From assembly GCA_017984755.1 (NCBI GenBank), contig JAGNYW010000007.1, forward strand, positions 61,121-125,120: DNA of 64,000 bases. The letters run 5' to 3'. The position numbers and the translations under genes were made by a program. Shown in pieces: positions 1 through 64,000 of the stretch (position 1 is the stretch's first letter; each line of letters begins with the position of its first letter). Source of the DNA: Methyloversatilis sp. GTDB lineage: Bacteria; Pseudomonadota; Gammaproteobacteria; Burkholderiales; Rhodocyclaceae. Under the pieces are notes generated by a model that did not search any database, was not told the DNA's origin, and saw only the letters and a list, made by a program, of their open reading frames with translations.

Positions 1-226
1 CGCCCAGCCACAGCCAGAGGCCCAGCACGATGGCCAGTATGGCGAGCGGCGTCATGAAGCGCAGCAGTTTCCGCGACATGAGCAGCAGGCGGTCGCGAAC
101 GGCGGTTTCGTCCGGGCCGAGCATGGCGAGATTCACGAAGATTCGCGGCAGGTAGAACAGGCCGGCGAACCAGCTGGTGACGAATACGATGTGCAGGGCC
201 TTGGCCCACAGATAGGTGCTGTTCAT
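1..226 (-). CDS. hemJ: HemJ/CopD-family membrane protein, probable protoporphyrinogen oxidase (3' end outside window)
   Basis: Only the first 75 codons are present; the gene runs off the left edge. The protein opens with a transmembrane helix carrying the HemJ-like stretch KALHIVFVTSWFAGLFYLPR and has a second hydrophobic helix near residues 57-75. In this family a conserved His near residue 12 and the WFAGLFYLPR motif belong to the haem-binding membrane oxidase that converts protoporphyrinogen IX to protoporphyrin IX. Many members continue FVYH, whereas here the text is FVNL. ATG at 226 is the first start in frame. Assignment between HemJ and a generic CopD-domain protein rests on the N-terminus only. 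Confidence 0.8.
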   Translation of the reverse strand, partial: MNSTYLWAKALHIVFVTSWFAGLFYLPRIFVNLAMLGPDETAVRDRLLLMSRKLLRFMTPLAILAIVLGLWLWLG

Positions 227-263
227 CGGGACAGGTGGCGTCAGACAGGGGCGTTGAAGAATT

Positions 264-1211
264 CTACGGGGGCAATGTCCGGGAACGGACGGCATCGCGT
301 GCCTGCGCAAGCACGGCATCGACGTCGGGGCAGGCAAGCTTCAGGCGAAGTTCGCGCTTCATGCGGCGGTTGTCCAGGACCCGCGATTCGCTCATGAAGG
401 AAAGCGTCATCGGGCTCAGGTGCGCGCGTGCATCGGCGCGGCTGACGCGGGGCGGGCGCGGCAGGTCGAAGGCGTCGGCGACGCAGTCGAAATAGTCGCC
501 CATGGTCAGCCGCGTGTCGTCGCTGGCGTTGAAGGTGCGGCCGCCGCGTGCGCGCATCAGTGCAGCCCAGGACAGACGGGCAAGGTCGGTGGCATCGATG
601 TGATTGGTGAACACGTCGTCCTCCGCTCTCAGCACCGGGTCGCCGCGCTTCAGTCGGTCGAGCGGCAGTCGGTCGGCACCGTAGATGCCCGGTGCACGCA
701 GGATGGCCACGGCAGTGCCGCGCCGTGCCAGACCGCGTACCGCGCGTTCGGCGTCGATGCGCCGCGCACCGCGCGGGCTGGTTGCCCCCGGCGGCCGCGT
801 TTCCGGCACATGTGCGCCGGCGCAGTCGCCATAGACACCGCTGGTGCTGATGTAGCAAAGCCGCCGGACCCGGCCGGCACGGCGCAGTGCCGTCACCAGA
901 CGACGGCTGCGCGGGTCGCGGCCGTCGCCGGTGCCCAGCGGCGGCGCGAAATGCCAGACCCAGGGCGCGAGGGCGGCGACACGGCGCAGGCTGGCTGCCT
1001 CGTCGAGGTCAGCCGCCACGCAACGCACGCCCAGCGCCCGCAATTCGGTTGCCGACTGCGCGCTGCGCACCATGGCCCAGACGCGTACGCGACGCGCGAG
1101 CCAGGGCAGCGCGCGCCGCGCAACGTCGCCACAGCCTACAATCAGGAGCCTTGACCGTTTGCCGCACCACCCCGCAGGGGCGGACCGCTGCGGTCGCTTT
1201 ACCTTGTTCAT
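264..1211 (-). CDS. NAD(P)-dependent epimerase/dehydratase (extended SDR family)
   Basis: A 315-residue Rossmann-fold protein. A nucleotide-binding glycine motif (LLIVGCGDVARRALPWLA) lies near residues 22-40, an STSGVYGD segment supplies the Ser/Tyr region, and FNASDD lies near the substrate end. It resembles the YeeZ-like SDR branch of unknown substrate. The first 20 residues are basic and outside the fold, so an internal start is possible. It is divergent from the ferredoxin reductase gene with only about 22 bases between the starts, so the two promoters must overlap neighbouring coding sequence. The substrate cannot be read from the sequence. Confidence 0.8.
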   Translation of the reverse strand: MNKVKRPQRSAPAGWCGKRSRLLIVGCGDVARRALPWLARRVRVWAMVRSAQSATELRALGVRCVAADLDEAASLRRVAALAPWVWHFAPPLGTGDGRDPRSRRLVTALRRAGRVRRLCYISTSGVYGDCAGAHVPETRPPGATSPRGARRIDAERAVRGLARRGTAVAILRAPGIYGADRLPLDRLKRGDPVLRAEDDVFTNHIDATDLARLSWAALMRARGGRTFNASDDTRLTMGDYFDCVADAFDLPRPPRVSRADARAHLSPMTLSFMSESRVLDNRRMKRELRLKLACPDVDAVLAQARDAVRSRTLPP

Positions 1212-1233
1212 TTCCGGATTGTCTCACGCTGCC

Positions 1234-2250
1234 ATGTCCTATCAGGTCACCCTCACGCCCAGTCAGCACACCTTTGCCACCGACGCCGAAACGCGCCTGC
1301 TCGACGCCGCGCTGGCGGCCGGCTTCAATCTGCCGTACGGGTGCCGCAACGGCGCCTGCGGCTCATGCAAGGGCAGGATCGTGTCCGGCACGGTCGATTA
1401 CGGCAAATACCAGGCCGCCAAGCTCACCGACGCAGAAAAGGCCCAGGGCTACGCGCTGTTCTGCTGCGCCACGGCGAGCTCCGATCTGGTGCTGGAGTGC
1501 CGCGAAGTCGGCGGCATGAAGGACATCGCCGTGCGCACGCTGCCCACCCGCGTGCAGAAACTCGAGCGCGTGGCGCCGGATGTGATCGTGCTCAGCCTCA
1601 AGCTGCCTGCCAGCGAGCGCCTGCAATACCTCGCCGGCCAGTACATCGACTTCCTGCTGCGCGACGGCAAGCGGCGCAGCTTTTCGATCGCCAATGCGCC
1701 GCATGACGATGAGTTCATCACCCTGCACATCCGCGAAGTGCCGGGTGGCCACTTCACCGGCCATGTGTTCGGCGCGATGAAGGAGCGCGACATCCTGCGT
1801 TTCGAGGGGCCGCTCGGCAGTTTCTTCCTGCGCGAGGACGTCGATCGCCCGGCCATCATGGTGGCCGGCGGCACCGGCTTCGCACCGATCAAGGCGGTCA
1901 TCGAACACGCGATCCAGATCGGCTACGACAAGCCGATCGCCCTGTACTGGGGTGCGCGAACCCGGGCCGATCTGTACATGCACGAACTGGCCGCGAGCTG
2001 GGAAGGCCGCCTGCCGGGCTTCCGCTACATTCCGGTGCTGTCCGATCCGGCCGACGGTGATGCATGGCAGGGCCGCACCGGCTTCGTGCATCAGGCCGTG
2101 ATGGCCGACCTGCCGGACCTGTCAGGCCATCAGGTCTATGCCTGCGGCGGGCCGGCGATGATCGATGCCGCAAAGGCCGACTTTACCCAGCGCTGCAATC
2201 TGCCGATAGAGCATTTTCACGCCGATTCCTTCACCTATTCACCGCAATGA
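1234..2250 (+). CDS. 2Fe-2S ferredoxin/FAD/NAD oxidoreductase, CDP-6-deoxy-glucoseen reductase-like
   Basis: A 338-residue electron-transfer flavoprotein with three modules in order. The N-terminal plant-type 2Fe-2S domain has cysteines 37, 42, 45 and 77 in the CX4CX2C...C pattern. An FAD-binding barrel carries RRSFS at about 147-151. An NAD-binding domain has GGTG at 212-215 and a terminal YACGGP. The family passes electrons from NAD(P)H to a partner; AscD/RfbI-type names are common for it. No deoxysugar genes are nearby, so the real partner is unknown. The start is the ATG whose product begins MSYQVTL, directly at the ferredoxin domain. The stop overlaps the next start as ATGA, which implies translational coupling. 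Confidence 0.87.
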   Translation: MSYQVTLTPSQHTFATDAETRLLDAALAAGFNLPYGCRNGACGSCKGRIVSGTVDYGKYQAAKLTDAEKAQGYALFCCATASSDLVLECREVGGMKDIAVRTLPTRVQKLERVAPDVIVLSLKLPASERLQYLAGQYIDFLLRDGKRRSFSIANAPHDDEFITLHIREVPGGHFTGHVFGAMKERDILRFEGPLGSFFLREDVDRPAIMVAGGTGFAPIKAVIEHAIQIGYDKPIALYWGARTRADLYMHELAASWEGRLPGFRYIPVLSDPADGDAWQGRTGFVHQAVMADLPDLSGHQVYACGGPAMIDAAKADFTQRCNLPIEHFHADSFTYSPQ

Positions 2251-3383
2251 GCCAGGACGTCCTTTTCACCCGCGAACCCGTGATCAACAAGCAGCGCGCC
2301 ATCACGGCAACACGGCTGCGCGTGCATGCCCCGGGTTGTGCCGAAGCGGTGGCCGCCCTCGACGCCATCGGCGAAGACTGGCCGCCCGCGCGTCCGGTAT
2401 TCGTCAGCCTCGACGGCTGCGCCCCGGACGCCAGCCTCGCCGACTGGATTGCGCCCGAGGGTGCGATGATGGAAATCGCCGCGTCGCAACTGACCGATCC
2501 GGCCTGTGCCGAAGCGGCCGTGCAGCTCGCGCAGGCAGGTGTTCCGCTGGTACTGGCCGACTACAAGGCCGGGATCGAAATGCCGCACGGCCTGAGTTTC
2601 CGTTTCGTGATGGCCGACGCGCGCGTGCAGCCGGCGACCATCCGTGTGCCGGGCATCCTGCTGGCCACCGGCGTCGTCGATCCGGTCGCTTTCGACGCTG
2701 CGGTCAAGGCCGGTTACGGCGGTGCGACCGGGTGGTTCTTCAAGGCCAACCAGACCACCGCAAAGAAGCTCGCACCGGCACACGCCCAGATCGTGCGTGT
2801 GCTGAATCTGGTGCGCCGCAATGCCGACCCGAAACAGATCGAAGACGCGCTGAAGCAGGACGTCGCGTTGTCGTTCAAGCTGCTGCGCTACATCAATTCG
2901 GCCGGTTTCGGCCTGATGTGCCAGGTGCAGTCCTTCCGGCACGCCGTGGTGATCCTCGGCTACGACAAACTCAACAAGTGGCTGTCGCTGCTGCTGGTGA
3001 CGGCGGGCAAGGACCCGTCTGCCCCCGCGCTGATGCAGGCCGCGATCGCGCGCGGCCGGCTGATGGAAGTGCTGGGGCAGGAGTTCTTCCCGCGCGAGGA
3101 GCATGACAACCTGTTCATCACCGGCGCCTTTTCGTTGCTCGACAAGCTGCTCGGCGCGCCGATGGACAAGGTGCTCGAGGAAATGACCCTGCCGGACCCG
3201 ATCACCGATGCGCTGCTCGGCAACGACGGCGCCTACACGCCTTTCCTCAAGCTGGCGCGCGCCTGCGAGGAGCCCACGGCCAAAGCGCTCGAGACGCTGA
3301 CCCATTCGCTGGGCCTCGGCGCCGATGCCGTGAACCGCGCCCAGATGTCGGCGCTGAAGTTCGCCGACACGCTGGAGTTCTGA
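2247..3383 (+). CDS. EAL-like/HDOD two-domain signalling protein (YuxH type)
   Basis: A 378-residue cytoplasmic protein. Residues 1-180 resemble a degenerate EAL-type domain: the opening FTREPVINKQ is typical of this class, but the catalytic ExLxR and the metal-binding acids are not seen. Residues about 185-378 form an HDOD domain, with the helix pattern DVALSFKLLRYINSAGFG followed by an LG-Y-KL-W segment. HDOD proteins are signalling scaffolds without clear catalysis. Its start overlaps the reductase stop by four bases, so the two genes are co-translated and may be functionally linked. That pairing is an inference. Confidence 0.85.
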   Translation: MSQDVLFTREPVINKQRAITATRLRVHAPGCAEAVAALDAIGEDWPPARPVFVSLDGCAPDASLADWIAPEGAMMEIAASQLTDPACAEAAVQLAQAGVPLVLADYKAGIEMPHGLSFRFVMADARVQPATIRVPGILLATGVVDPVAFDAAVKAGYGGATGWFFKANQTTAKKLAPAHAQIVRVLNLVRRNADPKQIEDALKQDVALSFKLLRYINSAGFGLMCQVQSFRHAVVILGYDKLNKWLSLLLVTAGKDPSAPALMQAAIARGRLMEVLGQEFFPREEHDNLFITGAFSLLDKLLGAPMDKVLEEMTLPDPITDALLGNDGAYTPFLKLARACEEPTAKALETLTHSLGLGADAVNRAQMSALKFADTLEF

Positions 3384-3480
3384 TACGTAGCAGCGAAGCT
3401 TCATTCTGGCGTCGAGCCGGTTGCCTGACACGCGACGGCGATCGCGCTTTCACCGTTCCGGCGTGCGCGAGGGTGACGCT
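3384..3480. other. Convergent intergenic gap
   Basis: 97 bases lie between the convergent HDOD and exporter genes. No clear hairpin plus U-tract was found, and reading frames crossing it are out-of-frame shadows. Confidence 0.5.
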
Positions 3481-4662
3481 TCAGTCGCGTACCGCGCGGT
3501 AGCGCAGGTAGCCCAGCCAGCCGACCAGCACGAAACCGGCCATGCCGGCGGCCAGGTGCAGCGGTTCGCCCCACAGCAGCGGCACGACCAGACCAGCGGC
3601 CAGCGTGTTGGTCAGCGACTGGGCAAAACCCTGGCAGGACGACACCATGCCGCGCGACTTCGGAAACAGGTCGAGCGCCAGCAGCGACAGCGTGGGCATC
3701 GCTATGGCCTGACCGACGTTGTAGAGCGCGATCGGCAGCACTGCCCACGGCAGGCTGGCGGACAGCGCCAGATTGAGCATGACGTTCACGCCCGCCGCCC
3801 CGATCATGATGGTGTAGGCGAGCCTGAGCTGGTGCATCGGCGTCATGCGGCCGGCCAGCCGGCGGGCGATCCACGAGCCGGTCATCATGCCGGCGACGGT
3901 CGGGCCGAACAGCCAGGCGAAGCCCTGCGGCGACACGCCGAGGTGTTCCATCAGGAAGGCCGGCGCCGAAAGTACGTACAGGAAGAAGCCGGCGAAATTC
4001 ATCGATACCGCGATCATCAGTGCGATCAGTGCGGGGTGCGCGAACATGTGCGCGTAGTCGCGGCCGAGCTTCACCGGATGCAGGCTGCGGCGGTGTGCCG
4101 GATCAAGCGTTTCGGGCAGCCAGATAAGGCAGGCTGTCCACAGCACGCCGGCGTACAGCGCAAGAAACCAGAACGTGGCGCGCCAGCCGAAGCCGCCGAA
4201 CACCCAGCCGCCGATGATGGGCGCTGCCGCCGGCGCCAGCGCGAACAGCAGCTGTATGGTGCTCATCAGCTTCTGCGCCTGCGCGCCTTCGAACAGGTCG
4301 CGCACGATGGCGCGGCCGATCACCATGCCGGCACCGGCACACATGCCGGCCAGTGCGCGCGCCAGCCACAGCTGTTCGATGGTGGTCGCCATGGCGCAGC
4401 CGACCGATGTGCCGAAGAACAGGGCGAGCGACCACAGCACGACACGGCGCCGGCCGAGCGCGTCGGCCAGCGCGCCATGCCACAGCGTCATCAGCGCGAA
4501 GAAGCCCAGATAGACCGTGAGCGTCTGCTGCACCTGCAGCTGGGTCGCTCCCAGATCGGCGGCGATCGCAGGAAAAGCCGGCAGATAGGTGTCGATCGCG
4601 AACGGACCGATTGCAGCGAGCCCGGCCAGCAGCAGCGCCAGCCCGCGCGGTGACTGCGTCAC
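3481..4662 (-). CDS. Bcr/CflA-family multidrug efflux MFS transporter
   Basis: A 393-residue, about 12-helix major facilitator protein. The first helix region contains the Bcr/CflA signature IDTYLPAFPAI, and MFS motif A appears as GALADALGRRRV after helix 2. The family exports drugs such as bicyclomycin and chloramphenicol, and sometimes sulfonamides or cysteine, by proton antiport. The start is a GTG that overlaps the stop of the upstream small protein gene (GTGA), so the two are translationally coupled. No adjacent regulator indicates an inducer. Confidence 0.88.
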   Translation of the reverse strand: MTQSPRGLALLLAGLAAIGPFAIDTYLPAFPAIAADLGATQLQVQQTLTVYLGFFALMTLWHGALADALGRRRVVLWSLALFFGTSVGCAMATTIEQLWLARALAGMCAGAGMVIGRAIVRDLFEGAQAQKLMSTIQLLFALAPAAAPIIGGWVFGGFGWRATFWFLALYAGVLWTACLIWLPETLDPAHRRSLHPVKLGRDYAHMFAHPALIALMIAVSMNFAGFFLYVLSAPAFLMEHLGVSPQGFAWLFGPTVAGMMTGSWIARRLAGRMTPMHQLRLAYTIMIGAAGVNVMLNLALSASLPWAVLPIALYNVGQAIAMPTLSLLALDLFPKSRGMVSSCQGFAQSLTNTLAAGLVVPLLWGEPLHLAAGMAGFVLVGWLGYLRYRAVRD

Positions 4663-5099
4663 TGTGCGGGCGCCGGCGGCGACGAAGGTGCGACCGGCGT
4701 GGCGGGCGCAGCCATGGGCGCCTGCTGCATCAGCCGGCGTTCGGCGTCGGTGACGTCGACCACGCGCACGGCACTGACGTAGTACTGCGTTTCGCCGAAG
4801 CAGCTGGTCGGCACGCCGATGTGCTGTTCGTAGTGCAGCGACACGCGTTGCCCCATGCTTTCATTCAGCTTTTTGGCGACCTCGGCATCGCGCACGCTGA
4901 ATTCGAATTTTTCGGTCAGCGTGCCCGGCATGGTCACCATCGCCAGTTCGCCTTCCCAGGTCTTGCAGAACCAGCCCTTGTTGGAGAATTTCTGCACGTA
5001 GCCGGCGCGTTCGCCGCTGGAATAGCTCCAGTTGAGCACCACCCAAGTGTACCCGCCGAGCAGCGCGATGATCAGGGCGAACACGGAAAAGATGCGCAT
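4659..5099 (-). CDS. Conserved hypothetical single-pass membrane protein
   Basis: A 146-residue protein whose N-terminus is one hydrophobic helix (residues 2-22, an uncleaved anchor or signal). A compact extracytoplasmic domain follows, with two cysteines (in WFCKTWEGEL and SCFGETQYY) and a proline/alanine-rich tail. The spaced cysteines in a probably periplasmic domain suggest a disulfide, which is an inference. It sits between metF and the Bcr-like exporter, coupled to the latter by overlap. No function is assigned. Confidence 0.7.
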   Translation of the reverse strand: MRIFSVFALIIALLGGYTWVVLNWSYSSGERAGYVQKFSNKGWFCKTWEGELAMVTMPGTLTEKFEFSVRDAEVAKKLNESMGQRVSLHYEQHIGVPTSCFGETQYYVSAVRVVDVTDAERRLMQQAPMAAPATPVAPSSPPAPAQ

Positions 5100-5117
5100 C
5101 GGTTTGCTCCGCTTTCC

Positions 5118-5957
5118 TTAAAGACCCAGCCGCTGCCAGATCGTCGACGTCAGGCCGGCCTGGTTCAGCGTGTAGAAGTGCAGGCCGGGTGCGCCGCCGG
5201 CCAGCAGGCGTTCGCACAGGGTGGTGACCACGTCCAGCCCGTAGGCGCGGACCGATGCGGCGTCGTCGCCGAAACCTTCGAACTTGCGCCGCATCCAGCG
5301 CGGAATTTCGGCGCCGCACGCTTCCGAGAAGCGGGAAATCTTGGAAAAGTTGGCGATCGGCATGATGCCCGGATAGATCGGCGCGTCCACGCCCATGGCG
5401 CGCGCGTCATCCACGAAGGCGAAGTAGGCATCGGTGTTGTAGAAGTATTGCGTGATGGCCGAATCTGCGCCCGCCTTCATCTTGCGCACGAAGGCCTGCA
5501 GGTCCTTTTCGGCGCTGCGTGCCTGCGGATGCACTTCCGGATAGGCCGCCACCTCGATATGGAACCAGTCGCCGGTTTCCTGGCGCACGAACTCGACCAG
5601 TTCGTTGGCGTAGCGCAGGTCACCGGGATCGACCACACCCGAGGGCAGGTCGCCGCGCAGCGCCACCATGTGGTGGATGCCTTCCGACTTGTAGCGTTCG
5701 AGCAGCTGACGGATGTTGTCGCGCGTCGACCCGATGCACGACAGATGCGGCGCGGCATTCAGGCCTTCGGCCTTCATTTCGAGCACGGTTTCCAGGGTGC
5801 GGTCGCGCGTGGTGCCGCCGGCGCCGTAGGTCACCGAAAGGAAGGCGGGGTTCAGCTGACGCAGCTGGCGCCGTGTGGCGCGCAGCTTTTCGGCGCCTTC
5901 GTCGGTTGCCGGCGGAAAGAATTCGGCGCTGCAGATGCGCTTGGTCGAGTCATTCAT
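5118..5957 (-). CDS. metF: Methylenetetrahydrofolate reductase
   Basis: A 279-residue FAD-dependent TIM-barrel enzyme that reduces 5,10-methylene-THF to 5-methyl-THF, the methyl donor for methionine synthase. The family hallmarks are present: SAEFFPP near the N-terminus with the catalytic Glu, VTYGAGGTTRD, the GDLPSG flavin-region motif, and QYFYNTDAYF. The chosen start gives MNDSTKRICSAEFFPP and matches family length; longer in-frame starts extend into tlyA. The gene overlaps the end of tlyA by eight bases, suggesting a shared transcript. No SAH or SAM riboswitch was recognised upstream of this gene. Confidence 0.95.
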   Translation of the reverse strand: MNDSTKRICSAEFFPPATDEGAEKLRATRRQLRQLNPAFLSVTYGAGGTTRDRTLETVLEMKAEGLNAAPHLSCIGSTRDNIRQLLERYKSEGIHHMVALRGDLPSGVVDPGDLRYANELVEFVRQETGDWFHIEVAAYPEVHPQARSAEKDLQAFVRKMKAGADSAITQYFYNTDAYFAFVDDARAMGVDAPIYPGIMPIANFSKISRFSEACGAEIPRWMRRKFEGFGDDAASVRAYGLDVVTTLCERLLAGGAPGLHFYTLNQAGLTSTIWQRLGL

Positions 5958-6726
5958 CTTGATGTGTTCCGGGCCGCTTCGCGGCGTACAGGAAAAATTC
6001 GCGGTTGCCATCGCCGCCCGTGATCGGGCTGTCGAAGTAATCCAGTGCGACGAGGCCGTTCGCATCGGCGAACGCGCGCAGGCGCACCTCCAGGGCCGCA
6101 TATTGTGCCGCATCGCGCACGATGCCGCCCTTTCCGACTGCGTCCGGGCCCAGTTCGAACTGCGGCTTGACCAGCGTCAGCACGTGTCCGTCGTCCTTCA
6201 TCAGAGCGGCCCAGCAGGGCAGCAGCAGGGTCAGCGAAATGAAGCTGGCGTCGCACACCACGAGATCGAAACCGTCCGCCGGCAGGTGACGGCCGAGTGC
6301 TTCCGCGTCCAGCGTGCGGGCGTTCAGATGTTCAATGCACACGGCGCGCGCATCGCCGCGCAGCCGCGGGTCGAGCTGGCCGTGGCCGACGTCCACGCCC
6401 ACCACGCGCGCAGCACCCGCCTGCAGCAGACAGTCGGTGAAGCCGCCGGTCGACTGGCCGACGTCGAGACAGGTCAGTCCGGCCACGCGCAGCCCGGCAT
6501 GGTCGAGCGCGCCGGCGAGCTTCAGGCCGCCACGCGACACGAAACGATCATCGTCGCTCGCCTGCACCTGCAGTTCGACGCTGTCGGGCACGTCCTGCGA
6601 CGCCTTGCCGACCACCTGCCAGCCGCCGCCGGCTGCGGCGCTGACCCTGCCAGCCGCGATGAGCGCCTGCGCCACGGTGCGCGAGCGCGCCAGGCCGCGC
6701 GCAACCAGGGTCTGGTCGGCCCTCAT
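5950..6726 (-). CDS. tlyA: TlyA-family rRNA methyltransferase/hemolysin-like protein
   Basis: About 258 residues. An N-terminal S4 RNA-binding domain (MRADQTLVARGLARSRTVAQ) is followed by an FtsJ/RrmJ-type methyltransferase domain. The SAM-binding motif is CLDVGQSTGGFTDCLLQAGA and a later motif is DLVVCDASFISL. Characterised TlyA proteins 2'-O-methylate 16S and sometimes 23S rRNA; the hemolysin label is historical. I prefer the ATG at 6726, with a GGAG/GAGG-like site just upstream, over the ATG at 6750. The gene overlaps metF at its 3' end. Confidence 0.88.
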   Translation of the reverse strand: MRADQTLVARGLARSRTVAQALIAAGRVSAAAGGGWQVVGKASQDVPDSVELQVQASDDDRFVSRGGLKLAGALDHAGLRVAGLTCLDVGQSTGGFTDCLLQAGAARVVGVDVGHGQLDPRLRGDARAVCIEHLNARTLDAEALGRHLPADGFDLVVCDASFISLTLLLPCWAALMKDDGHVLTLVKPQFELGPDAVGKGGIVRDAAQYAALEVRLRAFADANGLVALDYFDSPITGGDGNREFFLYAAKRPGTHQDE

Positions 6727-6775
6727 GGCCTCGCTCCGCAGGCGCGGCATCGGCGCCTTTCATGTTCGTTCTGCA

Positions 6776-9025
6776 TCACACCTCCAGCGGGTCGACATCG
6801 ATGTGCCAGCGCAGGCCGCGGGCCACACGCAGGCGGTACAGCTGGTTAATCCAGGGCAGCAGCAGCGCGCGCAGTTGCGGGCGGCTGCGCGATTCCACCA
6901 CCAGCTGGGCCCGCTCGCGCCCGGCACGACGCACCATGCGCATCGGCACCACGTCATACACCTGCACCTCGGCCACTTCCAGCGACAGCGCGGCGCGGCG
7001 CGCGGCAGTGAGAAAGTCGATGGCCAGCGGCAATTCCGGCGCGTCGGCACTCAGCATGAGCTGGAAGCCGTGCGGCGGCAGGCCGAGCATGGCGCGCTCC
7101 TCGAGCTGGCTGCGCGCGAAGCCGTCGAAATCGTGGGCGCGCAGGGCGCCGAACAGCGGATGGTCAGGCTGGGCGGTCTGGATCAGCACTTCGCCGGCCT
7201 GGCCAGCGCGTCCGGCGCGACCGCCCACCTGCATCAGCTGGGCGAACAGACGTTCCTGCGCGCGGAAGTCGGCGGCGTGCAGCGATGCGTCGGCGCCGAT
7301 CACGCCGACCAGCGTGATGCCCGGAAAGTCGTGGCCCTTGGCCAGCAGCTGCGTGCCGACCACGATGTCGACCGCGCCCGAGCGGATCAGATCGAGCTGT
7401 TCCTGCCAGTGCTCGCGGCCGCGCACGTTGTCGCGGTCGATGCGCAGCAGCCGGGCGTCCGGGAAGCGGCTGACCAGCGTTTCCTCGAGCCGTTGCGTGC
7501 CCCGCCCGTAACCCTGCATGTCCTGGTTGCCGCAGCTCGGGCAGGCCTTCGGAACGGGTCCTTCGGCGCCGCAGTGATGGCAGCGCAGCCGGCGGTCGAC
7601 GGCGTGCAGCACCAGATGGGCCGAACATTGCGTGCAATGCGCCGCCCAGCCGCAGGCCGGGCAGCTGAGCACCGGGGCGTAGCCGCGCCGGTTGATGAAC
7701 AGCAGGCTCTGTTCGCCGCGCTCCAGACGCTGTTCGACCGCCTTGACCAGCGGCGCACTCAGACCTTCGTCGGCGCGATGCACGCGCGTGTCGATCAGTC
7801 GCACCGCCGGCAGGCTGGCGTCGCCGGCGCGTGTGGTCAGCCGCAGCCAGCGGTAGCGCCCGTCGATGGCGTGGCGCAGCGACTCCAGCGAGGGCGTGGC
7901 GCTGCCCAGCACGATGGGCACATCCTCGTGTCGTGCGCGCCAGATCGCGACGTCGCGCGCCGAATAGCGCACGCCTTCGGTCTGGCGGAACGACGCGTCG
8001 TGTTCTTCGTCGAGCACGATGCAGCCCAGCCTGGGCAGCGGCGCGAACACGGCCAGCCGCGTGCCGAGCAGGATGTCCGCCTCGCCCGACTGCGCGGCCG
8101 ACCACGCCATCGCGCGTGCGCCGTCGCTCATTTCGCTGTGCATCACGTGCAGGCAGGCATGCGGAAAGCGCGCCGCGACGCGCGCCTGCAGTTGCGGTGT
8201 CAGCGCGATCTCGGGCACCAGCAGCAGGCTCTGCCGGCCGGCCGCGATCATGGTGTCGATCAGCCGCAGGTACACCTCGGTCTTGCCGCTGCCGGTCACG
8301 CCGTGCAGCAGGCTGACCGCGTAGCCCGGCGCGGCGAGCAGGGATTCCAGTGCGGCCGCCTGGTCCGTGCCCAGCACGTGCCCGGTTTCGGCGGCGCGCT
8401 GCGCGCCGGCCTGTTCCACCCAGCCGTCGGCGACAAGTCGTTCGAGCACGCTGCCGGCGCGCGCGGACAGCGCGCGCAGTTCGCCTTCGTTCAGCGTGCC
8501 GGCATCGATCAGCGCAGCGATGAGCTTGCGGCCGACATCGCGCGCCGGCAGTCCGGCGAGGGCAGCGCGCCCGGCGTCGGTCGCGCGCAGCCGCCGGCTG
8601 GCACGCTGCGCACGCGTCGCGCTGATGGCGGGCGGGGCAGCCATGGCGGCCACCTCGCCGATCGGCTGCTGATAGTAGCTCGCGACGAACTCGACCAGCG
8701 CCCGCCAGTTTTCCGGCAGGGCCGGGCTGCGGCTGTCGACGTCGAGCAGCGGCTTGATGCGGGCCGGGTCCAGCTGGCCCGTGTCGGCCGCGCTCTCGTC
8801 TGCCCAGCGCCAGGCGATGCCCCACAGTTCGCTGCGGCCGAAGGGCACGCGTACCCGGCAACCGGGTGCGGCCGCCGCGAAGCCCGAAGCGTCATAGTCG
8901 AACAGGGTCGGAATCGGACGCGCCAGCGCCACGCGCAACAAGGTCTGCGGCCGGTTTTTTTCTGCGCTATCGCAGCCCCGGCTTGCGCCGTCAATGGATT
9001 CAGTCACTTGCGACAGGTCGTTCAA
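6776..9025 (-). CDS. priA: Primosomal protein N', replication-restart helicase
   Basis: An open frame of up to 749 residues encoding the DEAH-box helicase that reloads the replisome at stalled forks. The order is an N-terminal fork-binding domain (ALARPIPTLFDYDA), Walker A GVTGSGKTEVYL, Walker B VLDEEHDASF, and the zinc module with paired CPACGW, CTQC, CHHC and CPSCG cysteines inserted in helicase lobe 2. The leftmost possible start is a TTG at 9025. Family alignment suggests the real start may be a TTG or GTG around 8932-8941 or 9007, so the first 20-30 residues are uncertain. Confidence 0.93.
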   Translation of the reverse strand: MNDLSQVTESIDGASRGCDSAEKNRPQTLLRVALARPIPTLFDYDASGFAAAAPGCRVRVPFGRSELWGIAWRWADESAADTGQLDPARIKPLLDVDSRSPALPENWRALVEFVASYYQQPIGEVAAMAAPPAISATRAQRASRRLRATDAGRAALAGLPARDVGRKLIAALIDAGTLNEGELRALSARAGSVLERLVADGWVEQAGAQRAAETGHVLGTDQAAALESLLAAPGYAVSLLHGVTGSGKTEVYLRLIDTMIAAGRQSLLLVPEIALTPQLQARVAARFPHACLHVMHSEMSDGARAMAWSAAQSGEADILLGTRLAVFAPLPRLGCIVLDEEHDASFRQTEGVRYSARDVAIWRARHEDVPIVLGSATPSLESLRHAIDGRYRWLRLTTRAGDASLPAVRLIDTRVHRADEGLSAPLVKAVEQRLERGEQSLLFINRRGYAPVLSCPACGWAAHCTQCSAHLVLHAVDRRLRCHHCGAEGPVPKACPSCGNQDMQGYGRGTQRLEETLVSRFPDARLLRIDRDNVRGREHWQEQLDLIRSGAVDIVVGTQLLAKGHDFPGITLVGVIGADASLHAADFRAQERLFAQLMQVGGRAGRAGQAGEVLIQTAQPDHPLFGALRAHDFDGFARSQLEERAMLGLPPHGFQLMLSADAPELPLAIDFLTAARRAALSLEVAEVQVYDVVPMRMVRRAGRERAQLVVESRSRPQLRALLLPWINQLYRLRVARGLRWHIDVDPLEV

Positions 9026-9277
9026 GAAGACTGACCGCTCTGGACCGCAAGCCGCTCACGCGGCACGGTTTTGAGGGGCAGAAAGGCTGTGGATAACTTT
9101 GTGGGAAACTTCGTTGTAATCCGTGACTTGATTTGGTGTGACATTCACCAAATTTTGCAGCAGGCGTCAAGAAAAAAAATTTCCCATCTGAAACAATGGG
9201 TTGTATCCGGACTTAAAACCCTTACAGCGCTTGATGGCTTGCCTGCGCCTTGAGCGGCCGACTGTGCATAAGTCAAC
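9026..9277. other. priA leader/promoter region, locally AT-rich
   Basis: This non-coding stretch separates priA from the end of hemE. It is AT-richer than its surroundings, including an eight-A run near 9173-9180 (T-run on the minus strand). A TTGACG lies directly after that run, which could be the -35 of a minus-strand promoter reading into priA; the -10 is weak. A DnaA-box-like site is annotated separately. No open frame here resembles a protein. Confidence 0.4.
9088..9096 (-). promoter_or_regulatory. DnaA-box-like nonamer upstream of priA
   Basis: The plus strand reads TGTGGATAA, so the minus strand is TTATCCACA, an exact match to the consensus DnaA box. It lies in the untranslated region upstream of priA. 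One nonamer can occur by chance; whether DnaA controls this promoter is an inference. Confidence 0.45.
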
Positions 9278-9319
9278 CCCTGCGCCGCTTTTACTTGCTT
9301 CGCGCAAAGCGGCGCAGGG
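9278..9319 (-). terminator. Strong hairpin after hemE
   Basis: A perfect 14-base inverted repeat (CCCTGCGCCGCTTT at 9278-9291 and its complement at 9306-9319) with a 14-base loop begins seven bases past the hemE stop. There is no clear U-tract, so it may terminate, stabilise the mRNA end, or both. Confidence 0.6.
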
Positions 9320-9325
9320 CGCGGC

Positions 9326-10402
9326 TCACGTGCCCGAAGCGGCGCGAATCGCCCGGCTGTGGCGGTGTACGGCGTCGACCAGCGCGGAAACGTGCTCCGG
9401 TGGGGTGTGTTGCGAGATGCCGTGTCCGAGGTTGAACACATGACCCGGATGCGGACCGTAACTGTCGAGGATGCGTTCGGCTTCGCGTGCGATGGCCGCG
9501 GGCTGCGCGAACAGGGCAGTCGGGTCGAAATTGCCCTGCAGTGCTACCTTGTGACCGACCCGCTGGCGCGCCAATCCGATGTCGGTGGTCCAGTCCAGCC
9601 CCAGTGCATCGGCCCCCGCTTCAGCCTGCGCTTCGAGCCACTGGCCGCCGCCCTTGGTGAACATGATGACCGGCACCCGCTCGCCGTCATGCTCGCGCGT
9701 GAGGCCGGCGATGATGCGCTGCATGTAGGCCAGCGAGAATTCCAGGTAGCCGTGGGCCGACAGCGCACCGCCCCACGAGTCGAAAATCATCACCGCCTGC
9801 GCGCCGGCTTCGATCTGCGCGTTCAGATAGTCGGTGACTGCCTGCGCGGTGACGCCCAGCAGATGGTGCAGCAGGTCCGGGCGGTCGAACATCATGGTCT
9901 TCATGTGGCGGTAGTCGTCCGACGCGCCGCCCTCGATCATGTAGCTGGCCAGCGTCCACGGGCTGCCCGAAAAACCGATCAGCGGTACCGAGTTGTCGAG
10001 CGCGCGGCGGATTTCGCTGACCGCGTCGATCACGTAACGCAGTTCCACCGTCGGGTCGGGCACCTGCAGCGCGCGTACCGCTGCTTCCGTGCGCACCGGG
10101 CGCTCGAACTTCGGGCCTTCGCCGTCGGCGAAGTACAGGCCCAGACCCATCGCGTCGGGCACCGTCAGGATGTCCGAAAACAGGATGGCGGCGTCCAGCG
10201 GGAAGCGTTCGAGCGGCTGCAGCGTGACTTCGCATGCCATCGACGGCGACTTGCACAGCTGCAGGAAGCTGCCGGCGCGCTTGCGCGTCGCGCAGTATTC
10301 CGGCAGGTAACGACCCGCCTGGCGCATCAGCCAGATCGGCGTGTGGTCGGTCGGCTGGCGCAGCAGCGCGCGCAGGAAGGAGTCGTTGCGGGGAGCGGAC
10401 AT
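9326..10402 (-). CDS. hemE: Uroporphyrinogen decarboxylase
   Basis: A 358-residue cytosolic enzyme that decarboxylates uroporphyrinogen III to coproporphyrinogen III in haem synthesis. Family signatures are clear: [15 protein letters not shown] near the N-terminus with the catalytic Arg residues, [27 protein letters not shown], and [12 protein letters not shown] near the end. The ATG at 10402 gives the usual start [13 protein letters not shown]; an extension to 10447 is unlikely. Another haem gene (hemJ) lies at the left edge but is not in the same operon. Confidence 0.96.
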
Positions 10403-10496
10403 GGTGATTCCCGAAGGTTTTGGGGGTTCCTCGATTTCAGGCCGCAAGGATAGCCGATGCGGCGGCGGGGCGACGCACTGCGGCGCTCACCGCGGT

Positions 10497-11945
10497 CTAT
10501 TTGCGCCAGAAGCCGGGCGTGAACAGGATGAGCACGGCGAAGATTTCAAGCCGGCCGAGCAGCATGGCGAACGCACAGACCCAGGTCTGGAAGTCGGTCA
10601 GGCCGGCGTAATTGCCAGCCGGGCCCACGTCGCCAAGGCCGGGGCCGATGTTGTTGATGCAGGCGATGACGGCCGTGAGTGCGGTGATGAAATCCATGCC
10701 GGACAGCAGCAGGATGAAGGTCATCAGCGTGGCGCTCATGAAGTAGAGGAAGATGAAACCGAGTACTGATTGCGCCACTCGCTCGGACACCGCCGTGCGA
10801 CCGATCATCAGCGGGCGAACCGCCGCCGGATGGATCAGCTTGGTTATTTCACGCTGACTCTGACCGAACAGTACGAGTGTGCGGACCATCTTGATGCCGC
10901 CACCCGTGGAGCCGGCACACGGCAGCACACCACCGAGAAAAAGCATGAGCAGCGGTGCAAAGATCGGCCACTGTCCATAGTCGGTGCTGGCGTACCCGCA
11001 GCCGGTCGCCAGCGACACCAGATTGAACATGACCATGCGCGCTGCCTCGGGCAAACCCTTGTAGACGCCGGCGTGAAGCAGGAATCCGGTCAGCACGCAG
11101 AACGCCACGAACATGAGCATCAGATAGGCCCTGGTTTCGGCGTCGCGAAGGTAGGGGCCGATCGACAGACGGCGAACGGCCAGGAAGTGCGTCGCGAAGC
11201 TGATGCCGGCGATCACCATGAAAAAGCTGAGGATCGACTCGATGAGCGGAGAGTCGAATGCGCCGATGCTTGAATCCCGGGTCGAGAACCCACCCAGCCC
11301 GAGCGCCGAGAAGGCATGGCAGACGGCATCGAACCAGTCCATGCCGGCAGATCGCAGCGTCAGCATGCAGACGACGGTCATGCCGACATAGACGAGGTAT
11401 AGCGCCTTGGCTGTGTCCGCGATGCGGGCCGTGAGCTTGCTGTCCTTCATCGGCCCGGGCGTTTCCGCCTTGTAGAGCTGCATGCCGCCGACACCGAGGA
11501 GCGGCAGGATGGCCACGGCAAAGACGATGATGCCCATGCCGCCGATCCAGTTGAGCAGATGGCGCCACAGGTTGATCGACTGCGGAGCCAGATCCAGACC
11601 GGTCATCACGGTGGCACCTGTCGTGGTCAGCCCCGAAATGGTTTCGAAGAAGGCCTCGGTGAAGGTCATCGCGTCATAGGCAAGCATCAGCGGGACGGCA
11701 GCGATGGCCGCCATCAGCACCCAGGACAGCGTCACCAGCAGGAAACCGTCCCGCGGTTTGAGCTCCCGGTAATACCGGCGGGTCGACAGGTAGAGGGCAA
11801 GGCCGCCGATTGCGCTGATCGCCATGCCGTCGATGAAGTGCCACAGCATGCCGTCGTGGAAGATGAGCGAACAGGCAATCGGTGCCAGGTAGGTCAGGCT
11901 GAAGACGACGAGCAGGCGCCCCAGTACGTTGAGAACCGGCAGCAT
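10497..11945 (-). CDS. trkH: Trk potassium uptake system membrane subunit
   Basis: A 482-residue multi-helix K+ channel-like transporter. Selectivity-loop sequences of the four M1-P-M2 repeats are visible, for example TTGATVM, ALGLGGFST, ATGCGYAST and NNIGPGLG. It imports K+ as a complex with the regulatory TrkA subunit. The start overlaps the trkA stop by one base (TGATG), so the pair is translationally coupled. The gene is followed by about 95 bases before the hemE leader. Confidence 0.95.
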   Translation of the reverse strand: MLPVLNVLGRLLVVFSLTYLAPIACSLIFHDGMLWHFIDGMAISAIGGLALYLSTRRYYRELKPRDGFLLVTLSWVLMAAIAAVPLMLAYDAMTFTEAFFETISGLTTTGATVMTGLDLAPQSINLWRHLLNWIGGMGIIVFAVAILPLLGVGGMQLYKAETPGPMKDSKLTARIADTAKALYLVYVGMTVVCMLTLRSAGMDWFDAVCHAFSALGLGGFSTRDSSIGAFDSPLIESILSFFMVIAGISFATHFLAVRRLSIGPYLRDAETRAYLMLMFVAFCVLTGFLLHAGVYKGLPEAARMVMFNLVSLATGCGYASTDYGQWPIFAPLLMLFLGGVLPCAGSTGGGIKMVRTLVLFGQSQREITKLIHPAAVRPLMIGRTAVSERVAQSVLGFIFLYFMSATLMTFILLLSGMDFITALTAVIACINNIGPGLGDVGPAGNYAGLTDFQTWVCAFAMLLGRLEIFAVLILFTPGFWRK

Positions 11946-13372
11946 CAGAGAAACCCGAAACCGACCTGGAACAGCCGTTCGACGCGCGACACCAGTTTCT
12001 TGCTGGAACAGAACACGATCACGTGGTCTTCCGCCTCGATCACCGTGTCGTGGTGCGGAATGATTACCGCATCGTGCGTCTGGCGCACGCCCAGGTCGGA
12101 CATGTCGATGGTGACCGGCGCCTCCGAATGACGCACGATGGCGCCGATCATGGCGCCCTCGGGCAGGCCGATCTCCTCGATGCGCCGGCCGACCACCTTG
12201 GATGTCTTGCGGTCGCCGTGCACCACCAGTTCGAGCGCTTCGGCCGCGCCGCGCCGCAGGCTGTGCACCGCGACCACGTCGCCGCGCCGCACGTGCGCGA
12301 GCAGCGAGCCGATGGACACCTGGGCCGGTGAGATCGCGATGTCGATCACGCCGGCCTGCACCAGATCGACGTAGGCCTTGCGGTTGATCAGCGCCACCAC
12401 GCGCCCGGCGCCCATGCGCTTGGCCATCAGGCTGGACATGATGTTGTTCTCGTCGTCATTGGTCAGCGCGAGATACAGGTCCATGTCGTCGATGTTCTCG
12501 GCTTCGAGCAGCATTTCGTCCGTGGTGTCGCCGGCAAGCACCAGCGTCCTGTGCAGATGGGTGGACAGGAATTCCGCCCGGTTGCGCGAATGTTCGATCA
12601 GCTTGAGTTCGTAATCCTCTTCCAGCGACGTGGCGAGCCGGTAGCCGATGTTGCCGCCGCCGGCGATCATGATGCGGCGCATCGGCTTGTCGAGCCGGCG
12701 CAGCTCCGCGGTGACGGCGCGGATGTGTTCGGTCGCCGCGAGGCAGAACACCTCGTCGCCCGGTTCGATGACCGTGTTGCCGTCCGGGATGATGGCGGTA
12801 TCGCGCCGGTAGATGGCGGCGATGCGGGCATCGATGCCGCTCAGGTGTTCGCGCATCGCCTTGACCTGACGTCCGACCAGCGGCCCGCCGCCGATCGCGC
12901 GCACGGCCACCATGGTGACCCGGCCCTTGCCGAACTCGATCACCTGCAGTGCTTCCGGGAAGGCGATCAGCCGCTTCAGGTAGTCGGTGACTTCCTGTTC
13001 CGGGCAGATCGAGAAATCGACCGCGAAGTTGTCGTCGTCCAGCAGCTGCGGGTAATCGGCGTAATCGATCGAGCGCAGCCGGGCGATGCGGGTGGGAAGG
13101 TTGTACAGCGTCTGCGCGATGCGGCAGGCGCACAGATTGGTCTGGTCGGATGCCGTCACCGCAATCAGCAGGTCGGCGTCTTCCGCGCCGGCCTGGCGCA
13201 TGACCAGCGGGCTGGCGCCGTTGCCGACCACCACGCGCAGGTCCAGACGGTCCTGCAGCGCCTGCAGGCGCTCGACATCGGTATCGACGACCGTGATGTC
13301 ATTCGCTTCGGACACCAGATTCTCGGCGACCGACGATCCGACCTGCCCTGCCCCCAGAATGATGATCTTCAC
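11945..13372 (-). CDS. trkA: Trk potassium uptake NAD-binding regulatory protein
   Basis: A 475-residue cytoplasmic protein made of two RCK/TrkA-N units. The first opens KIIILGAGQVGSSVAENL and the second has a dinucleotide motif (IMIAGGGNIGYRLA) near residue 235. Each is followed by a TrkA-C ligand-binding domain. It gates TrkH in response to NAD(H) or ATP. The start is a GTG, placing the Rossmann motif immediately at the N-terminus as in homologues. It is co-transcribed with trkH, and upstream is a 70-base gap to ureG. Confidence 0.95.
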   Translation of the reverse strand: MKIIILGAGQVGSSVAENLVSEANDITVVDTDVERLQALQDRLDLRVVVGNGASPLVMRQAGAEDADLLIAVTASDQTNLCACRIAQTLYNLPTRIARLRSIDYADYPQLLDDDNFAVDFSICPEQEVTDYLKRLIAFPEALQVIEFGKGRVTMVAVRAIGGGPLVGRQVKAMREHLSGIDARIAAIYRRDTAIIPDGNTVIEPGDEVFCLAATEHIRAVTAELRRLDKPMRRIMIAGGGNIGYRLATSLEEDYELKLIEHSRNRAEFLSTHLHRTLVLAGDTTDEMLLEAENIDDMDLYLALTNDDENNIMSSLMAKRMGAGRVVALINRKAYVDLVQAGVIDIAISPAQVSIGSLLAHVRRGDVVAVHSLRRGAAEALELVVHGDRKTSKVVGRRIEEIGLPEGAMIGAIVRHSEAPVTIDMSDLGVRQTHDAVIIPHHDTVIEAEDHVIVFCSSKKLVSRVERLFQVGFGFL

Positions 13373-13442
13373 GCCGCTGCCCTGCGAAAAAGTTGCGCGA
13401 GTTTAGCTGCATCGCCGCTGTTGCGATGCATCGGAAAGCGCG

Positions 13443-14060
13443 TCAGCCTGCGTTCAGCATGCCTTCGCGTTCGATGAAGGCGATGATGGAATCCAGGTTG
13501 TGGCCGGTTTTCATGTTCGAAAAGACGAAGGGCCGCTCGCCGCGCATTTTCTTCGCGTCGCGTTCCATGACCTCGAGCGAGGCGCCGACCATCGGTGCAA
13601 GGTCGATCTTGTTGATGATGAGCAGGTCCGACTTGCAGATGCCGGGCCCGCCCTTGCGCGGAATCTTGTCGCCGGCCGCCACGTCGATCACGTACAGCGT
13701 GAGGTCGGACAGTTCCGGGCTGAAGGTGGCCGCCAGATTGTCGCCGCCCGATTCGATCAGGATCACGTCCAGCCCGGAAAAGCGTGCATTGAGCCGCGCC
13801 ACCGCTTCGAGGTTGATCGATGCATCCTCGCGGATGGCAGTGTGCGGGCAGCCCCCGGTTTCCACGCCGATGATGCGTTCCGGCGGCAGCGCCTGGTTGC
13901 GCACCAGAAACTGCGCGTCTTCTTCCGTGTAGATGTCGTTGGTTACCGCCGCGATGTTGTAGCGGTCGCGCAGCGCAAGGCACAGCGCCAGTGTCAGCGC
14001 CGTCTTTCCCGAGCCGACCGGGCCGCCGATGCCGACGCGAAGCGGAGGTCTTGCCGTCAT
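13443..14060 (-). CDS. ureG: Urease accessory GTPase UreG
   Basis: A 205-residue SIMIBI-class GTPase that drives nickel delivery into urease with UreD, UreF and UreE. It has the P-loop [17 protein letters not shown] near residue 9, the metal-site motif [15 protein letters not shown] with the conserved CPH, the ESGGDNL switch, and NKIDLAP as the guanine-specificity motif. It is the last gene of the urease locus but is separated from ureF by a methyltransferase gene, whereas ureF-ureG are usually adjacent. Confidence 0.97.
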
Positions 14061-14093
14061 GTGTGTCGTCCTCTCTTGAAAGGGTGTGCGCGA

Positions 14094-15692
14094 TCAGCGG
14101 GCGCGGACGAACCAGTCCCATATTTCCTTCTGCGGCGTGCCGTCCCAGTGGCGCGGCCGTTCGAGCAGGCCTTCGGCCTCAAGCTGCCCGACCAGACCTT
14201 CGGGCAGCGATGCAAGCAGTGCTTCGGCTTCCGGGAAATGGCCGTAGTCGAAGGGCTTGCACAGGTCCCATTCGTAGAACACCTGTTCCGGCTCGATCAG
14301 CCGGAAGCCGGCGGCTTTCAGTTCGGCGGTGAAGATGCGCGGCGCGTGGTAGCCCTGCTGGTGCTGTCCGTCGTCGGCGAACAGCAGTCGTTCGCGTTCG
14401 AGCAGCTTGTTGTCGCGGAATGCCCGCACCACACGCAGCGCGTGATGAACGTTGTTGCCGCTCTTCTTCCAGGCGGAGGCGAACCACAGCCGTTCGAGGT
14501 ATTCGGTGGTGTCGAACGAAGGCAGGATGAACAGTGCATCGCCCGAAGAGCCGAGCAGGTCGCGGCAGGCCTTGAAGGTGCGCACGACATCGCGGCGATC
14601 CGGAAACAGGATGGAATTGGCGGCGATGACGAGGTCGAAGCCGTCGGTGCCGATGCGGTCCGCGAGACCGAGACCGGCGGCGTTCACGTTGCGCATGTCG
14701 GCGGTCAGCGCATGAATGCCGCGTTCGGCGGTGATCACACGCTGTGCCTTTGCAAGCGCCGCGTTTCGCATGACTTCGGACTGGTCCGCCAGCACCAGGC
14801 AGTCGAGCTTCGTGACCTCGGCCGCCACCAGCGCATCGACCAGCGTGCCCGGGCCGCAGCCCAGTTCGATCACGCGCAGCAGCGGGCTGGTGCGCCGCCC
14901 TTCCGCGTGGCGCAGGCGCGCCTCTTCCGCCTTGTCGCGCAGATGGGTGACCAGCGGGTTGCGCGGCGGCGACGCGCCATCCGGCGCCAGCATGGCGGGC
15001 GCGAACGGGCTGAGGATGAAATCGTGGTAGTTCGGCGCGATCGCCTCCCAGTCGATGGCGCCGTCGCGGTGCGGCAGCGGCTTGTAGCGCACGATCATGT
15101 GGGCGCCCGATTCGGCGTCGCGCACGGCGTTCCAGAACGTGTTGTCGGGAAAGAAGTCGGGGTTGCGTTCGAGCCAGGTGCCGTGCAGTTCGCGCGCCCA
15201 GCCCAGCAGCGCGCGCGAACGCACGTCGCTGGCGAAGCCGTTGCGGATCATTTCATTCACCAGATCCCACAGTCCGTAGCAGAACGCCGAATAGCGCAGC
15301 TGTTCCTCGATCGCCATCGAGCGGTGGAAGGCGTCGGTCTTGCTCGCGTCGAGGAAGTTCGGGTTGCGTATGCACTCCTTGAACACCTCGTCCCAGCGCG
15401 CGGCCAGATAGCGCTCGTTGGTATCGCGCTTGTCGTTCGCAGCCAGCCGCGCGGTCTCTTCGATCTGCTTGCTCATGACCGCGATCGTCGCGTCCGCGGC
15501 TTCCTTGTTGTCCTGCGTCTGCTGCTGCATTTCGGCGATCGTGCGGCGCGTCGTGTGGTGCATGACCCAGGCCGTGATCGCGGCAGCGAGGGCGGCCACC
15601 GCGGTGAAGGCGATGCCCACCTTCTGCCATTGCGCGGAGGGCGTCTCCGACAGGTAGTAGTCGATCGCCTGCCGCATCTGTTCGAAGTCCAT
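14094..15692 (-). CDS. Membrane-tethered SAM-dependent methyltransferase, unknown substrate
   Basis: A 532-residue protein. A single transmembrane helix lies at about 25-45, followed by a coiled-coil-prone, Gln-rich region (about 50-95) and a helical region (about 96-230) recalling DUF4760-type membrane proteins. A class I methyltransferase domain follows from about 270, with motif I ELGCGPGTLVDAL at 276-288 and later DLVIAANSILFP. The start at 15692 puts the helix at the N-terminus; the open frame extends upstream but that part is low-complexity and unlikely to be translated. It lies co-directionally between ureF and ureG. No known urease role exists, and the substrate is unknown. Confidence 0.8.
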   Translation of the reverse strand: MDFEQMRQAIDYYLSETPSAQWQKVGIAFTAVAALAAAITAWVMHHTTRRTIAEMQQQTQDNKEAADATIAVMSKQIEETARLAANDKRDTNERYLAARWDEVFKECIRNPNFLDASKTDAFHRSMAIEEQLRYSAFCYGLWDLVNEMIRNGFASDVRSRALLGWARELHGTWLERNPDFFPDNTFWNAVRDAESGAHMIVRYKPLPHRDGAIDWEAIAPNYHDFILSPFAPAMLAPDGASPPRNPLVTHLRDKAEEARLRHAEGRRTSPLLRVIELGCGPGTLVDALVAAEVTKLDCLVLADQSEVMRNAALAKAQRVITAERGIHALTADMRNVNAAGLGLADRIGTDGFDLVIAANSILFPDRRDVVRTFKACRDLLGSSGDALFILPSFDTTEYLERLWFASAWKKSGNNVHHALRVVRAFRDNKLLERERLLFADDGQHQQGYHAPRIFTAELKAAGFRLIEPEQVFYEWDLCKPFDYGHFPEAEALLASLPEGLVGQLEAEGLLERPRHWDGTPQKEIWDWFVRAR

Positions 15693-15808
15693 CGCCCGGT
15701 CTCCCCGTCTGTCGTCTGTCCGGATGTTATCGCCGCAGGGTTGAATCAGGTTGCATGGCGTCGTCCGGGTCGCGTCCGGGTGATGTCGGGCGGCTGGCGG
15801 CAGCACAT

Positions 15809-16486
15809 TCAGGACCGGAACAGCCTCGAATACTGCGTTTCGTGCCGGCAGCTGGCGATCGCCAGCCCCGGTGCGAAATTGCTCCAGTCCGCGCGTGGCA
15901 GATCGATGGCCGCCGCGACCCGCGACGGGATCGCCTCGCCCATCGTCATCAGCAGGCGCTGGCCGGCGGTCTGCCCGAGCGGCACCGCCTTGATCGCTGC
16001 CATGACCTGGTTTTCCGCCCAGGTCCAGGCCCACGCGGTCAGGGCCGGTTCCACCGGCACGCCGAGCGCCACCGCGGCGCCGGACCAGGCGGTCGGGAAG
16101 GCCGGCTCGGAGACGTCCGCCAGCACGTCGGCCACGTGCCGGCAGGCGTCGAGCGCCTTGAGCAGCTGTCCGCACGAATAGCCCATCTGCACGGTTTCGG
16201 CGCGCAGCTCCGCCGCCTCGCGGCTGGCCAGGTAATCGTCATTCAGTGAAGTGAGGGTGACACCGTCATCGACCGCCCAGGCCCGCATCAGCGCGGCCAG
16301 CAGCGGCAGTTCGAAGCGCGCCATGCCGGCGTCGAGCACCGCGAGTATCCAGTCGCCGGCGTCCGCCTCGGTGCGTATCGCACCGCTGTCGACCTGCCAT
16401 TCCAGCCCCTGCGAATAACTGAACGCGCCGACCGGCAGCGCGGGGCTGGCCAGCTGCAGCAGGCGCACCAGTGCCAGCGGCGTCAT
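15809..16486 (-). CDS. ureF: Urease accessory protein UreF
   Basis: A 225-residue all-helical chaperone that acts as a gate for UreG GTP hydrolysis in the urease activation complex. It begins MTPLALVRLLQLASPALPVGAFSYSQGLE, matching UreF's hallmark LPVGAFSYSQGLE. I use ATG 16486. A TTG at 16504 overlaps the ureE stop and would add six residues. It is adjacent to ureE. A 116-base gap to the methyltransferase gene follows. Confidence 0.95.
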   Translation of the reverse strand: MTPLALVRLLQLASPALPVGAFSYSQGLEWQVDSGAIRTEADAGDWILAVLDAGMARFELPLLAALMRAWAVDDGVTLTSLNDDYLASREAAELRAETVQMGYSCGQLLKALDACRHVADVLADVSEPAFPTAWSGAAVALGVPVEPALTAWAWTWAENQVMAAIKAVPLGQTAGQRLLMTMGEAIPSRVAAAIDLPRADWSNFAPGLAIASCRHETQYSRLFRS

Positions 16487-16500
16487 GGCCGGGTCTTTCG

Positions 16501-16998
16501 TCAAGGATTGCCGCCCGAAAAAAGGTGCAGCTTCGCGCCGGTTTCCTCCGCGTGGGCGTGCGCATGGTGAGCGGGCTGGCCGCCATAGGCGCCGGCTTCC
16601 GGCTCGAACGGTGCGCGCGTTTCGGTCACGTCGAGCCCGAGCCCGGTCAGCATCTGCGCCAGCACATGATCGGCTGCCAGCCGCAGCAGGCCGGGCTGCA
16701 CCTCGACCGCGACATGGCGGTTGCCCAGGTGATAGGCGGCGCGCGCGATCAGCCGCGCATCGTCGCTGCGCGCCTCGATCACGTCTTCCGCCGCCGACGC
16801 GACCTGCACGGTGCGCCCGTCCCTTCCGGCCAGCCGGTCGCCGCTGCGCAGTATCGTGCCGCGCGGCAGGAACAGTCCCACTTCTTCGCCCGAATCAAGG
16901 TGCGTGCGCAGCCGGCACTTGGCGCGCAGCTCGAACGACAGCGTCAGTGTTTCGACCGGCACGGCGTCGGCCGGCGCGAAGGTTTCTATGAGCAGCAT
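16501..16998 (-). CDS. ureE: Urease accessory nickel metallochaperone UreE
   Basis: A 165-residue protein with an N-terminal peptide-binding domain, a C-terminal ferredoxin-like domain and a modest metal-binding tail (HHAHAHAEE near residue 143). UreE dimers donate Ni2+ to UreG. The tail has five histidines, fewer than the long His tails of some homologues. Its ATG lies one base after the stop of the upstream ATPase gene, and no good ribosome site is visible in between. It may therefore depend on translation of that gene, although its ancestral upstream neighbour would be ureC. Confidence 0.95.
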   Translation of the reverse strand: MLLIETFAPADAVPVETLTLSFELRAKCRLRTHLDSGEEVGLFLPRGTILRSGDRLAGRDGRTVQVASAAEDVIEARSDDARLIARAAYHLGNRHVAVEVQPGLLRLAADHVLAQMLTGLGLDVTETRAPFEPEAGAYGGQPAHHAHAHAEETGAKLHLFSGGNP

Positions 16999-16999
16999 T

Positions 17000-18181
17000 T
17001 CAGTCGTCGATCAGATCAAGTTGTGGGCCTGCGGGTGGCCAAGCTCCGGTCGAGCGACGCTGTTCGAACCAGCGGGTCATGGCAGCATCATCAAGCGCGT
17101 ACTCGCCGCGTGCCGACTTCCACACCAGAGCGGGTGTCCGCTGGCGCAGCGACTCCAGCGCGTTCTGGGCTTTTTGTGCGGACACCGTGCCACCGGTTTT
17201 GTCGCGATAGAAACGCAGTGCATCGGCGTCATAGGGACGGAAGTTCGAACCCTGCTCGAGCATGCGCCAGAGCACGGCTTGTTCGAGTGGTTTGAGGCCG
17301 AGGAAATCCGATTCCATCTGCGCCTCGTCGTCATGCAGACGTTGATCCGCGAAGCTCAGAACGACCGTTTCAAAGCGCCCCTCAATGCCGGACAAGGGAC
17401 TCAAGGCACGGCCAAGCGCATCCATGAAAAACTGCGGGCGACAGCCAAAGCGCAGAAAAGCCTCGAACAGTGCCTGCCGGTCTGCCGGAGCGAGGTCGGG
17501 TCTGTCCTTCTCGATCAGCTGGGCGATGTGTTCGATGAAATCAGCGCCCAGCTCCGGCATGCGCTGGATCTGCGAGCCATAGAACGGTGCGCCGCCGGTA
17601 TTCACCAGGCGCAGCAACTTGTCGCGGTCAGAGCCTGACATGACCAGCATCAACTTGATGTCGTCCGGCCGGTTGAGCTGGTCGCGCGAAGACTTCAGTG
17701 CCGCCATGGCGGTCTCGCCGGCTTCGCTGGTCAGCGCGTGCTGTGCTTCGTCGATGATCAGCGCGATGGGTGCTTTCGCCGCCGCGTTCAACGCTCGCAG
17801 CGCCTCGGGCAAGGTGGTGCCATCGATCTTGCCGATCTTGCTGGTATCGATCTTGAGCCAGCCCGCGATGCTCACGTTTTCAAGCCCGGCTGCCTTCGCG
17901 CCCTTTGCAAGCAGTCCCAGATGCGGCCCGAGTGCATGGCCGATCGCTTCGGCGATGAGTGAGCCCGGATCACGTCTGCGGTCCGACCACAGATCGACAT
18001 AGACCACCACACATCCACGGCGCTCCAGTTCCGGCTTGAGGTCGGCCTGCAGGAAAGTCGATTTGCCGGTCCGGCGAGGTGCCGCGAGGAAGAGCCCGTT
18101 GTGTGCATCGCCAAAGAGCACCTTGCCCAGCAAGGCGTCTGCAATTTGCGAGGCGAGCGTTCCCCGGTCGAAGTGGATCAT
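17000..18181 (-). CDS. P-loop ATPase (ORC/STAND-like AAA), unknown role
   Basis: A 393-residue protein. Walker A APRRTGKST lies at 34-42, and Walker B ALIIDEAQHAL at about 140-150. MLVMSGSDRDKL resembles sensor 1, and the C-terminus is helical and winged-helix-like. The fold resembles archaeal-type ORC/Cdc6-like ATPases seen in mobile and defence loci. The stop is one base from ureE's start, while the gene start is preceded by a strikingly AT-rich promoter-like stretch. It belongs positionally to the restriction island. Whether it assists the Hsd enzymes, controls the locus, or is independent cannot be told. Confidence 0.8.
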   Translation of the reverse strand: MIHFDRGTLASQIADALLGKVLFGDAHNGLFLAAPRRTGKSTFLQADLKPELERRGCVVVYVDLWSDRRRDPGSLIAEAIGHALGPHLGLLAKGAKAAGLENVSIAGWLKIDTSKIGKIDGTTLPEALRALNAAAKAPIALIIDEAQHALTSEAGETAMAALKSSRDQLNRPDDIKLMLVMSGSDRDKLLRLVNTGGAPFYGSQIQRMPELGADFIEHIAQLIEKDRPDLAPADRQALFEAFLRFGCRPQFFMDALGRALSPLSGIEGRFETVVLSFADQRLHDDEAQMESDFLGLKPLEQAVLWRMLEQGSNFRPYDADALRFYRDKTGGTVSAQKAQNALESLRQRTPALVWKSARGEYALDDAAMTRWFEQRRSTGAWPPAGPQLDLIDD

Positions 18182-18183
18182 GA

Positions 18184-18243
18184 TTTATCCATTATTATAT
18201 GAAAATAGATAATTTATTATATTGTATATAAAAATAGATAAAT
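18184..18243 (-). promoter_or_regulatory. AT-rich promoter-like segment before the ATPase gene
   Basis: About 60 bases are nearly all A/T in an otherwise GC-rich locus. On the minus strand they contain a TATAAT hexamer and AT-rich upstream sequence ending close to the ATPase start. The motif TTATCTATTTT occurs twice, at the two ends, and could be a direct-repeat operator. It could drive the ATPase gene and, by readthrough, ureE-ureF-(methyltransferase)-ureG. Confidence 0.5.
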
Positions 18244-18285
18244 CAGCTTGTCCGGGTGATTTTCTCATGTGCGAGAGAAAAGCAG

Positions 18286-19743
18286 TTATCGCGCCAGCCC
18301 GGCCGCCACATCGCGGAAGGACTGCAGCGCCGCTTCGAGGTGCTCGATGATTTCCTGCTGCAGCACGTCCGGAGGCGGCAGGTCGTCCAGCTTGTCGAGG
18401 CTGTCGTCCTTCAGCCAGAAGATGTCCAGACTGGCCTTGTCGCGCGCCACCAGTGCCTCGTGCGTGAAATGGCGGAAGCGCTCGCTGTCCACCCGTTCGT
18501 GCCGGTTGTCGGGCCGATAGCACGCGATGAAGTCGTGCAGGTCCGCAAGCTTCAGCTGCCGGGTCTTCAGCGTGAAGTGCATGTTGGTGCGCAGGTCGTA
18601 GATCCACACCCCTTTTGTGTGCACGCGCCCGTCCTTCGGGCGCGCGTCGAAGAACAGCACGTTCGCCTTCACGCCCTGCGCGTAGAAGATGCCGGTCGGC
18701 AGGCGCAGCAGCGTGTGCACGTCGCAGGTTTCCAGCAGCTTGCGGCGTATCTTCTCGCCCGCACCGCCTTCGAACAGCACGTTGTCGGGCAGCACCACGG
18801 CGGCCTGACCGTTGTCCTTCAATATGGTGACGATGTGCTGCAGGAAGTTGAGCTGCTTGTTCGACGTGGTTTCCCAGAAGTCCTGCCGCTGGTAGGTAAG
18901 CGCATCGCGGTCTTCGTCGCCGTCTTCATTGGTGATGGTCATGCTGCTCTTCTTGCCGAAGGGCGGATTGGCCAGCACGTAGTCGAAGCGTTTGCCGGGG
19001 TCGGAAATCAGCGCATCTGTGCGTTCCACCAGCGGTTCGCCGTCCAGCTCGCCGATGTTGTGCAGAAACAGGTTCATCAGGCACATGCGGCGCGTGCCCG
19101 GCACGATTTCGTTGCCGTGGAAGGTCTGGTCGCGCAGGAATTCCTTCTGCCGCTTGTTCAGGTTGGCGCCCGGCCGGTTCAGCCAGTTGTACGCGCCGAG
19201 AAAGAAGCCGCCGGTGCCGCAGGCCGGGTCGGCGATGGTCTTCATCGGCGCCGGCTGCACGCAGGCCACCATCGCCTCGATCAGTGCGCGTGGCGTGAAG
19301 TACTGGCCAGCCCCGCTCTTGGTGTCTTCCGCGTTCTTCTGCAGCAGGCCTTCGTACAGGTCGCCCTTGGTGTCGGTGTCGAGGCTGATCCAGCGCTCGG
19401 CGTCGATCATCTGCACCAGCCGCGCCAGCTTGGCCGGGTCCTGGATCTTGTTCTGTGCCTTGAAGAAGATAGCGCCCAGCATGCCCGGTTCCTGCCCCAG
19501 CTTGTGCAGCATGCTCAGGTAGTGCGCCTCCAGCGGTTCGCCGGTACGGCTGCGCAGCGCCGTCCAGTCACAGTTTTTCGGAATGTGCGTGTTCCGGTTG
19601 TACGGCGGCTCGGAATATTCGTGTGCCAGCTTCAGGAACAGCAGATAGGTGAGCTGTTCAAGGTAGTCACCGTAACCCACGCCGTCGTCGCGCAGCGTGT
19701 GGCAGAAATTCCAGACCTTCTGGACGAGGGAAGAGGCGTTCAT
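18286..19743 (-). CDS. hsdM: Type I restriction-modification DNA methyltransferase subunit
   Basis: A 485-residue N6-adenine methyltransferase. The N-terminal helical domain (VQKVWNFCHTLRDDGVGYGDY) is typical of HsdM. The SAM motif is DPACGTGGF at 172-180, and the catalytic motif IV is NPPFG at 259-263. With HsdS it methylates the recognition sequence to protect host DNA. ATG 19743 is preferred over an in-frame TTG at 19752. Length and motifs are complete, so it looks functional. It is separated by about 1 kb of repeat-rich DNA from the other hsd genes, which is unusual. Confidence 0.95.
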   Translation of the reverse strand: MNASSLVQKVWNFCHTLRDDGVGYGDYLEQLTYLLFLKLAHEYSEPPYNRNTHIPKNCDWTALRSRTGEPLEAHYLSMLHKLGQEPGMLGAIFFKAQNKIQDPAKLARLVQMIDAERWISLDTDTKGDLYEGLLQKNAEDTKSGAGQYFTPRALIEAMVACVQPAPMKTIADPACGTGGFFLGAYNWLNRPGANLNKRQKEFLRDQTFHGNEIVPGTRRMCLMNLFLHNIGELDGEPLVERTDALISDPGKRFDYVLANPPFGKKSSMTITNEDGDEDRDALTYQRQDFWETTSNKQLNFLQHIVTILKDNGQAAVVLPDNVLFEGGAGEKIRRKLLETCDVHTLLRLPTGIFYAQGVKANVLFFDARPKDGRVHTKGVWIYDLRTNMHFTLKTRQLKLADLHDFIACYRPDNRHERVDSERFRHFTHEALVARDKASLDIFWLKDDSLDKLDDLPPPDVLQQEIIEHLEAALQSFRDVAAGLAR

Positions 19744-19827
19744 GGGCAGCAAGGGGTTCCGGCGAGCGTCCGGGATAACAACGGTTGTCGCAAGCCAATG
19801 TTTTAAATGAAAAAGTTAATCAATCCA

Positions 19828-19859
19828 GGTTTGTTATCCGGCGGCATGGATAACAAACC
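19828..19859. repeat. Palindrome copy 1 (12-bp arms, 8-bp spacer)
   Basis: GGTTTGTTATCC (19828-19839) and GGATAACAAACC (19848-19859) form a perfect 12-base inverted repeat around an eight-base spacer. It is the copy nearest hsdM, about 85 bases upstream of that gene's start. It begins a direct repeat extending to about 19909, which matches 20214-20294. Confidence 0.9.
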
Positions 19860-20213
19860 GTTCTTACCGGCGGTTCTGGCTGACCGGCCGGGCTTGCGAG
19901 TTCCTGTGGCTAGGCGCCTCTGTCTGTACGGCTCAGCGAAGCGGTCGAGCCACGGTTCGATCAAGTAACGGACAAGTTTTTTCCGGGTCAAGTCATTGAA
20001 GAATAAAAATAAATCATGATGGCCGACTCTACCCGAGCTTCCATCAAGTACCCGGCAGGCAAATCAAACTCATCTGGGCAGCACGGCAGCAGTAATAAGT
20101 GAAACGGCCCATTTTGGACTTCAAAACCGACCCGTCTTCGACTGGTGTCTGCGTGGCCGGGATAACAAAAAAATTACAGGCCAATGTTTTTAAAACGATT
20201 TTTCACCCACCTC

Positions 20214-20244
20214 GGTTTGTTATCCAGCCAAACGGATAACAAAC
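20214..20244. repeat. Palindrome copy 2 (11-bp arms, 8-bp spacer)
   Basis: GGTTTGTTATCC (20214-20225) faces GGATAACAAAC (20234-20244), again across eight bases but with an unrelated spacer (agccaaac versus ggcggcat in copy 1). Conserved arms with a variable, fixed-length spacer are what a dimeric binding site looks like. The downstream sequence parallels copy 1 through GGTTCTGGCTG to GCGAGCTCCTGTGG. Confidence 0.9.
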
Positions 20245-20282
20245 TTTTCTTCCCGGCGGGTTCTGGCTGTGGCCGGGCGTGC

Positions 20283-20367
20283 GAGCTCCTGTGGTAACAC
20301 ACCGAACTCCTGTGGCAAGCCGGTCAAGCTCCTGTGCCAACGAGCCGAGCTCCTGTGGCAAGGTTCC
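20283..20367. repeat. Tandem repeat, four units of 21-22 bases
   Basis: Four consecutive units share the core AGCTCCTGTGGCAA: 20283-20303, 20304-20325, 20326-20346 and 20347-20367, with lengths 21, 22, 21 and 21. A fifth, isolated core (GAGTTCCTGTGG) sits at 19898 in the related direct repeat. On the minus strand each unit contains ACAGGAG, which resembles a ribosome-binding core. One frame reads as Leu-x-x-Glu-Leu heptads until the 22-base unit shifts it. Confidence 0.85.
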
Positions 20368-20725
20368 GCCCGACAGTGCTCGTCACCGCAGCGATCATGC
20401 AGTCCGGCGGCTTGCCGAGACGGCTGTGCAGGCCGGTCTTCCGGGTCACTGAACGTGTTCCATTGTTTCACTGAAAAGGACACGCATACCGAGTTCGGTG
20501 CATCGATGTCCGATATGCAAGTCATTGTTTTGTAGTGGTTGTATCCACCCATAACGGACATTCCTGAAGGCCTTGGCGGTCTGTTTCAGAGACTTTGTTC
20601 TTTATGAATGAACCCGCTTCGACGCAGGGATTGCATGCGCGTCACCCATCTGGCTTGTGCAGGCTCGTGGATAATAAAAACTTTACAAGTATCGGTTTTT
20701 AAACGTTTTTAATGGGCGGCTGCCG

Positions 20726-20751
20726 TTGTTATCCGGCACGCTGGATAACAA
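20726..20751. repeat. Palindrome copy 3 (9-bp arms, 8-bp spacer)
   Basis: TTGTTATCC (20726-20734) and GGATAACAA (20743-20751) are separated by eight bases. This copy lies immediately beyond the 3' end of the AlbA_2 gene. Upstream T/A runs and GGATAAT near 20669 parallel the flanks of copies 1 and 2. Confidence 0.88.
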
Positions 20752-20777
20752 ACTGCCCAATCTCTGCCGGGTCCGGT

Positions 20778-22277
20778 TCAATCCGGGGCGTCGTTGTCCT
20801 CCAGCCTGCCGGGCAGCAACTCCTCCTGCCCGATGCCGTTCTGCAGTGGCTTGTAATAGACCATGTTGCGCTTGGCCCGGGTGGAGTCGGCCACCAGCAC
20901 ACCCTGATCGACCCAGCGCTTCAGCAGCTTCGATGCCTTCAGCGTGTCGAGGCCGGCGATCCTGCACAGATCGGCGTTGCCGATTGCGCCATTGCGATCC
21001 ATCCAGTCGCTCACTTGCTCCCAGACCGGCGGGCGCTCCTCGTTCAGCAGCGTGACCATGATGGCCTCCTGCACCTGTTCCTTCAGCTCCGAATAGCGCG
21101 GCGGGAACAGCTTGCTGGCCTGCATCACGCTGAACATCATGCGCACACCTTCGCCAGCATCGACATTGGGCGGGTCGGGAAACTCGCGCAGGTTGCGGGC
21201 CAGCAAGGGGTTGCGCGAGAACGAGCCGGCACGCTGGATATTGGCGGCGCTGATCTTGCCGGCGAACAGGCCGGGGCTTTCGATTTCGATGCGGCTGTCG
21301 AAAATGCGGATCCGGATGTCGCGGTTCAGGTGGTAGTCGCGGTGAATCACCGCGTTGGTGATGGCTTCCTTGATCACCCGCTCCGGGTAGCGGTGCACGG
21401 TGCGAAAGCCGGATGCCGCCAGCGTCAGCCCCTCGGCCAGTTCATCCATCAGGTAGGTGTTTGCGCGCGCGATCTGTTGGTACAGCGGGCCGGAAATCGT
21501 TTTCGGCGTCTTCTTCAGGTTCGGAACTTCGCCCTCTTCGACCTTGTTGCCGCGGTAATGGAATACTCGTATGTCCGCACGCGTGCCCGATGCCGCCAGC
21601 AGGGCGCCCGGCTCGTCGGCGAACAGCAATACCGCAGCGCGCAGAGGTTTCAGTTCATTGCCGACCTTCTTGGCCAGACTGATGCGGAACAACTGCTCCG
21701 GCAGCTCGCTGCCCGACAGCCCACGTGCCTGCCGGAACATTCGCCAGGCATCGGTATCGAGCAGCGCGAAATCGACATCCACCGGCTCCGATTCCGCGCT
21801 GCGCACACCGCGCCGGTACGACAGCTCGGTGATTTCGGCCGCATTCATGGCCCGGTTGCTCGCCTCGCCGCGCATCCAGGTGCCGCCGTCGAGGATGGAG
21901 TGCACCTTGTCACTGCGCGGTATGAGGACGCGCAGCAAGGCACCCTGCGATCCGTCGCGCAATGTGCAGGGCAGGCGCTGCAACTTCACATCCTCCACCG
22001 GCGGCTGCAGATGCGTCGCCAGCTTGCGCAGCAACTCGTCAACGGCTTCCGGGTTTTCGTCGCTGCCGTACAGGCGGTCTGCGCCTTTCGCCTTGGCGGG
22101 GTCTTCCATGCCCAGCAACAGCTGTCCGCCCTCGGTATTTGCCATCGCGCAGATCGTTTCGAGCGCCTTGCTCACCATCTTGCCGGACACGCGCTTGCAT
22201 TCGAAGCGCCGGCTTTCAGGCGCCTGCAGCATCAACGTGATCGCAGCACGGCTCTGTTCCGGCGTGGCTTCATGCAT
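20778..22277 (-). CDS. AlbA_2/Schlafen-type ATP-binding protein of the restriction island
   Basis: A 499-residue protein with an N-terminal AlbA_2 (Schlafen-like, DNA/RNA-binding) domain, visible as ESRRFECKRVSG and CAMANTEGGQLLLGMED at residues 21-59. A C-terminal GHKL-type ATP-binding domain has AITNAVIHRDY at 305-315 with the conserved Asn. A winged-helix tail follows. Such proteins commonly sit within type I restriction loci but their biochemical role is unsettled. The start overlaps hsdS by eight bases, so hsdR-hsdS-this gene are one translational unit. Confidence 0.88.
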   Translation of the reverse strand: MHEATPEQSRAAITLMLQAPESRRFECKRVSGKMVSKALETICAMANTEGGQLLLGMEDPAKAKGADRLYGSDENPEAVDELLRKLATHLQPPVEDVKLQRLPCTLRDGSQGALLRVLIPRSDKVHSILDGGTWMRGEASNRAMNAAEITELSYRRGVRSAESEPVDVDFALLDTDAWRMFRQARGLSGSELPEQLFRISLAKKVGNELKPLRAAVLLFADEPGALLAASGTRADIRVFHYRGNKVEEGEVPNLKKTPKTISGPLYQQIARANTYLMDELAEGLTLAASGFRTVHRYPERVIKEAITNAVIHRDYHLNRDIRIRIFDSRIEIESPGLFAGKISAANIQRAGSFSRNPLLARNLREFPDPPNVDAGEGVRMMFSVMQASKLFPPRYSELKEQVQEAIMVTLLNEERPPVWEQVSDWMDRNGAIGNADLCRIAGLDTLKASKLLKRWVDQGVLVADSTRAKRNMVYYKPLQNGIGQEELLPGRLEDNDAPD

Positions 22278-23832
22278 GGGTGGTTTTCCTCGCGCGTCGG
22301 GCCGCGCCACTGCCGGCACGCGCTTCGCGCTCGGCGCGGATGCGCGCGAGCAGTGCGCTGGCGGGTTCGTCGTTCGGGTCTTGCGGCACGAGCTGGCCGG
22401 AGAAGGCGGCTTTGAGGAGGTTTTTGCGCTGGGCGGCGGATTGTTTCAGCCCCGTCGCCAATGCCAGCTCGACTGCATGTAGCGTCTCGGCATGCTGTGC
22501 GAAAAGTTCTTCGATACACCTTTGCTCGTGTGCTGGCGGTACCGGAATTGGCGTCGACGTAATGTCAGGCTGGGAAATCTTGTAGATACCTGCAGAAGTT
22601 CGGGCTCGCCGCTCTATGTGCGATCTCACGATATGGGCGTTCCAAACAAGGTTTATCCAAGACGGAGCCACAACAGCATCCAGCACGCGAAGCCTGATCA
22701 TCGTATCGGGATATGCGATAGATGCACTCGTCTCGCCGACCCACCCCATTCGACCTACGAGGGAGAGGGAGCCGTTCCCCCGGGCGATTAGCAAGTCACC
22801 TCCCGTAACCCAGAACTGTCGAGCCTCTGACTCCGACCAATCGCCGCATTTGTGCTCATCAAGATCGACGCAGCCATCCCTTATCGCGGTCAGTCGAAGG
22901 ACTTTCGGACCGGAATTGGCGCTGGGGACCGAGCGACCATTTGCAAGATCGTCTGGAGAGAGCTGATCCACGCTCGCCCAGACCCAGCCCTCAGGCAAGG
23001 TGGGAAAATTGGCGGTGTCGGGCTGCACCGGCTCTGAATACTTGTCCTGCCAGCCCTTCGGCGGTGTCTTGCCCTGTTCGCTGAATTTCGCCCGTTGTCG
23101 TGCTTCCCAGCGGGCGCGGCGTTCGGTGAGGATGCGGGCCAGCAGGTCGGCACCGGTTTCGACGGGTTCGCCGCGCGCGGTGCGTTCGGCGCGCCAGTCG
23201 GCGGTGAGGGCGCCTTCGACGGCGGCTTTCAGCAGCGACTGCCGGTACAGCGCCAGCTTCTTCTGCGCCGCCTTCAGTTCGGCCACGCCGGCGTCGAGGT
23301 CGGACAGCAGTTCTTCGAGTTTTTCGACGATGCGGGTTTGTTCGGCGCGCGGTGCAACCGGCAATTGGTTAGCGCAGAGCCAATTGGTCGGCACACGCAT
23401 TTGCCCGGCGCTACCGGTCATGTTCTGACGGGCAAACTCTCGGAAAGCTTTTTGCGACAAGAAGTATGCGAGCCACTTCGGCTCGACGGCATCGCCCGCT
23501 CGAAGGACATGGAATTCGGTTGATCCGTACGCGATGTGATTCGGAAGCGTAGGGACCAACGCGACCTTGCCGTTCTCCATGCATGGGGTGATTTTCGCGA
23601 AGAGCACATCGCCTGCAGTGAACGACGTGTAGCCCTTTCGGACTTCGCCGAGAGGGCGCTGCCGTGAAACGTCGATTCCGCCGAACTCTTCGGTTACCGC
23701 CGTCATCGGCACGAAATGAACAGCGACCGAATCTGCTCCGGGCAACGGACTGAATGAACGTGGATTGACCTCGGCAACCGCTTCGATCGGGGCATGGCTC
23801 CAAGAGTACGGAAGCGGTGGAGTTGTGCTCAA
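22270..23832 (-). CDS. hsdS: Type I restriction-modification specificity subunit
   Basis: A 520-residue protein with the two-target-recognition-domain layout. TRD1 covers about residues 1-160. A conserved helical spacer follows at 163-210 (PRAEQTRIVEKLEELLSDLD and onward), then TRD2 at about 265-430, and a second conserved helical region from PPAHEQRCIEELF. Both helical repeats are intact, so it should recognise a bipartite sequence. The sequence recognised cannot be predicted by eye. It overlaps hsdR by four bases (ATGA). Confidence 0.94.
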   Translation of the reverse strand: MSTTPPLPYSWSHAPIEAVAEVNPRSFSPLPGADSVAVHFVPMTAVTEEFGGIDVSRQRPLGEVRKGYTSFTAGDVLFAKITPCMENGKVALVPTLPNHIAYGSTEFHVLRAGDAVEPKWLAYFLSQKAFREFARQNMTGSAGQMRVPTNWLCANQLPVAPRAEQTRIVEKLEELLSDLDAGVAELKAAQKKLALYRQSLLKAAVEGALTADWRAERTARGEPVETGADLLARILTERRARWEARQRAKFSEQGKTPPKGWQDKYSEPVQPDTANFPTLPEGWVWASVDQLSPDDLANGRSVPSANSGPKVLRLTAIRDGCVDLDEHKCGDWSESEARQFWVTGGDLLIARGNGSLSLVGRMGWVGETSASIAYPDTMIRLRVLDAVVAPSWINLVWNAHIVRSHIERRARTSAGIYKISQPDITSTPIPVPPAHEQRCIEELFAQHAETLHAVELALATGLKQSAAQRKNLLKAAFSGQLVPQDPNDEPASALLARIRAEREARAGSGAARRARKTTHA

Positions 23833-26600
23833 GCCACCAACTCCTCATTCATTTCCTTCATCACGTCATCGAGCTGTTCGCCGAACAGTGACCACGCCTT
23901 CTGCAGCCCGCCCCGGCCGGCGAAGGCGGCGTAGTCGAAGTCGTCGCGTTCGATGCGGCAGCTGCTGGCGATGTGGTCCTTGATCAGGCGCAGCCATTCG
24001 GTCTGTTCCGGTGTGAAGGCGGTGGCGCGCTGCGCGTTGTGGCGGAAGATCCACTCCTGGAAGCGGCGGTCGACCTGTTCGGCGAAAGGTTTCAGTTCGC
24101 CGTCGAGCCCGATGGCGAAGCGCACCAGCGCGATCAGGTCGGTGAGCTGACGGCGGGTGTCGCCGCCGCTGACCCGGGTGCCGCGCACGCGGGCGTAGGC
24201 GGCCCACAGCCGTTCGTTGGTCAGCAGCAGCGGCGGGCGGGCCAGGGTTTCATGCAGGTCTTCGATCATGTCGAAGGTGAGCGCGCGGCGCCGGTAGGGC
24301 TGCTGGTAGAAGAAGTTCAGCGCGTCGATGTCGTCGCGGTGCTGTTCGATGTACTCGGCGAAGCGGGCGATCACCTTGTTTGCCTCGCTTTCGGCCTGCG
24401 CGCTGTAGCCGGCGAAGGTGACGGTGTCGAGGTTGATGTGGTCGATCAGCTGTTCGCGCTCGCGGCGGGCGGATTCTATCTGGTCGCGCAGGTCGGGCCG
24501 GTCGAAGGGCGCGCAGGCGGCGGCCACGCGCAGCGTGCGGGCGGCGGCGAGTTCGGCTTCGGTCAGCGTGTCTTCGCCCAGTTCGATGCCGCGCGCGCGG
24601 GCGGTGGCGAGCGCGGTATCGACGATGCCGTCCGGGTTCAGCGCATTGATCAGTGCGCGGCCGAGTTCGCCGACCGGCACGCCGCCCGATGCTTTCTCGA
24701 TGCGCGCCTGTGCCTTGTCGTCGAGCTGTCTGGCGAGCCGCACCAGGCGGTTGGCCAGCGACAGCACGGTGTCGTCGTCGCGCTGGCCGATGGCGATGCC
24801 CTGCAGCAGATCCTTCAGCGCCACGCCCGGCTTCTTTTCGAGCGGGCGGCTATCGGTCTTCAGCGATTTTTCGACGCCGACCGCGTCGATCAGCACGAAG
24901 CGGGTCTTGGCGCTGTCGGCGCTGTTGCTCACCCGTCTCAGGTCGTCGAAGCCGAGGCTGCGCACGCCGCGGCCCTTCATCTGTTCGTAATAGCCGCGCG
25001 AACGCACATCGCGCATGAACAGCAGCACTTCGAGCGGCTTCACGTCGGTACCGGTGGCAATCATGTCGACGGTGACGGCGATGCGCGGGTGATAGTCGTT
25101 GCGGAAGCTGGCGAGCAGGCTGTCAGGGTCTTCATCGGTGCGGTAGGTGACCTTCTTGCAGAAGGCGTTGCCCTGCCCATACACCTCGCGCACGATCTGG
25201 ATGATGTCGTCGGCGTGGCTGTCGGTCTTGGCGAAGATGAGCGTCTTCGGCGTTTCGCGCCGGTTCGGGAAGATCTGCGTTTCCACGGCCTGCTTCATGG
25301 TTTCAATCACGCGGCGGATCTGGCTCGGGTTCACCACCGAGCGGTCGAGCTCGCGGCCGGTGTAGGCCTCGTCCTCTTCGGTCTGCGCCCAGCGCTTGCG
25401 GCGCGTCAGCCGGTCGCGGTGGTCGATGAATTCGCGCGCCTTCAGTTCGCCGCCCTTCTTCGTGACTTCGGTTTCGATCTCGTACACGTCGTAGCCGACG
25501 TTCACGCCGTCGGCGACCGACTGTTCGTAGGTGTACTCGGCGACGATGTTTTCGTTGAAGAAGCCGAAGGTGCGCTTGTCGGGCGTGGCGGTGAGGCCGA
25601 TCAGGAAGGCGTCGAAGTAGTCGAGCACCTGCTTCCACAGGTTGTAGATCGAGCGGTGGCACTCGTCGATGATGACGAAATCGAAAGCCTCGACCGGGAG
25701 GGCGGCGTTGTAGCGCACCAGCCGGGGCTGTTTGCCCGGTTGCAGCTCATGCAGCGAAATGTCGTCGGCGCTGTCGTCGATGGCGTCGCCGGACAGCACC
25801 GAATACATGCGCTGTATGGTCGAGATCACGACCTGCGCATGCGGGTCGATGCGCTGTCCGGCCAGACGCTGCACGTTGTACAGCTCGGTGAAGGTGCGGC
25901 CGTCGTCCGGCGGCGTGTAGGCCATGAACTCCTGATGCGCCTGCTTGCCGAGGTTGCGCGTGTCGACCAGGAAGAGCACGCGCTTGGCGCCGCCGAACTT
26001 GAGCAGGCGATACACGGCGGTGATGGCGGTGAAGGTCTTGCCGGCACCGGTCGCCATGTGTACCAGTGCGCGCGGCTTGTTCTGTGCCAGCGACTTTTCC
26101 AGCCCGGTGACGGCGGCGATCTGGCAGTCGCGCAGGTTGCGGGCGGGCAGTGCGGGCAGGTCTGCTGCGAGGCGGCTGCGCAGGGTGTCGGGCTGGCGCA
26201 GCCATTCGGCAAGCTGGCCGGGCGTGAAGAAGTGGAAGATTTCGCGCGAACGCGGCGACGGGTCACGACCATCGGTGAAACGGGTGATCTGGCCGGTGCT
26301 TTCGAACAGGAAGGGAAGCGGCGCCGCCCTGACGCGCCATTTGAGCGTGCTGCCGGCATAACGTGCGGTCTGGTCTTCGACGAAGGTGAGTATCGTCGCG
26401 TCCGACTTGGCTTCGATGACGCCGACCGCTTCGCGATCGATGAACAGCACGTAGTCGGCCGGACCCGTGTCGGTGGGGTACTCGCGAATGGCGATGCCAC
26501 GGCTCGCGCCGAGGTCGAACTGCCTCAGGTCCTGAACGACCCAGCCCGCCTGCTCCAGCCTTGCATCGATCTGCTGCCGCGCCTTGCCCTCTGGCGTCAT
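23829..26600 (-). CDS. hsdR: Type I restriction endonuclease subunit (motor and nuclease)
   Basis: A 923-residue translocase-nuclease. The N-terminal PD-(D/E)xK nuclease shows PADYVLF with Asp49 and VIEAK with Glu63 and Lys65. Walker A is MATGAGKT at 182-189 and the DEAD-family motif DECH at 312-315. VDMIATGTDV and GRGVRSLGF mark helicase motifs V and VI. The C-terminal part resembles the EcoEI-type R C-terminal domain. It cleaves unmethylated DNA after ATP-driven translocation. It is the first gene of its operon, so the nuclease is encoded before the methylase. Its ATG is 61 bases past the ureC stop, with a GGGGG-like site. Confidence 0.95.
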   Translation of the reverse strand: MTPEGKARQQIDARLEQAGWVVQDLRQFDLGASRGIAIREYPTDTGPADYVLFIDREAVGVIEAKSDATILTFVEDQTARYAGSTLKWRVRAAPLPFLFESTGQITRFTDGRDPSPRSREIFHFFTPGQLAEWLRQPDTLRSRLAADLPALPARNLRDCQIAAVTGLEKSLAQNKPRALVHMATGAGKTFTAITAVYRLLKFGGAKRVLFLVDTRNLGKQAHQEFMAYTPPDDGRTFTELYNVQRLAGQRIDPHAQVVISTIQRMYSVLSGDAIDDSADDISLHELQPGKQPRLVRYNAALPVEAFDFVIIDECHRSIYNLWKQVLDYFDAFLIGLTATPDKRTFGFFNENIVAEYTYEQSVADGVNVGYDVYEIETEVTKKGGELKAREFIDHRDRLTRRKRWAQTEEDEAYTGRELDRSVVNPSQIRRVIETMKQAVETQIFPNRRETPKTLIFAKTDSHADDIIQIVREVYGQGNAFCKKVTYRTDEDPDSLLASFRNDYHPRIAVTVDMIATGTDVKPLEVLLFMRDVRSRGYYEQMKGRGVRSLGFDDLRRVSNSADSAKTRFVLIDAVGVEKSLKTDSRPLEKKPGVALKDLLQGIAIGQRDDDTVLSLANRLVRLARQLDDKAQARIEKASGGVPVGELGRALINALNPDGIVDTALATARARGIELGEDTLTEAELAAARTLRVAAACAPFDRPDLRDQIESARREREQLIDHINLDTVTFAGYSAQAESEANKVIARFAEYIEQHRDDIDALNFFYQQPYRRRALTFDMIEDLHETLARPPLLLTNERLWAAYARVRGTRVSGGDTRRQLTDLIALVRFAIGLDGELKPFAEQVDRRFQEWIFRHNAQRATAFTPEQTEWLRLIKDHIASSCRIERDDFDYAAFAGRGGLQKAWSLFGEQLDDVMKEMNEELVA

Positions 26601-26661
26601 AAGCCCCCGCGCTCTGTCCGGTACCGGCCCGGATGGTAGCGCGAAGGGCTTGCCGTCGGCG

Positions 26662-28371
<1,710 letters not shown>

Positions 28372-28383
28372 GGTGCGGTCCGG

Positions 28384-28602
28384 TCAGCGGTCGCCGAACG
28401 GCGGGCGCGACGGCTTGCCGCGACGGTGCAGCAGGCGGGCACCGAGCGCGCCGACGATCACCGCGCCGACGGCCAGCGCCAGATGGTCGGGCTCGCTGAG
28501 CAGGTGCATCAGCGTGGCCAGCATGCTGTCGTGGTGGTCGCCCGAATGGGCCGAAGCGTAGCCTGCCGTGGCGAGTGCGAAAGCCAGAATCATCTTGATC
28601 AT
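28384..28602 (-). CDS. Small urease-linked membrane protein with His-rich segment
   Basis: A 72-residue protein. A signal-like helix ([18 protein letters not shown]) is followed by HSGDHHDS, a potential metal-binding cluster, then a second hydrophobic helix (about 40-57) and a basic tail. Its start overlaps the ureB stop by four bases and it ends 12 bases before ureC, so it is built into the urease operon. The signal-HSGDHHD-helix layout recalls the N-terminus of HupE/UreJ nickel transporters but is far shorter. A nickel-related role is an inference. Confidence 0.7.
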
Positions 28603-28925
28603 CGTGTTTCTCCGTGGTTGTCGAGCGGGCCCTGGACGCGACCCTGGAATCCGAATACGCGGCGGTCGCCCGCCAGCGCGACGAGCTGCACCGTGCGCAT
28701 CTGGCCGGGTTCGAAACGCACCGCCGTGCCGGCCGCGATGTCGAGCCGGTGACCGCGCGCAGCGGCACGGTCGAAATCGAGTGCGTCGTTCGTTTCGGCG
28801 AAGTGGTAATGCGAGCCGACCTGCACCGGGCGGTCGCCGGTGTTGCGCACGTCCAGCGTCAGGGTCGGGCGGTTGGCGTTGAGTTCGATGTCGCCGTCGG
28901 CGACCTGCATCTGTCCGGGAATCAT
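28599..28925 (-). CDS. ureB: Urease beta subunit
   Basis: A 108-residue structural subunit of the (alpha-beta-gamma)3 urease. It has the family start [17 protein letters not shown], and [12 protein letters not shown] near the middle. A GAGAGG ribosome site precedes the ATG. It is separated from ureA by about 200 bases, which is unusual for this operon, and overlaps the small membrane gene downstream by four bases. Confidence 0.97.
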
Positions 28926-29128
28926 GCTGTCCTCTCGTTGCGTGCCGTTCGGGTTCGGGTGCTGTCGTGATGGTGTGCCGGTGGCATCGCGGCGGTGTCC
29001 GGATCCCCGGTTCCGCCGGATCGCGCACCAGAACGGTCATCGCGCCCGCCTTTGGTGCCCGTGCCCGGCGCCCCGGCAGACCCCGGGGCTGCGCGTGCGC
29101 GCAGCAGGCCGGATGCTTCACCCGTCAT
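28922..29128 (-). CDS. Possible small ORF in the ureA-ureB gap (doubtful)
   Basis: A 68-codon frame starts ten bases after the ureA stop and ends in an ATGA overlap with ureB. GTGAGG, seven bases upstream, could act as a ribosome site. The product is Gly/Ala/Arg/Thr-rich with no predicted fold, and a PPAHHHDS stretch. Good spacing on both sides favours translation, while composition argues for a chance frame in GC-rich DNA. No function is suggested. Confidence 0.25.
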
Positions 29129-29137
29129 GGCGCGGCC

Positions 29138-29440
<303 letters not shown>

Positions 29441-29482
29441 CTTTGTTCTTTTCGCATGCTGTCGGTTGCGTCAGGTGAGGCT

Positions 29483-30352
29483 TCAGGTCGCCCAGATCCG
29501 TGGTGCCTGTGCCGCGAGTCCGGTCATCGTCGGGCGGACCAGCGACCAGATATGCATGAACCATGCCCGGGCGGCCTGCGTGCAGGTGCCGCGGTAACGG
29601 GCGACCAGCAGTGCCGGCAGTCGCGTGACGCCGACGTCACCCGACATGCAGGGTGCGGCACGACAGTCGGCGAGCAGTGTGTCGTCGGCATCGAAGCCGG
29701 CGCACAGCAGGGTGCCGAACACCGGTGCGCCGGCCAGCCCGGCCTGCGAATGCAGCAGCGGCGAATTGCCGGCGATGCGCGCCTGTTCCAGCCACAGCGT
29801 GCGGCCTGCCTGCGTGATGCGGGTGTCGAGGTGCAGCGCACCGCGCGTGAAACGCTCGCCGCTCGCAGTGCGGCCGAGGCAGTAGAGGTCCATGCCGATG
29901 AAGCGCGCGCCGGTTTCCAGTTCGACCAGGCTGGCCACGTGTGCCAGCGCACCGTCGAACACGATGCTTTCCTGCGGCAGCCATTCGATCGTGGCGTCGG
30001 CGGCGACCTGCAGCGCCAGCGTCGAGCCGGCGTCCCGGCCGGCGGCAGCGCTCCTGCTGCCGTACCACTTGCCGGCCCCCGGCGTGGTGATCAGTGCATG
30101 CGCGCCGGATGCAGCCGAAATGTCCATGCGCAGGTGATCGCCGCCGGCGATGCCGCCTGGCGGATGAAGCAGCAGCGTGTGGCATACGGCGTCGCCTTCC
30201 GGGTAGAGCGCCTTCTGCACGCGCAGCGGGCCGCTGTGCTCGCGCCGTGCCAGCACGGTACGTCCGCCCGCCGCGCGGTAACCGAGTGCAATGCTGGCCT
30301 GCCAGCCGGCGGCATCGAGCGCCGGCGCCGGGTGTCGTGTCGCTTTCGTCAT
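29483..30352 (-). CDS. ureD: Urease accessory protein UreD/UreH
   Basis: A 289-residue accessory protein, first gene of the urease locus. It binds apo-urease and forms the tunnel with UreF and UreG for nickel delivery. The family motif is LLHPPGGIAGGDHL, followed by TPGAGKWY and ESIVFDGA. The promoter must lie in the 116 bases upstream, shared divergently with the serine protease gene; no obvious sigma54 or NtrC-type site was found there. Confidence 0.95.
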   Translation of the reverse strand: MTKATRHPAPALDAAGWQASIALGYRAAGGRTVLARREHSGPLRVQKALYPEGDAVCHTLLLHPPGGIAGGDHLRMDISAASGAHALITTPGAGKWYGSRSAAAGRDAGSTLALQVAADATIEWLPQESIVFDGALAHVASLVELETGARFIGMDLYCLGRTASGERFTRGALHLDTRITQAGRTLWLEQARIAGNSPLLHSQAGLAGAPVFGTLLCAGFDADDTLLADCRAAPCMSGDVGVTRLPALLVARYRGTCTQAARAWFMHIWSLVRPTMTGLAAQAPRIWAT

Positions 30353-30468
30353 GGTGCGATGGTAATCCGTGGCGGCTGCGGAACCGATGCTGCGGTTGTC
30401 GACACCAAGTCAGGCGCGGTTCAGCACGACGTTCAATGCGACTTTAAACATTCCCGGCGGGAGCTCAC

Positions 30469-31320
30469 ATGCATCGATCCTGCAGGCCGTCCCCGCTCCG
30501 TACCTTGGTCGCGGCGCTGTCGATCACACTGAGTACGGCAGGTGTTGCCGACGATGGCTCGCTGTCGTCCGAAGCGCTCTACGAGCGGGTACCTCTGGCG
30601 GCACGCACGGTGTTCCAGCTGTATGCCAGCAGTCCGCGCGGCACTTCGACCGGATCGGCCGTGATGGTCGGCCCGGGCCTGCTCGCCACCAGTTGCCACG
30701 TGATGGGCGAAGCGACGCATGCGGTGGTGATCCAGACCGGCGAAGCGATCCAGGTCGATCTGGTGGCCGCCGACTGGCGGCGCGACCTGTGCATCCTGAA
30801 GTCGGACCAGATCGGCACGCGCGCAGCGCCGCTGATGCCGGCCAGTCAGGTGAACAAGCGTGATGTCGTGTTCAGTCTGGGTTTCACGGCAGGGCGCTTC
30901 GCCTACGACGTCGGTGAGGTGAAGCAGCTCTACGCGATGGGTGGCAGCCGCGTGCTGCGCGGCAGCGCGGCGTTCGCAGCCGGTGCGTCGGGCGGCGGGC
31001 TGTTCGACCGCGAAGGTCGCCTGGTCGGCATCCTCACCTTCTACAAGCTGTCCGGCGACAAGAGCATGTTCTTCGCCATACCGGCCGACTGGGTGCCGCA
31101 GGTGCTGGCCGGCGGCATTCAGCCGCGCGCTGAGGGGCAGACGCCTTTCTGGGCCGAAACCGGTGCGACGCTCGAGCCCTTCCTGCAGGCGGTGCAGTTC
31201 GAGCACGAAGGGCGCTGGGATGCCCTTGCGCAGTATTGCCGCCTGTGGCTGATCGATCAGCCCGATTCAGTCGAGGCGCGCGAGGCGCTCGAGCAGGCGC
31301 TGTCGCGCCGCGGCGGTTGA
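30469..31320 (+). CDS. Secreted trypsin-like serine protease
   Basis: A 283-residue protein with a signal peptide (hydrophobic to about residue 27, cut near TAGVADD). A chymotrypsin-fold domain follows, with His77 (SCHVMG), Asp106 (RRDLCIL) and Ser174 (GASGGGLF), so the catalytic triad is complete. The C-terminal 70 residues are helical and resemble a single TPR-like hairpin rather than a PDZ domain. That makes it a Deg-like but PDZ-less enzyme, probably periplasmic. A GGGAG site precedes the ATG. The substrate is unknown. Confidence 0.82.
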   Translation: MHRSCRPSPLRTLVAALSITLSTAGVADDGSLSSEALYERVPLAARTVFQLYASSPRGTSTGSAVMVGPGLLATSCHVMGEATHAVVIQTGEAIQVDLVAADWRRDLCILKSDQIGTRAAPLMPASQVNKRDVVFSLGFTAGRFAYDVGEVKQLYAMGGSRVLRGSAAFAAGASGGGLFDREGRLVGILTFYKLSGDKSMFFAIPADWVPQVLAGGIQPRAEGQTPFWAETGATLEPFLQAVQFEHEGRWDALAQYCRLWLIDQPDSVEAREALEQALSRRGG

Positions 31321-31365
31321 ATTGTTCGATACCATGAGCGCATAACTTATCCGACCGGTTTCGCG

Positions 31366-31770
31366 ATGGCCCCGAAAATCCTGCTTGCCCTGGCCGCATT
31401 GGCTGTCATGACGGCTGCCCATGCCGAACGTCCGGCGATCGGCGGCACCGTGACCTTGTCCTTCGATTCCATCGACGGAGTCCTCGCACCGAAGGTGCCG
31501 CTTTTCCCGCAGCCGGAGACCGGCACCGAAACCATGCAGGAACGCCACCAGCTCACCCGGTCGATCGCGCAGCTGCGAACGTCCATCTGCGCCTACGACA
31601 GGGCGCAGCTCCGGGAGTTGCGCAGCAGGAAGGGCGGCAAGGAGAGCTTCACGGTACTCGCTTATCGCGAGACCCAATGGCCGCGCGAGCGGGGCGGTAC
31701 GCTCAAGCGGTGGATGCAGGTACGGAGCGTCGACCGCCCCGCGTGCGAAGGCTGGATTAATCTGGGATAG
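31366..31770 (+). CDS. Exported conserved hypothetical protein
   Basis: A 134-residue protein with a clear Sec signal peptide (MAPKILLALAALAVMTAAHA, cut after AHA). The short mature domain has two cysteines (SICAYD and PACEGW). It lies 45 bases after the protease gene on the same strand, so the two may be co-transcribed. No family was recognised; a periplasmic location and a disulfide are inferences. Confidence 0.65.
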   Translation: MAPKILLALAALAVMTAAHAERPAIGGTVTLSFDSIDGVLAPKVPLFPQPETGTETMQERHQLTRSIAQLRTSICAYDRAQLRELRSRKGGKESFTVLAYRETQWPRERGGTLKRWMQVRSVDRPACEGWINLG

Positions 31771-31843
31771 ATGCAGACAGGCACAGATCGGCGCAGCGCC
31801 ACGAGCACGCCCGATCCGCTTCGAATCCCGAACCGCGGATCGG

Positions 31844-32953
31844 TCAGGCGGAGATCCCGAATTTCTGCTGGATGGCGCGTACCTCGTCCGCGGCGCCGTC
31901 GAGGATCGCAACGCAGTGCAGGTCCAGCTTGCCGGCTTCGGCCATGGCGTCTTCGTTGCTCCATGGCTTCTTGTAGGGGCGTTCGGACGTGAGGGCGTCG
32001 AAAATGTCGGCGATGGTCACGATGCGGGCTTCCAGCGGGATGGCCTCGCCGACCAGTCCGCGCGGATAGCCGCTGCCGTCCATCCACTCGTGGTGGCAAT
32101 GCACGATGTTTCTCAGCACCGAAACATAGAGCGTGCCGGCCATTTCGGTGTCGTTCATCACCGCATCGACCAGTTCGACGCCGAGATTCACGTGGCCCTG
32201 CATGATCGCGCGCTCCTCGTCGGTCAGCCGGCCCGGCTTGAGCAGGATGCTGTCGGCGATGCCGATCTTGCCGATGTCGTGCAGCGGCGCGAACAGATAG
32301 ACGTGTTCGACGAATTCGTCGTTGCAGCCGGCTTGCGCTGCGACACCCCGGGCGATGAGCCGGCTGTAGCTCGACATGCGGTCGAGGTGCTGCCCGGTTT
32401 CGATGTCGCGCAGGTGCGCCAGGCCGCGCGCCACCTTGACCATGCCTTCGACCGCGTGTGAGAGGTTGATCACGTTGAGCACCGACATTCGGCACAGCTG
32501 CACGTAGATCTGCAGTTCGTCCGGCAGCGTGCCGCCGAAGGCGTCGATTTCGCGCGAATCGAAGAACATGAAGCCGAGCAGCGTGCCCGACTGGAACAGC
32601 GGCACGGTGAAACTGCTGACATAGCCGTGCGACAACAGCCAGTGCGTGTGGTCGACATGCGGCTTCGGCAGCCTGGACATATCGTTGATGACGCGCGACG
32701 CGCGGTTGTTCGCCAGTTCGGCCAGCGAAGGCACGGATTCGAGCGTTCGCTCGTAACGCGACAGCGGGTCGCTCACATCGCTGCTGTTTACATAGGTCTT
32801 GAGCACGCCATGCCGGCTGTCGTACAGCGCGATGGCGATGCGGTGCACTGCCGGATAGTGATGGCGCACCTGTTCGTGCAGCCACGCCATCTGCTCGGTC
32901 AGCGATGTGCCAGCCCTGGTGTTCAGTGTTTCAAAGGAAATCGGGAGGGTCAT
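31844..32953 (-). CDS. GAF-like/HD-GYP cyclic-di-GMP phosphodiesterase
   Basis: A 369-residue cytoplasmic protein. Residues about 15-165 resemble a GAF sensor (IALYDSRHGVLKTYV, then SSFTVPLFQSGTLLGFMFF). The rest is an HD-GYP domain with HDIGKIGI (His225, Asp226) and HHEWMDGSGYP at 287-297, so metal ligands and the GYP triplet are intact. Such enzymes hydrolyse c-di-GMP to pGpG or GMP. The gene is convergent with the small exported protein. A diguanylate-cyclase-type gene is at the right edge of the window. Confidence 0.93.
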   Translation of the reverse strand: MTLPISFETLNTRAGTSLTEQMAWLHEQVRHHYPAVHRIAIALYDSRHGVLKTYVNSSDVSDPLSRYERTLESVPSLAELANNRASRVINDMSRLPKPHVDHTHWLLSHGYVSSFTVPLFQSGTLLGFMFFDSREIDAFGGTLPDELQIYVQLCRMSVLNVINLSHAVEGMVKVARGLAHLRDIETGQHLDRMSSYSRLIARGVAAQAGCNDEFVEHVYLFAPLHDIGKIGIADSILLKPGRLTDEERAIMQGHVNLGVELVDAVMNDTEMAGTLYVSVLRNIVHCHHEWMDGSGYPRGLVGEAIPLEARIVTIADIFDALTSERPYKKPWSNEDAMAEAGKLDLHCVAILDGAADEVRAIQQKFGISA

Positions 32954-33094
32954 GGCGCGGGTTCTGGGCGTCTATGAAGAGTCTCTTCTGCCCCAAGGTT
33001 TTACGAATTTCGTGCCGCAGACTTGAGTGCCACCCATCGACTGCTTGCGCTTCGACACATTCCGGCACGTGCCGACCGTGGTTTCGCCGCCGTT

Positions 33095-33670
33095 TCAGAC
33101 GGGCTTGGTCAGATCTTCAGGGCGGTCGATATCGCGCAGGACGCCGGCGCTGTCGGCTTCGACGAGGTGCAGCGTGCCGTGCTTCAGCAGGTCGCGCGCG
33201 CCGGTGTCGCCGTGCAATGCACCCAGCGCTTCGCCCCAGTGCGCACCGAAACCGACCGGATGGCCGCGCGTGCCGAGGTGTGCTGCAGCAACCATGCGTT
33301 GCGGGACATCGATGGCGTGTGCCACCGCGAGTACGGCAGCAGGTGGCAGCCAGGGCATGTCGGCCAGCGCGATCACCCAGCCGTCCGCCCCTGCGGTGTC
33401 GCGCACGGCATGCGCCAGCGCATTGCCCATGCCTGACTCGGCTTCACTGCTTTCCAGGATGCGGCAGCCGGCGTCTGCCAGCTGTGCGGCAAGCGCGGTC
33501 TGGCCGGGACGGATCACCGCCAGACTGCCCGGCAGCGCGCTGCACAGGTTGCGGGCGCTGTGCCAGGCGACACTGTGACCGTCGCCGAGCGGCGCGAGCA
33601 GCTTGCTGGTCCGGCCGCTCGGGTCGAATCTCCGACCGAAGCCGGCGGCCAGCAGAATGCCCTGGATCAT
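33095..33670 (-). CDS. MocA-like molybdenum cofactor nucleotidyltransferase
   Basis: A 191-residue NTP-transferase-fold protein. The N-terminal signature is MIQGILLAAGFGRRF with a basic loop, then KLLAPLGDG, and the metal-binding WVIALADMPW is further on. Family members attach CMP or GMP to molybdopterin. The location downstream of xdhC and the iorAB genes favours MCD (CMP) cofactor synthesis for the adjacent hydroxylase. The ATG at 33670 puts the motif at the N-terminus; the longer frame upstream is a GC-rich extension. Confidence 0.85.
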   Translation of the reverse strand: MIQGILLAAGFGRRFDPSGRTSKLLAPLGDGHSVAWHSARNLCSALPGSLAVIRPGQTALAAQLADAGCRILESSEAESGMGNALAHAVRDTAGADGWVIALADMPWLPPAAVLAVAHAIDVPQRMVAAAHLGTRGHPVGFGAHWGEALGALHGDTGARDLLKHGTLHLVEADSAGVLRDIDRPEDLTKPV

Positions 33671-33800
33671 CGGTCGTTCCGCTTCCAACGGGTGCGCCCA
33701 GGTGCCGCCGGTACATCGGCCAGCCAGGCGCGTGACGGAGGGGAGAGCGTCGCGACGGGCGGCCGGATACCGGGCCTGCGCGCGCCCATCGGAGCGGAAC

Positions 33801-34829
33801 TCAGTAACGACCCGCCGCACACGACGACAACGTGTCCGCGGCGATGTCGAGTGCGGACTTGGCGTCCCGCACATTCAGCAGGGTGTCGGCCGCCGCACCA
33901 TTCTTCATTGCCACCAGTTCGGCCGCGATCGACACCGCGATTTCGGCCGGCGTGCGACTGCCGATGTAGAGACCGGCCGGGCCGTGCAGGCGTTCGATCT
34001 GCGCGTCGTTCACATCGAAATCGCGCAGCCGTTCGCGCCGTGCGTCGTTGTTGTGGCGCGAACCGAGCGCCGCGACATAGAAGGCGGGCGTCTTCAGCGC
34101 CTCCATCAGTGCGAGATCATCCAGCTTCGGATCGTGCGTCAGCGCGATGACAGCCATGCGGGCATCCGGCTGCATGGCGATCACCAGATCGTCCGGCATG
34201 TCGCGCGACAACGTGCTGCCGGGCACGGCCCACTCGTCGCTGTATTCCTCACGCGGATCGCACACGGTGACCGCGAAATCGAGCGACTGCGCGATGCGCG
34301 CCAGACTGGCCGACAGCTGGCCGGCGCCGATCAGTAATAGCCGGTAACGCGGGCCGAACACGCTGATCAGCGTCTGGCCGTCGAAATGCAGCGCCTGGTC
34401 GGCGTGACCGGCGTGCAGCGTGGCGCGACCGCTGGCCAGATCGAGCCGGCGCGTCAGCAGATCGCCGCGTCCCAGTCGGGTCAGCAGTTCGTCGAGCGCT
34501 GCGGCGTCGGTCAGCGGTTCCAGCACCAGCTGCAGCGTGCCACCGCACGGCAGACCGAAGCGGCGCGCCTCGTCGGCGCTGACGCCATAGCTCACGACGT
34601 GCGCCGCGGTCGGCAGACCGTCACGCCGCAGCCGGAAGATGAGATCGTCCTCGATGCAGCCGCCGGACACCGAACCCACGGCATGGCCGTCGTCGCGCAG
34701 TGCCAGCAGTGCGCCGGGCGGGCGCGGCGACGAACCCCAGGTGCGCACCACGGTGGCCAGCATGACGCGGTGACCGGCACGCAGCCAGTCGCGCGCGCGG
34801 GTCAGAACTTCGAGATCGAGACTGTCCAT
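33801..34829 (-). CDS. xdhC: XdhC-family molybdenum cofactor insertion protein
   Basis: A 342-residue protein with an N-terminal XdhC/CoxI domain ([15 protein letters not shown] and [11 protein letters not shown]) and a C-terminal Rossmann-like domain ([18 protein letters not shown]) ending in [17 protein letters not shown]. XdhC proteins bind sulfurated Mo cofactor and hand it to xanthine-oxidase-type enzymes. Position directly after iorB indicates that enzyme as the client. Confidence 0.9.
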
Positions 34830-34885
34830 GGCTTATCCGGACCTTTCCTGTCGGGGGTGAGCGCAGCGATGCCCAACATGCCCGA

Positions 34886-37102
34886 CTATGCCGTCTGCAA
34901 CTGCTCACCGATCGGCAGCGTGCGGATGCGCTTGCCGGTGGCGGCGTGCAGTGCATTCACCAGCGCCGGTGCCAGCGGCGGCACACCGGGCTCGCCGACG
35001 CCGGTGGGCTTGGCGGCCGACTTCACGATGTGCACCTCGACCTTCGGCATTTCGTTGATGCGCAGCACCGGGTAGTCGTTGAAGTTCGACTGTTCGACCA
35101 CGCCGTCCTTCAGCGTGATCGAGCCGGTCAGTGCGGCCGCCAGCGCGTAGCCGATGCCACCTTCCATCTGCGCCGCGATCACGTCCGGATTGACCGCGAT
35201 GCCGCAATCGACCGCGCACACCACGCGGTCGACCTTGAACGTGCCGTCCTTCTGCACCGTCACCTCGACCACCTGGGCGACGAAGCTGGCGAACGATTCA
35301 TGCACGGCCACGCCGCGGCCGCGCTTCGCGCCGTCCTTCGCGGGTGCCAGCGGCTTGTCCCAGCCGGCCTTGTCGGCGGCGAGCTTCAGCACGCCGCCGT
35401 GGCGCGGATGCTTTTCGAGCAGCGCCATGCGGTAAGCCACCGGATCCTTGCCGGCGGCGCCGGCCAGTTCGTCGATGAACACTTCGGTCGCGAAACCGGT
35501 GTGGGTCGAACCGACCGAACGCCACCACTGCACCGGCACCTTCACTTCGCCATTGGTGGTGTGCAGGTCGACATTCAGGTTGGGAATGGCGTAGGGCAGC
35601 GTGGACGCGCCCTCGACCGACAGCATGTCGATGCCTTCCTTGACCAGCATGCCTTCGAACGGCGAACCGGCGGCGATCGACTGGCCGACGATGCGCTGCT
35701 GCCAGGCGACCGGCATGCCTTTCGCGTCGAGCGCGGCGCGCACCCGGTGCAGGTAGATCGGCCGGTAGTAGCCGCCGCGCGTGTCGTCCTCGCGTGTCCA
35801 CACCAGCTTGACCGGTGCCCGGCCCTTGATGGCCTGCACGATCTGCGCGGTTTCCAGCAGGTAGTCAGACTGCGGATTGGCGCGTCGGCCGAAACTGCCA
35901 CCGGCATACACCATGTTGAGTTTCACCTGCTCGAGCTTCAGGCCGAACATCTTGGCCAGCGCGAACTGGTCGCCGGTGTGCAGCTGTTCGCCGTTCCACA
36001 CCTCGCAGCCGGAGGCGTCGAGCTTCATGACGCAGTTCAGCGGCTCCATCGATGCATGGGCAAGGAAGGGGAAGGCGAATTCCGCCTCGATCACCTTGCC
36101 CGCGGCGCCCAGCGCCACTTCGGCGTCGCCGTCCTTGCGCGCGGCCAGACCCGGCGTCTGCGCCAGTTCGCGGTAGCGGGCGACGATGGCGTCGCTGCTG
36201 CCGCGGTAGGCGGCGGATTCGTCCCACGCTATCTTCAGTGCGTCGCGGCCCTTCTTCGCGCTCCAGAAATCCTTCGCCAGCACGGCCACGCCATTCGGAA
36301 TCACGACCACGTCGGTCACGCCGGCGGTGGCACGCGCCGCCTGGTCGTCGAGCGACGCAACCTTGCCGCCGAAGCGCGGCGGGTGGGCGACCACGGCGGT
36401 CAGCATGCCGGGCAGCTTGACGTCCTGCGTGAATATGGCGCGGCCGGTGGTCTTGGATACGCTGTCGACGCGCGGTGCCGAGCGACCGATCAGCGTGAAG
36501 TCCTTCGCGTCCTTCAGCTTGACCTCGGCCGGCACCGCCTGCCGGCCGGCCGCTTCCGCCAGTTCGCCGAAGCCGGTCTTCCTGCCGCTGGCCGCGTGCG
36601 ACACAACGCCCGCCTTCACGCTGATCTGGCTGGCCGGCACCTGCCACTGCTCGGCGGCCGCCGCCACCAGCATGGCGCGCGCGGTGGCGCCGGCGCGGCG
36701 CATCTGTTCGAACGAATTGGCGATTGCGGTGCTGCCGCCGGTGCCCTGTGCCGGACCCCAGAACAGATTGTTGTAGCGCTTGGCATCGGCCGGCGCGCCT
36801 TCGACCTTCACCTTCGACCAGTCGGCGTCCAGTTCCTCGGCCACCAGCGTGGCCAGCCCGGTATAGACGCCCTGACCCATTTCGAGGTGCTTGGACACGA
36901 TGGTCACCGCGCCGTCGGTACCGATGCGGATGAAGGCACTGGGCGAAAACTCGCCGTCGGCCATCGTGCTGCCCGCCAGACCGGGGCCCGCGGCAGGCGT
37001 GTCGGCCATGACCGGCGTGACGATGGCCAGCGCCAGACCGGCGCCGCCCTTCAGAAAGCCGCGACGGGTCGTCTGGAATGCATTCTCGATCCTGAAATTC
37101 AT
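34886..37102 (-). CDS. iorB: Molybdopterin-binding large subunit of an IorB-type aldehyde/isoquinoline oxidoreductase
   Basis: A 738-residue molybdenum hydroxylase subunit. A twin-arginine signal ([16 protein letters not shown] at 11-26) implies folding in the cytoplasm and export. The large-subunit motifs [11 protein letters not shown] and ASMEPLNC are present, and [13 protein letters not shown] near the end carries the conserved Glu base. The fused architecture matches isoquinoline 1-oxidoreductase beta-like enzymes without an FAD subunit. ATG 37102 is chosen because it positions the Tat motif correctly. The substrate is unknown. Confidence 0.9.
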
Positions 37103-37112
37103 GGTGCGCTCC

Positions 37113-37571
37113 TCAAGCCAGTGTTCTGGCGGCTTCGTGGATGGCCGCACGGACGCGGACATAGGTGGCGCAGCGGCACACGTTGCCGCTCATCGCGGCG
37201 TCGATGTCGGCGTCGCTCGGCTTCGGATTGGTCGCCAGCAACGCAGTGGCCGACATGATCTGGCCCGACTGGCAGTAGCCGCACTGCACCACGTCCAGCT
37301 TCTGCCAGGCGGCCTGCACGGCAGCGCCGACCTTCGCTTCGCCGACCGCTTCGATGGTGGTGATCTTCTTGCCGGCCACGGCCGACAGCGGCGTCACGCA
37401 CGAGCGCACCGGCTGACCGTCGACATGCACGGTACAGGCACCGCACATCGCAATGCCGCAGCCGTACTTGGTGCCGGTCATGTCCAGCCCGTCGCGCAGT
37501 GCCCACAGCAGCGGGGTGTCGTCGGCCATGTCGACCGCAACGTCGCGGCCATTCAGGTTGATCTTTGCCAT
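37113..37571 (-). CDS. iorA: 2Fe-2S small subunit of IorA type
   Basis: A 152-residue protein with a plant-type 2Fe-2S cluster (Cys38, Cys43, Cys46, Cys58) and an alpha-helical 2Fe-2S cluster (Cys97, Cys100, Cys132, Cys134 in CGYC and VCRC). It shuttles electrons from the Mo site of the IorB partner. No FAD subunit is encoded nearby, as in other IorAB-type enzymes that donate to a cytochrome. It is first in the iorA-iorB-xdhC-MocA-like unit. It has no Tat signal of its own and would be exported in complex with IorB. Confidence 0.92.
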   Translation of the reverse strand: MAKINLNGRDVAVDMADDTPLLWALRDGLDMTGTKYGCGIAMCGACTVHVDGQPVRSCVTPLSAVAGKKITTIEAVGEAKVGAAVQAAWQKLDVVQCGYCQSGQIMSATALLATNPKPSDADIDAAMSGNVCRCATYVRVRAAIHEAARTLA

Positions 37572-37682
37572 GGAAATCCTCCGGAAGGGCGTGAGATGCG
37601 CGGCAGCCGCGCATCGGTGTGCAATGGACTGCACGGTATCCGCTTTGTTTTATTAGGTCGACTGGTTAATCTTGCAAGACCT
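37572..37682. promoter_or_regulatory. Divergent iorA/lysR control region
   Basis: 111 bases lie between the divergent iorA and LysR-type genes. Near the regulator start they contain AGGTC (37655-37659) and GACCT (37678-37682) as dyad arms, and the palindrome CTTGCAAG at 37671-37678. A LysR-family protein normally binds such a dyad between itself and its target. The regulator's ATG immediately follows the right arm without a visible ribosome site. Confidence 0.45.
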
Positions 37683-38603
37683 ATGAAGCCAGACTTAAAG
37701 ATCGATGCAGCGATGCTGCCCGCGCTGACCGCCTTCGAGTGCGTTGCGCGGCACACCAGTTTTTCGCGTGCGGCAGCCGAAATGGGCCTGTCCGCGTCGG
37801 CGCTTTCGCAGTCGGTCAGTGGTCTGGAACAGCGGCTGGGCGTGCGCCTGCTGACCCGCACCACGCGCCGCGTGGCGCTGACCGAAGAAGGCGAACGCTT
37901 CTACGATGGCGTGCGGGTCGGGCTGCAGGAGCTGGGCAGTGCGCTCGAAGCGCTGGCGCAGGCGCGCGGCCAGGCTACCGGCACCGTGCGCATCAACATG
38001 CCGCGCGTCGCCTACGGTCTGCTGATCGCGCCGCATCTGGCCGGCTTCGCCGTGCGCCACCCTGAGGTCGGGCTCGAATTCGCGCTCGACGATGGCCTTG
38101 CCGACATCGTTGCAGCGCGCTTCGACGCCGGCATGCGGCTGGGTGAAAGCATCGAAGCCGACATGGTGGCAGTGCGCATCGGCAACGCGCAGCGCATGAT
38201 CACCGTCGTTGCACCGGATTATCTGGTGCGCCGTCCGGCGCCGCGTGCGCCGGAGGATCTGGCAGCGCACGAATGCGTGCGCTATCGCTACCTGTCGAGC
38301 GGACGCACCGCGCGCTGGATGTTCCAGCGCGACGGCCGCACGCTCGAGGTGGAAGTGGGCGGACGTTTCATCATCAATGACTTCGAAGTCGAGATCGATC
38401 TGGTCAAGCGCGGTTTCGGTCTGGCACAGACCCTGGAATCGCTGGTGACCGACGAGCTGGCCGACGGCCGGCTGGTGCGTGTGCTGGAAGATTGTGCGAT
38501 GCCGCTGTCCGCCTTCCATCTGTATTTTCCTAGCCGGGCGCAGATGCCGGCCCGGCTGCGTGTCTTCATCGACCACTTCCAGGCGGCGAACGAACACGGC
38601 TGA
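37683..38603 (+). CDS. LysR-family transcriptional regulator
   Basis: A 306-residue regulator. The N-terminal winged helix-turn-helix covers about residues 12-70 (TAFECVARHTSFSRAAAEMG, then SASALSQSVSGLEQRLGVRL). A periplasmic-binding-like effector domain occupies about 95-300. It is divergent from iorA, so control of the hydroxylase cluster is the natural inference. It could start at 37683, or at the internal ATG about 30 bases later. Confidence 0.92.
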   Translation: MKPDLKIDAAMLPALTAFECVARHTSFSRAAAEMGLSASALSQSVSGLEQRLGVRLLTRTTRRVALTEEGERFYDGVRVGLQELGSALEALAQARGQATGTVRINMPRVAYGLLIAPHLAGFAVRHPEVGLEFALDDGLADIVAARFDAGMRLGESIEADMVAVRIGNAQRMITVVAPDYLVRRPAPRAPEDLAAHECVRYRYLSSGRTARWMFQRDGRTLEVEVGGRFIINDFEVEIDLVKRGFGLAQTLESLVTDELADGRLVRVLEDCAMPLSAFHLYFPSRAQMPARLRVFIDHFQAANEHG

Positions 38604-38624
38604 GCGCATCGCAGCGCCGTGCCG

Positions 38625-39617
38625 TCAGCGCCGGATCAGCAGCGCGTCCATGCCCAGCGCTTCGCGCAGCGCGCGGGCGGCGGCTTCGGCTGCATCGCGG
38701 CTGGCGAAGGGGCCGGCCTGCACGCGGTGCCGGTCGCCGTCGCTCAGCACGGCGATCCGGTCTGCCAGAGCGGCGAGCGATGCAGCCACCCGCCGCGACA
38801 AGGCCTGCGCATTGTCGAGTGCCCCGAAGGCGCCCAGCTGCAGCCAGTGATCACCGACCGGATCGGGTTCGCCGGCCAGTGCGGCGATCAGTGCGTCGTC
38901 GCGCGCTGCCGCCGGTGGCGCGCTGCGCTGCAGTTCCGGCCTGCCGGCGGCGTGGCGCGCCAGCAGGTCGCCGGCGCTGCCGGGTGCGAAGACGGCCTCC
39001 ACTTCGACTTCGGCGCTGCCCTGCGTCACGTAGCCGAGTTTGGCGGCGGCCGTCCATGACAGGTCGATCACGCGGCCGGGCTTGAACGGCCCGCGGTCAT
39101 TCACCCGCACCACCACCGAGCGGCCGCTCGCCACATGGGTGACGCGTGCGTAGCTCGGAATCGGCAGCGTCGCGTGCGCGGCGGTCATGCCGTACATGTC
39201 GTAGGGCTCGCCGCTGGACGTTTTCCGGCCGTGAAACTTGCGGCCGTACCAGCTGCCCAGCCCGCGCTGGCGGAACGGCTGCGCTTCGATCATCGGCACG
39301 AACTGCATGCCGATTGCGCTGTAGGGGCGGTTGGCGAAACGGTGCAGTGGCTCGTCGCGCGGCTGCGCGTCGGCGATGGCGGCCAGCGCCCGCGCGTCGG
39401 GCGGGTTGTCGCCCGGGCCGTCGTCCAGATAGAAGCCGCCGGGCCGTGTTGTGCCGGATGCAGCAGGTGGTGCCGTCTGTGCCGGGGCCGGAGCGACCGG
39501 ACTGGCATCGGTGCGTGTGGGTGCATCGCGATCCGGCGGTTCGGGCGCGACGGGACCGCCGGCGCAACCGGTCACGGCCAGCATCGCGGCGATCAGTGAA
39601 GGCGCGAGGCAGCGCAC
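38625..39617 (-). CDS. rlpA: RlpA-type septal lytic transglycosylase lipoprotein
   Basis: A 330-residue lipoprotein. The GTG start at 39617 has a GGGAG site and gives a signal with lipobox VTGC near residue 19. A Pro/Ala-rich linker leads to the RlpA double-psi beta-barrel (GLGSWYGRKFHGRKTSSGE, then VRVNDRGPF) and a C-terminal SPOR domain (about 260-330) that binds denuded glycan at septa. RlpA cleaves glycan strands lacking stem peptides. It sits two bases after rodA, at the end of the cell-shape operon. Confidence 0.92.
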   Translation of the reverse strand: MRCLAPSLIAAMLAVTGCAGGPVAPEPPDRDAPTRTDASPVAPAPAQTAPPAASGTTRPGGFYLDDGPGDNPPDARALAAIADAQPRDEPLHRFANRPYSAIGMQFVPMIEAQPFRQRGLGSWYGRKFHGRKTSSGEPYDMYGMTAAHATLPIPSYARVTHVASGRSVVVRVNDRGPFKPGRVIDLSWTAAAKLGYVTQGSAEVEVEAVFAPGSAGDLLARHAAGRPELQRSAPPAAARDDALIAALAGEPDPVGDHWLQLGAFGALDNAQALSRRVAASLAALADRIAVLSDGDRHRVQAGPFASRDAAEAAARALREALGMDALLIRR

Positions 39618-39619
39618 GG

Positions 39620-40783
39620 TCAGCGCTCCCGTCGCCGGCGCCGGTGCGCTTCGATGGACATCAGCAGGCCGAGGCCGGTACACAGCGTGACCAGCGCCGT
39701 GCCGCCGTAGCTCACGAACGGCAGCGGCACGCCCACCACCGGCAGCAGGCCGGTCACCATGCCCATGTTTACGAAGGCGTAGGTGAAGCAGGACAGCGAT
39801 ATCGCGCCGGCCAGCAGACGCGAGAACAGCAGCGGCGCGCTGGCGGCGATCATCAGGCCGCGCCCGATCAGCGCTATGTATATGGCGAGCAGCACGATGC
39901 AGCCGGTGAGACCGAATTCCTCGGCCATCACGGCAAAGATGAAGTCGGTGTGACGCTCCGGCACGAATTCGAGGTGGGTCTGCGTACCCTCCTTCCAGCC
40001 CTTGCCGAACACGCCGCCCGAACCGATGGCTATGCTGGACTGGATGATGTGGAAGCCGCTGCCGCGCGGGTCGGCCGTCGGGTCCAGCAGCGTGCACACG
40101 CGCTGGCGCTGGTAATCCTTCATGCCGGGCCAGCTGACGCCTTCGGCGCACAGGTCGTCGCCCTTGATGGCCAGCGTGCCGATCGCGATGACACCGGCCA
40201 CCATGACCGGAATGATCAGCTTCCACGACAGTCCGGCAAAGAAGATGACGAACATGCCGGCCGCCAGCACCAGAATGGCCGTACCCAGATCGGGCTGATG
40301 AAAGATGAGTGCCACCGGAATGGCGAGGATGACGGTGGCCACCACGAAGTCGCGCAGGCGCAGCTGCGATTCGTGCCGGTGGAAGTACCAGGCGAGCATG
40401 AGCGGCACCGCGATCTTCAGCATCTCCGAGGGCTGGATGCGCGTGAAGCCGATGTTGAGCCAGCGCTGTGCCCCCTTCGACACTTCACCGAACAGTTCGA
40501 CGCCGACCAGCAGCAGCACGCCCACCAGATAGGCCGGCAGCGCCAGCTGCATCAGCCGCATCGGCGAAATCTGCGCCACCACCAGCATGACCGTGAGGGC
40601 GACGGCCAGATTGACCAGATGGGTATCGAAGCGGAACGCGAAGTCGGCCGTGGCGCTGGCCATGACCAGCGTGGCCAGCGCGAGCAGCACACCGGCAATC
40701 ACCAGCAGCGCCGGATCGAGCGACGCCAGCACGCGGCCGGTCAGGTCGCGCACACGCAGCCACTTATTCGCTGTCAGTTGCAT
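39620..40783 (-). CDS. rodA: Rod-shape SEDS peptidoglycan polymerase
   Basis: A 387-residue, about ten-helix SEDS glycosyltransferase that polymerises lipid II for elongation with PBP2. Family segments include QRWLNIGFTRIQPSEMLK, HQPDLGTAI and the C-terminal PLPFVSYGGTAL. The start at 40783 overlaps the end of mrdA by 20 bases; the longer frame upstream is inside mrdA. Confidence 0.95.
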   Translation of the reverse strand: MQLTANKWLRVRDLTGRVLASLDPALLVIAGVLLALATLVMASATADFAFRFDTHLVNLAVALTVMLVVAQISPMRLMQLALPAYLVGVLLLVGVELFGEVSKGAQRWLNIGFTRIQPSEMLKIAVPLMLAWYFHRHESQLRLRDFVVATVILAIPVALIFHQPDLGTAILVLAAGMFVIFFAGLSWKLIIPVMVAGVIAIGTLAIKGDDLCAEGVSWPGMKDYQRQRVCTLLDPTADPRGSGFHIIQSSIAIGSGGVFGKGWKEGTQTHLEFVPERHTDFIFAVMAEEFGLTGCIVLLAIYIALIGRGLMIAASAPLLFSRLLAGAISLSCFTYAFVNMGMVTGLLPVVGVPLPFVSYGGTALVTLCTGLGLLMSIEAHRRRRRER

Positions 40784-42680
40784 CGGCGTCCTCGGGGGCT
40801 GGACCGCCGGGCTTGTGGCCCAGCAGGTAGTAATCGAACACCTGACGCGCGATCGGCGCCGCCGACTGGGCGCCGAAACCGGCATTCTCCACCAGCACGG
40901 CCAGCGCGATCTTCGGATTGTCGGCCGGTGCGTAGGCGATGAACAGGGCGTGGTCGCGCAGCTTTTCCGCCAGCTTGCCGGTTTTCAGGTCGCCACCGCG
41001 CAGCGAGAAGGCCTGCGCAGTGCCGGTCTTGCCGGCTGCAGTGTAGGGCGCCCCGGCAAACGCACGCCGGCCGGTGCCGACACGATTCACGTCTTCCATC
41101 GCGCGCTTGATCACGTCGATGTCGGCCTGCCTGAGATCGACCTGGCGCACCGGCTGCGGTTCAACCGGACGCATGGCACCGGTGCGCGGGTTCTCGATCT
41201 GCTTGACTACGTGCGGCCGATACACCGTGCCGTTGGCGGCCACGATGGCGGTGGCGTGTGCCAACTGCAGCATGGTGTAGGCGTTGTAGCCCTGTCCGAT
41301 GCCGACCGAAATCGTTTCACCCGCGTACCACTTCTGCTGATCCGGGCGCTTGAATCGCTTCTTTTTCCAGGCCTGCGACGGCAGCACGCCGATCGATTCG
41401 CCTTCCATGTCGATGCCGGTGCGGCTGCCCAGACCGAGTTGGGACATGAAGTTCGAAATGCCGTCGATGCCCCAGTCGGCGGCAAGGCGGTAGTAATAGG
41501 TGTTGCACGACACGACGATGGACGTGTGCATGTCGACCGTGCCATGGCCGCCCACCTTGTCGTCGCGGAAACGGTGGCCGCCGAAGTCGAAGTGCCCCGG
41601 GTCGGCGATGGCGAACGAGGGCGTGCGCTTGCCGGCGGTCAGCGCGCCGAGCGCCATGAAGGGCTTGAAGGTCGAGCCGGGCGGGTAGGCACTGTAGATG
41701 GCGCGGTTGAGCAGCGGGTGGTCGGGCGATGTATTCAGTGCGTCCCAGCTCTGCGTGTCGATGCCGTCGACGAACAGGTTGGGGTCGAAGGTCGGCTTGC
41801 TGACCAGCGCCAGCACGCCTCCGCTCGACGGCTCGATGGCCACCAGCGCGCCGCGCCGGTCGCCGAATGCCTCTTCGACGATCTGCTGCAGCCCGGCGTC
41901 GAGCGTGAGACGAAGATTGTTGCCCTGTTGCGGCGGCGTGCTCGACAGCACCCGGACGGCTCGTCCGGCGGCGGTCACCTCGACCTGTTCCACGCCGGTC
42001 AGTCCGTGCAGTTCCTGTTCGTAGAACTGTTCCAGTCCGCTCTTGCCGATGTGGTCCGTACCTCGATAGTTGTCGGCGTCGCCCGACTCTTCGATGCGTT
42101 CGGCGTCGCGGTGGTTGATGCGCCCCATGTACCCGAGCACATGAGATGCCAGCTGGGCGTTCGGGTACTGGCGGAACAGTCTTGCCCGCACCTCGACCCC
42201 CGGAAAGCGGAAGCGCTGCGCGATGAAGCGGGCGACTTCGTCGTCGGTCAGGCGGGTCCGGATGGGCAGCGAGTCGAAGTTGCGCGATTCATCCATCAGC
42301 TTGCGGAAGCGCTTGCGGTCGCGCGCCTCGATGTTGACCAGCGTCGCCAGCTGGTCGATCGTCCGCTCGAGGTCGCTCACGCGCGACGGCGTGATTTCGA
42401 GCGTGTAGGCGGCGTAGTTGCGCGCCAGCACACTGCCGTTGCGGTCCATGATCAGGCCGCGGTTGGGCGATACCGGCAGCAGTGCGATGCGGTTGTCCTC
42501 GGCGCGCGTCTGGTAGTAGTCATGCATGACGACCTGCAGCCACACGAAGCGCGCCAGCAGCAGGCCGAACGCCAGCAGCACCAGCCCGCCGGCGAACAGC
42601 ACGCGGCGGCGGAAGCGGATCAGCTGGATTTCGGGGCTGTGCAGATCGGTCATATCGGGTGCCGGGCCGTGCGCAGACAT
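40764..42680 (-). CDS. mrdA: Penicillin-binding protein 2, elongation transpeptidase
   Basis: Up to 638 residues. One N-terminal transmembrane helix is followed by the pedestal dimerisation domain. The transpeptidase domain has STFK (GSTFKPFMALG), SCN (SCNTYYYRL) and KTG (AAGKTGTAQAF). It cross-links peptidoglycan during rod elongation in complex with RodA. Starts at 42680 or 42653 are both possible and neither has a strong ribosome site. It follows mreD by ten bases. Confidence 0.95.
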   Translation of the reverse strand: MSAHGPAPDMTDLHSPEIQLIRFRRRVLFAGGLVLLAFGLLLARFVWLQVVMHDYYQTRAEDNRIALLPVSPNRGLIMDRNGSVLARNYAAYTLEITPSRVSDLERTIDQLATLVNIEARDRKRFRKLMDESRNFDSLPIRTRLTDDEVARFIAQRFRFPGVEVRARLFRQYPNAQLASHVLGYMGRINHRDAERIEESGDADNYRGTDHIGKSGLEQFYEQELHGLTGVEQVEVTAAGRAVRVLSSTPPQQGNNLRLTLDAGLQQIVEEAFGDRRGALVAIEPSSGGVLALVSKPTFDPNLFVDGIDTQSWDALNTSPDHPLLNRAIYSAYPPGSTFKPFMALGALTAGKRTPSFAIADPGHFDFGGHRFRDDKVGGHGTVDMHTSIVVSCNTYYYRLAADWGIDGISNFMSQLGLGSRTGIDMEGESIGVLPSQAWKKKRFKRPDQQKWYAGETISVGIGQGYNAYTMLQLAHATAIVAANGTVYRPHVVKQIENPRTGAMRPVEPQPVRQVDLRQADIDVIKRAMEDVNRVGTGRRAFAGAPYTAAGKTGTAQAFSLRGGDLKTGKLAEKLRDHALFIAYAPADNPKIALAVLVENAGFGAQSAAPIARQVFDYYLLGHKPGGPAPEDADATDSE

Positions 42681-42690
42681 CGTCGCATGT

Positions 42691-43215
42691 TCAGATCGGC
42701 CGGTTTTCGTCCTTGTTCTCGGGGCGGTACTGCGGCAACAGAAGCAGGAAGCTGATCGGATGCCACAGCAGCGTGGCGATCACGCTGCCGACGAAGTAGG
42801 TGAGGCCCGGAAAGTCGGCGTCGGCGGCCAGCCTGACCAGCAGCATCACCAGCTGTGTCCCGACCAGCATGGGCAGCACGTGCAGTGACTGCTGCAGCGG
42901 CCCGAACCACAGGATGCGCCGCGACAGCGTGCCCGCCGCATAGGCAAGCAGCACATAGGCTAGCGCGTGCTGCCCCATCAGGCTTCCGTAGCCGACGTCC
43001 ATCAGCAGGCCGAGCACGAAGCCGGCAACCATGCCCACACGCAGCGGTTCGCGCACGCACCAGAAGCACAGCACGAGTGCGACCCAGTCGGGCAGCATCG
43101 GTGCGCGACCCAGCGGCATCAGGTTGATCACGAGTGCCGCAATCAGCGACAGCCAGATGAACCAGGGGCGGACCGGCCGCAGGATGCGGCGAGAACTGAA
43201 CGAAGGCTGGTTCAT
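42691..43215 (-). CDS. mreD: Rod-shape membrane protein MreD
   Basis: A 174-residue, multi-helix integral membrane protein of the elongasome. The PLRVGMVAGFVLGLLMDVGY region matches the MreD family. The start overlaps the mreC stop as ATGA. It links MreB filaments and MreC to the membrane machinery; its detailed role is unclear in general. Confidence 0.92.
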   Translation of the reverse strand: MNQPSFSSRRILRPVRPWFIWLSLIAALVINLMPLGRAPMLPDWVALVLCFWCVREPLRVGMVAGFVLGLLMDVGYGSLMGQHALAYVLLAYAAGTLSRRILWFGPLQQSLHVLPMLVGTQLVMLLVRLAADADFPGLTYFVGSVIATLLWHPISFLLLLPQYRPENKDENRPI

Positions 43216-44111
43216 GGTGCAGCAGCCTCTGCTGCGGGCGGGATGGCGCCGGTGTCGGGAATCACCGGCGTGCCCGGTGCCATGATGAGCACCGTCGAGT
43301 GCGCCTCGATGCCGGCCAGCGGCACGCACAGGATGCGCACGAAACCGCCGGACCCGTCGCGGTCGACCGATTTCACGCGGGCTACCGGCAGTCCCGGCGC
43401 GAACACGCCGTCCAGCCCCGACGTCACGATGCGGTCGCCTTCGCGCAGATCGACATCGGTGGCGAGGTAGCGCAGTTCGAGCATGCCGCTGCCGGCACCG
43501 AACATGACGGCGCGCACGCCGGTGCGCGCGATCTGCACCGGCAGCGCCTGATCCTTGTCCGACAGCAAGGTGACTTCGGCGTTCAGCGGATAGACCCGTG
43601 TGACCTGCCCGATCACACCGATGTCGTCGACCACCGGGCTGCCCTGCGCGATGCCCTGGGTCAGTCCCTTGTCGACCACGACGCGGCGCGAGAACGGGTC
43701 ACGTACCGCGTAGATCACTTCGGCAACCTGCGCATTCACCTGCACGCGGCTGCGCATGTCCAGCAGAGCACGCAGGCGGGTGTTTTCCATGTCGAGCTGT
43801 TCCTGGCGCAGTCGTATCGTGCCCAGCGCCACCTGCTCGCGTCGCAGCGACTCGTTTTCCTTCTGCAGCCGGGCCAGATCGGCAAAGTAGCCGCCGGCCG
43901 AGCGCACGCCCTTCACCGGCGTGCCGGCGATGATCTGCAGCGGTGTGGTTGCCACGGACAGGCCCTGGCGCACCAGCTCGAGATAGTTGAGCCGGTGGTC
44001 GACGATGATCAGGGTAAGTGCGATGCTGGCAAGCAGCACCAGCCGGACGAGCGGTGCCGGGCCGCGCCTGAAGAAGGGGGGCGGGGAATGTCCGGCGACC
44101 GGTGAAACCAT
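43212..44111 (-). CDS. mreC: Rod-shape protein MreC
   Basis: A 299-residue bitopic protein. A short cytoplasmic tail and helix (LVRLVLLASIALTLIIVD) are followed by a coiled coil (LARLQKENESLRREQVALG) and a periplasmic beta-rich domain. It activates PBP2-RodA. It overlaps mreD and follows mreB by about 107 bases. The C-terminus is Pro/Ala-rich. Confidence 0.94.
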   Translation of the reverse strand: MVSPVAGHSPPPFFRRGPAPLVRLVLLASIALTLIIVDHRLNYLELVRQGLSVATTPLQIIAGTPVKGVRSAGGYFADLARLQKENESLRREQVALGTIRLRQEQLDMENTRLRALLDMRSRVQVNAQVAEVIYAVRDPFSRRVVVDKGLTQGIAQGSPVVDDIGVIGQVTRVYPLNAEVTLLSDKDQALPVQIARTGVRAVMFGAGSGMLELRYLATDVDLREGDRIVTSGLDGVFAPGLPVARVKSVDRDGSGGFVRILCVPLAGIEAHSTVLIMAPGTPVIPDTGAIPPAAEAAAP

Positions 44112-44218
44112 GAATCAGGAAACCGTGAGGATCGAAGCGTGCCCGGATCGGGAGCGGCACCGGCGCCGCCTTGCCTGCAACAGGGCGGGCGGGAACCGGC
44201 AGGACGTCATCGGCAGCG

Positions 44219-45583
<1,365 letters not shown>

Positions 45584-45871
45584 ATGCCCCTGACTGACCA
45601 AGAAGTCCGCCATATCGCAAAGCTGGCGCGCATCGAACTTGTGGATTCGCAGATCGAGCGCACGCGCAACGAGCTCGGGTCCATGCTCGGCCTGATCGAA
45701 CAGCTGCAGTCGATCGACACCACCGGCGTGGAGCCGATGGCGCACGCCACCGACCTGACGCTGCGCCTGCGCGACGACGCAGTGACCGAAACCGACCACC
45801 GTGCCTCCTTTCAGGCGGTCGCGCCGGCGGTCGAGAACGGCCTGTATCTGGTTCCGAAGGTGATCGAATGA
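45584..45871 (+). CDS. gatC: Asp-tRNA(Asn)/Glu-tRNA(Gln) amidotransferase subunit C
   Basis: A 95-residue scaffold of the GatCAB amidotransferase. It begins [19 protein letters not shown] and ends [14 protein letters not shown], both typical. It stabilises GatA and tethers GatB. The start at 45584 is the family start; an upstream in-frame ATG would add 15 unrelated residues. It overlaps gatA as ATGA. Confidence 0.96.
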
Positions 45872-47316
45872 TGGATACGGTCAAGATCCTGTCGGCCCGG
45901 CTGGCGGCCGGAGAGGCGTCGGCGGTCGAACTGGCGCAGGACTACCTGGCGCGCATCCGCGAGCGCAATGCGGCCCTCAACGCCTATGTCGAACTGAACG
46001 ACGAGCAGACGCTGTTCGAGGCGCGCGCCGCGGACGCGCTGCGTGCAGCGGGCCGGGCGGGTCCGCTCGCCGGTGTGCCGATCGCGCAGAAGGACATCTT
46101 CTGCCAGACCGGCTGGCACGCCCGCTGCGGTTCGAAAATGCTGGAAAACTTCGCCGCGCCCTACGACGCCGGCCTGATCGAGCGTTCGCGCGCAGCCGGC
46201 CTGGTGACGCTCGGCCGCACGAACATGGACGAGTTCGCGATGGGCTCGACCAACGAATCCAGCTACTACGGTGCGGTGCGCAACCCGTGGAACCGCGACA
46301 CCGTGCCCGGCGGTTCGTCCGGCGGCTCGGCGGCAGCGGTTGCCGCCGGCCTCGCGCCGGCCGCCAGCGGCACCGATACCGGCGGATCGATCCGCCAGCC
46401 GGCCGCCTTCTGCGGCATCACCGGCATCAAGCCTACCTACGGCATCGTGTCGCGCTGGGGCATGATCGCCTACGCGTCCAGCCTCGATCAGGGCGGACCG
46501 ATGGCGCACACCGCAGAAGACTGTGCGCTGCTGCTCAACGCCTTTGCCGGCTTCGACGGACGCGACGCCACCAGCCTGCAGCGCCCGGCGGAGGATTACA
46601 CCCGCGCGCTGAACCAGCCGCTGGCCGGTCTGCGCATCGGCGTGCCGAAGGAGTTCTTCGGCGAAGGCATGTCGGATGACGTGCGTGCCGCAGTCGAGGC
46701 GGCGCTCGCCACCTTCCGCGCGCTGGGTGCGATCACGGTCGAGGTGAGCCTGCCGCGCGCCGGCTATGCGGTGCCGGCGTATTACGTCATCGCGCCGGCC
46801 GAAGCCAGCTCCAATCTCAGCCGCTTCGACGGCGTGCGCTACGGCTATCGCGCCCCGGAGTACGGTGACCTGAATGACATGTACGCGAAGAGCCGGGCAC
46901 AGGGTTTCGGCGCCGAAGTGAAGCGTCGCATCCTGATCGGCACCTATGTGCTGTCGCACGGCTATTACGATGCCTATTACCTGCAGGCACAGCGCGTCCG
47001 CCGGCTGATCGCCGACGATTACCAGGCGGCGTTCGCGCTGTGCGACCTCATCCTCGGCCCGACCACGCCGACCGTTGCCTACCGCATCGGCGAGAACGCC
47101 GACGACCCGCTGGCCATGTACCTCGGCGACATCTACACGACCTCGGTGAACCTCGCCGGCCTGCCCGGCATGAGCATTCCGTGCGGCTTCGGCGCCGGTG
47201 GCCTTCCGGTCGGACTGCAGATCGTCGGCAACTACTTCGATGAAGCGCGCATGCTCGGCGCCGCGCACCGGTTTCAGCAGGCGACCGACTGGCACATGCG
47301 CGAACCGCAGGAGTGA
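45868..47316 (+). CDS. gatA: Asp-tRNA(Asn)/Glu-tRNA(Gln) amidotransferase subunit A
   Basis: A 482-residue amidase that frees ammonia from glutamine for transfer to misacylated tRNA. It has the amidase Ser-cisSer-Lys signature: the Lys in IAQKDIF and the serines in [14 protein letters not shown] with [13 protein letters not shown]. It is complete. The next gene begins seven bases later but is not gatB. Confidence 0.97.
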
Positions 47317-47322
47317 ATCGGC

Positions 47323-47643
47323 ATGGCGACTGAAGAACGTTACCGGTACAGCAGGGACCAGCTGACGCTGATCCTCGATCAGGCAGGCGTCTATATGTGT
47401 GCCTGTCCGGCCCAGGTGGCCACGCAGATGCTGGAACTGCGCAAGCTCCATCAGTACCAGATGAACTGCATGAGCGAAATGCCGGACCTGGCCGACACCC
47501 ATCGCTGCATCGCCAATGCCGTGCTGCGTGCGCATGCCGTGCTGGAAGAGGCGCTGGACGAAGTGCTGCGGATCGAGGGCTGGGACCCCGCCTCGCTCGT
47601 CATGCCGGAAGGCCTGCGCAAGCTGCGGGACCAGCAACTTTGA
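47323..47643 (+). CDS. Conserved hypothetical protein between gatA and gatB
   Basis: A 106-residue soluble, helical protein (YSRDQLTLILDQAGVYMCAC, then RAHAVLEEALDEVLRIEGWD). Three cysteines are spread along the first two-thirds. No family was recognised. It is seven bases after gatA and its stop overlaps the start of the lipoprotein gene (TTGA), so it is embedded in the gat transcript. Confidence 0.7.
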   Translation: MATEERYRYSRDQLTLILDQAGVYMCACPAQVATQMLELRKLHQYQMNCMSEMPDLADTHRCIANAVLRAHAVLEEALDEVLRIEGWDPASLVMPEGLRKLRDQQL

Positions 47644-48146
47644 TCCGCTGCGCGCGACCGCTGCTCGTCACGGGCCTGGCAGTGCTGGCCGGGTGTGCCC
47701 CGTTCCGGCCGCAGCCGCAGGTGACCGTACCGGAGGTCAAACCGTTGCCGCCGGAAGCGGCGCGGCCGGCGCCGGTCAGGCGCAGCTCGAAACCGCTGCC
47801 GATACCCGAGCGGCCACTGATGGTGAGCACAGACTGCAATTACCGCGACGACATCGGCACCGAAGGCCGGCTGGTGCTCGATGTGCATGAATCGACGGTG
47901 CGGCGCTTCTCGTCTGCGGTGGACATGGGCCGGCGCGGCAACTGCCGCTTCGACCTGTCGGCATTCCGGCAGACCGCCTTCACGCCGATGCCCACGCTGG
48001 TGGCAGGCGCCTGCACGGTGAGCATGTGGGAACAAGGTGACGAGGTCACGGTGTCATACCGAAACTGCGCGAGCCAGTGCTCGCCCGGCGCGCACGAATA
48101 CCTGTGGCCTACGCTGGTGAGCCGCAGAACCGGCGCTTGCCGGTAA
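47640..48146 (+). CDS. Hypothetical lipoprotein between gatA and gatB
   Basis: A 168-residue protein if read from the TTG at 47640, which overlaps the preceding stop. It has a lipoprotein signal with lipobox LAGC (residues 16-19), a Pro-rich linker and a small domain with four cysteines ([25 protein letters not shown]). Outer-membrane anchoring is expected but not shown. No family was recognised. The TTG start is inferred from coupling and the signal peptide; the frame is open further upstream. Confidence 0.68.
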
Positions 48147-48171
48147 CACGAAGACTGAAAAGAGAACACGC

Positions 48172-49653
48172 ATGAGCAGATCGAACTGGGAAGTCGTGAT
48201 CGGGCTGGAAACACATGCCCAGCTGAGCACGGCGTCGAAAATTTTCTCCGGCAGCTCGACCGCCTTCGGTGCCGCGCCCAATGCGCAGGCCAGCGTGGTC
48301 GACCTTGCTCTGCCGGGCGCGCTGCCGGTGATGAATCGCGCCGCGGTCGAGCGCGCCATCCGCTTCGGGCTGGCCATCGGCGGCGAAGTCGCGCCGCGCT
48401 CCGTGTTCGCACGCAAGAATTACTTCTATCCCGACCTGCCCAAGGGCTACCAGATCAGCCAGTACGAACTGCCGGTGGTGCAGGGCGGCTCGATCACGAT
48501 ACGTGTCGGCGACGGCGACAAGGCGTATGAAAAGGTGGTGCGGCTGACCCGCGCGCACCTTGAAGAAGACGCCGGCAAGAGTCTGCACGAGGACTTCCAT
48601 GGCATGTCTGGCATCGACCTGAACCGCGCCGGCACGCCACTGCTGGAAATCGTCAGCGAGCCCGACATGACGTCGAGTGCCGAAGCGGTGGCCTACGCGC
48701 GCGCGCTGCATGCGCTGGTGCGCTGGATCGACATCTGCGACGGCAACATGCAGGAAGGCAGCTTCCGCTGCGATGCCAACGTCAGCGTGCGCCGCCCCGG
48801 CGAGCCGCTGGGCACGCGGCGCGAAATCAAGAACCTGAACAGCTTCCGTTTCATGCAGCAGGCGATCGAATACGAAATCCAGTGGCAGATCGAACAGATC
48901 GAGGACGGCCACAAGATCCACCAGGCCACCGTGCTGTTCGACCCGGACACCGGCGAGACGCGTGCCATGCGCAGCAAGGAAGACGCGCACGACTATCGCT
49001 ACTTTCCCGACCCCGACTTGCCGCCGCTGGTCATCGCCGCCGACTGGATCGAACGGGTACGCGGCGAAATGCCGGAGCTGCCGGTTGCGCTGTCCGCCCG
49101 CCTGCAGGCCGACTGCGGCCTGTCGCCCTACGACGCGGCCGGGCTCACCGCGAGCCGCGAAATGGCGCAGTACTACCTCGACGCGCTGGCGGTCGCCGGT
49201 GCGGCGCAGGCCGCGCAGTTGCCCAAATTGCTGGCCAACTGGGTGATGGGCGAACTTGCCGCGCGCCTCAACCGCGAGGAGCGTGACATCACCGACAGCC
49301 CGGTCACGCCGACGCAGCTCGCCGGTCTGGTGGCGCGCATCGCGGACAACACCATTTCGAACAACATCGCCAAGAAGGTGTTCGACGCGATGTGGAGCGG
49401 TGAGCGCAGCGGCGACGCAAATTCGGCCGACGCCATCATCGAAGCACAGGGCCTGAAGCAGGTGACCGACGTATCGGCCATCGAACCCATCATCGACGAG
49501 GTACTCGCCGCCAATCCGAAGTCCGTCGAGGAATACAGTTCCGGCAAGGAGAAGGCCTTCAACGCGCTGGTCGGTCAGGTGATGAAGGCCAGCAAGGGCA
49601 AGGCCAGCCCGGCGCAGGTGAATGAACTGCTGAAGAAGAAGCTCGGCGGCTGA
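48172..49653 (+). CDS. gatB: Asp-tRNA(Asn)/Glu-tRNA(Gln) amidotransferase subunit B
   Basis: A 493-residue tRNA-dependent kinase subunit. It has the opening [13 protein letters not shown], the [20 protein letters not shown] region, and a C-terminal YqeY-like tail domain. It phosphorylates and amidates misacylated Asp/Glu-tRNA using ammonia from GatA. A GGAGCGG/CCGCTCC hairpin lies shortly after the stop (49680-49700), without a T-run. Confidence 0.97.
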
Positions 49654-49747
49654 CGCCCGCGTTTTTCCGTTCGCCGACGGGAGCGGTTCCCTGCCGCTCC
49701 TGCACAGGTTTCGCCCGTAAATCCATCCGCAACCGGACATTCTCGCC

Positions 49748-49960
49748 ATGCGCATCCTGTTCTTCTTCGCCGCCCTCGGCTTCGCCATTCTCGGCATGTC
49801 CGGCGTGACCTTCAGCCTGCTCAACCTGATCGATCCGAGCGAAGCGGGCAACTGGCCGCTGTGGCAGTCGCTCGGCATGGTCGCCATCGGCGCCGCAGGC
49901 TTCATCACCTGCCTCATCCGCGTCATCCGTGGCGTGGGCGAGGAACAACCGCGGGGCTGA
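49748..49960 (+). CDS. Small two-helix membrane protein
   Basis: A 70-residue protein with two hydrophobic segments (residues 2-25 and 43-58) and a short charged tail. It is preceded by a weak ribosome site. No family was recognised. It sits alone between gatB and the rnk-like gene on the same strand. Confidence 0.6.
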   Translation: MRILFFFAALGFAILGMSGVTFSLLNLIDPSEAGNWPLWQSLGMVAIGAAGFITCLIRVIRGVGEEQPRG

Positions 49961-50041
49961 ACGGCGCGCGCGTACGCGCGATGTCTCGACCGGCACATGA
50001 ATCGAAGCTACGCTTCGAACGCAAACCCATGGAGTGTGAAC

Positions 50042-50455
50042 ATGAACAAAAGACCCGAACTGGTCATATCGTCGCTTGACGCCGATCGATTGGACAAGTT
50101 GCTGAACAGCCTGCCGCATGGCGCCTTCCCCGGCATTGACGATCTGGAGGCTGAGCTGGCACGTGCCGACGTGGTGGCGCCGGAAGACGTGCCGCCGGAC
50201 GTGATGACGATGAACTCGACTGCGAGATTCACGGTTGATTCATCCGCGAAGGAATTCTGCCTCACGCTGGTGTACCCGGAAGACGTGGATGGCGGCGGCA
50301 GCAGGATTTCGATTCTCGCGCCTGTCGGCAGTGCCTTGCTCGGCTTGTCGCAGGGTGACCAGATCAGCTGGCCCAGGCCCGGTGGCGGCGAGCTTCAGGT
50401 CCGTCTGGAAGAGATCATCTACCAGCCGGAGCGTGTCGGCGAGTACCGCGTCTGA
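50042..50455 (+). CDS. rnk: Rnk-like nucleoside diphosphate kinase regulator (GreA-like fold)
   Basis: A 137-residue protein. MNKRPELVISSLDADRLDKL opens an N-terminal helical region, and a C-terminal FKBP-like GreA/GreB domain carries LVYPEDVDGG, SILAPVGSALLGL and GDQISW. Rnk proteins bind RNA polymerase near the secondary channel. The coiled-coil acids of Gre factors are absent, so it should not cleave RNA. ATG 50042 matches the family start. Confidence 0.85.
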   Translation: MNKRPELVISSLDADRLDKLLNSLPHGAFPGIDDLEAELARADVVAPEDVPPDVMTMNSTARFTVDSSAKEFCLTLVYPEDVDGGGSRISILAPVGSALLGLSQGDQISWPRPGGGELQVRLEEIIYQPERVGEYRV

Positions 50456-50624
50456 GATTGAACACACGGCGGGCTGCGGATCGATCCATCACCGGATGGC
50501 AGATGATCCGCAGGTGCCCGCAGTCGTCGGAGCCACACGCGAACATGGCGGCAGCCGGAAGGGTATGTGGCCGCATTTCGCCTGCTGCCAGGAGAAATGC
50601 GGGCGAGATTCAGGGAGATTCAGG

Positions 50625-50897
50625 ATGCTCACTCTCGACAAACTGAAGGCTTACGGGGTGTTCGGTGGCGACATCGACGGGCATGCCCGGTCGACCGGCA
50701 AGGACAAGCCGGTCATCACGGACGCCGATTGGTACCTGATCGATGAATTGCTGATGGCGCTCGATACGGTGGCGTCCGGCATGGCGTCGGCCGGTTTCAT
50801 CGAGCGGCTGGAACGGCGCATGGCCGAAAACACCGCTGACCAGGCAACACGGGACGCACTGACGGAACTGGCTGCGCGACGGCGAAAGAGCCCATGA
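50625..50897 (+). CDS. Hypothetical protein
   Basis: A 90-residue acidic, helical protein starting MLTLDKLKAYGVFGGDIDG. An AGGGAG-like site is 8-10 bases upstream of the ATG. Residues 30-90 are mostly helix-forming. No family was recognised. The upstream part of the open frame belongs to the rnk-like gene region in another frame. Confidence 0.55.
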   Translation: MLTLDKLKAYGVFGGDIDGHARSTGKDKPVITDADWYLIDELLMALDTVASGMASAGFIERLERRMAENTADQATRDALTELAARRRKSP

Positions 50898-51467
50898 ACA
50901 TTTTTCCGTTGTAGGCGTCGTGCTGAGCGTGCGCATGCTGCGATTGCGGCGCAGCCTGAAGATCACCGCTCGGTGATGCGGAAAATCCGGCACCACGGGT
51001 TTCGATTTCGCGACGATGTCGATATCCGGTGACATGGACGAACAGACCGAACAGTGTTTCCGACAGCAGCATGAAGATCGAAATCAGAAGTCGCAGCGCG
51101 CATGCAATCTTGATGCTGCCCTGATTTGCCTGGCCGCAGGAGTGGCCCATCAGTGGATTTCGAAGCGGCATGCGAAGTCACCGTACGCTTCGCATGCAAC
51201 TTCGCGCACCTCGGCCCTGGGGTGTAATGGCGAGCACGGTGTGCCTCAGGCGGCGGGGGCGCACATGACCGCAACGCCTCGGCTTCGGTCAGCTGTTCGT
51301 GGCCGCCGCCATCGCAGGCGATCGCAGCATTGAGTTCGCCCTGACGCCGCTTGTCGGTACCGCTGTCTGCCTGTCGGGCAAGCCAGCCGCGATTCGCCTA
51401 AAATATGCTAATAACATTGAAGCGGGGGTCTGGGCTAGACTTGGTCATCCCATTCGATGACGAGCAC
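50898..51467. other. 570-base gap before comM
   Basis: No convincing gene is seen; short frames on both strands lack homology-like features. A 10-base inverted repeat GCATGCGAAG/CTTCGCATGC (51168-51177 and 51188-51197) could be a terminator stem or a site. An AT-rich patch at about 51401-51415 probably contains the comM promoter. Confidence 0.5.
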
Positions 51468-52970
51468 ATGTCCATCGCGATCCTGCGCAGCCGCGCTCTG
51501 GCCGGTCTGCAGGCCCCGGAAGTGGCGGTCGAGGTCCACGTCGGCAACGGCCTGCCGGCATTTTCGCTGGTGGGTCTGCCGGATGCAGAAGTGCGCGAGG
51601 CCAGAGACCGGGTGCGCGCCGCCATTCTCAGTTCGGGTTTCGATTTCCCCGCGCGGCGCATCACCGTCAACCTTGCGCCGGCCGATCTGCCGAAGGAGTC
51701 AGGGCGTTTCGACCTGCCGATCGCGCTCGGCATCCTGATCGCCGCCGGAGCGCTCGATGCACCGGGGCTGGACCGCTTCGAATTCGCGGGCGAACTGTCG
51801 CTGACCGGCAGTTTGCGGCGGGTGCGTGGTGCGCTGCCGATGGCGCTGGGTGCGCGCGAGGGCGGGCGTAGTTTCGTGCTTCCGGTCGAATCCGCGAGCG
51901 AGGCGGTGATGGTGGGCGGCGTCGACGTGTTCGCCGCAGCATCGTTGCTCGACGTGTGCGCCCACCTGTGCGGCCGGACGCCCCTGCCGCGTGCGCAGGC
52001 TGCGCCTGCCGCCGCCGCGGCGCCGTCGTACCCGGATCTGGCCGACGTACGCGGGCAACTGCAGGCGCGTCGTGCGCTCGAAATCGCCGCAGCCGGAAAT
52101 CATTCCCTGCTGATGTCGGGGCCACCCGGCACCGGCAAGTCCATGCTGGCTGCCCGCATCAACGGCTTGCTGCCCGACATGGACGAGCGCGAGGCGCTCG
52201 AAACGGCGGCTGTGCTGTCGAGTGCCGGCCTGTTCGAGCCGGCCCGGCTTGCGCAGCGTCCGTTTCGCGCGCCTCATCATTCAGCCAGTGCGGCCGCTCT
52301 GGTGGGGGGCGGAGCGGTGCCGCAACCCGGTGAAATCTCGTTGGCTCACCACGGTGTGCTGTTTCTCGACGAACTGCCTGAATTCGACCGCCGCGTGCTC
52401 GAGGCGCTGCGCGAGCCGCTTGAAACCGGCCACGTCACCATTGCGCGTGCGGCGCGGCGGGCCCGATTTCCGGCGCGCTTCCAGCTCGTGGCGGCGATGA
52501 ACCCCTGCCCCTGCGGTTATCTCGGCCACCCTTCCGCGCGATGCCGCTGCACGCCCGATCAGGTCGCGCGCTATCGCGGCCGGCTGTCCGGCCCCTTGCT
52601 GGATCGAATCGATCTGATGGTGACCGTCCCGCCGCTCGCCGAACATGAACTCCGTGCAGGCCTCGGGGAAGCGAGCGCGCTGGTGCGCGAGCGGGTGATG
52701 CAGGCTCGACAGCGGCAGCACGGACGACAAGGCTGCACCAACCAGTCGCTGGAAGCCGCCGACATCGATGTTCACTGCGTGCTGACGGATGCGGCGCGGG
52801 CCCTGCTCGGGCAGGCGATGGCGAAGCTGAATCTGTCGGCGCGCGCCTATCACCGGTGCATCAAGGTCGCACGCACGATCGCCGATCTCGCAGCTGTTGA
52901 ATGCATCGGTACGCTGCATGTGGCAGAGGCGATCCAGTACCGCCGGGCGCTCGAAGCGCCGGCGGCCTGA
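51468..52970 (+). CDS. comM: ComM/YifB-family AAA+ helicase
   Basis: A 500-residue protein. An N-terminal Lon-like domain (VEVHVGNGLPAFSLVGLPDA) precedes an AAA+ core with Walker A GPPGTGKSML, Walker B VLFLDELPEF, and a CPCGYLGHP zinc-like Mg-chelatase insert. ComM promotes branch migration during natural transformation. The ATG 51468 start fits the family; the frame is open 63 bases upstream. Confidence 0.93.
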   Translation: MSIAILRSRALAGLQAPEVAVEVHVGNGLPAFSLVGLPDAEVREARDRVRAAILSSGFDFPARRITVNLAPADLPKESGRFDLPIALGILIAAGALDAPGLDRFEFAGELSLTGSLRRVRGALPMALGAREGGRSFVLPVESASEAVMVGGVDVFAAASLLDVCAHLCGRTPLPRAQAAPAAAAAPSYPDLADVRGQLQARRALEIAAAGNHSLLMSGPPGTGKSMLAARINGLLPDMDEREALETAAVLSSAGLFEPARLAQRPFRAPHHSASAAALVGGGAVPQPGEISLAHHGVLFLDELPEFDRRVLEALREPLETGHVTIARAARRARFPARFQLVAAMNPCPCGYLGHPSARCRCTPDQVARYRGRLSGPLLDRIDLMVTVPPLAEHELRAGLGEASALVRERVMQARQRQHGRQGCTNQSLEAADIDVHCVLTDAARALLGQAMAKLNLSARAYHRCIKVARTIADLAAVECIGTLHVAEAIQYRRALEAPAA

Positions 52971-52976
52971 GGCCCG

Positions 52977-53597
52977 TCAGTTCTTGCCGGTCAACTGGCG
53001 GAAGCGGATGCGCGCTTCATCGAAGCGCTGTCGGGTTTCGACCAGATCCTGCTCCTTGGCGGCGATGTTCTCGGCGATGCGTCGAATGTCTTCCGCGTTG
53101 GTCTCCAGCCTTTCCTTCAGCCCGGTCGGTACCCGCTTGCCCGCATAGCGCGCCACGTCAGCCTGTATCTTGGTGTGGCGCTGGGTCAGCGTCTGCTTCT
53201 GATCGCGCAGCTGCAGCAGCAGTTCTTCGAGGTCGGCCACCTGTCGCGCCTGCGCCGCGTCGATTTCCCGCTCGCTCGTGTAGGTATTGAGCAGTGTCGT
53301 GTCGCGCCGGCGCTGCTCCTGCAGGAGGCGTTCCTCTTCGCTTGCCCGGGCGAGTTCTGCGTCGCGCCTCTTCCGTTGCGCCTCGGTCATCGGCGCGTCG
53401 ACCTGCTTGACGGTCGCGCCCTGCCCGTTCAGCTCCCGATAGCCGCGATCCGCACACGACTCCGGCAGCACGTCGCCACATACCTGTTGCCCGCGCGCGT
53501 CCTTGCAGCAATAGACACGGGCTTCCGCGCCGGTTGCCTGCAGCAGGGCGAGGGCCGTGATGCCCGGTAGAAGCTGGCGCAGTTTCAGGATGCTCAT
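52977..53597 (-). CDS. Exported coiled-coil protein with DUF4124-like N-terminus
   Basis: A 206-residue protein with a signal peptide (residues 1-26). The DUF4124-like start RVYCCKDARGQQVCGDVLP is followed by a long coiled coil (about 95-190). It is convergent with comM (six bases apart) and two bases downstream of the pyrE stop on the same strand. Function is unknown; an envelope role is inferred from the signal. Confidence 0.75.
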   Translation of the reverse strand: MSILKLRQLLPGITALALLQATGAEARVYCCKDARGQQVCGDVLPESCADRGYRELNGQGATVKQVDAPMTEAQRKRRDAELARASEEERLLQEQRRRDTTLLNTYTSEREIDAAQARQVADLEELLLQLRDQKQTLTQRHTKIQADVARYAGKRVPTGLKERLETNAEDIRRIAENIAAKEQDLVETRQRFDEARIRFRQLTGKN

Positions 53598-53599
53598 GC

Positions 53600-54241
53600 T
53601 CAGATACTGACTCCGTATTTGGCTCGGTATTCGCTCACCGCGGCCAGATTGACTTCCATTCCCGGACTGTGCTGCAGATAGCCGACCAGATCATCGAGAC
53701 TGGCGCAGGCCACCACCGGCATGCCATACAAACGTTCCACTTCCTGTACTGCCGACAGCGACCCCGCGCCGAGCTCCATGCGGTCCAGCGCGATGGCGAC
53801 GCCAGCCGGAACGGCACCGGCGGCGCGGATCAACTCGACCGACTCGCGCACCGATGTACCAGCGCTGATCACGTCGTCGATGATCAGCACGCGGCCCTTC
53901 AGCGGTGCGCCGATCAGCGTGCCGCCTTCGCCATGGTCCTTGGCTTCCTTGCGGTTGAACGCAAACGGCACATCACGACCCCGCTGCGCCAGCTGCATGG
54001 CCGTTCCCGCGGCAAGCACGATGCCCTTGTATGCCGGTCCGAACAGCATGTCGAAAGCAGGCGCCCGGTTCAGGATGGTTTCGGCATAGAACGCCGAAAG
54101 CTTGAGCAGCGACCCGCCGCTGTTGAAAAGTCCCGCGTTGAAGAAGTAGGGCGACTGGCGTCCCGCCTTGGTGGTGAACTCACCGAAGCGCAGCACTCCG
54201 GTATCGCAGGCGAACTGTACGAACGAACGTCTAGAATCCAC
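53600..54241 (-). CDS. pyrE: Orotate phosphoribosyltransferase
   Basis: A 213-residue enzyme, from the GTG at 54241, that joins orotate and PRPP to give OMP in pyrimidine synthesis. It has [19 protein letters not shown] near the N-terminus and the PRPP loop [13 protein letters not shown]. The GTG start gives 213 residues as in E. coli; an ATG at 54274 would add 11 residues and overlap the xth start on the other strand. Confidence 0.94.
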
Positions 54242-54272
54242 GGGCTTTCCCAATGAAATGGATAAACCGGCC

Positions 54273-55085
54273 ATGTTACGTATCGTGTCGCTCAACCTCA
54301 ACGGAATCCGCTCGGCCACGACCAAAGGGGTGTGGTCATGGCTCGGCACCCAGTCGCCGGATGTGCTGGCGGTGCAGGAACTGAAGGCGCAGGCGGCCGA
54401 CCTCGATGGCGCGATGCGCGCGCCGGAAGTGTTCGGTGGCCGCTCGGGGCACTTTCATTACGCGCTGAAGAAGGGGTACAGCGGAGTCGGGATTTATTCC
54501 AGACTCGAACCATCCAGCGTGGTCACTGGCTTCGGCGTGGAAGAGTTCGACAACGAGGGCCGCTATGTCGAGGTCGACTTCGGGAGCGTGTCGGTCATTT
54601 CGCTCTACCTGCCTTCCGGCTCGAGCGCACCGGAGCGGCAGGAAGCCAAGTTCCGTTTCCTCGAAGCCTTCATTCCGCATCTGGCTGCGCTGCGCGCCAG
54701 CGGACGCGAGATCGTCATCTGCGGCGACTGGAACATTGCGCACCAGGAGATCGATCTCAAGAACTGGAAGGGCAATCTGAAGAATTCGGGCTTCCTGCCG
54801 GAAGAACGGGCGTGGATGAGCGCGCGGCTGGGCGAAGACGGCTGGGTGGACGTCTATCGATCGCTGCATCCGGATGCGACGGACGACTGCTACACGTGGT
54901 GGAGCAACCGTGGTCAGGCGCGCGCCAGGAACGTCGGATGGCGCATCGATTACCAGATCGCCACGCCGGGCATCGCGTCGAGGGCGCGCGCTGCTTATGT
55001 ATACAGAGCGCAGCGCTTCTCCGACCACGCGCCGCTGATCATCGACTACGACTTCACGCCCGGAGCACCGTCCGACGTTCGGTGA
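54273..55085 (+). CDS. xthA: Exodeoxyribonuclease III / AP endonuclease
   Basis: A 270-residue enzyme of the endonuclease/exonuclease/phosphatase superfamily. Active-site segments [19 protein letters not shown] (metal Glu), [22 protein letters not shown] and [11 protein letters not shown] are all intact. It repairs abasic sites. The ATG at 54273 shares its bases with a possible pyrE start on the opposite strand; an ATG at 54258 is an alternative. Confidence 0.95.
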
Positions 55086-55457
55086 GGATGGGCTGCCCGG
55101 CGGCTGTTGCCCGGTGTGACCCGCGTGGCGCGCATTTCATCCGGTGTTCCCGCACGTTGTGCGCTGTTTCAGCGCGTTGCACATCGGCCATCTGCCTGAC
55201 TCACTGCCAATGCATTGTCGACTATGATCGACTGCGAAATTCGATCGGACGCAGTCCCTTTCCCCAACCGGAGAGATCACATGCAAATGTCCAGCAAGGT
55301 CATGCCCGTGCTTGTGGCGCGCTCGTCATCGGCCGTCGCCTGCGCGCGTGATGGATGTTGACGGATCGCACGGTCCGATCTGTCCCTGTCGATAAACTTT
55401 GTACTGTGTTGGTTTGTCAGTACAGATTCCGCTGTCTCGTAAACAAGGAGAACATTC
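55086..55457. other. Gap holding a possible 26-codon ORF
   Basis: 372 bases. A 26-codon frame at 55281-55361 has a GGAGAG ribosome site five bases upstream and begins MQMSSKVMPVLVA, then ends abruptly. A one-base shift would continue LVIGRRLRA. It resembles the start of a small exported protein and may be a remnant. The rest is AT-mixed leader for the DUF883 gene. Confidence 0.4.
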
Positions 55458-55778
55458 ATGTCCGATATGACCGATCAATCCATCGTCACGAAGGAAAAGC
55501 TGGTTGCCGACCTCAGGACGGTTGTCACCGATGCCGAGGAGTTGCTGCGCCTCACCGCCAGCCAGGCCGGCGAGAAGGTGGGTGAGCTGCGTGTGCGCAT
55601 GCAGGAAAATCTGGTTTCCGCGCGCCACAAGCTGGCCGATGCAGAAGCCGCACTGAAGGAAAAGTCGCGTGAAGTCGCGCGCGCCACCGACGACTACGTG
55701 CATGAGCATCCGTGGAAGTCGATCAGCGTTGCTGCAGGCGTGGGCCTGCTGGTCGGGCTTCTGATCGGTCGCCGCTGA
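55458..55778 (+). CDS. DUF883 (YqjD/ElaB-like) ribosome-tethering membrane protein
   Basis: A 106-residue protein. A charged helical coil (about 10-80) is followed by a C-terminal helix SVAAGVGLLVGLLIGRR, the family hallmark. In E. coli, YqjD docks ribosomes to the inner membrane in stationary phase. It is first of a YqjD/YqjE/YqjK-like trio. A GGAG site precedes the ATG. Confidence 0.9.
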   Translation: MSDMTDQSIVTKEKLVADLRTVVTDAEELLRLTASQAGEKVGELRVRMQENLVSARHKLADAEAALKEKSREVARATDDYVHEHPWKSISVAAGVGLLVGLLIGRR

Positions 55779-55785
55779 GCGCCGG

Positions 55786-56166
55786 ATGTCAGCGCAGCAG
55801 CGTCCGGAAGGGCTGGCAGTGTCGCTCAGGGGCTTCGCCGCCAGCCTGATCGAAATCATTCACGTCAGGTTCGAGCTGATCACCGTCGAGGCCCGTGACG
55901 AGGCGCTGCGGCTCACGGAACTGCTGGTGTATGGCGCACTGGCGATCGCCTTTCTCACTTTCGGCATCGCCTTTCTCGCCGTTCTGCTCACGGTGCTGCT
56001 GTGGGACAGTCATCGTCTGCTCGTCCTGACCCTCTTTTCGACCCTGTTCATCACGCTGGGTGTGGTGGCAGGCGTCGTTGCGCGTGCGCGCATGGTCGAG
56101 GGCACGAGGCTGTTCGCGTCGTCGCTCGAAGAACTGAAACGTGACCGCGATACGCTGAATCCATGA
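55786..56166 (+). CDS. YqjE/phage-holin-family membrane protein
   Basis: A 126-residue protein with two helices (about 44-72 and 75-100) and charged ends, matching the YqjE/holin superfamily III pattern. It starts eight bases after the DUF883 gene and overlaps the next gene by four bases. In other species it is co-expressed with YqjD-like proteins in stress; the role is unknown. Confidence 0.85.
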   Translation: MSAQQRPEGLAVSLRGFAASLIEIIHVRFELITVEARDEALRLTELLVYGALAIAFLTFGIAFLAVLLTVLLWDSHRLLVLTLFSTLFITLGVVAGVVARARMVEGTRLFASSLEELKRDRDTLNP

Positions 56167-56453
56167 CTCAACGACGCATGCGCCTGGCGCTGGCACGCGA
56201 GCGGCTGGTCGAGCGTTCGCGCACCTTGCGCCGCACCGCGGTGGAGCAGTCTGCCGCCCTGGCACCGGCACTCCGGGTGGGTGATCAGTTGCGCGCTGCT
56301 GTCGACTGGATACGTGGGCACCCGGGAATCATCGCCGGCGCTGCCGTCGGGTTGGCCGTGGTGCGGCCGCGCCGTGCAGTGCGCTGGGGGCTTCGGCTGT
56401 GGGGAGGATGGCGGTTGATCCAGCAGTTGCAGCGCCGCCTGCACACGTTCTGA
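56163..56453 (+). CDS. YqjK-like small protein
   Basis: A 96-residue basic protein with an N-terminal Arg-rich helix (MTQRRMRLALARERLVERSR) and a hydrophobic segment around 58-68. Its gene overlaps the YqjE-like gene (ATGA) and follows the same order as E. coli yqjDEK. Function is unknown. Confidence 0.72.
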   Translation: MTQRRMRLALARERLVERSRTLRRTAVEQSAALAPALRVGDQLRAAVDWIRGHPGIIAGAAVGLAVVRPRRAVRWGLRLWGGWRLIQQLQRRLHTF

Positions 56454-56522
56454 AGCCGGCCATTACTCAAGTTTTCGGGTTATCGGCCGAATTCGCTACA
56501 TCGCCATCGCGCCACGCAACAG

Positions 56523-57380
56523 ATGCCCACCCACACTGCTCAGGAACTCGCGCTTCGCACGACCGAACTGGTGACGCTTCCTGCGATCTACCATCGGGTC
56601 AAGGCGGTGTTCGACGACCCCGAAGGTTCGGTGCTCGATCTCGCAAAGGTTGTCGTGGCCGATCCGGGCATCACGATGCGCGTGTTGCGCGTCGTGAACA
56701 GTGTTTTCTATGGTTTTCCCGGCAAGGTCGAAACCATGTCGCGCGCGGTCAGCGTGCTCGGCATGCAGCAGGTTCACGACATTGTGCTCGCCACCACCGT
56801 TACCGCCGTGTTTTCGGGCATGCGTCCGGAACGCATGGACGTGACCCGCTTCTGGCGCGCTTCGGCGATGCGCGGACTGCTGTCGCGTGCCGCGGCGAAG
56901 AGCTGTGGCCTGCTCGACGCCGAGCGGCTGTTCGTCGGCGGGATGCTTGCCGACATCGGCCACATGGTGATGTACATGCATGCACCCCGACAGGCGGAAC
57001 AGGCGCTGGTGGAAAGCCGTACGACCGGCGTGGCGCCTGAAGTCATCGAGCGCGAGCTGATCGGATGTGATTACGCGCAGGTGGGAGAGGCGCTGTTGCG
57101 CGCATGGCAGCTGCCGACGAGCTTCGCCGTCGCGATCGGCGCGCAGCTGGATCCGTCTCGCGGTGCGCCGCACGAATTCGAAGCCTGCCTGCTCCACATG
57201 TCGCGATGCGCCGTGGACTACGACGCCGAACTCGTTGATTCCGCACGCATCGTAGCCAGCGTTCTTCCGACGGCCTGGCATCTCACCCGGCTTGAGCCAC
57301 AGGCCTTCGAAGGCGCGTGCGCCGAAGCATCCAGCTCGCTGGCGGCCGTGATGGGTCTGTTCTTCCCCGAACACGTCTGA
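56523..57380 (+). CDS. HDOD domain signalling protein
   Basis: A 285-residue single-domain HDOD protein (PEGSVLDLAKVVVADPGITM, then RVLRVVNSVFYGFPGKVE). It has the N-terminal alpha-helical HDOD fold and an HD-like C-terminal helix set (GGMLADIGHMVMYMH). It keeps some HD-like histidines but no clear HD pair, so catalysis is unlikely. It is a second HDOD protein in the window, unrelated to its neighbours. Confidence 0.85.
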   Translation: MPTHTAQELALRTTELVTLPAIYHRVKAVFDDPEGSVLDLAKVVVADPGITMRVLRVVNSVFYGFPGKVETMSRAVSVLGMQQVHDIVLATTVTAVFSGMRPERMDVTRFWRASAMRGLLSRAAAKSCGLLDAERLFVGGMLADIGHMVMYMHAPRQAEQALVESRTTGVAPEVIERELIGCDYAQVGEALLRAWQLPTSFAVAIGAQLDPSRGAPHEFEACLLHMSRCAVDYDAELVDSARIVASVLPTAWHLTRLEPQAFEGACAEASSSLAAVMGLFFPEHV

Positions 57381-57524
57381 CCCGGCGCTGCGTCTGCAGC
57401 GCCATCTGTGCGGTGCCCGGGCGCCAGCGGCTGCTCACATTCAACCGCGGACCACGATTGAATGAGAACAGGCCCCAACGCTGGTATCTTCCGGCCTTCC
57501 CGTTGCACTGCCCCGCCGCCGCCC

Positions 57525-58925
57525 GTGACTCCGATCAAAACCGATGTCGGCTGGTTCGACAGCCTGAATGTCTACGCCCATCCGCGCGTGGTCGGCATGC
57601 TGTTTCTCGGGTTTTCCGCGGGTCTGCCGCTCATCCTGGTTCTTGGCTCGCTGTCCTACTGGCTGCGCGAAGCGGGCATCGACCGCTCGACCATCGGCTA
57701 CTTGAGCTGGATCGGTCTGGCGTATGCATTCAAATGGGTGTGGTCGCCGCTGGTCGACCGCATGCCGCTGCCCGTGCTCACTCGACTGCTCGGCCGTCGC
57801 CGCAGCTGGTTGCTGGTGTCCCAGCTCGTCATCGCCGCTTCACTGGTGGGCATGGCCGGTACCGATCCGGCCGAAACGCTGAACCGCATGGTGTGGTTCG
57901 CGCTGGCGGTCGCCTTCGCGTCGGCGACGCAGGACATCGCGCTCGACGCCTATCGCATCGAAGCCGTCGAACAGCGTCTGCAGGGCGCCATGGCGGCAAC
58001 TTACCAGGGCGGCTACCGCATCGCGATGATTGCCGCGTCGGCCGGAGTGCTCTGGCTGGCGGCGGCGGTCGATCTGACCGATCTGGCTTACGAACACGCG
58101 CCGTGGCGCTTCGCCTACCTCGTCATGGCGGCCTGCATGTCGGTCGGCATCGTCACCACGCTGCTGATCCGCGAACCGGAAGTCAAAGTGTCGGAAGAGA
58201 CGGTGCGGCGCGAGGCGCGTGCGCTGGCCTGGATGACCGGAGAAGGGTTGCACGGGCCCATGCTCCGCCTGGCTGCATGGCTGCATGGTGCTGCGGTGTC
58301 GCCGTTGCTTGATTTCATCCGGCGCTATCGCTGGCAGGCGGTGCTGCTGCTTGCGCTGATCGGCACCTACCGCATATCCGACGTGGTCATGGGCATCATG
58401 GCCAACGCCTTCTATGTAGACATGGGGTACACGAAGGACGAGGTGGCGACGGTGGCCAAGGTGTACGGCGTGGGCATGACCATCGCCGGTGCGCTGATCG
58501 GCGGCGTACTGACGGCGCGCATCGGCGTGATGAAGACGCTGTTTCTCGGTGCGCTGCTGTCGTCGGTCACCAATCTGCTGTTCGTCTGGCTCGCCGGTCG
58601 CGGCCATGACGTCAGCGGACTCATCTTTGCGATTTCGGCCGACAACCTGTCGGCCGGCATCGCTTCATCCGCCTTCGTGGCCTATCTTTCGGGGCTGACG
58701 AATGTCGCTTACTCGGCCACGCAGTACGCGCTGTTCAGCTCGCTGATGCTGCTGCTGCCGAAATTCATCGCCGGCTTTTCCGGCGTGGTGGTGGACGCGC
58801 GCGGCTACGAGTTCTTTTTCACTGGCACCGCGCTGCTCGGCATGCCGGTGCTTCTTCTCGTCTGGCTGGCGGCTCGGGCGGACAGAAGAAAGGTGCAAGA
58901 TGCAAGTTGCAAGATGCAAGGTTAA
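57525..58925 (+). CDS. AmpG-like MFS permease
   Basis: About 466 residues from the GTG at 57525 (an ATG at 57462 adds 21). A 12-14-helix transporter with AmpG-type motifs: LGFSAGLPLILVLGSLSYWL, AYAFKWVWSPLVDRM and ASATQDIALDAYRIE. AmpG imports anhydromuropeptides for cell-wall recycling. Here it is not next to ampD/ampC. The last codons are made from a repeat (see that entry), giving the odd tail KVQDASCKMQG. Confidence 0.83.
   Translation: MTPIKTDVGWFDSLNVYAHPRVVGMLFLGFSAGLPLILVLGSLSYWLREAGIDRSTIGYLSWIGLAYAFKWVWSPLVDRMPLPVLTRLLGRRRSWLLVSQLVIAASLVGMAGTDPAETLNRMVWFALAVAFASATQDIALDAYRIEAVEQRLQGAMAATYQGGYRIAMIAASAGVLWLAAAVDLTDLAYEHAPWRFAYLVMAACMSVGIVTTLLIREPEVKVSEETVRREARALAWMTGEGLHGPMLRLAAWLHGAAVSPLLDFIRRYRWQAVLLLALIGTYRISDVVMGIMANAFYVDMGYTKDEVATVAKVYGVGMTIAGALIGGVLTARIGVMKTLFLGALLSSVTNLLFVWLAGRGHDVSGLIFAISADNLSAGIASSAFVAYLSGLTNVAYSATQYALFSSLMLLLPKFIAGFSGVVVDARGYEFFFTGTALLGMPVLLLVWLAARADRRKVQDASCKMQG
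58894..58920 (+). repeat. Direct repeat TGCAAGATGCAAG, two copies
   Basis: TGCAAGATGCAAG occurs at 58894-58906 and 58908-58920 at the 3' end of the transporter gene. The second copy is part of a 20-base inverted repeat with 58949-58968. Confidence 0.85.
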
Positions 58926-58968
58926 AACCAAGCGTGGCTCCGCCTTGTACCTTGCATCTTGCAGCTTG
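58903..58968. terminator. Large inverted repeat between convergent genes
   Basis: A 20-base arm at 58903-58922 and its 19/20-matching complement at 58949-58968 form a stem with a 26-base loop between convergent ampG-like and metW genes. Dispersed TGCAAGA-type repeats do this elsewhere. It is probably a bidirectional terminator; no strong U-tract is seen. Confidence 0.6.
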
Positions 58969-58975
58969 AATCTGA

Positions 58976-59566
58976 TCAACCGAGCCGGTATAGCGCGAAG
59001 CTGCCGAGGAAGTTGTGCTCTTCGGTCACCGGCTTGCCGGCGTCGTCGAGCACCAGCCGCTCGCGTACTTCGATGTCCAGTCTGGCACACAGCTGTTCGA
59101 AGTCGGCGATCGTGAAGAAGCGGACATTCGGCGTGTCGTACCACTGGAACGGCAGGCGGTCGGACACTGGCATGTGACCGTCCATGATGGCCACGCGGTG
59201 CTTCCAGTAGGCGAAATTCGGGAAGCTCACCACCGCTTCGCGGCCGACGCGCAGCATTTCGCGCAGCAGCTTTTCGGTGCGGTGCAGGGTTTGCAGCGCG
59301 TTCGAAATGATGACCAGGTCGAAACTCCGGTCCTCGAAATCGTACAGACCTTCCTCCAGGTCGATCTGCAGCACGTTGATGCCGTTCTTCATGCCGGCGA
59401 TCACGCTGTCGATGTCGATTTCGACACCGTAGCCGCTGGCCTTGCACTGGTCCTTCAGGTGGCGCAGCAGCGACCCGTCGCCGCAGCCCAGGTCGAGCAC
59501 GCGCGCGCCCTCGCTGACCCAGGAGGCGATCACGTCATGGTCGATGCGGATGTCCGGTGCATTCAT
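58976..59566 (-). CDS. metW: MetW methionine-biosynthesis partner protein
   Basis: A 196-residue methyltransferase-fold protein (VLDLGCGDGSLLRHLKD). It is the partner of MetX in homoserine acylation, as found next to metX in many proteobacteria. Its ATG is seven bases after the metX stop. Its product EEHNFLGSFALYRLG ends as in homologues. Confidence 0.94.
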   Translation of the reverse strand: MNAPDIRIDHDVIASWVSEGARVLDLGCGDGSLLRHLKDQCKASGYGVEIDIDSVIAGMKNGINVLQIDLEEGLYDFEDRSFDLVIISNALQTLHRTEKLLREMLRVGREAVVSFPNFAYWKHRVAIMDGHMPVSDRLPFQWYDTPNVRFFTIADFEQLCARLDIEVRERLVLDDAGKPVTEEHNFLGSFALYRLG

Positions 59567-59573
59567 GTCGGCC

Positions 59574-60716
59574 TCACACGCTGATGTTGTCGAAGTAGGC
59601 ACGCAATACGTCGTGGTAGTGCGGGTCGTCGAGCAGGAAGGAGTCGTGCCCGGCGCTCGATTCGATTTCGGCGTAGCTCACGTTGCGCCGGTTGCGCATC
59701 AGCGCATCGACGATTTCGCGCGAGCGCGACGGCGCGAAACGCCAGTCGGTCGAGAACGACACCAGCAGGAAGTCCGCGCGCGCCGGTGCGAACGCGGCAG
59801 CAAGATCGCCGCCGGCGTCGTGGGCCGGATCGAAGTAATCGAGTGCCCGGGTGGCCAGCAGATAGGTATTGGCGTCAAAACTGGCGGCGAACTTGTCGCC
59901 CTGGTAGCGCAGATAGGACTCGATCTCGAATTCCACCTCGAAGCTGAACTTGCGTCCGCCTGCGCGCAGCCGTCGCCCGAATTTCTCCGCCATCAGGTCG
60001 TCCGACTGATAGGTGATGTGGCCGAGCATGCGTGCCAGCCGCAGACCGCGGCGCGGCAGCGTGTCGTGCTCGTAGAAGTGGCCGCCGTGAAAGTCCGGGT
60101 CGGTGATGATGGCCTGGCGGGCGACTTCGTTGAAAGCGATGTTCTGCGCGGTGAGTTTGGGCGCCGATGCGATCACGATGGCGTGCCGCACGCGCGCCGG
60201 CATGTGAATGGACCAGGCCATCGCTTGCATGCCGCCCAGACTGCCGCCGATGATGGCAGCCCAGGATTCGATGCCCAGACGGTCTGCCAGCAGCGCCTGG
60301 GCAGCGACCCAGTCCTCCACGGTGACGATGGGGAAATCCGCACCCCAGGGACGGCCGGTATCCGGATTGGCGCTGACCGGACCAGTCGAGCCGTGGCATC
60401 CGCCGAGGTTGTTCACGCTGATGACGAAGAAACGGCCGGTGTCCAGCGGTTTGCCGGGGCCGATCAGGTTGTCCCACCAGCCGGTGTTCTGCGGCTGGTC
60501 AGCGTATACGCCCGCCGCATGGTGATGACCGGACAGTGCAGGGCACACCAGCACCGCATTGGAGCGCGCGGCGTTCAGTTCGCCGTAGGTTTCGTACATC
60601 AGGTCGAAACCCGGCAGAACCGCGCCGCTCTTGAGCACCAGCGGCGAATCGAACCGTGCCGACATCGCGCTGACGATGCCGACGCTGCCGGAAGAGAGAG
60701 GTGTGTCAGTGGCCAT
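59574..60716 (-). CDS. metX: Homoserine O-acyltransferase
   Basis: A 380-residue alpha/beta-hydrolase enzyme that acylates homoserine, the first committed step to methionine. It has the SGHHHAAG loop, the nucleophile in [12 protein letters not shown], and the catalytic His in [13 protein letters not shown]. Acetyl- versus succinyl-CoA use is not decided by these residues. The ATG at 60716 sits directly after an intrinsic terminator's U-run and lacks a visible ribosome site, yet the SVGIVS start region aligns with homologues. It is under a SAM-II-like riboswitch. Confidence 0.95.
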
Positions 60717-60750
60717 TAAAAAACCCGGTTGGCAAAAGCCAGGACCGGGT
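60717..60750 (-). terminator. Intrinsic terminator in the metX leader
   Basis: On the minus strand ACCCGGT (60744-60750) pairs with ACCGGGT (60723-60729), followed by six U. It lies between the riboswitch core and the metX start codon, so SAM-dependent early termination is the natural model. Confidence 0.85.
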
Positions 60751-60752
60751 CG

Positions 60753-60807
60753 CCCTCGCTTTAGCCGTATTTATTATGCGCCCGCAAGCTGAGACAAATC
60801 GGCGCAA
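60753..60807 (-). promoter_or_regulatory. SAM-II-like riboswitch upstream of metX
   Basis: On the minus strand, in order, are GCGCC-GATTTG, GCTTGCG, GGCGC closing P1, AATAAAT, GCTAAA and GAGGG. This order and spacing match the SAM-II (metA/metX) consensus, including the GATTT and GCTAAA segments. A loop CUC can pair with the 3' GAG for the pseudoknot. It lies 37 bases before metX with a terminator in between. Recognition is by eye from remembered sequence. Confidence 0.85.
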
Positions 60808-60821
60808 CAAACTGGGAACAC

Positions 60822-60849
60822 ATTCTGGCGAATCGGGCGGGATTGTCAA
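60822..60849 (-). promoter_or_regulatory. Sigma70-type promoter for the metXW transcript
   Basis: On the minus strand TTGACA (60844-60849) is followed after 16 bases by CAGAAT (60822-60827), about seven bases before the predicted transcript start just 5' of the riboswitch. -35 is perfect, -10 is 4/6. Confidence 0.65.
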
Positions 60850-60860
60850 TCCACGCCGGA

Positions 60861-61181
60861 TCACCCGATGCTGACCGCCGTACCGCTGACGCACACCATC
60901 AGCATGCCGTTGTCGGCGCCCAGCACTTCGTAGTCGACGTCGATGCCGACGATCGCGTTGGCGCCGAGCTTCGCCGCTGCTTCGCTCATGTCCTCCATGG
61001 CTGCCTCGCGCGCGTCGGACAGCGTGCTTTCGTAGGCGCCCGCCCGCCCGCCGACGACGTTGCGGATGCTGGCGAACATGTCCTTGAAGATGTTGGCGCC
61101 GATGATGGCCTCTCCGGTCACTACACCGTGGTACTGGCGGATCGGGCGACCTTCGAGCGTGGGCGTGGTGGTCTTCAGCAT
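60861..61181 (-). CDS. YbjQ/UPF0145-family protein
   Basis: A 106-residue protein with the DUF74 pattern [20 protein letters not shown] and [19 protein letters not shown]-like segments (here [20 protein letters not shown]). Such proteins form pentamers of uncertain function. It follows yebC by about 20 bases on the same strand and ends about 10 bases before the metX promoter. Confidence 0.88.
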
Positions 61182-61200
61182 TGGGTTCTCCCTGTCGGTT

Positions 61201-61932
61201 TCAGTCCTGCTCGTCCATCACCGCGTTGGTGTAGACCTCCTGTACGTCATCGAGACTGTCCAGCACGTCGAGAAGTTTCTGCATCCTGACCGCGTCTTCG
61301 CCGGTCAGCGGATTGTCGGTCAGCGGCTTCATTGTCACTTCGGCGAATTCCGCCCTGAAGCCAGCCTTTTCCAGTGCGTCCTTCACCGCAACGAAGTCGG
61401 CGGGCGGGCTCAGGACCTCGACCGAGCCGTCCTCGTTGCTGATCACGTCTTCCGCGCCGGCTTCGAGCGCTGCGTCCATCAACGCATCTTCCGGCGTACC
61501 GGGCGCGAAGATGAACTGGCCGCAGTGCTTGAACATGAACGCCACCGAGCCATCGGTGCCCAGATTGCCGCCGTACTTGGAAAAAGCGTGCCGTACATCG
61601 GCTACGGTACGGATGCGGTTGTCGGTCAGGCAGTCGACCATGACCGCCGCACCGCCGATGCCGTAGCCTTCGTAACGGATTTCTTCGTAATTCACGCCGT
61701 CCAGATCACCGGTACCGCGCTTGATGGCGCGGTCGATGTTGTCGCCCGGCATGTTCTCCGCCTTGGCCTTGTCCACCGCCATGCGCAGGCGCGGATTGAA
61801 GTTCGGGTCGCCGCCGCCCATGCGGGCCGCCACGGTCACTTCCTTGATCAGCTTGGTGAACACCTTGCCCCGCTTGGCGTCCTGACGACCCTTGCGATGC
61901 TGGATATTGGCCCATTTCGAATGACCAGCCAT
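61201..61932 (-). CDS. yebC: YebC/PmpR-family translation/transcription factor
   Basis: A 243-residue protein beginning [20 protein letters not shown] and containing [18 protein letters not shown], both diagnostic. Recent work ties YebC-type proteins to relief of ribosome stalling at proline runs; earlier names treat it as a regulator. It is usually near ruvC, but those genes are not in this window. Confidence 0.95.
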
Positions 61933-62445
61933 GGGGAGACTTCCGTCGGAATTGAATGAACACGGATTTTAGTCGAGAGCGCCCTTCAGCGGGCTCAAGT
62001 GCTTCACCGGATGTCCCGTTAATGAAACGGGTACCGCGGATTTCGACCGACAGCGCCTGATCTGCGGATCCGGCGGCTGAGCCGGATGCGTGTTCTGCTG
62101 CTGTTGCCGGTGGTGGCTGGCGGCGCAGCGGTACTCGGGACATTCGCAGGATTCCATCGTCAAGCCCGAATCGTCGGATGGGCGACGGTCACGTGACATG
62201 CGCTTGTCCTTTCATTCAATCGTGCTGGATTTCGTAATTTCATGACGGCTACACTCGTACCTGACCGTGAGCGCCTTTCTGCCTGCAAACGCCTTGCCGC
62301 GTTCATGCAGGCATTCTTCGTGCTGCGACCCTCGTCATTCCTGACAACGGTGCCCGGAGCATGAAGCGAGACGAGGCGAAGACTCCGTCACCTGGCCGCA
62401 GCGCGGGCGTGCCCGCCGGTCGGTGCGATCGAACCGGGCCGGGTC
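61933..62445. other. 513-base gap before the diguanylate cyclase gene
   Basis: It includes yebC's promoter and the leader of the sensor cyclase gene. Short frames on either strand (for example a minus-strand frame beginning MSRDRRPSDD) are not supported. An in-frame start upstream of 62446 cannot be excluded. Confidence 0.5.
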
Positions 62446-64000
62446 GTGGTCACTGATCCGCCGTCCCGGGTGCAGGGAGCCGTTCGCGCAGACGCATCGC
62501 AGCGTCCGATCGGCGTCGGTGTCGCGTGGCGTACCACCGTCATCATCCTGTTCTTCGCCGGGCTGGTCGGCGTGCTGGTGGTGCTTGCCAGCGGTATAGC
62601 GGCGGCGCGCGAAGAGCGGCAGCGTCTGCAGCAGCACCTGTCCGAACTGATGGCGGCGGTCGAACCGACGGCGGCGCAGGCCGCGTCTGCCGATGACTCG
62701 GCGCTGGCAGGACAGGTCGCACTCGGTCTGTTGCGCAATGCAGCCGTGGCGCGGGTCGTCATCCGGGTGGGCGAGCGCGAGCTGGTGGCGAAAGGCGAGG
62801 CGTCTCCCGGCAAGGGCCTTCCGGAGCCGGCGATGCTGACCCATCCGCTGCCCTCGCCAACCGACCCCGCACTGCAGGTGGGTGAACTTCAGGTGTGGCC
62901 CGCCGCTGCGGCAATCGAGCGTGCAGCCACGTCCTATTCACGCTACATCGTCCTCATTCTCGGCGTGCAGCTGGTCGTGGTGATGATGTCCATCGCGTGG
63001 GTCGTGCTCAATGTGGTCACACGCCCGGTCAAGAAGCTGTCGGACGATCTGCACCGGCTCAGGGTGGACAGCGGCCAGCAGGTCATGTTGCCGGCCGGAC
63101 ACCGCGGCGACGAAATCGGCCGGCTTGCGACGGACATCAACGGCCTGATCGTCCGCATGGGCGATTCGCTCCGGGCCGAGCGCGACATGCGTCATCAGCG
63201 CGAAGACGCTGAACGGCGTTTCCAACTCGTTTTCGAAAATGTAAGTGCCGGCGTCTTCACGCTGGACAGTGACGGTGTGCTGCAGGACTGGAATCCGTGG
63301 TTGTCGCGCATGCTGGGCCTGCCCGCGCGGGGCGACGCAACACGCCCGTACGCCTTGCGCGAATTGCTGGGCGACCACTCGTCGCGGCTGGATGCGCTGA
63401 TGGTGCGCGCGCTTGCCGACAATCGTCCGGCGGGAGCCGATTTCGAAATCGAACGGGGCACGGACGCCACGATGTGGCTGCATCTGCTGCTGAACCCGAT
63501 GCCCGGCGCGTTGCAGGGCATCGTCAATGACGTGTCGGCACAGAAGCGGGCGGAAATGACGGCCGTTGCGGCGGCGGAACGCGACGCGCTGACTGGCCTG
63601 CTCAACCTTCGAAGCATCGAACACCGCCTGGCCGAGACGCTTTCAGCGTTGCCTGAGGCCGGAGGCCTGGCATTGATGGTGGTGGACCTCGATGGCTTCG
63701 GGGAGGTGAACGAACGTTACGGACACGACGCAGGTGACCGCGTCCTGATTGCGGTGGCCCGGCAACTCGAGGCAGTGGTGCGACGATCCGATCTGGTGGC
63801 ACGCATCGGCTGCGACGAATTCGTCGTGGCCCTGTGCGCGCTCGAAAGTGCCGACACGGCGCGCTTCGTCGCCGCCAAGATCGTCAGCACGCTGGCGCGG
63901 CCGATCGAACTGGGCGATGACGGACCGGTGGTGACGATCGGTGCCAGCGTCGGTGTCGTCTATACGTCGTCGCCGATCGATGCGGCGCAGAAGTTGCTGC
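62446..64000 (+). CDS. Membrane PAS-GGDEF sensor protein (3' end outside window)
   Basis: At least 518 residues are encoded before the right edge. Order: transmembrane helix 1 at about 31-52, a periplasmic domain, helix 2 at about 165-190 followed by a HAMP-like region, a PAS-like region near 258-360 (FENVSAGVFTLDSDGVL), and GGDEF from about 380. The signature is GCDEF at 455-459, with Cys in place of the second Gly. The I-site RRSD precedes it. An EAL domain may follow beyond the window. The GTG at 62446 is an estimated start without a strong ribosome site. Confidence 0.82.
   Translation, partial: MVTDPPSRVQGAVRADASQRPIGVGVAWRTTVIILFFAGLVGVLVVLASGIAAAREERQRLQQHLSELMAAVEPTAAQAASADDSALAGQVALGLLRNAAVARVVIRVGERELVAKGEASPGKGLPEPAMLTHPLPSPTDPALQVGELQVWPAAAAIERAATSYSRYIVLILGVQLVVVMMSIAWVVLNVVTRPVKKLSDDLHRLRVDSGQQVMLPAGHRGDEIGRLATDINGLIVRMGDSLRAERDMRHQREDAERRFQLVFENVSAGVFTLDSDGVLQDWNPWLSRMLGLPARGDATRPYALRELLGDHSSRLDALMVRALADNRPAGADFEIERGTDATMWLHLLLNPMPGALQGIVNDVSAQKRAEMTAVAAAERDALTGLLNLRSIEHRLAETLSALPEAGGLALMVVDLDGFGEVNERYGHDAGDRVLIAVARQLEAVVRRSDLVARIGCDEFVVALCALESADTARFVAAKIVSTLARPIELGDDGPVVTIGASVGVVYTSSPIDAAQKLL

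Follow-up and report, generated by a model that had tools for sequence, protein, structure and literature searches.

A predicted type I restriction-modification cassette at a recurrent insertion site between ureC and ureE in the urease operon of Methyloversatilis

Gene organization of the locus

The locus lies in a 64,000-nucleotide stretch of Methyloversatilis sp. DNA (the window), to which all coordinates refer; every feature described here is on the minus strand, and domain names are from Pfam. The urease genes ureD (29483-30352; UreD), ureA (29138-29440; UreA), ureB (28599-28925; UreB) and ureC (26662-28371; Urease_alpha and Amidohydro_1) come first, ureC being the final gene ahead of the insertion. 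They are followed by hsdR (23829-26600; ResIII and EcoEI_R_C) for a type I restriction subunit, hsdS (22270-23832, start codon provisional; Methylase_S) for a specificity subunit, a gene with AlbA_2/Schlafen and HATPase_c_4 domains (20778-22319) occupying an accessory slot between hsdS and hsdM, a non-coding gap of 1,034 bp with no recognised gene (19744-20777), hsdM (18286-19743, likely ATG at 19743; N6_Mtase and HsdM_N) and an AAA ATPase gene (17000-18181; AAA_22). The urease genes then resume with ureE (16501-16998), the opening gene after the insertion, ureF (15809-16504) and ureG (13443-14060), each recognised by its Pfam domain.

The original prediction had proposed this order, with 61 bases after ureC and one base before ureE. 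The Pfam assignments confirm the order, and the stop and start positions confirm both distances: the ureC-hsdR spacer (26601-26661) runs for 61 bases from the ureC stop (26662) to the hsdR ATG (26600), and a single base separates the ATPase stop (17000) from the ureE ATG (16998). The distance from ureC to the UreE_C domain is thus 9,877 bp, compared to 240-346 bp in nine congeners, and the ureC-ureE adjacency is absent here. Regarding the urease itself, the nickel-urease gene set is complete in the window (ureA, ureB and ureC with the accessory genes ureD, ureE, ureF and ureG), and a motif scan of ureC found the active-site motifs, including the H246 region.

Restriction-modification genes

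By its genes, domains and motifs, the cassette is predicted to be a complete type I restriction-modification (RM) system. The motif scan found D..EAK, DECH, QMKGRGVR and TGAGKT in HsdR, motifs of a PD-(D/E)xK-like nuclease and an SF2 helicase. HsdM has the HsdM_N domain, an N6_Mtase match at 3.5e-67 and the NPPF motif, and HsdS combines the Methylase_S domain with a PADLOC Specificity_I match at 3.2e-135; matches to the NCBIfam type I models lie under their cut-offs. Two other genomes of the genus carry the cassette, and among the three carriers HsdR is 93-94% identical at the amino acid level and HsdS 49-66%, while HsdM is 96-97% identical to its two counterparts. The next HsdR relative, among the 80 loci kept, is 81% identical. 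As for the Schlafen protein, its predicted structure was poor (mean pLDDT 54.5) and was left out of the conclusions.

The ATPase, predicted to adopt an ORC/Cdc6-like fold, is missing at the corresponding site in the two other carriers, and it appears to be a later addition found only in the window genome. The bases following hsdM (TAACTGCTTT) are common to all three carriers, and only in the window genome does the ATPase lie downstream of them; the hsdM-ATPase spacer (18182-18285, 27% GC) opens with the sequence that leads from hsdM to ureE in the other carriers and continues as an AT-rich leader containing TTATCT twice. A strict association of this ATPase with the RM family found no support, as the four class relatives identified have no hsd homologue in the flanking sequence retrieved. 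A second private insertion, a methyltransferase-like ORF (14094 to about 15800, 5' end provisional), lies between ureF and ureG, and both this insertion and the ATPase-ureE junction are known from one draft contig. The original prediction was silent on this ORF, as it was on the 1,034-bp gap.

Operator-like elements upstream of hsdM

The gap before hsdM contains three copies of an operator-like element, each with three half-sites. The proximal palindrome, TTGTTATCC-N8-GGATAACAA, lies at 19831-19856 with its third half-site at 19773-19781; the middle one lies at 20217-20242 (third half-site at 20160-20168) and the distal one at 20726-20751 (third half-site near 20669-20677, with one mismatch). 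The three carriers possess 3, 3 and 4 palindromes, all within this gap, and none occurs in the 10 non-carrier genomes of the genus that were compared, so that within the genus the element is confined to the cassette. In nine of the ten palindromes of the carriers, a third half-site with at most two mismatches occurs at 73-75 bp. Of 68 loci examined for this RM family, 12 show the same geometry, or 9 of 65 outside Methyloversatilis, where it also precedes hsdM; the greedy ORF lists of these related loci include shadow ORFs and served as a source for spacing and motif positions alone.

The near-constant spacing of 73-75 bp favours a putative role in DNA binding over an RNA switch in which half-sites 1 and 3 would compete for half-site 2, and Rfam gave no match anywhere in the cassette, the gap before hsdM included. 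A strict tie of the element to the Schlafen gene was rejected, as loci L105 and L120 carry the element with no detected homologue of that gene and L126 has a distant homologue only.

Occupied, empty and remnant ureC-ureE sites

The comparison within the genus covered 13 genomes, the window genome and 12 Methyloversatilis congeners. The ureC-ureE site is empty in nine congeners; in two others, one of them M. universalis EHg5, it is occupied by hsdR-hsdS-slfn-hsdM, with junctions that match those of the window. Among 31 genomes from outside the genus with ureC and ureE on one contig, the two genes are adjacent in 28, some hundred bases apart (a spacer or an insert) in two and rearranged in one, and none has a comparable insert. 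These neighbourhoods provide the empty-site comparison proposed with the original prediction; empty sites were found, the interrupted arrangement is not universal, and the insertion that had been postulated is supported. Chance or an assembly chimera is ruled out, because the two other carriers are independent genomes with the same ureC-hsdR junction, and they also share the bases after hsdM.

The remaining congener (G009) has the first 34-40 bp or so of the left end of the cassette (34 bp at 91% identity) followed by a DUF3800 gene, whose homologue in locus L123, 73% identical, is situated between hsdS and hsdM. The content of this site is likely a remnant of the cassette, and the slot between hsdS and hsdM appears to be a position for swappable accessory genes. 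Across the 13 genomes the site is therefore empty or holds hsd genes, hsd genes with the ATPase, or DUF3800, a range of contents that marks it as a defence hotspot, the defence role of DUF3800 being putative. The insertion of a defence cassette stands as a real event, and the notion of a one-off event does not, given the same cassette in two of the 12 congeners and its likely remnant in a third. Judged from these comparisons, the cassette is old and patchily retained at a recurrent site, neither private nor recent. A literature search, covering titles and the openings of abstracts, returned no report of a urease interrupted by RM genes.

Age and history of the cassette

At 4-fold sites, hsdR and hsdM differ among the carriers by 0.178-0.224, comparable to ureC and gyrB, and a recent arrival of the cassette is excluded because divergence between species is this high (about 0.18-0.22). 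No integrase or transposase was detected among the cassette ORFs scanned, no tRNA in the 64,000-nt window and no target duplication at the part examined, where the words shared by the edges reach at most 9 bases; the integrase or transposase, tRNA anchor and terminal direct repeats of an integrase-borne genomic island are therefore not seen in the stretches scanned. The 9-mer CCTTCGCGC, common to the left spacer and the start of ureE in G000 and G005, was considered as a target-site duplication and discounted because it is not listed for G008.

In the account that we consider probable, a complete type I RM cassette, comprising hsdR, hsdS, an accessory gene, the operator region and hsdM in this order, became inserted between ureC and ureE in an ancestor of Methyloversatilis or in one of its early members. 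Its later fate would have included retention, stripping down, loss and allelic exchange from one species to another, the exchange probably occurring through homologous recombination in the adjoining ure genes. The copy of the window genome would subsequently have gained the ATPase module after hsdM, and ureE-F-G would owe at least part of their transcription to the hsdM promoter.

A rather different history, of independent or recent insertions into a ureC-ureE junction favoured as a target, one for every carrier, would suit the scattering of the carriers, which do not form a clade on the gyrB/parE/recA tree; a hand count on this tree makes three gains no costlier in steps than one gain with losses, and with the ATPase and the methyltransferase between ureF and ureG the operon is seen to be still gaining extra genes. 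It is nevertheless quite improbable, as the left spacer is homologous and the first bases after hsdM are the same in all three carriers, their HsdR proteins are far closer to each other than to the next relative, and the divergence rules out recent insertions. Somewhat less unlikely is that homologous recombination carried a single allele from one Methyloversatilis species to another long after they had diverged. In divergence, hsdR and hsdM rank low among the sets of 16 and 18 genes compared near the window (4-fold medians of 0.298 and 0.294), so some transfer after the species split is possible, and the occupied site of G009 is nested in a clade whose four other members have similar clean spacers, where simple vertical loss fails unless exchange or several losses are invoked. 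However, ureC values are equally low between non-carriers, the hsd values are far from zero, and no recombination edge was found in the 150-bp windows of ureC or ureE in G009, G000 and G005, which extend up to the last part-window of each gene. Early entry with patchy retention thus stays the preferred history, with exchange by recombination as a presumed part of it.

Transcription of ureE-F-G

Every gene of the locus is co-directional with the operon, and the urease structural genes would be read from the usual ureD side. Both hsdM and the ATPase are preceded by candidate control regions; a sigma-70 consensus scan of the region found 0 promoters against 2.6 expected. Weak terminator-like sites occur on the minus strand between ureC and hsdM, at about chance level overall (18 found against 14.9 expected), and none was found on that strand between 20100 and 16000, hence none from hsdM to ureE.

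Located behind hsdM, and here also behind the ATPase, ureE-F-G would most likely be transcribed at least partly from a putative, operator-bearing hsdM promoter, with the ATPase leader contributing in the window genome. The original prediction held that urease maturation depends on readthrough of the cassette or its own promoter, and this dependence is a hypothesis. That the cassette is instead transcriptionally sealed, with ureE-F-G under its own promoter and nothing shared, is doubtful: in G009 more than 130 bp separate the end of the DUF3800 gene from ureE and could house such a promoter, whereas the spacing ahead of ureE is a single base here, from the ATPase stop, and about 40 bp from hsdM in the other two carriers, with no terminator-like site between hsdM and ureE in the window. 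Transcription of ureE-F-G from the hsdM side may in addition be regulated by a protein encoded in the cassette. A further-reaching idea, which we hold to be unlikely, is that ureE-F-G have been captured by the RM control circuit: a regulator specific to the cassette would bind the three-half-site elements as operators of a new class and thereby set both the methyltransferase level and nickel-urease activation, and nitrogen metabolism would then be tuned by the condition of the defence system.

One genus offers a natural allele series of empty, occupied and apparently stripped sites, illustrating how a defence system may persist for evolutionarily long times inside a metabolic operon. Two questions become directly testable: whether genes for the maturation of an enzyme are driven by a defence promoter, and which factor binds the element with three half-sites before hsdM.

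Relation to known systems

The cassette resembles type I RM systems whose HsdR has an EcoEI-like C-terminus in its hsdR, hsdS and hsdM genes and in their usual domains and motifs, and differs from them by the accessory gene between hsdS and hsdM, the operator-like array before hsdM and its location inside a urease operon. RM genes are described as moving as a unit, and operons are listed among their locations, in work on mobile RM units in chromosomes (PMC3031569); the cassette agrees with both points but, unlike the units described there, its genes include no transposase and its edges share short words only. As in the E. coli immigration control region, a defence hotspot between core genes (PMC12707154), the core-gene flanks are fixed and the defence content is exchangeable; in contrast to that region, the slot here belongs to a metabolic operon whose genes all read the same way, and neither an integrase nor a tRNA anchor was found. 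Finally, the E. coli type I RM island under the control of RptR (PMC12255303) has three 6-bp TAGCTA palindromes before rptR, and shares with the cassette the type I RM genes, the embedded genes and the repeated palindromic operator-like sites, whereas the cassette has 26-bp palindromes accompanied by a half-site at 73-75 bp, placed before hsdM.

Gene order and composition of the split urease operon

As the original prediction had it, ureD-A-B-C and ureE-F-G are split by a co-directional hsd cassette, which Pfam scans and the sequence bear out. All genes lie on the minus strand: ureD, ureA, ureB and ureC are followed by 61 bp, hsdR and hsdS, whose ORFs overlap, then by an AlbA_2/Schlafen gene (slfn) with HATPase_c_4, a 1,034 bp non-coding gap (19744-20777) and hsdM. 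After an AT-rich spacer come an AAA_22 ATPase, a single base, ureE, ureF, a methyltransferase-like ORF and ureG, with trkA and trkH downstream; the spacers predicted on either side of the cassette are both confirmed in the sequence. A sequence motif search found the urease, HsdR, HsdM and ATPase motifs. The cassette genes have a GC content of 61-66%, and the five ure genes measured (ureD, C, E, F and G) one of 63-71%; the gap is lower, at 53%, and the spacer between hsdM and the ATPase lower still, at 27%. Regarding the methyltransferase-like ORF (14094-15800, minus strand), a search of 273 further genomes from the same class gave no match at E <= 1e-20, and the ureF-ureG spacing is too small for such an ORF in all 12 congeners.

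The ureA-ureB (28926-29137) and ureB-ureC (28372-28598) spacers are both longer than 200 bp in this genome, as they are in the 11 congeners showing both; of eight further members of the family, seven have a short ureB-ureC spacer and four a short ureA-ureB spacer. An Rfam 5_ureB_sRNA match (27933-28216, plus strand, 146.6 bits) overlaps the 5' portion of ureC in antisense and may reflect merely coding conservation.

Empty and occupied ureC-ureE sites

UreC was detected in 46 of the 101 genomes searched, including this one, and 20 ureC regions were compared, 12 from congeners and eight from other genera of the family. The predicted insertion is real, as the site is empty in nine of the 12 congeners, where ureE is the next gene, 29-120 bp beyond the ureC stop codon, and ureE lies within about 170 bp of ureC in all eight other regions. 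In 44 of the 46 genomes, the spacing between ureC and the C-terminal domain of UreE could be measured (leaving out G016, with split contigs, and G098, with no listed UreE match); outside the genus, it is at most 386 bp in 28/31, the remaining three having 699 bp, 1,051 bp and a rearrangement (G075).

The other three congeners are occupied. Methyloversatilis universalis EHg5 (G005) and G008 carry hsdR-hsdS-slfn-hsdM without the ATPase, while G009 has an insert of ~1 kb, whose first 34 bp are 91% identical to the left spacer of the cassette (a local score of 60, where 200 shuffles reached at most 28) and are followed by a gene encoding a DUF3800 protein. In Azoarcus taiwanensis (L123, 14490-15317), a homologue with 73% identity separates hsdS from hsdM in a system of the same RM family, and in another locus (L096) a 57% match covering 42 residues lies at a contig end after hsdS. 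On these sequence grounds, the simplest reading is that G009 would have held a cassette with DUF3800 in the accessory slot, since stripped of hsdR, hsdS and hsdM; however, no hsdM-end sequence is left in its insert, and similarly clean spacers are found in the four genomes most closely related to it, both of which count against a remnant.

Novelty lies in the location of the insertion, in its persistence and in the operator-like element rather than in the RM system as such.

Divergence of the cassette

Among the three carriers, which do not form a clade in the gyrB-parE-recA tree, differences at 4-fold sites are 0.178-0.200 for hsdR, 0.180-0.224 for hsdM and 0.212-0.309 for slfn, with 0.182-0.225 for ureC, 0.200-0.228 for gyrB, 0.255-0.329 for parE and 0.24-0.33 for ureE/F/G. 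The divergence of hsdR and hsdM excludes a recent arrival of the cassette. Both rank among the lowest values of the ORFs in or near the window, cassette genes included (medians 0.298 for G005, n=16, and 0.294 for G008, n=18), and the cassette may have passed between species some time after their split. Since hsdS is only 49-66% identical, target specificity has probably been swapped among the carriers. The recA of this genome (G000:C79:10217-11005) is unusually far from those of G008 and G005, differing by 0.41-0.44 at 4-fold sites, above gyrB and parE.

Transcription of ureEFG and urease copy number

ureE starts one base after the ATPase here and, in the two further carriers, about 40 bp after hsdM; between 20100 and 16000 the scan showed no terminator-like site on the minus strand. 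Owing to both, ureEFG most likely share a transcript with hsdM. A sigma-70 promoter scan was empty across all of 13000-31500 (0 found, 2.6 expected), so that it says nothing for or against this. Of the 12 congeners, 11 also encode a second urease alpha subunit (56-57% identical), which was found neither in G008 nor in this draft Methyloversatilis genome (3.27 Mb, 93.8% complete); as each of the 13 genus genomes also has one UreE_C match, the split operon appears to be the sole urease of both.

The RM family elsewhere and the ATPase

Among the best 80 of 225 HsdR relatives in genome contigs, ure genes occur in the flanks, short at some loci, only in G005 (L052), which is also one of the seven loci with close Schlafen homologues. 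ATPase homologues (61-69%) occur at four of these 80 loci, every one directly after hsdR, whereas the ATPase studied here follows hsdM. ATPase relatives are present in four of 368 other genomes of the class, with no hsd homologue in the flanks examined; consequently, the ATPase travels with the RM family only occasionally and is not tied to it. Directly after hsdM, TAACTGCTTT is shared by the three carriers, followed here by the ATPase leader. The ATPase structure model (pLDDT 75.5) resembles archaeal AAA and ORC/Cdc6 proteins.

An operator-like element before hsdM

The gap holds TTGTTATCC-N8-GGATAACAA palindromes, three copies here, three in G008 and four in G005; allowing <=2 mismatches, none lies outside the gap in the carrier genomes and none at all in the other 10 genus genomes. 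A third half-site (<=2 mismatches) follows 73-75 bp on in 9/10 copies. The element was then searched, with half-site sequence left free, at the 68 loci where hsdR and hsdM were both located (66 of the 80, plus this one and G008), counting loci singly and ignoring kinship. Within 200 bp before hsdM, 14/68 loci match (11/65 outside Methyloversatilis); in 12 of the 14 the third half-site lies at a spacing of 73-75 bp, and outside the genus this geometry is seen in L066, L084, L098, L102, L105, L111, L120, L123 and L126. As controls, the 200 bp before hsdR gave 5/68 matches (0 at 73-75 bp), random windows 13/664 (one at 73-75 bp) and shuffled sequences 2/340.

The half-site letters vary by locus (TTGTTATCC, TTTATTATC, TTCATTATC, TTTGCTTTC), but within loci the three broadly covary. 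These patterns point to a protein binding three half-sites before hsdM. In this cassette, the AlbA_2 protein is a candidate binder, although it is absent at some loci that have the element. The gap also contains, by eye, TACTTGAT-type motifs (19940-20070, minus strand) like those before hsdM in two family loci (L110 and L115), perhaps relics of another accessory module.
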